A DNA stretch of 36,416 nt from an uncultured Neglectibacter sp. (lineage in GTDB: Bacteria > Bacillota > Clostridia > Oscillospirales > Acutalibacteraceae), in NCBI GenBank assembly GCA_904391645.1, contig CAJFMJ010000005.1, forward strand, positions 1 to 36,416. The letters run 5' to 3'. The translations under genes were made by a program, and so were the position numbers. Below the pieces are notes generated by a model, which saw only the letters and a program-made list of their open reading frames with translations, ran no database searches and had not been told where the DNA came from. This document shows, piece after piece, positions 1 to 36,416 of this stretch. The stretch's first letter is position 1, and each line of letters begins with the position of its first letter.

Positions 1-1356
1 GGGGACCACGCCGCCCATCTGGCCCTCTATGACACCACCGACCGCACGGCGGAGGGGGCGCCCTCCTTTACCTTTACCTTCACCCGCCAGGAGAACGGCC
101 TCTATTCCTCCACCTGGCTGTACCAACTGTCGGAAGAGGTGCCCCATGGAACCGAACTGTACATTTCCCTAAACATCCCCAGACTGTACGGGTGGAGCAA
201 CGACTCCTATCAGACCCTGGACTGCCTGCTCAACGCTGACTTTTTGGTGACCGTGGATGAATCCTCTTCCTTCCGGTGGGAGGACTCCACCACCGACAAC
301 GGGGTGGAATTGAGCCATGTGGAAGCCACTTCCGAATATGTCATTACCCAGCTGGATATCCCCTTTTTCGGCTGGTTAAATTCCACCTTGACCATGCCCT
401 TTACCGTGGAGCAAAACCAGATCCCTCTGGGCTGCTATTTCCAGCTGACCACTGAGGACGGTACCGTGCTGTCCCCCTCCAGTTCCGTGCCTCCCGACAC
501 CTCCCTCCTAGACTACACCGGCTACAAAGGCGACGGTTCCCTCTCCGGGGCACTTGTTTTTGAGGCACCGCCAGAGGGCACCTCCCAGCTGGTCTTGACC
601 CTGTACGAGTACCCCACAGCCTTATCAGGGATATTCGGCTGGGATTACGACCCGGCGATCCTGGATGATCTCCCCCAGAAAAACCGGGTCACTGCAGAGT
701 TTACCATCGACCTGGAGGAAGGCCGGGTATACGCCAGCCAAAACTATGTCACCCAGGGGCGGCAGAAACTGGACTATCGCCTGAGCGCCGGCCTGGACCG
801 TGCCCCTGCTTGGGAAAATGGGTACATTGCCGGTGAGCTCAGCGACGCGTACATCCCAATTACCGTGTTCTTCTATGTCCAGGAAGAGGACTATCGGCCG
901 GTGGAACTGCGCTTCTATTGGGCCGGCCAGCTGATCTCCTCTTACAACTCCGTGGCACCGGACAGCAGCAGCGTCTATGACAGCTCCAGTGCCCTGCAGG
1001 GCTTGGGATACTACCAGGATGACCGGTACGGCTACGGGGAAATTCCCTTGGATACTTCGTCGGATCCCGCAGCCTCCTTGTATGGGGATGCCACCAAAGT
1101 CATTGCCTTTGAACTGTACGACATTGATTCCGGCACATTGAAAACGGCCACCTGCCGCTTGGAACTGGTGGACAGCATCACCGGCGAGGTGCTGGTTCCG
1201 GATGTGGCGCAAAACTTCTGGCAGGGCATTGACAGCGTGTACGGCACCCAAACCTGTTCGTTCCTCTATCCCAACCAAGGGGACACAGAAGGCCAAGAGG
1301 CAACAGGCTCTATGGAAAGCCAGCTAAGCCCCTCCCCTAACCCGGAATTCCACTAA
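1..1356 (+). CDS. hypothetical protein, C-terminal part (5' end outside window)
   Basis: Frame 1 is open from base 1 (GDHAAHLALYDTTDRTAEG...) to the TAA at 1356; the listed GTG start at 139 is internal. Followed by a strong terminator hairpin. No family recognised. Confidence 0.8.
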   Translation, partial: GDHAAHLALYDTTDRTAEGAPSFTFTFTRQENGLYSSTWLYQLSEEVPHGTELYISLNIPRLYGWSNDSYQTLDCLLNADFLVTVDESSSFRWEDSTTDNGVELSHVEATSEYVITQLDIPFFGWLNSTLTMPFTVEQNQIPLGCYFQLTTEDGTVLSPSSSVPPDTSLLDYTGYKGDGSLSGALVFEAPPEGTSQLVLTLYEYPTALSGIFGWDYDPAILDDLPQKNRVTAEFTIDLEEGRVYASQNYVTQGRQKLDYRLSAGLDRAPAWENGYIAGELSDAYIPITVFFYVQEEDYRPVELRFYWAGQLISSYNSVAPDSSSVYDSSSALQGLGYYQDDRYGYGEIPLDTSSDPAASLYGDATKVIAFELYDIDSGTLKTATCRLELVDSITGEVLVPDVAQNFWQGIDSVYGTQTCSFLYPNQGDTEGQEATGSMESQLSPSPNPEFH

Positions 1357-1376
1357 ACAAAGATAGACCTTCTTTT

Positions 1377-1420
1377 GCCAAGGCCCTTCCCCGCTTGATT
1401 GGGAAAGGGCCTTGGCTTTT
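1377..1420 (+). terminator. rho-independent terminator
   Basis: GCCAAGGCCCTT ... AAGGGCCTTGGC followed by TTTT. Confidence 0.8.
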
Positions 1421-1559
1421 GGGAACCTTCCAAACCATTCTCTTGGTAAGCCCTCAGCCAGAGCGTTCTCCCTTTCTCCGTACGCTTTTATTTTACCGGA
1501 TATCCTAGAATTCATTGCAAAAAAGTCCAAAAAGTATAAAAAGATACCAGAAAATTTCC

Positions 1560-1588
1560 TTGACCGTCCCCAGAAATCAGTGTACAAT
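1560..1588 (+). promoter_or_regulatory. sigma70-like promoter for the carboxylesterase gene
   Basis: TTGACC-N17-TACAAT, about 50 nt upstream of the RBS/ATG at 1641. Confidence 0.7.
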
Positions 1589-1640
1589 TTATCTCGGAGT
1601 GAATTGTAATGAAAATTTTTTTGTAGGAGGAACAACGGTT

Positions 1641-3221
1641 ATGAAAGCATTTTCTATGTCCAAAACCAGCCCCATCGTGGAAACCCCCAAGGGCAAACTC
1701 CGCGGCTTCCACTATGACGGCGTCGATCATTTTTACGGCATCCGCTATGCCAAGGCCAAGCGTTTCCAAATGCCTGAGCCCATCCCCGCCTGGGAAGGCG
1801 TGAAGGACGCCGGCAGCTACGGCATGAACTGCCCTGTGCTCAGCGAACCCATGCCCGTTGGCGAAGTGATGACTCCCCACCGGTTCTGGCCCTCTTCCGA
1901 GCACTGCCAGTACTTAAACTTGTGGACCAAGAGCTGCGACCCCAATGCCAAGCGGCCGGTCTTGTTCTGGATCCACGGCGGCGGGTACTCCTCCGGCTCC
2001 GGCATTGAGCAGGTGTGCTACGATGGCTTCAACCTGGCCAAGGACGACGATGTGGTGGTGGTCACAGTCAACCACCGCTTGAATGCCTTTGGCTATCTGG
2101 ATATGTCCGATTTCGGCGACAAGTATTGGAACTCGGTCAACGTGGGCATGGCCGACCTGGTGGAGGCACTCCGCTGGGTACGGGACAACATTGCCTGCTT
2201 TGGCGGCGACCCCGACAACGTGACCATCTTTGGCCAGTCCGGCGGCGGCGGTAAAGTCACCGTGCTGGGGCAGATCCCCGAGGCTGAGGGCCTGTTCCAC
2301 AAGATGATCGTCATGTCCGGCGTTATTACAGGCAACGCCTTCTCCACCGACTGCACTCCCAAGGAGTTGGTGCTGGAGATCTTGGGCAACCTGAATATCC
2401 CCGAAGCGGAAGTGGAACGCTTGGAAAAGGTGCCTGTGCCCCAGTTTATTTGGGCTGTAAATAAGGCCGTTAAAACCATGGAAGGCCAAGGGAAACGCGT
2501 GGGCTGGGCCCCCAAGCCCAATGCCTACTACACCTGTGATCCCTTGGATGGCGATTTCAGCGCATCGTCCCTGAAGATCCCCACCATGGTGGGCACCGTG
2601 ATCGCCGAGTTTGGCATGGTGCATGACTTTGGCGACCGCAGCAAGCTGACCGTGGAAGAGCGGGAGAAGTATGTCAAGGAATATTACGGCGAGGAGGGCG
2701 GCCAGAAGATCCTGGACGAGTTCCGCAAGATCTATCCCGACATCAATGAAGTGTATGCTGCAGACCTGGAAACCTTCTTCCTCCCTGGCACGGTGGACTA
2801 CGTGCACAAGAAGGCCAAGGAAGCCAGCGCCCCTGTGTACAACTATATGTTTGCCAAGATTTTCGATTATGATGGCGGACGGGCTGCCTGGCATTGCGCC
2901 GATATCCCCTACTTCTTCCACAATGCGGACTTTATCCCCATCTGCCAGCAGGAAAACGGGGATATGCTGGACAAGGTGATGTCCGGGGCATTTGTGAACT
3001 TTGCCCGCACTGGCGACCCCAACACCGAGGGCCTGCCCCAGTGGGACAAGTGCGAAGACGGGAAGATGGTCACCATGGTGTTCAACGACACCTGCACCGT
3101 GAAGGAGAATATGCAGGATAAGCTGCTGCCCCTGGTGCTGCAGTACAAGCCTCCCTTCCAGTTTGCACCTCCGGCTCCCAGCGATGACGAGGAAGAGTCC
3201 GGCAACGCTTGGGTGTTCTAA
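1641..3221 (+). CDS. carboxylesterase type B family protein
   Basis: RBS AGGAGG before ATG 1641. HGGGYSSGS oxyanion-hole motif, GQSGGGG nucleophile elbow, conserved N-terminal TPKGKLRGF...FYGIRYAKAKRF. Confidence 0.9.
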   Translation: MKAFSMSKTSPIVETPKGKLRGFHYDGVDHFYGIRYAKAKRFQMPEPIPAWEGVKDAGSYGMNCPVLSEPMPVGEVMTPHRFWPSSEHCQYLNLWTKSCDPNAKRPVLFWIHGGGYSSGSGIEQVCYDGFNLAKDDDVVVVTVNHRLNAFGYLDMSDFGDKYWNSVNVGMADLVEALRWVRDNIACFGGDPDNVTIFGQSGGGGKVTVLGQIPEAEGLFHKMIVMSGVITGNAFSTDCTPKELVLEILGNLNIPEAEVERLEKVPVPQFIWAVNKAVKTMEGQGKRVGWAPKPNAYYTCDPLDGDFSASSLKIPTMVGTVIAEFGMVHDFGDRSKLTVEEREKYVKEYYGEEGGQKILDEFRKIYPDINEVYAADLETFFLPGTVDYVHKKAKEASAPVYNYMFAKIFDYDGGRAAWHCADIPYFFHNADFIPICQQENGDMLDKVMSGAFVNFARTGDPNTEGLPQWDKCEDGKMVTMVFNDTCTVKENMQDKLLPLVLQYKPPFQFAPPAPSDDEEESGNAWVF

Positions 3222-3249
3222 CCTTTTCATAAAATGTAAGTAGAGAGCC

Positions 3250-3290
3250 AAAGAGGCTGTTGCAATGTTTTGCAACAGCCTCTTTCCTTT
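3250..3290 (+). terminator. rho-independent terminator
   Basis: AAAGAGGCTGTTGCAA / TTGCAACAGCCTCTTT perfect 16-bp stem, then a pyrimidine-rich tract. Confidence 0.85.
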
Positions 3291-3337
3291 CGCCCCCTCC
3301 AGCTTCCCGGAGGGGCCCTTTCGGAAGGGAACAAAAA

Positions 3338-3386
3338 AAGCGCCTTTGGGCAGGAGTGATCCCGCTCAAAGACGCCTTTGTCTTGT
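3338..3386 (-). terminator. terminator for the DUF3737-like gene
   Basis: Minus strand GGCGTCTTTGAGCGGG...CCTGCCCAAAGGCGC followed by TTTTTTT. Confidence 0.75.
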
Positions 3387-3445
3387 AAAAAAGTGTAGCA
3401 TCCCCAAGGTTATTTGTCAAGGGCTTCTTTCCAACCGCCGTACCC

Positions 3446-4303
3446 TCACGCGCAGGCTACGCCGCTTTTCCCCACCAACACTTCCCCTTGGGCCTCTTCC
3501 ACGTCCCGGATGACCTCCCCCACTTGGGGCACCAGGATGCGGCTGCCTGCCAACGGGTTCTTAATGCTGACCACCGGGGCAGTCAAAGTGGCCTGCACCT
3601 GGCTGCGCTCAAAGGCCAGGTCGCAATCCACCATTTCACAGTTGATCAGACGCAGGCCCTTGCAGTAACACAGGGGCTGGGTGCCGATGATCTTGCAGTT
3701 TTCAAAGGTGACGTTTTCGCAATACCAGGCCAGGTATTCCCCTTTCACCACACTGTTTTTCACCACCACGTTTTTGGCGTGCCAAAAGGCATCCTTGGTG
3801 TCGAACCGGCAGTTATCAAAGACCGAATCTTCAATGTACTGGAAAGAATACTTCCCGTCCAGCCGGACATTTTGAAAACGCAGGTTGGTGGAACGCATCA
3901 TAAAGTACTCCGCCTGGACATCGCAGTCCTCCATCTCCACCTGGTGGGTGAACCAGCCAAACTCCGGGGACACCACATGGCAGCCCACCATCTTCACCTG
4001 GGAACACTCCCGCAGGGCTTTGATGCCGTGAAGCTTTGTGTCCTCCAACTGGATGTGGTCCGAATACCACAGGGCTGCCCGGCAAAGCGGGGTCAACTCC
4101 GAATGACGGACCGTCAGCCCATGGTCATGCCAAAAGGGATACCGCAGGTTGAAAAAACAGTGGTCCACTTCCACGTTGCTGCACTCTTTCAAAGCGCTTT
4201 CCCCATCGGCAGGGCCGTCAAAAGCGCAATCTCTCACCAGGATCCCGGTTTGGCCGTACAAGGCCCGTTCCTGGTCAAAGGTTTCCTTCTCAATGATATT
4301 CAC
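3446..4303 (-). CDS. DUF3737-like right-handed beta-helix (pentapeptide-like) protein
   Basis: GTG start at 4303 with RBS AAGGAGGA. Periodic 'V.N C.F' repeats (VEVDHCFFNLRYPFWHDHGLTVRHSELTPLCRAALWYS...). Family call from memory. Confidence 0.75.
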   Translation of the reverse strand: MNIIEKETFDQERALYGQTGILVRDCAFDGPADGESALKECSNVEVDHCFFNLRYPFWHDHGLTVRHSELTPLCRAALWYSDHIQLEDTKLHGIKALRECSQVKMVGCHVVSPEFGWFTHQVEMEDCDVQAEYFMMRSTNLRFQNVRLDGKYSFQYIEDSVFDNCRFDTKDAFWHAKNVVVKNSVVKGEYLAWYCENVTFENCKIIGTQPLCYCKGLRLINCEMVDCDLAFERSQVQATLTAPVVSIKNPLAGSRILVPQVGEVIRDVEEAQGEVLVGKSGVACA

Positions 4304-4628
4304 GACGCACACTCCTCCTTGGCTTCTCTTGAGGGGCCTCCTTTGTGGCAGCGAGGCCCTTTTCCAACTGATACACCAGATAATCCAAACAGTCGATTTG
4401 CTTTTGCTGGGTGTGGAGCTTTTCAAGCAGTCTGCCCCTCTGCTGGGAAAGCAGCTGCAGCTGCTCTTCCACACGGCCCTGTTGAAAACACTCCAGGAAC
4501 CTGCAGATGGTTTCCCGGCCGCACCCTGCATCTTTTAAGTTTTGCTCCACTGCCTCCTGGGAAGGCTTCACAGGGACACACTTCCTTTCCAGCACAGCCT
4601 TTTCAAGAAGGCTGACGGGCCGCGCCAT
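4290..4628 (-). CDS. small coiled-coil-like hypothetical protein, overlaps the next gene
   Basis: 112 aa; helical, Q/L-rich C-terminus (LQLLSQQRGRLLEKLHTQQKQIDCLDYLVYQLEK). Stop overlaps the start of the DUF3737-like gene by 14 nt. Confidence 0.7.
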   Translation of the reverse strand: MARPVSLLEKAVLERKCVPVKPSQEAVEQNLKDAGCGRETICRFLECFQQGRVEEQLQLLSQQRGRLLEKLHTQQKQIDCLDYLVYQLEKGLAATKEAPQEKPRRSVRREYH

Positions 4629-4746
4629 CCTTCACCGGTTTTCGGCGCTCCCCTGCTTGCAAGACTATGGTACCACTGGGAAAGCAAACTAGCAAATACT
4701 TAGATTGAATATGGTCACATAGGAAAAAGCTATTCCACTTTCCGGC

Positions 4747-4786
4747 AAAAAAGAGGGCACAGCCCATGGGCTGCACCCCCTCTTTT
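4747..4786 (-). terminator. terminator (near-symmetrical, probably bidirectional)
   Basis: Minus strand AAAAGAGGG-GGTGCAGCCCATGGGCTGTGC-CCTCTTTTTT, just after the stop of the gene at 4812. Confidence 0.75.
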
Positions 4787-4811
4787 CACTGGTAACGTAT
4801 GAATGATGTTT

Positions 4812-6305
4812 TTATTCAGCCACGCCGCGGACCGGGTCAAACTTGATGGGGAACGCGGAGTTGGAGCTGGCATCCACCGTGAAGCCGTTGCCGTCTTCAT
4901 CAAAGTGGAAGTTGACCTTCTTGGTCAGGCAGGTTTCAATCCAACGGCAGACCACCTGGAAGGTGTTGTCGTCTTCCCAATGGCCGCTGGTGCACAGCAG
5001 CTGGGTCTGGTCAGCGGGGGTCTTCACCACATTGGTGATGCGGCCGCCGTAAGTAGCCACGCGGACAGGCACCTGCTCCCCAGCGGGAGTGGTGATGTTC
5101 CACACGCAACCGTAGTTGTCAAAGTCGAAGGAGCACTCTGCCGCCTCGATGACGTTGGCGCCGCCCATGAAGGAAGGCATCTCGGGGGACAGGAAGCCGG
5201 ACTCCACTTTGAACTTCTTCCCGTTGATCTTCTCGATCATGGGGCTGAAGGGACGGTAAGCGGGGTTGGGCACATTCAGGCGGGCCAGCTTGTGAAGCAG
5301 GTCGCCGTGAGCCTTCTCATCCTCAGCCAAGTCGTCGTTGCCGATCTTCTCCAGGAAGTCCCAGGTGAGATCCAGGGTGTTCTGAGCCCAGTGGGCGCCC
5401 ACTGCGGTTTCGGTGATGGAGATGATCATATCCTGCTCGGGGCAGACGATGGTGAACTGGCCCATAGCGCCGTCAGCACGGTACACGCCCTTGGGTTTGC
5501 ACATCCAGATCTGGAAGCCGTAGCCCAGGAAGTTGTCGAAAGCCTCGGGGTTGTTGATGGACTCGGTAGCGGACTCGTTCTGGATGGAGGTGGCCATCTT
5601 CACATAGTCCTCGGCCAAAATCCGCTCGCCTTCCCACACGCCGCCGTCAGCATACAGCTTCATCAGGCGCAGGTTGTCTTCCAGGGTGGCCAGCAAGCCG
5701 CCGCCACCGGTTTCCATACCGTCGGCCATGCAGTACCAACGCAGGTTGGAGGGGTCGATGCCGATCTTGGTGAACAGGTTCTCGGTGAGGAACTCATGGA
5801 GGCCCTTGCCGGTCTTCTTGCGGACGATGGCGCCCAGCATGGTGGAACCGGTGGAGTTGTACATGAAGGTGGTGCCGGGCTCGTGGTTCACCGGGATATG
5901 CATGAAGTCGCGGATCCAGTGCTCGGAGTTGCGGGGCATTTCATCCATGCCGCAGCCCATGCACAGCACGTCGCGCACAGTGAGTTTCTTCAGGTTCTCG
6001 CTGGGGTTCTCGGGGGACTCATCGGGGAAAATGTCGATGAGCCGCTCGTCCAGCTTCAGGATGCCCTGGGTGTAGGCAATGCCCACAGCAGTGGCAGCAT
6101 AGGTCTTGGTGTGGGACTGGAGGCCGTGGCGCAGGTTGGGCGCATAGGGAGCCCACCAGCCCTCGGTGCAGATCTTGCCGTGACGCATGATCATCAGGCC
6201 GTGCATCTCGGTAGTGCTGTGCTCCAGGGTGTCAATGTAATGCAGGATATCCTGGCTCTTGATACCAACCGATTCCGGTGTGGTACGCTCGAATTCTTTT
6301 CTCAT
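4812..6305 (-). CDS. serine hydrolase (class C beta-lactamase-like / DUF302-unrelated penicillin-binding fold)
   Basis: SHTK (SxxK) motif in LRHGLQSHTKTYAATAVGIA; beta-lactamase-family features such as GLMIMRHGKI. RBS AAAGGAG. Confidence 0.85.
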   Translation of the reverse strand: MRKEFERTTPESVGIKSQDILHYIDTLEHSTTEMHGLMIMRHGKICTEGWWAPYAPNLRHGLQSHTKTYAATAVGIAYTQGILKLDERLIDIFPDESPENPSENLKKLTVRDVLCMGCGMDEMPRNSEHWIRDFMHIPVNHEPGTTFMYNSTGSTMLGAIVRKKTGKGLHEFLTENLFTKIGIDPSNLRWYCMADGMETGGGGLLATLEDNLRLMKLYADGGVWEGERILAEDYVKMATSIQNESATESINNPEAFDNFLGYGFQIWMCKPKGVYRADGAMGQFTIVCPEQDMIISITETAVGAHWAQNTLDLTWDFLEKIGNDDLAEDEKAHGDLLHKLARLNVPNPAYRPFSPMIEKINGKKFKVESGFLSPEMPSFMGGANVIEAAECSFDFDNYGCVWNITTPAGEQVPVRVATYGGRITNVVKTPADQTQLLCTSGHWEDDNTFQVVCRWIETCLTKKVNFHFDEDGNGFTVDASSNSAFPIKFDPVRGVAE

Positions 6306-6371
6306 GGGAAAGCACTCCTTTCGAATTTTCGGATAGGACCTTACCGATTTATAAAACGTGCAAAGGCTTGC

Positions 6372-7811
6372 TCAGTTCAAAACGCCCTTAAAGGAGATCA
6401 TCTTCTGCTGGGTCATCTCTTCCAGAGTGGACACAGCACCTTCGCGGCCCACACCGGAATACTTGTACCCGCCAAAGGGCTGGTGGGCCAGGCGGTAGTT
6501 GCCCGTACCGTTGATGATGCAGGCGCCGGCCTGGATGCCGTTAGCCACTTTCATGGCAGTCTTCATGTCGGAGGTGATCACGCCGGAAGACAGGCCGAAG
6601 ATGGTGTTGTTGGCGATCTCCAAAGCCTCCTCCAAGGTATCAAAGGGGATGACGGGCCACACAGGGCCAAAAACTTCCATATCCCGGGCGATGTCCATTT
6701 CGGGGGTGACTTCAATGACCGTAGGCTCCACAAAAGCGCCGTTGCGCTTGCCGCCGCAGACGATCTTACCGCCCTGTTCCACGGTCTTCTGGATCTGGCT
6801 CTCCACGTCTTTTGCGGAGCTTTCCCGCACACAGGGGCCCATATCCACCGTGGGATCGGCGGGATCGCCCACTTTCAGCTGGCCCAGCCGCTGAGCCAGG
6901 TCCGCCACAAACTTGTCGTAAATACCGCGCTGGACCAGGAACCGCTTGCTGGCGCAGCAGGTCTGGCCTGCGTTGCCCACACGGCCGCCAATGGTTTCAT
7001 TGAGGGCCAGCTCATAGTCGCAGTCGTCAAAGATGATCAGGGGATCGTTGCCGCCCAATTCCAGGGAAACGGGCCGCAGGGACTTGGCGCAGGTTTCCGC
7101 CAGGGAAATACCCACGGAGGTGCTGCCGGTAAAGCTGACAGCAGCCACGCGGGAATCCGCAGCAGCGGCGGCGCCGATCACGCTGCCACGGCCGGTGATA
7201 CAGCACACGGCGTTGGCAGGCACACCGGCCTCCACCAGCAGCTCAACCAGCAGGATAGCGCTGCGGGGGGTCTTGCTAGAGGGCATCAGCACAACGCTGT
7301 TGCCGGTGACCAGCATGGGGGCCAGCTTATGGGCAGCCAGCTCAAAGGGATAGTTAAAGGGAACAATGTTGGCAAACACGCCCAAAGGCTCATGGATGGT
7401 AAAGGCCACGTCGCCCTGGGAACGGGTTTCACCGTTGTAGGGCAGGCTCTTGCCGTAGAAGGTGTAGGCAGCTGCATTGTAAATGCGGAAAATGGCAGCA
7501 TTGGCAAACACTTCGGTGCGGCACTGTTCAATGGGCTTGCCGCCCTCTTCGCACATGACCTTGGCGATTTTCTCCACCATGTCAGGGGCGGTGAGGAGCT
7601 GGCAATATTTCTCAATGATGGCCTCTCTCTCGTGGAGGGGAACGGCGTTCCACTCCTTCTGGCCTTCCACTGCCAGGGCAATGGCACGGTTCAGGTCCTC
7701 CAATGTAGCCTCAGGGACAGTGTCGATCACTTGGCCGGTGGCGGGGTTGACTACTTGGGAAACCTTCCCATCGGAAGCATCTACGTGCTTGCCGCCAATA
7801 AACATCTGCAT
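6372..7811 (-). CDS. aldehyde dehydrogenase family protein
   Basis: VSFTGSTSVG, LELGGNDPLIIFDDCD, GNAGQTCCASKRF (catalytic Cys), EVFGPVWPVIPF. RBS GGAGGAG. Confidence 0.95.
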   Translation of the reverse strand: MQMFIGGKHVDASDGKVSQVVNPATGQVIDTVPEATLEDLNRAIALAVEGQKEWNAVPLHEREAIIEKYCQLLTAPDMVEKIAKVMCEEGGKPIEQCRTEVFANAAIFRIYNAAAYTFYGKSLPYNGETRSQGDVAFTIHEPLGVFANIVPFNYPFELAAHKLAPMLVTGNSVVLMPSSKTPRSAILLVELLVEAGVPANAVCCITGRGSVIGAAAAADSRVAAVSFTGSTSVGISLAETCAKSLRPVSLELGGNDPLIIFDDCDYELALNETIGGRVGNAGQTCCASKRFLVQRGIYDKFVADLAQRLGQLKVGDPADPTVDMGPCVRESSAKDVESQIQKTVEQGGKIVCGGKRNGAFVEPTVIEVTPEMDIARDMEVFGPVWPVIPFDTLEEALEIANNTIFGLSSGVITSDMKTAMKVANGIQAGACIINGTGNYRLAHQPFGGYKYSGVGREGAVSTLEEMTQQKMISFKGVLN

Positions 7812-7829
7812 AGGGGCTCCTCCTCTCTC

Positions 7830-8666
7830 TTAATCCAGGGCGCTGAGATATTCCCGGTCCGCCAAGATGGTGGTGAAGTTGTCGCCGGTATAGGCATACT
7901 CACGCTCCACAATGTAGGCCTTGGCGCCCTGGGCATCGGCAGCCTTCTTCAACTCGGGCATATTGATCAAGCCGTCGCCCAGCTTGCAGTTGATCTTCTG
8001 GTGCTCCTCGAACAGGACCTTCTGCTCGGGGGTGAAGATGGGCCGCCCATCGGGGCCGCGCTTCACCTGGCCGAACAGGTGGTGCAGGTCGTCCTCCGGC
8101 CCCAGCACCTTGGAGGTTTCTTTCACATGGATCAGGTCAAAGCGGCCGGCATGAGCGTTGACAAACTCTGCGGCGTTGACCCCGGCACGCCACGCCCAGG
8201 CGGCGTCCAGCTCAAAGGTCACCAGGTCGGGATCGGTGTTGTTCAGGAAAATGTCAATGACCGTTTCGTCGCCATAGCGGTCAAAGTCGTTGTTGTGGTT
8301 GTGATACCCATAGCGCAGGCCGGCAGCCTTTGCCTTTTTGCCCAGCTGGTTTAAAAGTTCCGCCTTCTCATAGGCTTCCTCCCTGGAACCCACGCGCAGG
8401 CCGGGGCAGACGATAAACTTCACGCCGGTTTCCGGCAGGTACTCCAGCATCTTGTCGGTATCCGGGATATCCACATGGGCGCTGATGGCAGTGAGGTCAT
8501 ACTCCTCCAGCACCTTTTTGAGCTCCTTGGGGGTGTACTCATCGTAGGGGCCGTGGAACAGCTCCAGGCCGGTGTACCCAGCTCGGTGAGCCATATCCAG
8601 ATAGCCCTTGAAATCACGAGTGATCTCTCCCACAAAGGACGCTGTGATCAAATAAATGTCTTTCAA
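7830..8666 (-). CDS. sugar phosphate isomerase/epimerase (xylose isomerase-like TIM barrel)
   Basis: HRAGYTGLELFHGPYDEYTPKELKKVLEEYDLTAISAHVDI, LRYGYHNHNNDFD, DAAWAWRAG, DLIHVKE. Confidence 0.9.
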   Translation of the reverse strand: MKDIYLITASFVGEITRDFKGYLDMAHRAGYTGLELFHGPYDEYTPKELKKVLEEYDLTAISAHVDIPDTDKMLEYLPETGVKFIVCPGLRVGSREEAYEKAELLNQLGKKAKAAGLRYGYHNHNNDFDRYGDETVIDIFLNNTDPDLVTFELDAAWAWRAGVNAAEFVNAHAGRFDLIHVKETSKVLGPEDDLHHLFGQVKRGPDGRPIFTPEQKVLFEEHQKINCKLGDGLINMPELKKAADAQGAKAYIVEREYAYTGDNFTTILADREYLSALD

Positions 8667-9916
8667 GCGTTAGCTTCCTCCTTTGTCATGCGCTTCACAC
8701 GTTCCATCACTTCGAAGCACATCTGCGAATTGTGGAAGGGGCACTTGCCGCCATTCAATTTGTCAAAGCCGTGCATACCGTCCACAATATGCCAGCCGGT
8801 TTCATCCACCACGATGTTGTTGTACCAATCGCCGTGCTCCCGGTTGACAAAGTATTTTTCAATGTAATCCGCCTGTTTCTCACAGGCATCCAAGAATTTC
8901 TCATCGCCGGTGAGCTCATACCCGCACAGCATGGCGGTGACAGCCTCAGCCTGGGCCCACCACACATGGCTTTCACCACAGTCGCCGGTATCCAGGTCAC
9001 AGCCGTTGTACAGGCTGTGATAGGCGTCAAAATCGTTCTCCAGCACGTTATACAGCACATCGGTGAAGATCTTCTGCAGCTTCTCCAGCAGTTCCTGGTC
9101 GCCCACGATGCCGGCCACTTTCAGGATCAAGTAGCTGATCTCGCAGTCGTGGCCATAGCTTTGGTGGCTGCCCACCCGTTTGCCATCGGGCGTGATGATC
9201 GTCATGATATTCCGCTTCTCGGGGTCATACAGCTTTTCCGCGACCAGCTGGGCCATCTCTTTCAGGGCAGCCTTCACCTTCTCGTCACCGCCGGTGGCGT
9301 AGTACAGCTGCACATAGGACTGGCACAGATGGTGGGGGAACATGATCGCTCCCTTGGGGAACGAGGGGCCTCTCCGGCCGCCGAAACCAGAACCCTCTGC
9401 AGGCTTCCAATCCCGGGTCATGTTGTTGTAATAGCTGGCAGGGCCAAACTTCACCTTGCTCTCCATGATCTCAAAGGTTTCCTTGGCGATGCGCAGGGCT
9501 TCCTCATTCCCGGTAGCCCAGGCATAAGCAGCGCAGCCCATCAACAGGAAGGCTTCGCAGTAGTTGGGTTTGGAGTCTTCCAGCACTTCGCCCTGGGCAG
9601 TGACCGTGACAAAAGCCCCGCCATACTCCTTATCGTAGAAACGGGAGATCAGGTCCTGGAAGGTGTAGTCTGCTTTCTCCTTGTAGATCGGGTCCCCAAA
9701 CACCCGGTACGCCGTGGAAAAGGCATACAGCATCCGGCCGGTGAGGGTCAGGCCCCGGGGCTCGGTGTTGTCGATCTGCATATCCAAGGTGACTTTTCCA
9801 TAAAAGCCGCCGTTTTCATGGTCTACGATAAAATCGCTGGTCCAGAAGGGGAAAATAACCTCTTTGGCGTCCTGTTCGGCCCACTGGCCCAGCTTTTCCA
9901 GCCTAGCCTTATCCAT
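8663..9916 (-). CDS. AGE family epimerase/isomerase (N-acylglucosamine/cellobiose 2-epimerase-like)
   Basis: FPFWTSDFIVDHENGGFYGKV, PRGLTLTGRMLYAFSTAYRVFG, GHDCEISYLI, HVWWAQAEAV. ATG at 9916 with RBS GGGGGG; 4-nt overlap with the next gene. Confidence 0.9.
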   Translation of the reverse strand: MDKARLEKLGQWAEQDAKEVIFPFWTSDFIVDHENGGFYGKVTLDMQIDNTEPRGLTLTGRMLYAFSTAYRVFGDPIYKEKADYTFQDLISRFYDKEYGGAFVTVTAQGEVLEDSKPNYCEAFLLMGCAAYAWATGNEEALRIAKETFEIMESKVKFGPASYYNNMTRDWKPAEGSGFGGRRGPSFPKGAIMFPHHLCQSYVQLYYATGGDEKVKAALKEMAQLVAEKLYDPEKRNIMTIITPDGKRVGSHQSYGHDCEISYLILKVAGIVGDQELLEKLQKIFTDVLYNVLENDFDAYHSLYNGCDLDTGDCGESHVWWAQAEAVTAMLCGYELTGDEKFLDACEKQADYIEKYFVNREHGDWYNNIVVDETGWHIVDGMHGFDKLNGGKCPFHNSQMCFEVMERVKRMTKEEANA

Positions 9917-9930
9917 GGTGAAGCCCCCCA

Positions 9931-11031
9931 TTAGTCAAAGTAGATGGTCTTGCCGGTACGGGCAGACTCATAGATGGCATCCAGCACCTTGGTGACGGTC
10001 AAAGCCTGCTCGGGAGTGACGAACAGCTCGCCCTCGCCATACAGGGCATCCACCCAGATCTTGGCTTCTGCATCCTGAGGCATCACCATGGGGTTGCGGT
10101 CGATGGTGTTGGGACGGAACATGGGGAAGCCGCGGGTGGCGATCTTGGTATCCACCTTGCGGTTGGCCACCACGTGGTTGGCCACCACACCATTGTTCGC
10201 GTCGATACCGCCCTTTGTACCGCACAGGCGCACCATGCCCTCCACAGGTATGATATTCATCGCCCAAGAGCAGCGGATGTTGATCAAAGCGCCGTTCTTC
10301 ATGCGCACAAAGCCAAAGGCAGAGTCTTCCAGCTCATATTTCGCGGGATCCCAGTTGCCAAAATCGTTGCCCATTTCGTCCACAGTGGCCACAGGGCCGA
10401 TCTTATCGAAGGTGCAGCCAGTGACGCTGGCCACTTCGTAGTTGTTCATCATCCACAGGGTCAGGTCCAGAGCATGGGTAGCCATGTCGATCAAGGGACC
10501 GCCGCCCTGCTCGGCTTTGTTGGTGAACACACCCCAAGTGGGGATGCCACGGCGACGCCATGCAGTGGCCTCAGCGTAGTAGATATCACCCAGAGCGCCA
10601 GTGTCCACATAGGCCTTCATAGCCTTGTTGGCATCCATATGGCGGTACTGATAGCCAATGGTCAGCAGCTTACCAGTGCGCAGGTGGGTTTCATACATTT
10701 TCAAAGCGTCGGCGTAGGTAGCGGCCATGGGCTTCTCGCAAATGACGTGCTTGCCTGCTTCCATGGCAGCCACGGAGATCTCGCAGTGCTTTACGTTGGG
10801 GGTCAGCACGTGGACAGCATAGATGTCAGGGTCTTTCAGCAGTTCCCGGTAGTCGGTGAACACCTTGGCACCCTCGCAGCCATATTTTGCACGGGCTTCC
10901 TCTGCCCGCTCAGGGATAATGTCGCAGAAAGCATACATATCGATCCGGTCCCGCTGGGTAGCCATACCGGGGAAATGTTTGTCATTGGCGATACCGCCGC
11001 ATCCGATGAAGCCAATCTTTAATTTTTCCAT
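9931..11031 (-). CDS. Gfo/Idh/MocA family oxidoreductase
   Basis: N-terminal Rossmann GFIGCGGIANDKHFPGM; HVICEKPMAATYADAL (EKP motif); DMATHALDLTLWM. Confidence 0.95.
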   Translation of the reverse strand: MEKLKIGFIGCGGIANDKHFPGMATQRDRIDMYAFCDIIPERAEEARAKYGCEGAKVFTDYRELLKDPDIYAVHVLTPNVKHCEISVAAMEAGKHVICEKPMAATYADALKMYETHLRTGKLLTIGYQYRHMDANKAMKAYVDTGALGDIYYAEATAWRRRGIPTWGVFTNKAEQGGGPLIDMATHALDLTLWMMNNYEVASVTGCTFDKIGPVATVDEMGNDFGNWDPAKYELEDSAFGFVRMKNGALINIRCSWAMNIIPVEGMVRLCGTKGGIDANNGVVANHVVANRKVDTKIATRGFPMFRPNTIDRNPMVMPQDAEAKIWVDALYGEGELFVTPEQALTVTKVLDAIYESARTGKTIYFD

Positions 11032-11173
11032 ACAACTCTTTCTCCTTTACACTGAATTTTAGCGTTTCATACTCTTAAAGGATACTGCAAACCCAAATTA
11101 GTTGCATTCGAAATTAAGCAATTCTCTTTCAAAAAATTGCCCCTCCATCGCAAAAATCCAGGAAAAACAGATA

Positions 11174-11203
11174 CAAAAAGGCGGAGAAGCCTCCGCCTTT
11201 CTG
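11174..11203 (-). terminator. terminator after the ABC solute-binding protein gene
   Basis: Minus strand AAAGGCGGAG-GCTT-CTCCGCCTTTTTG. Confidence 0.85.
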
Positions 11204-11238
11204 TTCCGTTCTATTATTTTGCTTTGTCAAAGGACTGA

Positions 11239-12873
11239 TTAGCCCTGAGTGCTGTTGTAGCCCTCAGTGTAGATCTCAACCAGACGCTCGAGGCCCATCT
11301 TGTTCAGCTGGTCCTTATAAGCGTTCCACTTGTCGTCGGTCACGCCGTTCATGATGAAGTCGGCAACAGACTGCTGGACATAAGTGTTGATATCGGTCTT
11401 CAGGATGGTCAGCTCGTCCATGGTGACGGAGTCATACACGATGTAAGGCATACGGCTCTCGGGCAGGAACCACTCGCTGTAGTACACGTCGTTGTTGTAC
11501 TTTTCCTTAGCGTCGTTCTCGCCGCCGATGGTGGCAACGAAGTCATCGCTGGCCCAAGTGGGAGCATAGGTGTCCAGACCGGTCAGGAACTTGTACTCAG
11601 GATCGGTGTAGCCTTCGGGCACGTCCAGGAAGGCGGGGTTGCCATCGGCATCCTTCTCCACGCTGACGCCTTCGGAACCGTAGGTCAGCTGGAAGCCGTT
11701 ATACTGGTCGTAGCACAGGTTGACGAACTCGATAGCCTTCTCGATGTTCTCGCACTTAGTAGAGATGCACAGACGGTTGGGATACAGCTTGTAGAACCAA
11801 GCGCTGGAGTTCCAGTACTGGTCGCCGTTGGGGCCAGTCAGGGGAGCAATCAGCTCATAGTGCTCAATGTTGTCGCCCACGTTGTTGGACATGGTCCAGC
11901 CGGAGCCAGTGCCCATGATCAGGGTTTCGCCGCGGAACTTAGCAGCCTGAGTAGCGAAGTCCAGGCTGAAGTATTCATGGTCGATCAGATTCTCACTCCA
12001 CAGTTTGTTCAGCCACTCCACAGCAGCGCGGTAGTTGTCGGTGACAGGCTGGAACTGGGGAGCGCCGTCCACTACCATGCAGTAGGTATCGCTCTCGTTC
12101 ATCACAACGCCGAAAGCGGGGAATGCCCAAGCCAGGGTGCCGGCGCCCAGGGTAGGATCGCTGGGAGGAGCGCCAACGCCGGTGATGCCGATTTCATCCT
12201 TCTGGCCGTTGCCGTTGGGATCTTCGTCGCGGAACCGGATGAGCATATCATAGAACTCGTCGGTAGTGGTGGGGATGTCAATACCCAGCTGATCGCACCA
12301 AGTCTTGTTCACGTACAGGGTGTCGCCGGACTCAGGACGGAAAGCGATCATGTTGGGAATACCATACATCTGGCCGCTAGCAGTGGTAGCCATGGACTTG
12401 GCATCGGGAGTGGAATCCAGGAACTCCTTGATGTTGGGAGCCATGTCCAGATAGCCATTGGAATTCCAGTCGATGAACAGGCCGTCATCCACTTCGCCGT
12501 CTTCCAGGTCAGTGCCGAAGAAGATGTCGGGGATGTCGCCGGAAGCCAACAGCACGCTCTTATGAGTGGGCCAGTCAGCCTGGGACTCTACCTGCCAATC
12601 GATGGTAACGCCAGCCTCTTCTTCCAACTGGGTGATGATGGGATAGGGGAACTCACCATCGGTGCTGCTACGGATCAGCACAGCGGTCAGAGCGACGGTT
12701 TCACCAGAGGTGTCACCGGTATCGCCGGTATCGCCGGTGTCGCCGGATTCAGTGGTGGAAGAACCAGAGGTGTCACCCTCGCTGGTGGAGCTGTTTCCGC
12801 CATTGGAGCATCCGGCAAATGCGGACACAACCAGAGCCGCGGCCAGCAGAAGGGCCAAAACTTTTTTCTTCAT
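11239..12873 (-). CDS. extracellular solute-binding lipoprotein of a CUT1-type carbohydrate ABC transporter
   Basis: Signal peptide with lipobox MKKKVLALLLAAALVVSAFAGC, GDT-repeat linker, LplA-like body (DIPDIFFGTDLED, YGIPNMIAFRPESGDTLYVNKTWCDQLGI). Confidence 0.92.
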   Translation of the reverse strand: MKKKVLALLLAAALVVSAFAGCSNGGNSSTSEGDTSGSSTTESGDTGDTGDTGDTSGETVALTAVLIRSSTDGEFPYPIITQLEEEAGVTIDWQVESQADWPTHKSVLLASGDIPDIFFGTDLEDGEVDDGLFIDWNSNGYLDMAPNIKEFLDSTPDAKSMATTASGQMYGIPNMIAFRPESGDTLYVNKTWCDQLGIDIPTTTDEFYDMLIRFRDEDPNGNGQKDEIGITGVGAPPSDPTLGAGTLAWAFPAFGVVMNESDTYCMVVDGAPQFQPVTDNYRAAVEWLNKLWSENLIDHEYFSLDFATQAAKFRGETLIMGTGSGWTMSNNVGDNIEHYELIAPLTGPNGDQYWNSSAWFYKLYPNRLCISTKCENIEKAIEFVNLCYDQYNGFQLTYGSEGVSVEKDADGNPAFLDVPEGYTDPEYKFLTGLDTYAPTWASDDFVATIGGENDAKEKYNNDVYYSEWFLPESRMPYIVYDSVTMDELTILKTDINTYVQQSVADFIMNGVTDDKWNAYKDQLNKMGLERLVEIYTEGYNSTQG

Positions 12874-12924
12874 AGAATCTGCCTCCAAAAATATCCTTTA
12901 TTTCATATTTTCCTCGCAGGGGGA

Positions 12925-13824
12925 TCAACCCTTCACAGATCCGATCATAACTCCCTTCGCAAAGTACTTCTGGATGAACGGGTATACACACATGATCGGT
13001 ACGGTAGAAACCACGATCAGGGCATACTTGAGCATCTCAGCCTTGCGGACCACTTCCACAGAGCCGCCGGCATCCTTCTGGTTGTTGATCAGGATGGCGC
13101 GCAGGACCAGCTGCAGGGGCTTCAAGGCATCGGACTGGATATAAATCAAAGCGTTCATGTAGCTGTTCCACTGTGCAACAGCGGTATACAGGCCCACAAC
13201 CGCAATGATTGCTTTGGAAAGGGGCAGCACGATGGTGGCGAAGAATCGGAAGTCGGAACAGCCGTCCAAGTTGGCTGCCTCTCGCAATTCATCGGGGATG
13301 GTGCTGGCAAAGAAGGTGCGGGCGATGATCAGGTTGTACACACTGACGCTGGTGGGCAGGATCATGGCCCAGATGGTGTCCAGCATCCCCAGGCGCATCA
13401 CCTGCAAGTAGGTGGGCACCAGGCCGCCGTTAAAGTACATGGCGATCAAGAAGAAGATCATCAAGGGTGTGCGCAGGGGGAAATCCTTGCGGCCACACAC
13501 ATAAGCAGCGGGCAGGGTGAACAACAGGGCAAAGAAGGTGTTGCCCACGGTGTAGATGATGGTGTTGAGGTAGCCGACCCACACTTCTGTGCGGTGGAAC
13601 ACCTCTTCATAAGCCGACAAAGAAGGCTCCACAGGGAAGAACCACATCTCACCACGCTGGATGGCATCCGGGTTACTAAAGGATGCAATCACCACAAAGT
13701 ACAAGGGGTATACGATAACGATAAAGATCAATGCGCAAATGATGTAAGTGACCACTGTAAAGGTAAGGTCGGCCTTAGACATCTTCACTTTGTTTTTCGA
13801 TTTGCCGGTTGGCAAAGCAGTCAT
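12925..13824 (-). CDS. carbohydrate ABC transporter permease (LplC/MalG-like)
   Basis: ATG at 13824 behind GGAGGAG; EAANLDGCSDFRFFATIVLPLSKAIIAVVGLYTAVAQWN is the EAA-loop signature. Confidence 0.93.
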   Translation of the reverse strand: MTALPTGKSKNKVKMSKADLTFTVVTYIICALIFIVIVYPLYFVVIASFSNPDAIQRGEMWFFPVEPSLSAYEEVFHRTEVWVGYLNTIIYTVGNTFFALLFTLPAAYVCGRKDFPLRTPLMIFFLIAMYFNGGLVPTYLQVMRLGMLDTIWAMILPTSVSVYNLIIARTFFASTIPDELREAANLDGCSDFRFFATIVLPLSKAIIAVVGLYTAVAQWNSYMNALIYIQSDALKPLQLVLRAILINNQKDAGGSVEVVRKAEMLKYALIVVSTVPIMCVYPFIQKYFAKGVMIGSVKG

Positions 13825-13841
13825 TCCGCTCTCCTCCTTCC

Positions 13842-14795
13842 TTACATCAAGCTGGTGCCGGACATCTTCTTGCACACCCAGTTCGTAGCAGTCAGCAGAA
13901 TGATGTTGATGACTGTGTTGAACAAGTTGATTGCTGTGGAGAAGCTGTACTGGGCATTTTCCAAGCCGATCTTGTACACGTAGGTGGAAAGCACTTCGGA
14001 AACAGACACGTTCACAGTATTCTGCATCAAGTATGTCTTCTCAAAGCCGACGTTCATCAGGCTGCCGACAGCCATAATGAACATGATGGTGGCAGTGGGA
14101 AGCAGGGACGGGAAGTCGATGTAACGAATCCGCTGCAGTTTGGTGGCACCGTCGATCATGGCCGCCTCATACAGGGAAGGATCCACACCGGACAGCGTTG
14201 CCAGGTAGACAATGCTGGAGAAGCCGGTGGTCTGCCAAATGTTGGAAGCAACATACACAGTCCGGAACAGCAAGGGGCTGGTGTTGGGATCGATGGGGTT
14301 CTGCACACCCATCATGTCCATCAGGGCGCCATACAGGCCGCGCTCGGGAGAGAGGAACAGCTGCAGCATGGCAACCAGCACCACGGTGGAGATGAAGTAG
14401 GGCAGGTAGGTCACAGTCTGGATGGTGGCCTTGACCTTGGGCCGCTCCACCTGGTTGAGCATCAGAGCCAGCAGGACGGGGATCGGGAAAGACCACAGCA
14501 GGGAGTACAAGCTCAACAGCACCGTATTCCGGATGGTGGTGAAAGCATTGTACGAGTTGAAGAACCGCTCAAACTGTTGAAGTCCCACCCAAGGGCTGCC
14601 AGAGAAGCCCAGCGACGGGTTGTAGTTCTGGAAAGCCATTGTGACACCGTACATGGGGACATAGTTGAACAAGATGATGATGATTACAGCAGGCAGCACC
14701 ATGACGATGAGCTGCCAACATTTCAGCGTTTGGAAAAACGCCGCAGCGAATCTGCCTCTCTGCTTAGGCTTCAAGGCCGCTTCTTTTTTTGCCAT
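13842..14795 (-). CDS. ABC transporter permease (LplB/MalF-like)
   Basis: ATG at 14795 behind AAGGAGG; FQNYNPSLGFSGSPWVGLQQFERFF; EAAMIDGATKLQRIRYIDFPSLLPT EAA loop. Confidence 0.93.
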   Translation of the reverse strand: MAKKEAALKPKQRGRFAAAFFQTLKCWQLIVMVLPAVIIIILFNYVPMYGVTMAFQNYNPSLGFSGSPWVGLQQFERFFNSYNAFTTIRNTVLLSLYSLLWSFPIPVLLALMLNQVERPKVKATIQTVTYLPYFISTVVLVAMLQLFLSPERGLYGALMDMMGVQNPIDPNTSPLLFRTVYVASNIWQTTGFSSIVYLATLSGVDPSLYEAAMIDGATKLQRIRYIDFPSLLPTATIMFIMAVGSLMNVGFEKTYLMQNTVNVSVSEVLSTYVYKIGLENAQYSFSTAINLFNTVINIILLTATNWVCKKMSGTSLM

Positions 14796-15027
14796 GTGTT
14801 TTACCCCTCCTTGTTTTAATGTGGAATTAACAAGTTTTCGATCCTTTTGAAGGAAAAGCAAGCCATGGCAAGCCCGCTTTCCCGTGGCACATTGCATCTT
14901 CTGTGTAGGCATCACCCATCCTTTTCGGCACATTTACGATATACGGCAAGAGGGGGTCCACTGCCACCTCAAAGCCAGGCGACGCAAAGCCCTTCGTCCA
15001 GTTGCCAGCAAATGCCAACCACAGGGG

Positions 15028-15053
15028 TTTTGTACCATCTTGATGGTACAAAA
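15028..15053. repeat. perfect 12-bp inverted repeat with 2-nt centre
   Basis: TTTTGTACCATC-TT-GATGGTACAAAA. On the minus strand it is extended by CCACA...TGTGG with a CCCC bulge. Confidence 0.9.
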
Positions 15054-15157
15054 TGTGGAACAGAGGGCCCTCTGTGGACCAAAAGGAGGTCCAAAAAAAC
15101 GAACACAGCCTCACAAAAAACGGAGGCCCGGAACAGATTTTTTGTATCTTCTTGTTA

Positions 15158-15186
15158 AAGATAACACATAGACGGAAGCCTGTCAA
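15158..15186 (-). promoter_or_regulatory. sigma70-like promoter for the ABC transporter operon
   Basis: Minus strand TTGACA (15186-15181)-N17-TATCTT (15163-15158), about 360 nt upstream of the permease start. Confidence 0.7.
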
Positions 15187-15501
15187 GAGGCATTCGGGAA
15201 AATGTACAAACATTTTTCGACCGTTAAATTTCGTCATTTTGATAACACAAGGCCGTTTAAACCAGGCTTTTCCTGGCATTTTCTCCATTTCTTGTGACTA
15301 AAAATGCATCTGTATTTCTTTTTGAACTTTCATTCTGTGCCCCTTTGCAGTTTTCCACCGTGAAAGTGCCCACTTGTCTAATAGTAACAAATTTGTTATT
15401 TTTTCGACCCCCTTTGCGCCGGCCCCTTTCCTGTCTTCCACCGGCAGACAAGTTGTGTAATGACAGACAACTAAAGAGCTTGTATTACCTTATTTTGTGC
15501 A

Positions 15502-15547
15502 ACAAAAAAAGGCACTGTGGCAAAACCTTACCACAGCGCCCTTTTCC
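15502..15547 (-). terminator. terminator after the polysaccharide deacetylase gene
   Basis: Minus strand GGGCGCTGTGG...CCACAGTGCCTTTTTTT. Confidence 0.85.
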
Positions 15548-15562
15548 TATGCTATTTGGCTG

Positions 15563-16420
15563 TTACAGGCCCGGATCCTCCACCTCAATGGTGGCGCCAG
15601 CGGGAATGTTATAGGTCTTCTGCCCCACCAGCAGCCACAGCTCCGTGGCGGTGGGGTTGTAGATCTTGCTGCCGTCTGCGGAGTAGACCCGCTGACGGAA
15701 GGCCGTCACATAGTCGGCGATCTCCGTATTCCCGGCAAACCAGATCTCCTGGGAGAACTGGGATACGTACTTTACAAACTCCTCGATGACGTTCCAGTTG
15801 TTGTCGCCATCAAACTCATAGGCGTGGCCCCACAGGTAGAACAAAGAACCCGGGAACACACGGCCCTCGCAGAACTGCTTGGCCAGCTCCATCAACTGGG
15901 GATCGTTGTGGTGGCAGGTGGCGTGCCACTCCATAAAGTCCTGGGGGATTTCAAAGGTATGGGTGGAAACCACCGTGCGGGCCCCCATGTAGCCTGCCAT
16001 ACGCACCAGCTGCTTCACATCCTCGTTATAAGTGCCAAAGGGATAGGCAAAGAACCGAACCATTTTCCCAGAAAGCTTTTCCAAAGAGATCCGGTCCTCC
16101 ACCAACTCGTGCATCGCCAAGGAGGTGCCAATGTTGGGCAAGGAGGAGTGGCACAAGCTGTGGCCTCCCACCTCATGGCCCTCATACAGGGTGGCCACCT
16201 CTTCCGGGCTCACTTTGGAGATGTCCATATGCTTGCCTCCAAAGTTTGCCTCTGCCTGGATGCCCAGGGTGGCTGTGTTCAAGTTGAAAGTGCCTTTCAC
16301 GTGGTAGCGGTTAAACAATTCCACCAGCCGACGGTCCTGCACCACGCCGTCGTCGTAGCTGAAGGTCATTGCCCGGTTCTTGCCGCCGGGGAAGAGCATA
16401 AAATCAAGACGTTTTCCCAT
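15563..16420 (-). CDS. polysaccharide deacetylase family protein (NodB/CE4 fold)
   Basis: MTFSYDDGVVQDRRLVELFNRYHVKGTFNLNTATLG, VGGHSLCHSSL (HxxxH-like metal motif), VRFFAYPFGTYNEDV. Confidence 0.88.
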   Translation of the reverse strand: MGKRLDFMLFPGGKNRAMTFSYDDGVVQDRRLVELFNRYHVKGTFNLNTATLGIQAEANFGGKHMDISKVSPEEVATLYEGHEVGGHSLCHSSLPNIGTSLAMHELVEDRISLEKLSGKMVRFFAYPFGTYNEDVKQLVRMAGYMGARTVVSTHTFEIPQDFMEWHATCHHNDPQLMELAKQFCEGRVFPGSLFYLWGHAYEFDGDNNWNVIEEFVKYVSQFSQEIWFAGNTEIADYVTAFRQRVYSADGSKIYNPTATELWLLVGQKTYNIPAGATIEVEDPGL

Positions 16421-16460
16421 GTTCCATCACCTTTCTTCTTTTTGGGGGTTCCTCTCTTTT

Positions 16461-17651
16461 TTATTTGTGGGCCAGGCCCTGTTCTTTCAAAGCTTCGTAC
16501 ACCAAGTCCCGGATGTGGGGGTGGATCTCGGAATACACCTTGATCATCCCCAGCACCTGCTGGGTGTACACCACGCTCACATGGTTGACGGGATCCATCA
16601 AGGCGTAGGCGCCGGCAGCACCGTCCCAGCCGAACTCGCCCACAGGGCCTTGGGAGCCGTTGGGGTCGGTCATGGTGCGCACACCCAGGCCATACCCGTA
16701 CTCAAACCGGCCAGCACGGTGGAAGTCTGCCAGCTCGGCTTCGTTGAGCCAGTTGCGGGACCAGGTGGCGATGGACTCGGGGCTGAGGATGCGGACACCG
16801 TTGGCCCCCACGCCGCCGCAGCTGACGGCGTCCAGCACCGTGCTGTAGGCTTTCAGGGAGGCGGTCAAGCCTGCGCCGCCGCTTTCGTACAGGGGGGTCA
16901 CCCGGAAATTGTTCCCGGTGCCGGCGGTGACGATCGCCTGGGTCTTGAAGTCCACCGCGTGCTGGGCAAACTGGCGGTCCCGCTTCTCCCCGGGGAAATA
17001 CAGGGTGGCCTCATCGATGCCCAAGGGCTGGAAAATGTGGTTCTGGAGGTACTGGCCAAAGGTTTCGCCGCTGACCACTTCAATGACGGCCGCCATGATG
17101 TCGTGGCCCAGGCTGTAGGCCCAGTGGGTGCCGGGCTCAAACAGCAGCGGGGACTTGGCAATGGCCGCCACCACTTCCCGGGTGGTGGCCAAGGGGTTCT
17201 TCTTCAGCAGGTCCTGGATGGGGGCCGCGTTCAGGTTGTAGGAAAAGCCGCCGGTCATGGACATCAGGTGGTAGATGCACAGCTTGTTCTGGGCGGGGTG
17301 GCTGGGAGAATTCTCATCGGGCCACACAGGCGGGCCACCGGCGTCCATGCTGAAGTTGTCCGCCACTTTCATATCGGCAAACTCCGGCAGGTATTTGGAG
17401 AGCTCATCCTCCAGGCCGATCTTTCCCTGCTCCACCAGCTGCATCACAGCCAGCATGGTGACCACCTTGGTGCAGGAGTACAGGTCGTACAGCTCGTTGC
17501 CGGTGACGGGGCGCTTGCCCACAAAGTCGCTGCAGCCGGCGCTGTGGCGGTAGAGCACCTGATGGTCTTTCATCACCTGGCAGTCCAGCCCGGGGACACC
17601 ATAGCCCCCTTTCAGGCTGTCCAGGTATTCAGTCAATTTTTCAAATCCCAT
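16461..17651 (-). CDS. serine hydrolase (class C beta-lactamase-like)
   Basis: LYSCTKVVTMLAVMQLVEQGKIGLEDELSKYLPEF (SxxK), GTHWAYSLGHDIMAAVIE (YxL/YxN region). ATG 17651 with RBS GGAGGAG. Confidence 0.9.
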   Translation of the reverse strand: MGFEKLTEYLDSLKGGYGVPGLDCQVMKDHQVLYRHSAGCSDFVGKRPVTGNELYDLYSCTKVVTMLAVMQLVEQGKIGLEDELSKYLPEFADMKVADNFSMDAGGPPVWPDENSPSHPAQNKLCIYHLMSMTGGFSYNLNAAPIQDLLKKNPLATTREVVAAIAKSPLLFEPGTHWAYSLGHDIMAAVIEVVSGETFGQYLQNHIFQPLGIDEATLYFPGEKRDRQFAQHAVDFKTQAIVTAGTGNNFRVTPLYESGGAGLTASLKAYSTVLDAVSCGGVGANGVRILSPESIATWSRNWLNEAELADFHRAGRFEYGYGLGVRTMTDPNGSQGPVGEFGWDGAAGAYALMDPVNHVSVVYTQQVLGMIKVYSEIHPHIRDLVYEALKEQGLAHK

Positions 17652-17675
17652 GGGATCTCCTCCTCTTGATAGCAA

Positions 17676-17703
17676 AGGGCGGCCCGGCTGTACCGGGCCG
17701 CCC
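17676..17703 (-). terminator. GC-rich intergenic hairpin, possible weak terminator/processing site
   Basis: GGGCGGCCCGG-CTGTA-CCGGGCCGCCC perfect 11-bp stem; only a short T run follows on the minus strand. Confidence 0.5.
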
Positions 17704-17713
17704 AAAATGATCT

Positions 17714-18514
17714 TTAATTTTTGCCGAAATATTTGTCCATGGCCAGCTCGATCTGGGGATCCCAGAAAGCCCAGTTGTGGGCGCCGGGGGCAGTCACATA
17801 GGTGTGCTCCAGGCCCAGGGAATCGAAGTACTGGTGCAGGCTGTTGCTGGACTCGATGAGCATATCCTCAGTGCCGCAAGCCAAGTAGATCTGGGGCTTG
17901 GGAGAATCGCTCTCAGCCAGGGTCTTGGCAATGTACTGCATATCGCGGTCGCTGCCGGGGATCTCCTGGGGCTTGCCGAAAATGTGCTCATAGTAGGCAG
18001 CGGAAGCCATGAGGTTGTCCTCGTAGTGGTCCATCTTGGCCAGGTTGTCCGTAATGGCCGCAGCGGACAGGGCCACGATGCCGCCGAACAGCTCGGGGTG
18101 CTTCATGCCGTTGACCAAAGCGCCGTAACCGCCCATGGAGAAACCGCCGATGTAGGTGTCTTCCCGCTTGTCGCTCAAGGGGAACACACGCCGGCCGAAG
18201 TCGATGACCTCGCACAGGAACTGCTCATACATGGCGTCCCGCTTCCGGTCGTCCACATAGAAGCCATTCTCGCCGCTGGGGCACAGCACTGCCACATGGT
18301 ACTTCATGGCCAGCTGCTCAATGCGGGACCCGCGAATCCAGTCGGTGTGGGTGCCGGAAAAGCCGTGAAGCAGCATGATGGTCTTCATAGGGGCATCAGC
18401 CTGGTTGCGCAGCTCCTCGGGAATGCCAGCAGGCCTCTCAATAGGAACAATCGCAGTCAGCTCTGTGAGCCGGTGCAGCGAATTGGAAAACATGGTAGTG
18501 GTAAAAACGGCCAT
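17714..18514 (-). CDS. esterase family protein (esterase D/CE1-like alpha/beta hydrolase)
   Basis: MLLHGFSGTHTDWIRGSRIEQLA, YIGGFSMGGYGALVNGMKHPELF (GFSMGG elbow), GAHNWAFWD (catalytic His). Confidence 0.92.
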   Translation of the reverse strand: MAVFTTTMFSNSLHRLTELTAIVPIERPAGIPEELRNQADAPMKTIMLLHGFSGTHTDWIRGSRIEQLAMKYHVAVLCPSGENGFYVDDRKRDAMYEQFLCEVIDFGRRVFPLSDKREDTYIGGFSMGGYGALVNGMKHPELFGGIVALSAAAITDNLAKMDHYEDNLMASAAYYEHIFGKPQEIPGSDRDMQYIAKTLAESDSPKPQIYLACGTEDMLIESSNSLHQYFDSLGLEHTYVTAPGAHNWAFWDPQIELAMDKYFGKN

Positions 18515-18765
18515 CTCAATTCCTCCCTTTTTCTTTTATGTATAGATGGTTCACATGGATGTTTTACAAGTCAATAAACGGTTCCTGGGCATTGATGAAG
18601 TACACCAGCACGGAAATCTCCTGGCTCAGCTAGACTGCATGCCTTACTCCTTGCTGCGCTGGTGGCCTCTGTTTTCCAGTCGCCGTACACAAACGTCACA
18701 AGCGGAAGCACCGTTACCCACGCAATAGGAACAACACGCCCCCGCAGTTTTCGTGTGATGTATTG

Positions 18766-18794
18766 ATTATACCACTGTTTTATAACATCTACAA
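18766..18794 (-). promoter_or_regulatory. sigma70-like promoter for the esterase/serine hydrolase/deacetylase genes
   Basis: Minus strand TTGTAG (18794-18789)-N17-TATAAT (18771-18766). Confidence 0.65.
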
Positions 18795-19207
18795 CAATAC
18801 TTTGGCAGTATAGTTTTGTAAAAGTGGAAAAACAATCAAAACATTTGGCACTTTTCTATCCATGATACCCTTTCCAACTGCAGTACAAGATAAGCCACAT
18901 TCACCGCTAAAACGGAAAAACACGTCGTCTGCTCTGAATACTGTCCCCTTCTCTGCAGTCGTGAGGCAAGTGCGATCGCATGGACAAAGCAGCGCTTCGG
19001 CTATCAAAACGGCCCTGAACAAGCAAGGGAACATGTTTCTTTTCGGTCACACGACTGGTATGCATTTGGTTCTCATGCATTGTCCCGTCCTAGCGTCAGC
19101 ACAGCTTTCCGTTCTTTAACCCTCTCAAAATTGAAAATTCTGGCATTATTTCAACAATTTTTCCAGAAGCAGTTTACTTCTTTAATAGAAATGTGCTACA
19201 TTAATTC

Positions 19208-19236
19208 TTGAAATGCTCCAAAAGATTTTATACTAT
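19208..19236 (+). promoter_or_regulatory. sigma70-like promoter for the phosphorylase-esterase operon
   Basis: TTGAAA-N17-TACTAT. Confidence 0.7.
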
Positions 19237-19237
19237 A

Positions 19238-19259
19238 TTCTCGAATCCAATTGCGAGAA
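19238..19259. promoter_or_regulatory. candidate operator (inverted repeat at the predicted transcription start)
   Basis: TTCTCG-N10-CGAGAA immediately downstream of the -10 box. Confidence 0.4.
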
Positions 19260-19273
19260 GACGGGAGAGCCTC

Positions 19274-20740
19274 ATGAAAAACATTGAAAACAAAGCTATG
19301 CTCATCACCTATGCGGACAGCATGGGCACCGACCTGAAAGCCCTGGACCGTGTGCTGGACAAGCACTTTGCCGGGGTGTTCGGCGGTGTGCACGTGCTGC
19401 CCTTTTTCCCCTCCTCCGGCGACCGGGGGTTTGCCGTGGTCAACTACGACATTGTGGACCCTGCTTTCGGCACCTGGGAAGACATCGACCGGCTGGGGGA
19501 GAAATATTACCTGATGGCCGACTTCATGCTCAACCATGTGTCCATCCGCAGCGAGGAGTTTAAGGACTACATGAAGAACGGGGAAGCTTCCCCCTATCGG
19601 GATATGTTCATCCACTGGAACGAGTTCTGGCCCGGCGGCGAGCCCACAGAAAAAGACCTGGAAACCCTGTATATGCGCAAGGCTCAGGGCCCTTACAAGG
19701 ACTTCACTTTGGAAAACGGCCAGACCGTCCGGCTGTGGAACACCTTCTTTGAGGAACAGGTGGACATCGATCCCTATGCCAAGGCCACTCAGGACTACTA
19801 CGACCGCAACCTGACCCACATTGCCAGCCATGTGCCGCTGATCCGTTTTGACGCATTGGCTTACGCCTCCAAGCGCCCCGGCACCACCTGCTTCTTTGTG
19901 GAGCCTGACATCTGGAAGGTGCTGGATATCGCCATGGAGCCCCTGCGGAAGACCGGCACCGAAATGCTGGCAGAGATCCACGAAAACTACATCATCCAGC
20001 AGAAAATGGTGGACCACGACTACTGGGTGTACGACTTTGCCCTGCCCATGCTGCTGCTCCACGGCCTGATGTCCGGCCGCACCGACCGGCTGATCCACTG
20101 GCTGAACATCTGCCCCCATCACCAGTTCACCACCCTGGACACCCACGACGGCATCGGCGTGGTGGACGTGGCCGGCCTGCTGGAGGAAGACGAGATCAAG
20201 CTGGTGTGCGAAAACGTGGAAAAGCTCACTGAGGAAGCCCGGAAATACATCAAGCTGCCCAGCACCATCAAGACCGACGGCAAAAAGGTCCGCCGCTACC
20301 AGCTGGGCACCACCTATTACTCCGCCCTGGACTGCGACGATGACGCCTACCTACTGGCCCGTGCAGTGCAGTTCTTCACCCCCGGCATCCCCCAGGTGTA
20401 CTATGTGGGCCTGCTGGCCGGCGAAAACGACATTGAAAACCTGAAAAATGGTGGGGAGCCCCGGAGCATCAACCGCCACAACTACTCCGAAGCGGAGATC
20501 GACCAGGTGGTGGAAAAGCCGGTTGTCCAGAAGCTGTGCAACCTGATGCGGTTCCGCAACCAGCACCCTGCCTTTAACGGCGACATCACTGTGGATCAGG
20601 ACAGCACCGGCGGCAAACTCCACATCCGCTGGGACAAGGACGGCGCTTTCGCTGCCCTGGATGCCAACTTCCAGGACAAGTCCTTCCAAATCACCTACAC
20701 CGACGTGGAAACCGGCGATACCAAGACCCTGGCTCTGTAA
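19274..20740 (+). CDS. GH13_18 glycoside phosphorylase (sucrose phosphorylase family; exact substrate uncertain)
   Basis: LITYADSMG, GVHVLPFFPSSGDRGF, LIRFDALAYASKRPGTTCFFVEP (nucleophile Asp), LAEIHENY (acid/base Glu), FTTLDTHDGIGVVDV, PGIPQVYYVGLLAGENDIE...INRHNY. Confidence 0.88.
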   Translation: MKNIENKAMLITYADSMGTDLKALDRVLDKHFAGVFGGVHVLPFFPSSGDRGFAVVNYDIVDPAFGTWEDIDRLGEKYYLMADFMLNHVSIRSEEFKDYMKNGEASPYRDMFIHWNEFWPGGEPTEKDLETLYMRKAQGPYKDFTLENGQTVRLWNTFFEEQVDIDPYAKATQDYYDRNLTHIASHVPLIRFDALAYASKRPGTTCFFVEPDIWKVLDIAMEPLRKTGTEMLAEIHENYIIQQKMVDHDYWVYDFALPMLLLHGLMSGRTDRLIHWLNICPHHQFTTLDTHDGIGVVDVAGLLEEDEIKLVCENVEKLTEEARKYIKLPSTIKTDGKKVRRYQLGTTYYSALDCDDDAYLLARAVQFFTPGIPQVYYVGLLAGENDIENLKNGGEPRSINRHNYSEAEIDQVVEKPVVQKLCNLMRFRNQHPAFNGDITVDQDSTGGKLHIRWDKDGAFAALDANFQDKSFQITYTDVETGDTKTLAL

Positions 20741-20793
20741 TCTGAAACAGTCCCCCTAGGGGACCTCTGAAACCCGGAAAGGAGGCTTACGCC

Positions 20794-21630
20794 ATGTCTA
20801 TCCTCACCTATAATTTTGAAAGCGAATACTTAAAGAACAACCATGAGGTCACGGTGATCCTGCCCGACAAGCCCCGCGCCCTCACCCCCGAAGAATTCTA
20901 CCGCAATGGCCGCAAGTACAAGGTCCTGTGGCTCCTGCACGGCACCTTCGGCGACCACAGCGACTGGGTGCGCAAAACCAACATTGAGATATACGCCACC
21001 GAGCGCAACCTGGTGGTGGTCATGCCCTCCGCTCTGAACTCCAGCTACGCCAACTGGGACAAGTTCATGATGGGCTTTGGGATGTTCGACTACCTCACCG
21101 AAGAGCTGATGCCCTTGATCTACGGATGGCTGCCTGTTTCCGACAAGCGGGAAGACAACTACATTGCCGGCCTGTCCATGGGCGGCCGCGGCACCATTAA
21201 GTTTGCCGTGAACCATCCCGACAAGTTTGCCGCTGCCGCTGTGCTCTCCGCAGCCCCGGTGGACTTCTCCCTGATGAGCCCCGGCAACCCCAACATGATG
21301 CTGGACTGCGCCAACCCCCGCACCCTGGCCTCCATCGAGAACGCCGGCGGCCTGGAAGCTTACCAGAACTCCTGCGAGAACGTGTGGGCCATCATCGACA
21401 AACTGGCCCCCACCGGCAAGCTGCCCCGGCTGATGTTCGCCTGCGGCACCGAGGACACCTTGATCTATGAGAACCTGCAGACCTTCCGCAAGCACTGCGA
21501 GGAGATCGGCTTGGATTGCCACTGGTTCATCAAGGAGGGCTACCGTCACGAGTGGCGCTTCTGGGATCTGGCCATCCAGGACGCTCTGGACTTCTTCGGC
21601 CTCACCGAGCGGGGAGGCAATCCGTACTAA
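20794..21630 (+). CDS. esterase family protein (esterase D/CE1-like)
   Basis: LWLLHGTFGDHSDWVRKTNIEIYA, YIAGLSMGGRGTIKFAVNHPDKF (GLSMGG elbow), CGTEDTLIYENL, YRHEWRFWD. RBS AAAGGAGG. Confidence 0.92.
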   Translation: MSILTYNFESEYLKNNHEVTVILPDKPRALTPEEFYRNGRKYKVLWLLHGTFGDHSDWVRKTNIEIYATERNLVVVMPSALNSSYANWDKFMMGFGMFDYLTEELMPLIYGWLPVSDKREDNYIAGLSMGGRGTIKFAVNHPDKFAAAAVLSAAPVDFSLMSPGNPNMMLDCANPRTLASIENAGGLEAYQNSCENVWAIIDKLAPTGKLPRLMFACGTEDTLIYENLQTFRKHCEEIGLDCHWFIKEGYRHEWRFWDLAIQDALDFFGLTERGGNPY

Positions 21631-21675
21631 GCAAAAGGTTTTGGAAACAACACTGGGAAGAAAGGATTGGTTCCA

Positions 21676-23262
21676 ATGAAAGAGCATTTGTTTGAAGACG
21701 CTTATGTGACCGTTGCCCAGGGCATCCTCCACGGCACGGTGGAAGACGGGATCAAAGTGTTCCGGGGCGTGCCTTACGCAGCATCCCCGGTGGGCGACCG
21801 CCGCTGGAAAGCCCCGCTGCCCCCCGCACGCTGGTTCGGCGTGCGCAAGGCTGACCGCTTCTCCGCAGGCGCTTTGCAGGTGGACACCCGCGCCGGTTGG
21901 AAAGAGGACTCCTTTGAGCTCTCCGCCGACATGGACTGTGAGGACTGCCTCTACTTGAACCTGTACACCCCCGCCCAGACCCAGGAGGAAAAACTGCCCA
22001 TCCTGGTGTGGCTCCACGGCGGCGGCATGGTGGCCGGCACCGGCATGGCCCCCTTCTTTGAAGGGGAAAAGCTTGCCCAGCAGGGGATCATTGTGGTGAC
22101 CATCAACTACCGCCTGGGCCTGTTCGGCTTTTTGTGCCATCCCGAGCTCTCCGCGGAAGCCCCCCAGGGCACCAGCGGCAACTACGCTCTGCTGGACGTG
22201 ATGCAGGCTTTGAAATGGCTCCAGGAAAACGCGGCCCAGTTCGGCGGCGACGCCAGCCGCATCACCGTGGGCGGCCAGTCCGGCGGCTCGGTGGGTGCCT
22301 CTTGCATCCTCATGTCCCCCCTGGCCCAGGGCCTGTGCAGCCAGATCATCATGGACAGCGGCTGCCCCACCATGGGCGGCATGATGGACGCCAAGTCCCT
22401 GGCTGAAATGGAAAAAGACGGCGCTGCCTTCGCAGAGAAGATCGGCTGCCACTCCCTGGCGGAGCTGCGCGCCATGGACGGCTGCGACCTGATGGAAGCC
22501 TGCACCCGGGAGGGCTATATGCCCAACTACTGCAACGACGGCTATGTGCTGCCCGCCGACCCCAAGGAGCTTCTCCCCAACGGCCGGTTCAACGATATGC
22601 GGTTCCTGGTGGGCTTCACCACCGAGGAGTTTGGCTCTTTGGGCTGCTCCCCTGACCTGGAGATCCAGCCGGAGAACTTCGAGAATTACATCCGCACCGT
22701 ATTCCCCGCGGACATGGTCCCTGCCATGCTGGAGCACTATCCTCACGGCACCTTTGATGAAACCCGCAAGAGCGTGCTCCATGTGCTCAGCGACCTGCTG
22801 TTCCTTTCCGCAGTACGGCTGGGCGCTGCCGCCGGGGAAAAGGGACTGCCCACCTTCGTGTACTATAAATCCCGGCCCGACGCTGGCGTGCGCGGCCAAA
22901 AGCTGGGCAGCACCCACTCCTCCGAGCTGCCCTACCTCTTTGGCCGCCCCCAGCCCTGTGCCATCAACCCTGCGGGCATGGACCAGGACGAGCAGGCCTT
23001 TGGCCGCCAGCTGCAGAACTACTGGGTGAACTTCGTCAAGAACGGCACTCCCAACGGGAAAAACGTGCTGGTGGAGTGGCCCCAGTGCACCAAGCTGTTT
23101 GAGTACATGGACCTGGGTGTGCACATCCATCCTGCCACCGAAGAGGAAACCAAGGTGCTGGAGCTGCTCAACGACCTGATGGACCAGCGGGGGGAAACCT
23201 CGGTGAAGCCCTATATGGACACCACCTCCCTGAACACCCCCGGCTTTATGCGCCGTCACTGA
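21676..23262 (+). CDS. carboxylesterase type B family protein
   Basis: GVPYAASPVGDRRWKAP, DCLYLNLYTP, WLHGGGMVAGTG, ITVGGQSGGSVGA elbow, HSSELPYLFG catalytic-His region. Confidence 0.95.
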   Translation: MKEHLFEDAYVTVAQGILHGTVEDGIKVFRGVPYAASPVGDRRWKAPLPPARWFGVRKADRFSAGALQVDTRAGWKEDSFELSADMDCEDCLYLNLYTPAQTQEEKLPILVWLHGGGMVAGTGMAPFFEGEKLAQQGIIVVTINYRLGLFGFLCHPELSAEAPQGTSGNYALLDVMQALKWLQENAAQFGGDASRITVGGQSGGSVGASCILMSPLAQGLCSQIIMDSGCPTMGGMMDAKSLAEMEKDGAAFAEKIGCHSLAELRAMDGCDLMEACTREGYMPNYCNDGYVLPADPKELLPNGRFNDMRFLVGFTTEEFGSLGCSPDLEIQPENFENYIRTVFPADMVPAMLEHYPHGTFDETRKSVLHVLSDLLFLSAVRLGAAAGEKGLPTFVYYKSRPDAGVRGQKLGSTHSSELPYLFGRPQPCAINPAGMDQDEQAFGRQLQNYWVNFVKNGTPNGKNVLVEWPQCTKLFEYMDLGVHIHPATEEETKVLELLNDLMDQRGETSVKPYMDTTSLNTPGFMRRH

Positions 23263-23280
23263 TCTTACAAGAAATAACCG

Positions 23281-23315
23281 AAGGGCCTGCCGCACTGCGC
23301 GGCAGGCCCTTTTTG
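23281..23315 (+). terminator. rho-independent terminator
   Basis: AAGGGCCTGCCGC-ACT-GCGCGGCAGGCCCTTTTT. Confidence 0.9.
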
Positions 23316-23466
23316 CTTTGGCGGGAAGAGTGCGGCCCCTTGTGGCAACACGCACTTCCGGGAAAAGTCTGGGCCTGGACTGCATCCATGTTCAAGAAGG
23401 TGCAAGTGCCCTTTGGGGAACGGTTTCCCCTCCAACAGGAAACGCCACCACCCAAAATTAGAACGC

Positions 23467-23503
23467 AAAAAGGGCTGCCCAATTTGGGCAGCCCTTTGCT
23501 GTT
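23467..23503 (-). terminator. terminator for the alpha/beta hydrolase gene
   Basis: Minus strand AAAGGGCTGCCCAAATTGGGCAGCCCTTTTTG. Confidence 0.9.
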
Positions 23504-23512
23504 TCTTAGAAC

Positions 23513-24556
23513 TTACAGCTTCTTATATACGTCCTGCATAAAGGCGTCCGCCAGGGGGATCCACAGCTCGAAGTTGGGATAATCCACCCGGCCGGTGAAC
23601 ACCTTGTCCCCAGCCATACCGTGAGGCACCCCGGCAAAGGTGTGGACTTCCACCTCCACGCCGTGGGCTTTCAAGTCGGGATAGACATACCGGAGGTTAT
23701 CCATGGCGGCATCCTCCCGGCCCACTGCAAAGAAGGTGGGCGGGTACACCACATTTTCGTAGTCGAAGGGATCGCCCACAAACCGCGGGCCATAAATGCA
23801 CAGGTTGGCAGCGGGGGTGGCGTCCAGCTCATCCAGCTCATCGGGGCGGTAGTCCGGGAAGGCATCCTTCACAGACTGCTTGCCGGAGAAGTACTGGATC
23901 AGCCCCTCCCCGGTGAGGCCGCCGTTGGAAAACCCGGCAAAGGCCACTTTCCTGGGATCGATGCGGTATTTCTCCGCGTTCTTCCGCACCATGCGCACTG
24001 CCCGGGCGGCGTCCACACCGGCCTCTTTCTGGGTCCAGGGGTTCTGGTTGGTACGGTTGAGCAACTGGAAGCACTGGTATCCCAGGGCATTCAAATCTTT
24101 GGCCACCTGGGTACCCTTCACCACAGACTCCCCATGGTCGCCGCCGGCACAGATCACCACCGCGCCCTTGGGGGTCACGTCCTCGGGGAGGAGCATCTCA
24201 TACAGGTAAGGGCGGAAATCCGGCTCGTGGTTATAGCGCATCCCGGAGTTGTCGGTGTACTCCGTTTCCGTGGGCATATTGCCCTCTTCCCACAGGTAGG
24301 TGCGGGGCTGGGCGTTTTCCACCGGCTGCAGGGCATCCAGCAGCTCTCCCAGCTTGACCACCTGGGCCTGGGTGTCGCCGTCAAAGGGCTTCCGGGTGAT
24401 GACGTTGTACAGGTTGGCGATCTCCACCACCTTCTCCAGGGGATACTGGACATTGTCCTCGCACACGGTGACGGCCCGGTTCTTCAGCGGCCCCAGTGCC
24501 TGATACACCGGCAGCATCCGCTTCCAAAGTTCCTCAAATTTGCTTCTGTCTGGCAT
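23513..24556 (-). CDS. alpha/beta hydrolase (dienelactone hydrolase/BAAT-like)
   Basis: VVICAGGDHGESVVKGTQVAKDLNALGYQCFQLLNR, KVAFAGFSNGGLTGEGL elbow, GVPHGMAGD catalytic-His region. Confidence 0.85.
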   Translation of the reverse strand: MPDRSKFEELWKRMLPVYQALGPLKNRAVTVCEDNVQYPLEKVVEIANLYNVITRKPFDGDTQAQVVKLGELLDALQPVENAQPRTYLWEEGNMPTETEYTDNSGMRYNHEPDFRPYLYEMLLPEDVTPKGAVVICAGGDHGESVVKGTQVAKDLNALGYQCFQLLNRTNQNPWTQKEAGVDAARAVRMVRKNAEKYRIDPRKVAFAGFSNGGLTGEGLIQYFSGKQSVKDAFPDYRPDELDELDATPAANLCIYGPRFVGDPFDYENVVYPPTFFAVGREDAAMDNLRYVYPDLKAHGVEVEVHTFAGVPHGMAGDKVFTGRVDYPNFELWIPLADAFMQDVYKKL

Positions 24557-24579
24557 ACAACTCGCTCCTTTTCTCTATT

Positions 24580-25986
24580 TTATGGATTGGCTGTGGCGTG
24601 TTTTTTCACCTCTTTGTCTTTGGCAAGGTCAGCCACGCCGCGGATCTTTTTCACCCATTTCCCGCTGCGAAGCCGGAACACACACCACACAGCCTTGATG
24701 ATCTGGTCGGAATACAGGAACACGAACACCCAGAAAGCGGGCAGGTGCAGCACCAGCCCTGCCAAAGCCCCCAGAGGGATGGCAATGCACCACATGGTGA
24801 TGGTGTCAGCCAGGAAGAGGAACCGGGTGTCGCCGCCTCCACGAAGCACACCTTTTGTCAAGATGGAGTTGGTGGAGCGGAAGATGATGATGATACTGAT
24901 GGCGTCCATCAGCTGCTCTGCAATGAGCTTGGTGTCCGCCGTGATGTTGTAGGCATTGATCACAGGGGTGCGGATCAGGAAGGTGATGCCGCCGGCCAGG
25001 GCGCCGATCACAAGGCCCAGGATCAGGAATGTATACCCCTGGCGTTTGACCTTTGCCTGTTCGCCCTCGCCCAGGGTCTTGCCAATGATAAAGCAGCCGG
25101 AGTAGGACAAGCCGGTGATAAAGATGGTGCTGATACGCTGCACCACCACCGTGATGGCGTTGGCCGACACAAAGGAGGAACCGATGTGCCCCATAATGAC
25201 CGCCAACACATTGTCCCCCACGCCCAGCAAGCCGTCACTGAGCATCACAGGCACGCTCACCCGCAAAAACTCCCCCACCATGTCCCGGCAGGGCGAGAGC
25301 AAATCCTTCACCCGGTAGCGCACCCGCTGGTCCACCACCCAGAAATAGCCGCAGATCACAGCAGTTTCCACGATACGGGCGATGACCGTGCCCAAAGCCG
25401 CGCCGGCCACCCCCATGCGGGGTGCGCCGAATTTACCAAAGATGAAGATGTAGTTGCCCCCAATGTTGATGAGGAAAGCGCTGATGGATGCAATAAAAGG
25501 GATGTGGGTCAAGCCCACGCTGCGCATGATGTTGGTTGCCACCGTAGACAGCCCAGTGAGCAGGAAGGTAATGGTGGACCACCGCAGATAGATGGCGCCT
25601 TCCAGGATGACTTCCGTTTCTTTGGAATACAGGGACATGATCTGTTCCGGGACGGCAATGTTCACCACGGTGAACAAAAGCGCCAGCAAAATGCCAAACC
25701 GCATGGCCACGGTGATCACTTTTTTCAGGGACACGAAATCACGGGCGCCCCAAAAGCGGGAGGTCAGCACCGAGGACCCCATGCTGATCCCCATGCACAA
25801 GAACATGAACAACGAGATGAAGTGGTTGGCCAAAGACGAGGCGGAAAGGGCGGTTTCGCCCAGCTGCCCCAGCATGATGGTGTCCACCAGGTTTACGCCG
25901 GTGGTGATGATGCTTTGCAGCGCCACCGGCAGCGCGATCTTCGCCAGGTCCTTGTAAAAGGCCCCGTCGGTTTCAAAATACTTCAC
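24580..25986 (-). CDS. MATE family efflux transporter
   Basis: GTG start at 25986 behind AAGGGGAG; ALPVALQSIITTGVNLVDTIMLGQLGETALSASSLANH is the MATE N-terminal signature; ~12 hydrophobic segments. Confidence 0.93.
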   Translation of the reverse strand: MKYFETDGAFYKDLAKIALPVALQSIITTGVNLVDTIMLGQLGETALSASSLANHFISLFMFLCMGISMGSSVLTSRFWGARDFVSLKKVITVAMRFGILLALLFTVVNIAVPEQIMSLYSKETEVILEGAIYLRWSTITFLLTGLSTVATNIMRSVGLTHIPFIASISAFLINIGGNYIFIFGKFGAPRMGVAGAALGTVIARIVETAVICGYFWVVDQRVRYRVKDLLSPCRDMVGEFLRVSVPVMLSDGLLGVGDNVLAVIMGHIGSSFVSANAITVVVQRISTIFITGLSYSGCFIIGKTLGEGEQAKVKRQGYTFLILGLVIGALAGGITFLIRTPVINAYNITADTKLIAEQLMDAISIIIIFRSTNSILTKGVLRGGGDTRFLFLADTITMWCIAIPLGALAGLVLHLPAFWVFVFLYSDQIIKAVWCVFRLRSGKWVKKIRGVADLAKDKEVKKHATANP

Positions 25987-26243
25987 AACAAACTCCCCTT
26001 TTGCGGCCCTCTCCCCGGGCCAAATTTTAGTTGCAAATAACACTTTTAATAGTATATCATCTCATACAGTACATTGCAAGGCATCATGAGGTTTTTCGCC
26101 TATTTCCCACCGATCTTTTCCCAGAACAGGAAGCCCCTCCGGCTGCCTGGGCAGCCTATTGACGAGCGGCCGTTTTTTTGCTAGTATGGGGCTGAAAAGC
26201 ATGGCGCCCCACGGCTGGCGCCTCACAGGAAGGAGCGCACCCC

Positions 26244-27911
26244 ATGGAACAAAAATGGTGGCAAAAAGAGATCATTTATCAAATATACCCCAAAAGCTTT
26301 CGGGACAGTAACGGCGACGGCATTGGGGATCTTCCGGGCATTGTACAAAAGCTGCCCTATCTGAAAGACCTGGGTGTGACCATGCTGTGGCTGTGCCCCA
26401 TTTACCAGTCCCCCATGGACGACAACGGCTATGATGTGTCCGATTACCAAGCGCTGGCCCCGGAGTTCGGCACCATGGAGGACCTGGAGCTGCTGATCCA
26501 AGAAGCTGGGAAACTGGGCATCCGCATCTTGCTGGACCTGGTGATCAACCACACCTCCGACGAGCACGCCTGGTTCCAGCAGGCTTTGGCCAACCCGCAA
26601 AGCCCCTACCACGACTATTACATTTTCAAGTCCGGCAAGCAGCCCCCCAACAACTGGCGGTCCGTCTTTGGGGGCAGTGTGTGGGAAAAGGTCCCCGGCC
26701 GGGATGAGTATTACTTCCACGCTTTCGGCAAAAAGCAGCCCGACCTCAACTGGGAAAACCCCGCCCTGCGCCAAGAGCTGTACCACATGGTCAACTGGTG
26801 GCTGAACAAGGGCATTGCCGGCTTCCGGGTGGACGCCATCAACTTTATCAAGAAAGACCAGACCTGGGCCAGCCGGGAGCCCGACGGCCCCGACGGCATG
26901 GTGGACTGCACCAAGACCAGCCGCAACCAGCCGGGGATGGGGGCCTTCCTGGAAGAGCTGGGCCGGGAAACCTTCCAAAAGCACGACTGCGTCACCGTGG
27001 CCGAAGCCGCCGGCGTGGACTATGAGGATCTGGAGGCGTTTATCGGGGAACATGGCTACTTCTCCATGATCTTCGACTTCCACTACTCCGACCTGGACGT
27101 GGGCCCCAGCGGCAAGTGGTTTGACAAAGCCCCCTGGACCCTCCCGGAGCTGGGGCACCTGATCCTTCACAGCCAGACCTCCCTGCAAAAGTGGGGGTGG
27201 GCAGCCAACTTCATGGAGAACCACGACCAACCCCGGGCCACCACCAAATTCCTGGGGGCAGCCCAGGAAAATCAGGACGCTGTAAAGACCCTGGGCGCCC
27301 TGCACTTCTTCCTGCGGGGGACGCCTTTCATCTACCAGGGGCAGGAGCTGGGCATGGTCAATTTCCAGCGCAGTTCCATCGACCAATTCAATGACCTCTC
27401 CAGCATTGACCAGTATCAGCGAGCCATAGAAGAGGGCCTGAGCCAAGAAGAAGCCCTGAAAGCTGTGAACCGCCGCAGCCGGGACAACGCCCGCACCCCC
27501 TTTCCCTGGACTGGGGAACAGTACGGCGGGTTCTCCCAGGCAAAGCCCTGGCTGGAGATGACCCAGGAGTACCCTGCCATCAACGCCCAAGAGCAGCAGG
27601 CCCGGAAGGACAGCGTCCTCCAGTTCTACAAGGACATGATCACCTTCCGCCAGAACGGCCCCTGCAGCCAGGCCCTGATCTGGGGCAGTATCGCCCCGGT
27701 GGAGTCCTCCCCCAACGTGATCGCCTACTGCCGGGAAACAGAGGGCCAGCGGATCTGGTGCTGGTTCAACCTGGGGGACACCCCTGCCCAAGAGCCCTTA
27801 CCGGCCTCTTCCCTGAAGCCTGTTTGGGGCAATGTGGACACGGCCACCCTTGGGGACGGCACCCTGACCCTGCCCCCCTACCAGTTCCTCCTGCTAGAGG
27901 AAACCCTCTGA
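26244..27911 (+). CDS. GH13 alpha-glucosidase (oligo-1,6-glucosidase/dextran glucosidase type)
   Basis: WWQKEIIYQIYPKSFRDSNGDGIGDLPGI, DLVINHTSDEHAWF, GFRVDAINFI (nucleophile), NFMENHDQPR. RBS AGGAAGGAG. Confidence 0.93.
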   Translation: MEQKWWQKEIIYQIYPKSFRDSNGDGIGDLPGIVQKLPYLKDLGVTMLWLCPIYQSPMDDNGYDVSDYQALAPEFGTMEDLELLIQEAGKLGIRILLDLVINHTSDEHAWFQQALANPQSPYHDYYIFKSGKQPPNNWRSVFGGSVWEKVPGRDEYYFHAFGKKQPDLNWENPALRQELYHMVNWWLNKGIAGFRVDAINFIKKDQTWASREPDGPDGMVDCTKTSRNQPGMGAFLEELGRETFQKHDCVTVAEAAGVDYEDLEAFIGEHGYFSMIFDFHYSDLDVGPSGKWFDKAPWTLPELGHLILHSQTSLQKWGWAANFMENHDQPRATTKFLGAAQENQDAVKTLGALHFFLRGTPFIYQGQELGMVNFQRSSIDQFNDLSSIDQYQRAIEEGLSQEEALKAVNRRSRDNARTPFPWTGEQYGGFSQAKPWLEMTQEYPAINAQEQQARKDSVLQFYKDMITFRQNGPCSQALIWGSIAPVESSPNVIAYCRETEGQRIWCWFNLGDTPAQEPLPASSLKPVWGNVDTATLGDGTLTLPPYQFLLLEETL

Positions 27912-27940
27912 CGGGAACAGCCAAAGCGCCTTTCAAACAG

Positions 27941-27982
27941 CAAAACGCCCCTGCTGGGAGCTCCCAGCAAGGGCGTTTTTTG
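27941..27982 (+). terminator. rho-independent terminator
   Basis: AAAACGCCCCTGCTGGGAGCTCCCAGCAAGGGCGTTTTTTG. Confidence 0.9.
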
Positions 27983-28066
27983 GGTGCAGGAGCACTCCGC
28001 TTTCCGCCGGGGCACTCCTGTTTTCTGGTTTGCGGGCTTTTTGGAAGAAGCCCTGTTGAGTGGAGA

Positions 28067-28534
28067 TCAGCCTTCCTCCACTTCGAAGAGGGCCTCGGTT
28101 TCCACAGGCATATTCAGGGGCAGGGCGCTGACGCCCACCGCGGAGCGGCTGGGGGTACCCACCTCTTCGCCAAACAGCTGGATCAGCAGCTCGGTGCCGC
28201 CGTTGGCCACCTGGGGCTGGGCGTAGAAATCGGGGGCAGAGGCCACAAAGCAGGTGACTTTCACCACGTTCTTCACCTTGTCCAGGTCGCCGATCTCCCG
28301 CTTCAAAACAGCCAGCACATTGAGCATGGAGTTCTTGGCGTACTCATAGCCCTGCTCGGCGGTGACATTCACACCCAGGCAGCCGGTGATGGGCTCCCCA
28401 ATGGAGGGGCCGCAGCCAGAGATGAAGTACAGGTTGCCGCCAAACTTTTTGGCCGGGGCGTAAGAACCAGCTTTCCCGGGAGGGGTAGGCAGGCTCAGGC
28501 CCAGCTCTTGCAGACGTTCTTCGATCTTGCTCAT
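28067..28534 (-). CDS. RidA family protein (YjgF/YER057c/UK114)
   Basis: NLYFISGCGP, QGYEYAKNSMLNVLAVLKREIGDLDKVKNVVKVTCFVAS, RSAVGVSALPLNMPVETEALFEV. Confidence 0.93.
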   Translation of the reverse strand: MSKIEERLQELGLSLPTPPGKAGSYAPAKKFGGNLYFISGCGPSIGEPITGCLGVNVTAEQGYEYAKNSMLNVLAVLKREIGDLDKVKNVVKVTCFVASAPDFYAQPQVANGGTELLIQLFGEEVGTPSRSAVGVSALPLNMPVETEALFEVEEG

Positions 28535-28623
28535 GGTGATCTTCCTTTCCTTGGGTTCGAAATCTTATAGGAATAGTATACCACGACAGGGGCGTTCCCT
28601 CAATCTCTTTTTAGCCAAGGGGT

Positions 28624-28662
28624 GCAAAAAAGCCCGCTGTTTCCACAGCAGGCTTTTTCCTC
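28624..28662 (-). terminator. terminator of the HTH-cupin-ligase gene
   Basis: Minus strand AAAAAGCCTGCTGTGGAAACAGCGGGCTTTTTTG. Confidence 0.88.
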
Positions 28663-28670
28663 GAAACTGG

Positions 28671-30965
28671 TCAGCCCTTCAGCTCTACCCGGCGGATCTT
28701 GCCGGAGATGGTCTTGGGCAGGCTCTCCCGGAACTCCACAATGCGGGGGTACTTGTAGGGAGCCGTATTCTTTTTCACGTAGTTCTGGATCTCTTTCTTC
28801 AGCTCGTCGGTGCCTTCGGTGCCCTTGGTCAGCACGATGATGGCCTTGACCACCTGGCCGCGGACCGGGTCGGGGGCGCTGGTGACGGCGCATTCCAACA
28901 CGTAGGGCAGTTCCATGATGACGCTCTCGATCTCGAAAGGCCCGATGCGGTAGCCGGAGGATTTGATCACGTCGTCGGTGCGGCCCACATACCAGAAGTA
29001 GCCGTCCTCATCCTTCCAGGCGGTGTCACCGGTGTGGTAGACCCCTTCGTCCCAGGCTTCCTTGGTCTTTTCCTCGTCCCGATAATAACCCATGAACAGG
29101 CCGCAGGGGGTACCCTTTGTTGTGCGCACCACGATCTCGCCGGTTTCACCCACAGGGGCAGGGGTGCCGTCGGGCAGGATGATATCCACGTCGTACAAGG
29201 GGCTGGGCACGCCCATGGAGCCGGTCTTGGGCACAGTGCCCACGGGGTTGTACACCGTGAGGGTGGTTTCGGTCTGGCCGAAGCCTTCCATCAGGGACAG
29301 GCCGGTGGCCCGCTTCCACTGTTCATACACCTCGGGGTTCAGGGCCTCGCCGGCAGTGGTGGAGTACTCAATGGAGGACAGGTCATATTTGGAGAGGTCC
29401 TCCTTGATGAAGAACCGGTACATGGTGGGCGGCGCGCAGAAGGTGGTGATGTGGTACTTCTGGAACATGGGCAGGATGTCGTGGGCGTCGAACTTGTCAA
29501 AATCGTAGGTGAAGATGGCTGCCTCGTTCATCCACTGGCCGTAGTACTTGCCCCACAAGGCCTTGCCCCAGCCGGTATCGGAGATGGTGAAGTGCAGCCC
29601 TTCGGGGTTCACGTTGTGCCAATACTTGGCAGTGATGTAGTGGCCCAGGGCGTACTTGTAGTTGTGCTCGGCAATCTTGGGATAGCCGGTGGTGCCGGAG
29701 GTGAAGAACATCAGCATGGGGTCGCTGCCGCAGGGGGCATCGGGCTTGCGCTCATAGGTGTCGGGGAACGCTTCCACTTCCTTGTCGAAGTCGTGCCAGC
29801 CCAGGCGGTTTTTGCCCACCATGATCTTCACTTCCACACTGGGGCAGTTCTGGGCGGCCTTTTCGGCCTCGTCGGCCACCTGGCCGTCAGCGGTGCACAG
29901 GATGGCTTTCACTCCCGCCGCTTTAAAGCGGTAGTCGAAGTCGTGTTCCATCAGCAGGTTGGTGGCGGGGATGATGATGGCGCCCATTTTATGCAGGGCG
30001 GTGATGACCAGCCAGAACTGGTAGTGGCGCTTCAAGACCACCATCACCCGGTCGCCCCGCTTGATGCCCAGGCTCTCCAGGTAGTTGGCCGTCTGGGAGG
30101 ACAGCCGGCTGATATCCGAGAAGGTGAAGCGGCGCTCGGTCTTGTTGCTGGACACATGGAGCATGGCAAGCTTGTCAGGGGATTTCTCCGCCAGCTTGTC
30201 CACAATGTCAAAGGCAAAGTTGAACTTCTCCTCGTTTGTAAACTGGATGCCGTTCAAGATGCCGTTTTCGTCCAGGGTGGTCTTCACAAAGGGGGAGGAA
30301 ACCGTTTCCCGCTCCTGGCGGGCCAGCTTCTGGTCGATGAGCTTCTGGAAGCGGTCCTGTTCCGGGGCAAACTCCTCGCTGCCCTTGAGCACAATGGCGT
30401 AGATCTGGCACTCTTCCCCGCCGGTGGCGATCATGCCGTGGGGGGTGGCAGAGTTGTAGTAGATGGAATCCCCTGCGTGGAGGGTTTCAATGTGGCTGCC
30501 CACCTGCATTTTCATGGTGCCCTTGATGACGATGTCAAACTCCTGGCCCGCGTGGGTGGAGAGCTTGATGGCCACGTTCTGCTGACTCTCCTCATAGGGC
30601 ATGGTGACAAAGAAAGGCTCGGCGGTCTTGTTTTTAAACAAGGGGGCCATATTCAGGTATTTAAAGCCCTGGCGCCGGGTGATGGGCAGGCCGTCGCCCC
30701 TGCGGTTGACGGTGTAGGTGGACAGGGTGGGGGAAACGCCTTTGATCAGGTCAGTGGGGTCAATGCCAAAGCGCTGGGCGCACTTATAGATGAAGGTGAA
30801 GCTGAAATCCTTCTCCCCTGCTTCGCACTGTTCATACTCCTCCCGGCTCACCCCGGTGCATTTGGCCATTTCATCCAGGGAAAGGCCGGTGATCTCCCGC
30901 ATGGTGCGGATGCGTTCCGCCACCTCGGCGAGCTGTGTTTTCAGATCTGTTTTTTCCATATCCAT
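28671..30965 (-). CDS. three-domain XRE-type HTH + cupin + AMP-dependent acyl-CoA synthetase/ligase
   Basis: N-term HTH IRTMREITGLSLDEMAKCTGVSREEYEQCEAGEKDFSFTFIYKCAQRFGI; cupin AGQEFDIVIKGTMKMQVGSHIETLHAGDSIYYNSATPHGM; AMP-binding MFFTSGTTGYPKIAEHN, GFGQTETT, YHTGDTAWKDEDGYFWYVGRTDDVIKSSGYRIGPFEIES, C-terminal KTISGKIRR lysine. Confidence 0.93.
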   Translation of the reverse strand: MDMEKTDLKTQLAEVAERIRTMREITGLSLDEMAKCTGVSREEYEQCEAGEKDFSFTFIYKCAQRFGIDPTDLIKGVSPTLSTYTVNRRGDGLPITRRQGFKYLNMAPLFKNKTAEPFFVTMPYEESQQNVAIKLSTHAGQEFDIVIKGTMKMQVGSHIETLHAGDSIYYNSATPHGMIATGGEECQIYAIVLKGSEEFAPEQDRFQKLIDQKLARQERETVSSPFVKTTLDENGILNGIQFTNEEKFNFAFDIVDKLAEKSPDKLAMLHVSSNKTERRFTFSDISRLSSQTANYLESLGIKRGDRVMVVLKRHYQFWLVITALHKMGAIIIPATNLLMEHDFDYRFKAAGVKAILCTADGQVADEAEKAAQNCPSVEVKIMVGKNRLGWHDFDKEVEAFPDTYERKPDAPCGSDPMLMFFTSGTTGYPKIAEHNYKYALGHYITAKYWHNVNPEGLHFTISDTGWGKALWGKYYGQWMNEAAIFTYDFDKFDAHDILPMFQKYHITTFCAPPTMYRFFIKEDLSKYDLSSIEYSTTAGEALNPEVYEQWKRATGLSLMEGFGQTETTLTVYNPVGTVPKTGSMGVPSPLYDVDIILPDGTPAPVGETGEIVVRTTKGTPCGLFMGYYRDEEKTKEAWDEGVYHTGDTAWKDEDGYFWYVGRTDDVIKSSGYRIGPFEIESVIMELPYVLECAVTSAPDPVRGQVVKAIIVLTKGTEGTDELKKEIQNYVKKNTAPYKYPRIVEFRESLPKTISGKIRRVELKG

Positions 30966-31025
30966 GTTGTTTTCCCCTTTCCGCGCAAAACGCGCCTATT
31001 GGATCGGTGCTGGCCTTTGAACGCA

Positions 31026-31330
31026 AACAAAAAGCCCGCCTCAAAGAAATCTCCTTGAGACGGACTTAAAAATCCGCGGTACCACTCAACTTGCGCTTTC
31101 GCGCCACCTCATCGGGCTCCAGCAAGCCCTATGCACTAACGCAGCATACACGGGAAGCGCCTACTCTCCAGCAACACTGGGTTTGGGGCCTCCGGCTCAG
31201 AAGGGATGGGTCCTGGGGCGCCTTCCACCGGCTCGCAGCCACCGCCGGCTCTCTGCAGGAAGGACAGCTGGACCGTCTTCGTCGCAGCCTTTCTTCAGCT
31301 TTGAAAAAAGCTTTTTCAGTTGTGGTTCTT
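31026..31330 (-). promoter_or_regulatory. T-box riboswitch leader (tRNA-sensing), probably proline type
   Basis: Minus strand T-box core GAGTGGTACCGCGG; Stem-I apical motifs CAGAGAGCCGGCGGTGGCTGCGAGCCGG; specifier context GGA-CCC-ATCCC; terminator stem AAGTCCGTCTCAA/TTGAGGCGGGCTT then TTTTTG, ending ~60 nt before the ligase ATG. Confidence 0.9.
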
Positions 31331-31334
31331 AAAC

Positions 31335-31363
31335 AGAGTACACCTATTTTCAAAAAGTGTCAA
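31335..31363 (-). promoter_or_regulatory. sigma70-like promoter of the T-box leader
   Basis: Minus strand TTGACA (31363-31358)-N17-TACTCT (31340-31335). Confidence 0.8.
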
Positions 31364-31421
31364 GTGTTTTTTGAATTTTTCTGGATGGCCTCTTGCAAAA
31401 TAGCCTTCCCGGGGGCCCGGT

Positions 31422-31928
31422 TCACTGGGCCAGGGACACCATCCTCTTTGCCCACTCCCCGGCTTTCCGGAGGTCTTCCCCATCGGGATGGCTCAAAGCC
31501 CGGTCAAAGTTTTCCAGGCTGGCCTGGAGCTGGGCATCCCCCGGACGCTCTTTCAGAAGATTTTCGTACCGCTGCCGCACTGCCTGGGGCATTTTCCCCT
31601 GGCAGTAAAAAGCGCCCAGCAGCTGGTTGCTGGGGTCCACCGCCTCTTTCACCCGCTGGGACAGGGTGTCGTAATACACTTGCGAGCCCCCAAACCCTGC
31701 CGTGCCAAAATAGGCCAGCTTCTTCCCCTTCAGGGACTGGAGGTACTCCGTGATCCCCTGGTGACACATCCCTTTGTCCGTCCAGGAACCCACCAGGTAC
31801 AGGTCCGCTTCCACCGGTTTGGGGCCTCCCAACCAAACCACCTCCTGGCCGTCCAGCGCTTTTCCCATGGCCTCTGCCACCGCCTGGGTGTTCCCGGTCA
31901 TGCTTTGGTACACAATGGCAATTTTCAT
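31422..31928 (-). CDS. flavodoxin family protein (possibly BilS-like)
   Basis: MKIAIVYQSMTGNTQAVAEAM (FMN phosphate loop TGNT), GSWTDKGMCHQGITEYLQSLKGKKLAYFGTAGFGGSQVY...FYCQGKMPQAVRQRYE. Confidence 0.85.
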   Translation of the reverse strand: MKIAIVYQSMTGNTQAVAEAMGKALDGQEVVWLGGPKPVEADLYLVGSWTDKGMCHQGITEYLQSLKGKKLAYFGTAGFGGSQVYYDTLSQRVKEAVDPSNQLLGAFYCQGKMPQAVRQRYENLLKERPGDAQLQASLENFDRALSHPDGEDLRKAGEWAKRMVSLAQ

Positions 31929-32110
31929 ACTGTTCCCTGCCTTTCTCTCACAGGCCCGCACCTCTCTTGGTTCCTCCATCATACAAGACCTTCCCCCAAA
32001 AAGCAAGGCTTTCCCCAAAAAAGAAAAGCGCGGCGGATTCCAGCCGCAGCCGAAAGTCCTCCACACTTTTCAAGGCCAGTTTTCTGGCCGTTTTTCTGGG
32101 ATTTTCCCTT

Positions 32111-32953
32111 TTAGTTTTCCTTTTCCGGCAGGCTTTCGATGAGATCGGCGGCAGCATCCAGCCAGTCACCCTCGAACAGCTCGATGGCACCCTTGTCGCA
32201 GGCGGCGGCCAGCTTGGGTTCCATAGGCAGCTTGCCCAGCACTTTCAGGGCGTACTTGGCGGCCACTTCGTCGATGTGGCTCTCGCCGAACACGTGGATC
32301 TCCCGGCCGCAGTCGGGACATTTCACATAGCTCATGTTCTCCACCAGGCCCAGCACAGGGACGTTCATCATCTTGGCCATTTCTACGGCCTTGGACACGA
32401 TCATGCCCACCAGCTCCTGGGGAGAGGTGACGATGAGGATGCCGTCCAGCGGCAGGGACTGGAACACGGTCAGGGGGGCGTCGCCGGTCCCGGGAGGCAT
32501 ATCCACGAACATATAGTCCACATTGCCCCAGATCACGTCGGTCCAGAACTGCTTGATGGCCCCGGCAATCACAGGGCCGCGCCACACCACCGGGGAGGTT
32601 TCCTCTTCCAGCAGCAGGTTGACGCTCATCACCTTGATGCCGGTCTTGGTGGACACAGGGTAAATGCCGTTTTCATCGGAAAGGGCCCGCTGCTTCATGC
32701 CGAAGCACTTGGGAATGGAAGGGCCGGTGATATCGGCGTCCAGCACAGCCACTTCGTTCTCCCGGCGGCGCAGAGTGGTGGCAAGCAAAGAGGTGACCAG
32801 GGACTTGCCCACGCCGCCTTTGCCGCTGACCACGCCGATGACCTTCTTCACGTGGCTGAGATCGTTTGTCTTTTCCAGAAAGCTCTGGGGGTCCTGCCGG
32901 GAGGGGCAGTCCATCCCACAGCTGGAACAATCATGTGTGCAGTTTTCGCTCAT
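32111..32953 (-). CDS. Mrp/NBP35 family ATP-binding protein (Fe-S cluster carrier type)
   Basis: VIGVVSGKGGVGKSLVTSLLA deviant Walker A, DADITGPSIPK, VDMPPGTGDAPLTV, N-terminal CTHDCSSCGMDC, CPDCGREIHVFG. Confidence 0.95.
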   Translation of the reverse strand: MSENCTHDCSSCGMDCPSRQDPQSFLEKTNDLSHVKKVIGVVSGKGGVGKSLVTSLLATTLRRRENEVAVLDADITGPSIPKCFGMKQRALSDENGIYPVSTKTGIKVMSVNLLLEEETSPVVWRGPVIAGAIKQFWTDVIWGNVDYMFVDMPPGTGDAPLTVFQSLPLDGILIVTSPQELVGMIVSKAVEMAKMMNVPVLGLVENMSYVKCPDCGREIHVFGESHIDEVAAKYALKVLGKLPMEPKLAAACDKGAIELFEGDWLDAAADLIESLPEKEN

Positions 32954-33126
32954 GGTACTCGTTCTCCTTCTCGCAGTGAATTACCTTTTATTTTACCCTT
33001 TTTTCCAAAAAAGTAAAGCGGTATATGCCAAAAACCCCCGGACACAGGAAAAATTCCTCCCTTTCTGGCAAGCAGCCCGCAGCTGTGCTATACTGAGGGC
33101 AGAAAACCAAAGGAGGAGGGCTTTTT

Positions 33127-33324
33127 ATGAACCGTTGGCACAAGGCACAGTTTTTGTTTTCAGCGGTAGCCGTTGTGGGGGTAGTGGCCCTGGGAGTGGT
33201 CATTTTCTTGGGGGACCGCGCCCCCTTACAGGTTTCTGTCTGGGGTGGCGTCACTCTGGCCGGCCTGGTGGGGAATGCCGTGTGCGCCCTGCTCCGGGTG
33301 GCGGAAAGCAAAAAGAGAAAATAG
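33127..33324 (+). CDS. small two-TM membrane protein, function unknown
   Basis: Strong RBS AAAGGAGGAGG; 65 aa with two hydrophobic segments (FLFSAVAVVGVVALGVVIFL; VSVWGGVTLAGLVGNAVCALL) and a basic tail. Confidence 0.7.
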   Translation: MNRWHKAQFLFSAVAVVGVVALGVVIFLGDRAPLQVSVWGGVTLAGLVGNAVCALLRVAESKKRK

Positions 33325-33354
33325 GCAATTCCCTGCTGAAACAGGGAAGGCCCT

Positions 33355-33397
33355 AAAAAAAGGCGTCCGGAGTTTCCCGGACGCCCTTTCTCTTTTT
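33355..33397. terminator. bidirectional terminator between convergent genes
   Basis: AAAAAAAGGCGTCCGG-AGTTTC-CCGGACGCCCTTTCTCTTTTTT. Confidence 0.85.
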
Positions 33398-33406
33398 TCA
33401 AAGTTT

Positions 33407-34861
33407 TCACCGGGCGGAGCCTTCGCCCAATTCCCCTTGGGAAGGCGCCAGGGGCAGCTCAAACCAGAAGGTGCTGCCCTTCCCCAGCTGGCTGGTGACA
33501 CCGTACTGGCCGCCGTGCATTTCCAGGATGTTCCGCACAATGGACAGACCCAAACCGCTGCCCATTTGGGCCCGTTTGTGCTCTTTGTCCACCTTGTAGT
33601 AGCGCTCCCAGATGTCCTTTAACTTCTCCTGGGGGATGCCCTCCCCGGTATCCGTGACGGAGATGCGCACCTTCCCCTGTTCCACCTGTTGGGTCAAGGT
33701 GATGGTCTTGTCCTCCCCGGAATAGGTGATGGCGTTGTTCACCAGGTTGTACACCACCTGGGAGATCTTCAGCTCGTCGGCTTCCACCCACACGTCCTCC
33801 TCCCCGTGGAAGGGGAACCGGTAATCCGCCAGCTTGTCGTACCGGTGCAAAATCTGCCGGATGCTTTCCGTCAGGTTGAAGCGTGCTTTCTCCAGGGGCA
33901 GCACCCCGGCCTCCAGCTTGGACAGGTCCAGCAGGTCGTTGACCAGGTCTGTCAGCCGCTGGGCTTCGTCAATGATGATCTGCACATTTTCCGGGGTGTT
34001 CTCCCCGGGCAGGTCCCGCATCACCTCGCTGTAGCCCTTGATCATGGTCAGGGGCGTGCGCAGGTCGTGGGACACATTGGCCAGCAGGTCACGCCGCAGG
34101 CCCTCCACTTTGGAAAGCTCCCCGGCGGCGTAGTTCAGTGTGCGGGAAAGCTCCCGCACCTCCCGGGCTCCCTGCTCCTCGAACCGGATGGTGTAGTCCC
34201 CCTCAGCCAGCGCTTTGGCAGAGTTGTTGATCTCCGTCAAGGGCCGGGAGATCCGCCGGGCGATCACCAACGCCAGCAGCACCCCCAGCACCACCATGGC
34301 CACGGTGAGCACCGTCACCTGCACCAGCAGCGTTTCCCGGATGGAATCCACCGGGGTGACCACACTCTCCATGGCCACCATGCGATTGAGCCCTGTGGGG
34401 GTGCGCACCACGGACACATACAGGATCACCTCGTCCTGGGAGCCGTCTTGGTTCACAAAGGGGGACTTGGCCACCAGCAGCTTGGAGCCCCCTTGCAGGT
34501 TCACATCGTTGAACAGGGCCGCCAAAGCGCTGCGGGACTGGGAAAGGTTTTCCAGGTAGCTCTCTTTTTCGCTGGCTTTCCAGCCGGCCAGCATCCGCCC
34601 CACCTCGTCGGTGACCACAATGTTGATGCCGGTATTCAGGCAGATCTCCCGGACTTCCTCTTTCATGTCGTCGTCCTCCAGGCAGCGCACCACCGATTCC
34701 GCGGCGCCCTTTACCTCGGCGGTCTTCACCCCCCGGTAAAAGGGCTCCAGCAGCACCATTTGGAACAGCCACAGCAGGGCCCCCACCACCAGGATGAACA
34801 CCCCAAACCCCAGCAGGATCTGCCCCCAAATGCCCAGGGGCTTCCGTTGTTTTTGGGACAT
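33407..34861 (-). CDS. sensor histidine kinase with HAMP domain
   Basis: Two TM segments, RRISRPLTEINNSAKALAEGDY HAMP, NVSHDLRTPLTMIKGY H-box, NNAITYSGED N-box, DTGEGIPQE G1, GSGLGLSIV G2. Confidence 0.96.
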   Translation of the reverse strand: MSQKQRKPLGIWGQILLGFGVFILVVGALLWLFQMVLLEPFYRGVKTAEVKGAAESVVRCLEDDDMKEEVREICLNTGINIVVTDEVGRMLAGWKASEKESYLENLSQSRSALAALFNDVNLQGGSKLLVAKSPFVNQDGSQDEVILYVSVVRTPTGLNRMVAMESVVTPVDSIRETLLVQVTVLTVAMVVLGVLLALVIARRISRPLTEINNSAKALAEGDYTIRFEEQGAREVRELSRTLNYAAGELSKVEGLRRDLLANVSHDLRTPLTMIKGYSEVMRDLPGENTPENVQIIIDEAQRLTDLVNDLLDLSKLEAGVLPLEKARFNLTESIRQILHRYDKLADYRFPFHGEEDVWVEADELKISQVVYNLVNNAITYSGEDKTITLTQQVEQGKVRISVTDTGEGIPQEKLKDIWERYYKVDKEHKRAQMGSGLGLSIVRNILEMHGGQYGVTSQLGKGSTFWFELPLAPSQGELGEGSAR

Positions 34862-34862
34862 C

Positions 34863-35546
34863 TCAATTCACCTCAAACCGGTAGCCCACCCCGCGGAGTG
34901 TAACGATAAACTTGCTGTAAGGCCCCAAGGACCGGCGCAGCAGCTTGATGTGGGTGTCCAAGGTGCGGTCGTCCCCGTAAAAGTCGTAGCCCCACACGTT
35001 GGTGATGAGCATTTCCCGGGTCAGGGCAATGTTCTTGTTCTGGGCCATATACACCAGCAGGTCGTACTCCTTGGGGGAAAGGTCCGCCCGGCTGCCATCG
35101 ATGGTGACAATCCGGGCATCCAGGTCGATGGACAGCCCCTCAAAGGCCAGCACGTTCCGGGGACGCTCCGCCCCTTGGGGCCGCACCCGGTTCATGATGG
35201 CGGTGACCCGCATCATCAGCTCCTTGGGGGAAAAGGGCTTCACCACATAGTCATCCACCCCCAGCTCAAAGCCGTGGATACGGTCGTACTCCTCCCCCCG
35301 GGCGGAAAGCATCAGCACGGGGGTCTTGCAGGTCTTGCGGATCTCCGCCACAGCGGAAAACCCATCCAGTTCCGGCATCATCACATCCATGATGATGATA
35401 TCGAAGGCGTTCGGGTATTTCCGGCAAAGCTCCACGGCCTCCATGCCGTTTTGGGCCTCGGTGACCTGGTTGCCTTCAAACTCGGCATATTTCCGGATGA
35501 GCCCCCGGATCTTCTCTTCATCGTCCACTACCAGGATTCGGTACAT
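34863..35546 (-). CDS. OmpR/PhoB-family response regulator
   Basis: MYRILVVDDEEKIRGLIRKYAEFEGN, DIIIMDVMMPELDG, VVKPFSPKEL, winged-helix LSPKEYDLLVYMAQNKNIALTREMLITNVWGYDF. Stop is 1 nt from the kinase start. Confidence 0.97.
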   Translation of the reverse strand: MYRILVVDDEEKIRGLIRKYAEFEGNQVTEAQNGMEAVELCRKYPNAFDIIIMDVMMPELDGFSAVAEIRKTCKTPVLMLSARGEEYDRIHGFELGVDDYVVKPFSPKELMMRVTAIMNRVRPQGAERPRNVLAFEGLSIDLDARIVTIDGSRADLSPKEYDLLVYMAQNKNIALTREMLITNVWGYDFYGDDRTLDTHIKLLRRSLGPYSKFIVTLRGVGYRFEVN

Positions 35547-35706
35547 GGATTCACCCCTTTTCACAGAAATGGAAATGCCCTCCGGCACGCCCCGTTCTCC
35601 AAGGCGGCCCAGGCGGCACTTATTTTTTATGCGTTCCAGTCCGTTGGAACCTGCTTTTAGTATAGCTTACCCACCAGATTTTTTCAAGCTTCGCTCCGTT
35701 TCCCTG

Positions 35707-35735
35707 TTGACTTTTCATCAAAAAGAGGGTATGAT
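35707..35735 (+). promoter_or_regulatory. sigma70-like promoter for the cytidylate-kinase-like gene
   Basis: TTGACT-N17-TATGAT. Confidence 0.7.
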
Positions 35736-35811
35736 GAACATGGAGAAAGTATCTAGTTTTATAGAATAACTCTGTAAAAATATTGGATTTTTTGGATAAG
35801 GAGGAATCAAT

Positions 35812-36416
35812 ATGTTGCCTGTCATCACCATTTCACGTCAATTCGGCAGCGGAGGCCATGAAGTGGGGGAAAAATTGGCCAAGCGCTTGGAACTCCCCTT
35901 TTATGACAAAGAGCTCATCGCCCTGGCCGCCAAAAAAAGCGGGTTCTCCGAGGAGGTATTTGCCGACGTGGATGAAAAGGCCACCAGCAGCCTCCTGTAC
36001 TCCATGGTGATGGGCAGCTATGCCTTTGGCACCCGGGTGCCCGGCATCAACGAAATGCCCATCAACGACAAGCTGTTCATCATCCAGTCGGATATCATCA
36101 AAAAGGCCGCTGCGGAAGGTCCCTGTGTCATTGTGGGCCGGTGTGCCGACTACATCCTGCGAGAGCACCCCAACTGCTTGAACGTGTTTGTCCACGCCAA
36201 TAAATCCGCCCGCATCAAGCGCATCGTGGGCCTGGGCTACTGCGATGAGAAAAAAGCGCCCGACTTTGTCACCAAGAAAGACAAACAGCGGGCCAACTAT
36301 TACAACTTCTATTCCAACAACCGTTGGGACGACCTGCAGAACTACGATTTGACCATCGACACCTCCCGCTTCTCGGTGGATCTGGCGGTGGACATGATCA
36401 TCGATGCAGCCAAATT
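35812..36416 (+). CDS. cytidylate kinase-like family protein (3' end outside window)
   Basis: RBS AAGGAGG then ATG 35812; MLPVITISRQFGSGGHEVGEKLAKRLELPFYDKELIALAAKKSG...GPCVIVGRCADYIL. Frame open to the window end; absent from the supplied ORF track because it has no stop inside the window. Confidence 0.92.
   Translation, partial: MLPVITISRQFGSGGHEVGEKLAKRLELPFYDKELIALAAKKSGFSEEVFADVDEKATSSLLYSMVMGSYAFGTRVPGINEMPINDKLFIIQSDIIKKAAAEGPCVIVGRCADYILREHPNCLNVFVHANKSARIKRIVGLGYCDEKKAPDFVTKKDKQRANYYNFYSNNRWDDLQNYDLTIDTSRFSVDLAVDMIIDAAK

Follow-up and report, generated by a model that had tools for sequence, protein, structure and literature searches.

Three collinear genes in the 36,416-nt stretch of DNA analysed here (the window), from an uncultured Neglectibacter sp., encode a GH13_18 glycoside phosphorylase, a CE1 esterase and a type-B carboxylesterase, and, judging from sequence comparisons, they probably form the core of a conserved cytoplasmic unit for imported acylated α-glucosides, most likely plant acyl-sucroses. 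An ABC sugar transporter would import the low-molecular-weight ester, a set of non-secreted esterases drawn from several families, among them almost always the CE1 enzyme, would strip acyl groups from different positions, and the GH13_18 enzyme, with phosphate, would split the freed α-glucosyl bond to yield glucose 1-phosphate. We infer this order of import, deacylation and phosphorolysis, as well as phosphorolysis itself as the reaction of the window enzyme. A further proposal, which we advance more tentatively, is that the enzyme has a new GH13_18 specificity, for fructose-acylated sucrose or an unnamed acylated α-glucoside, with a conserved esterase partner, and so represents an undescribed bacterial route for plant acylsugars.

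The operon and the surrounding esterase genes

The features considered are given below; clade loci are the gene neighbourhoods of the phosphorylase clade defined in the next section.

1536-3221, + strand: second type-B carboxylesterase (PF00135, 284 bits), 35% identical to the L024 and L040 carboxylesterases
11239-14933, − strand: solute-binding lipoprotein and two ABC permeases (PF00528 in both permeases), candidate importer
15563-16420, − strand: CE4-type deacetylase without signal peptide (PF01522); homologous genes occur in clade loci L031 and L108
16461-17705, − strand: beta-lactamase-fold serine hydrolase, family VIII esterase-like, with an SCTK motif (PF00144, 179 bits)
17714-18514, − strand: second CE1 esterase (PF00756), divergent from the operon
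19208-19236, + strand: candidate sigma-70 promoter, TTGAAA-N17-TACTAT, 37 nt 5′ of the start codon
19274-20740, + strand: glycoside phosphorylase from an uncharacterised GH13_18 clade, 488 aa (TIGR03852, 611 bits; cutoff 334)
20794-21630, + strand: CE1 esterase, conserved clade partner, 278 aa (PF00756, 56 bits; cutoff 22)
21676-23262, + strand: type-B carboxylesterase, 528 aa (PF00135, 318.7 bits; cutoff 27)
23280-23312, + strand: strong bidirectional intrinsic terminator, a 14-bp stem followed by a T run
23513-24556, − strand: alpha/beta hydrolase (Abhydrolase_3; PF07859, 40 bits), possible further esterase
24580-26043, − strand: MATE efflux transporter (PF01554), with a 50% identical gene in clade locus L108

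The initial annotation had described an operon of three collinear genes with short gaps, one promoter and a final terminator, encoding proteins devoid of signal peptides. The three open reading frames are indeed complete and collinear, they are separated by 53 nt (phosphorylase to CE1) and 45 nt (CE1 to carboxylesterase), counted from the stop codon to the ATG used here, the terminator is present, and none of the three proteins carries a signal peptide. The promoter string is real, but such sites occurred at 4 per 10 kb against 3.9 expected by chance, and the match was therefore dropped as evidence for an operon. Position 19208, formerly taken as the start of the unit, is the −35 hexamer, and the phosphorylase gene starts at the ATG at 19274.

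The second gene product, previously called esterase-D-like, keeps that description at the level of PF00756 only, because its score against the Esterase D/S-formylglutathione hydrolase model TIGR02821 (46.1 bits) was well below the curated cutoff of 281.7 bits. Its Ser-Asp-His residues S128, D221 and H252 were invariant in 18 orthologues, consistent with a CE1-like enzyme, and the closest solved structures, among them 4rgy, 7l0a/6vh9 and the tributyrin esterase 2uz0, are those of small-acyl esterases. The third product has the GxSxG nucleophile elbow (GQSGG) of a type-B carboxylesterase; homologues of it were found in clade loci L024 and L049, and L040 has a different carboxylesterase at the same position.

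The esterase island of the window is larger than the three-gene unit first described, and takes in additional genes at 15563-18514 (− strand), 23513-26043 and 1536-3221. Homologues of the beta-lactamase-fold hydrolase were present in nine clade loci, the best being 48-53% identical, and in none of the control loci, and the nearest homologues of the second CE1 esterase lay in other loci that combine GH13_18 and esterase genes, namely L116, L132, L114 and L115. The membership of two features is uncertain: the alpha/beta hydrolase at 23513-24556, because it had no relative in the other loci compared, and the candidate importer, whose permeases are about one-third identical to those of clade loci, because it also heads a run of oxidoreductase and epimerase genes. 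A contig of the same genome, C189, which carries a GH13_18 fragment beside a SASA esterase, was set aside as probably mis-binned, its GC content being 40% compared with 57-61% elsewhere.

A GH13_18 clade with a divergent loop A

A genome scan with the single phosphorylase protein returned no relatives; a scan with an alignment that included the G169 orthologue found them. Together with the window enzyme they fell into a clade of 23 GH13_18 sequences (support 99/99) from Lachnospiraceae, Oscillospirales and Paenibacillaceae, separate from the characterised sucrose phosphorylases and containing no reference enzyme, in a tree where sucrose phosphorylases were represented by the references 1r7a, 7qqj and 7qqi only. 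Cultured bacteria in the clade include Paenibacillus daejeonensis, Cohnella fermenti and Herbinix hemicellulosilytica. The predicted catalytic residues of the window enzyme are D193 (nucleophile), E234 (acid/base) and D292 (transition-state stabiliser), as in a retaining enzyme. The glucosyl subsite −1 was intact in 23/23 clade sequences (D50, F53, H88, R190, D192, E232, H289, D290 and R399 in BaSP numbering).

By contrast, the loop A motif that defines sucrose phosphorylases, N(L/V)D(I/L/V)YQ (PMC7178133), was absent from every clade member, and the window enzyme reads K338-V-R-R-Y-Q343 instead. BaSP D342 was kept in 30/30 canonical sucrose phosphorylases and N340 in 29/30, whereas neither was found in any of the 23 clade sequences, in which loop A is also several residues longer. 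Of the initial label, "sucrose-phosphorylase-family enzyme", the assignment to GH13_18 thus holds, but identity as a sucrose phosphorylase is not supported, given the missing fingerprint and the lack of neighbouring fructokinase genes described below. The name attached to TIGR03852 was dropped as evidence of specificity, since that model also covers the divergent clade.

The loop A motifs of the other known specificities were likewise absent from the window enzyme. It has neither GFDVHQ nor KXXYYQ, the motifs of sucrose-6F-phosphate phosphorylases (SPPs); an assignment as SPP from the Arg at position 134 was discarded, because canonical Firmicutes sucrose phosphorylases share that residue. Two clade members, L031 (KFQYYQ) and L042 (KAQYYQ), match KXXYYQ locally, but in the tree they group with the new clade and not with SPPs. 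VGAIYQ, found in glucosylglycerol phosphorylase (GGoP), is absent, as are the signs of glucosylglycerate phosphorylase (GGaP), (T/S)ETN at β5 and a loop A Glu; the window enzyme has AEIHENY and Gln343 there. The altered acceptor loop would suggest that the substrate is either sucrose still acylated on its fructose or a glucoside with a different acceptor.

Conserved esterases and the core sugar

Within 5 kb of the phosphorylase gene, 75 esterases were counted in 21 clade loci and 12 in 31 control loci around other GH13_18 genes (3.88 versus 0.40 per 10 kb; Mann-Whitney p 4e-9), the clade loci having been drawn from one peptide-pattern scan that may favour close relatives. A Pfam scan independent of our own clusters gave the same picture, with PF00756 in 31/129 clade neighbours and 6/110 controls, and within the same genomes 37 esterases lay at six clade loci compared with 4 at paralogous GH13_18 loci. 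The initial annotation had named conservation of the gene association as a check, and this proved to be so: an orthologue of the CE1 esterase (61-73% identity) occurred in 18 of the 22 other clade loci but in 0/31 control loci, where nothing exceeded 35% identity, and the order GH13_18, CE1, carboxylesterase recurred in a Butyrivibrio MAG. A close CE1 partner was missing from L024, L034, L042 and L049 within the stretches examined. CE1 and phosphorylase co-diverge (mirror-tree r 0.815; 0/5000 permutations).

The cytoplasmic esterases of the clade loci belong to about eight families. Signal peptides were absent from the esterases and present in the solute-binding proteins, and most clade loci have an ABC sugar transporter. 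The 25 commonest Pfam families of the neighbours included no GH family, so that one glycosidic bond seems to be the only one cut. The earlier idea that a phosphorylase and intracellular esterases act together on an imported acylated disaccharide is thus strongly supported by conservation; the acyl groups, on sequence grounds, may be phenylpropanoid, acetyl or others alike.

Variants of the loci give indirect support for sucrose as the core sugar. L024, L108 and L109 each have an AgaSK-type sucrose kinase and a strict SPP (KNxYYQ) in the cluster, and the pair occurred in 8/23 clade genomes but 0/119 genomes of other family members, against a background that is taxonomically uneven. Some relatives have a single operon that combines esterases with an ordinary sucrose phosphorylase and a fructokinase; L114 has SBP-ABC-ABC-CE1-HSL esterase-SP-fructokinase in one gene run. 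Both arrangements point to a sucrose core.

The leading alternative, which we regard as unlikely but worth serious weight, is a unit of the same type with a non-sucrose core, namely an acylated α-glucoside with a non-fructose aglycone (glucosyl-glycerol-like, a glucosyl-acid or an alpha-linked disaccharide ester). A fructokinase lay within 10 kb at 0/21 clade loci but at 10/31 controls, which argues against free fructose as a product. A separate kinase/SPP pair accompanies the new enzyme in L024, L108 and L109, so that the enzyme may act on a different substrate, at least in L024 and L108. The missing sucrose phosphorylase fingerprint points the same way, considering that earlier GH13_18 loop A outliers (SPP, GGaP and GGoP) proved to have new acceptors (PMC7178133). 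Against it stand the sucrose-related variants just described and the absence of the GGoP and GGaP signatures.

A role in membrane glycolipid turnover, in which alpha-glucosyl diacylglycerol is deacylated and the glucosylglycerol phosphorolysed, would be compatible with the conserved glucosyl subsite and with the existence of GGoPs in GH13_18 (PMC7178133). It is improbable, considering that the esterases include carbohydrate esterases (CE4, SASA and CE1-type) and not lipases, that the loci have a sugar ABC transporter and in some cases sucrose kinase/SPP genes, and that the GGoP motif is missing. Least probable of all is an ordinary sucrose phosphorylase among chance neighbours, which has in its favour the above-cutoff score of the NCBIfam equivalog TIGR03852, a model unable to separate these specificities, and against it the failed loop A motif and the esterase enrichment and partner conservation, which exclude a chance neighbourhood.

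Relation to known systems

The clade constitutes a further well-populated group of GH13_18 loop A outliers, labelled "sucrose phosphorylase" in databases, and its neighbourhood supplies a concrete substrate hypothesis. If correct, this would provide a way for Firmicutes of gut, rumen and soil to use plant acyl-sucroses and phenylpropanoid sucrose esters, and the enzyme might become a tool for making glucosides of bulky acceptors. No description of a bacterial acyl-sucrose degradation pathway was found in the literature searched.

Sucrose phosphorylases (EC 2.4.1.7; 7qqj, BaSP 1r7a) belong to the same subfamily, with about 50% identity between the window enzyme and the lactic-type enzymes and all catalytic and glucosyl-binding residues in common, but the clade differs from them in its longer loop without N(L/V)D(I/L/V)YQ and in its neighbourhood. 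The SPPs (TtSPP 6s9v, IcSPP 6s9u and the Ruminococcus gnavus SPP with AgaSK) share the subfamily and the Arg at BaSP position 134, and a strict SPP with kinase co-occurs in some clade clusters, whereas the loop motifs and tree positions set them apart. The Escherichia coli ycj cluster likewise combines a GH13_18 phosphorylase with a sugar ABC transporter, but it has no annotated esterases, and its glucosylglycerate phosphorylase YcjM, with a loop A Glu and the ETN motif, is distant in the tree. In overall logic the unit resembles the beta-mannan locus of Roseburia intestinalis (PMC6385246), where an acylated oligosaccharide is imported by an ABC transporter, deacetylated by two complementary intracellular acetyl esterases and then processed by phosphorylases; the core there is beta-mannan, the phosphorylases are GH130 and the esterases SGNH-type, and the core enzymes are not homologous.

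Specificity loop and phylogenetic position of the phosphorylase

Loop A (BaSP residues 339-347), the acceptor-side fingerprint of GH13_18 specificity, reads N(L/V)D(I/L/V)YQ in sucrose phosphorylases (SPs), GFDVHQ or KXXYYQ in the two types of sucrose 6F-phosphate phosphorylase (SPP), VGAIYQ in glucosylglycerol phosphorylase (GGoP) and Glu plus (T/S)ETN in glucosylglycerate phosphorylase (PMC7178133; PMC6720575). The window enzyme has K-V-R-R-Y-Q. Among the matches listed, an alignment-based genome scan returned a discrete set of further loci at 62-72% identity to it, the next group being canonical SPs at 52% or less. The clade, sampled through this single scan, has at least 23 sequences; 23 were used. 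The equivalents of BaSP D342 and N340 were absent from all 23 and kept in 30/30 and 29/30 canonical SPs, respectively; loop A was longer in the clade, with a conserved proline, and all glucosyl-binding and catalytic residues were intact. In a maximum-likelihood tree of the clade, 31 other GH13_18 genes, 10 SPPs and the references BaSP, two other SP-type structures, TtSPP, IcSPP, GGoP and YcjM (the characterised SPs covered are ones with a solved structure), the clade was monophyletic (support 99/99) and contained none of these references. Loop A, the missing SP-type D342/N340 and the separate clade led us to reject a canonical SP. By the tests run on its sequence, the enzyme belongs to GH13_18 yet to no characterised specificity. 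Another GH13_18 protein with an odd loop A (KPVVYQIE; L127, G389 contig 195) lies on a long branch outside the clade.

Esterases associated with the clade

The window (G000:C5:1-36416) comes from a fragmentary MAG (1.83 Mb, 82% complete), and genes were called with a simple codon-usage caller.

19274-20740, + strand, GH13_18 protein, 488 aa, first of three collinear genes
20794-21630, + strand, PF00756 (CE1) esterase, 278 aa, second gene
21676-23262, + strand, type-B carboxylesterase, 528 aa, third gene
23280-23312, terminator with a 14-bp stem, after the three genes

The collinear run and final terminator described in the initial annotation were borne out; its promoter string, TTGAAA-N17-TACTAT, is present but occurs at chance level. 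A short inverted repeat without a T run (GTCCCC-CTAG-GGGAC, 20742-20770), between phosphorylase stop and esterase start, is possibly a transcript-processing or stability element. Divergently oriented upstream genes code for a second CE1 esterase, a serine hydrolase of the beta-lactamase fold and a CE4 deacetylase. Downstream come genes for an alpha/beta hydrolase and a MATE transporter; more distant are those for a further carboxylesterase and for an ABC sugar transporter. A 764 aa protein (28671-30965) fuses an HTH-cupin regulator to an AMP-binding domain of acyl-CoA ligase type.

An orthologue of the CE1 esterase (61-73% identity) was found in 18/22 other clade loci; nothing at the control loci exceeded 35% identity. 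CE1 divergence tracked phosphorylase divergence (r 0.815, 0/5000 permutations), host relatedness contributing. The three-gene order recurs in L040, a Butyrivibrio MAG locus, although the window's carboxylesterase has closer relatives than the one there.

Gene calling gave 75 esterase genes within 5 kb at 21 clade loci versus 12 at 31 other GH13_18 loci (3.88 versus 0.40 per 10 kb; Mann-Whitney p 4e-9), with two or more at 18/21 and 4/31 loci, respectively. They span CE1, PHB-depolymerase-like, type-B carboxylesterase, beta-lactamase-fold, HSL, S9-like, SASA and CE4 families. A Pfam scan of a large part of the loci, independent of our protein clusters, agreed (PF00756 in 31/129 clade versus 6/110 control neighbours). 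In six genomes with both locus kinds, clade loci had 37 esterases and paralogous loci 4, so the excess does not simply reflect esterase-rich genomes. From these comparisons, the esterase-phosphorylase link is real and conserved. Contig C189 of the window's genome (L026), on which a GH13_18 fragment is accompanied by genes for a SASA esterase, a two-component system and two solute-binding proteins, was set aside as probably mis-binned (GC 40% versus 57-61% elsewhere).

Candidate substrate and comparison with a known system

By a simple hydrophobicity test, the window's solute-binding protein has an N-terminal signal and none of its hydrolases does, as had been claimed for the three operon genes. 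Esterases without export signals, together with the ABC transporter, a candidate importer for the unit, imply uptake of small acylated molecules. The commonest families near clade genes include no further glycoside hydrolase family, so cutting one glycosidic bond seems enough. The - strand holds a one-directional run (4812-14933; ABC sugar transporter, Gfo/Idh/MocA oxidoreductase, GlcNAc 2-epimerase-like protein, xylose-isomerase-like TIM barrel, aldehyde dehydrogenase, beta-lactamase-fold protein). Its gene types are similar to those of the oxidoreductase/isomerase cluster ycj of E. coli, and it may represent a distinct sugar pathway.

Three findings point towards sucrose as the core. An AgaSK-type kinase and a strict SPP, which together form the established sucrose-phosphorylating pathway in R. 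gnavus (PMC6521584), share a cluster with the clade gene in three loci (L024, L108, L109) and occur in 8/23 clade genomes versus 0/119 other genomes of the family. In the window's genome, such a pair (SPP loop KNVYYQ) adjoins a BD-FAE family esterase. Finally, locus L114 (8133-15655) has one gene run, SBP-ABC-ABC-CE1-HSL esterase-SP-fructokinase. The identity of the kinase is inferred, with support from L107 (G714 contig 29), where a single 780-aa ORF downstream of a GH36 gene joins the sucrose-kinase domain and a strict-type SPP in one protein. L115 and L116 likewise combine an ordinary SP with an ABC transporter, CE1 and HSL esterases and a fructokinase; with L114 they are candidates for a second acyl-sucrose operon type.

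Fructokinase genes were found near clade genes at 0/21 loci versus 10/31 control loci (p 0.003). Together with loop A, this speaks against free fructose being the product. If the phosphorylase acted on sucrose deacylated on glucose and still acylated on fructose, the sucrose core would be reconciled with loop A and the fructokinase absence. In natural phenylpropanoid sucrose esters, the sucrose is indeed substituted with cinnamoyl and acetyl groups (PMC11397724). In the Roseburia mannan system, oligosaccharides are taken up in acetylated form, lose their acetyl groups to a complementary pair of intracellular esterases and are then phosphorolysed (PMC6385246). Although the two have no core enzyme in common, the window unit, known from sequence alone, would follow the same working scheme.
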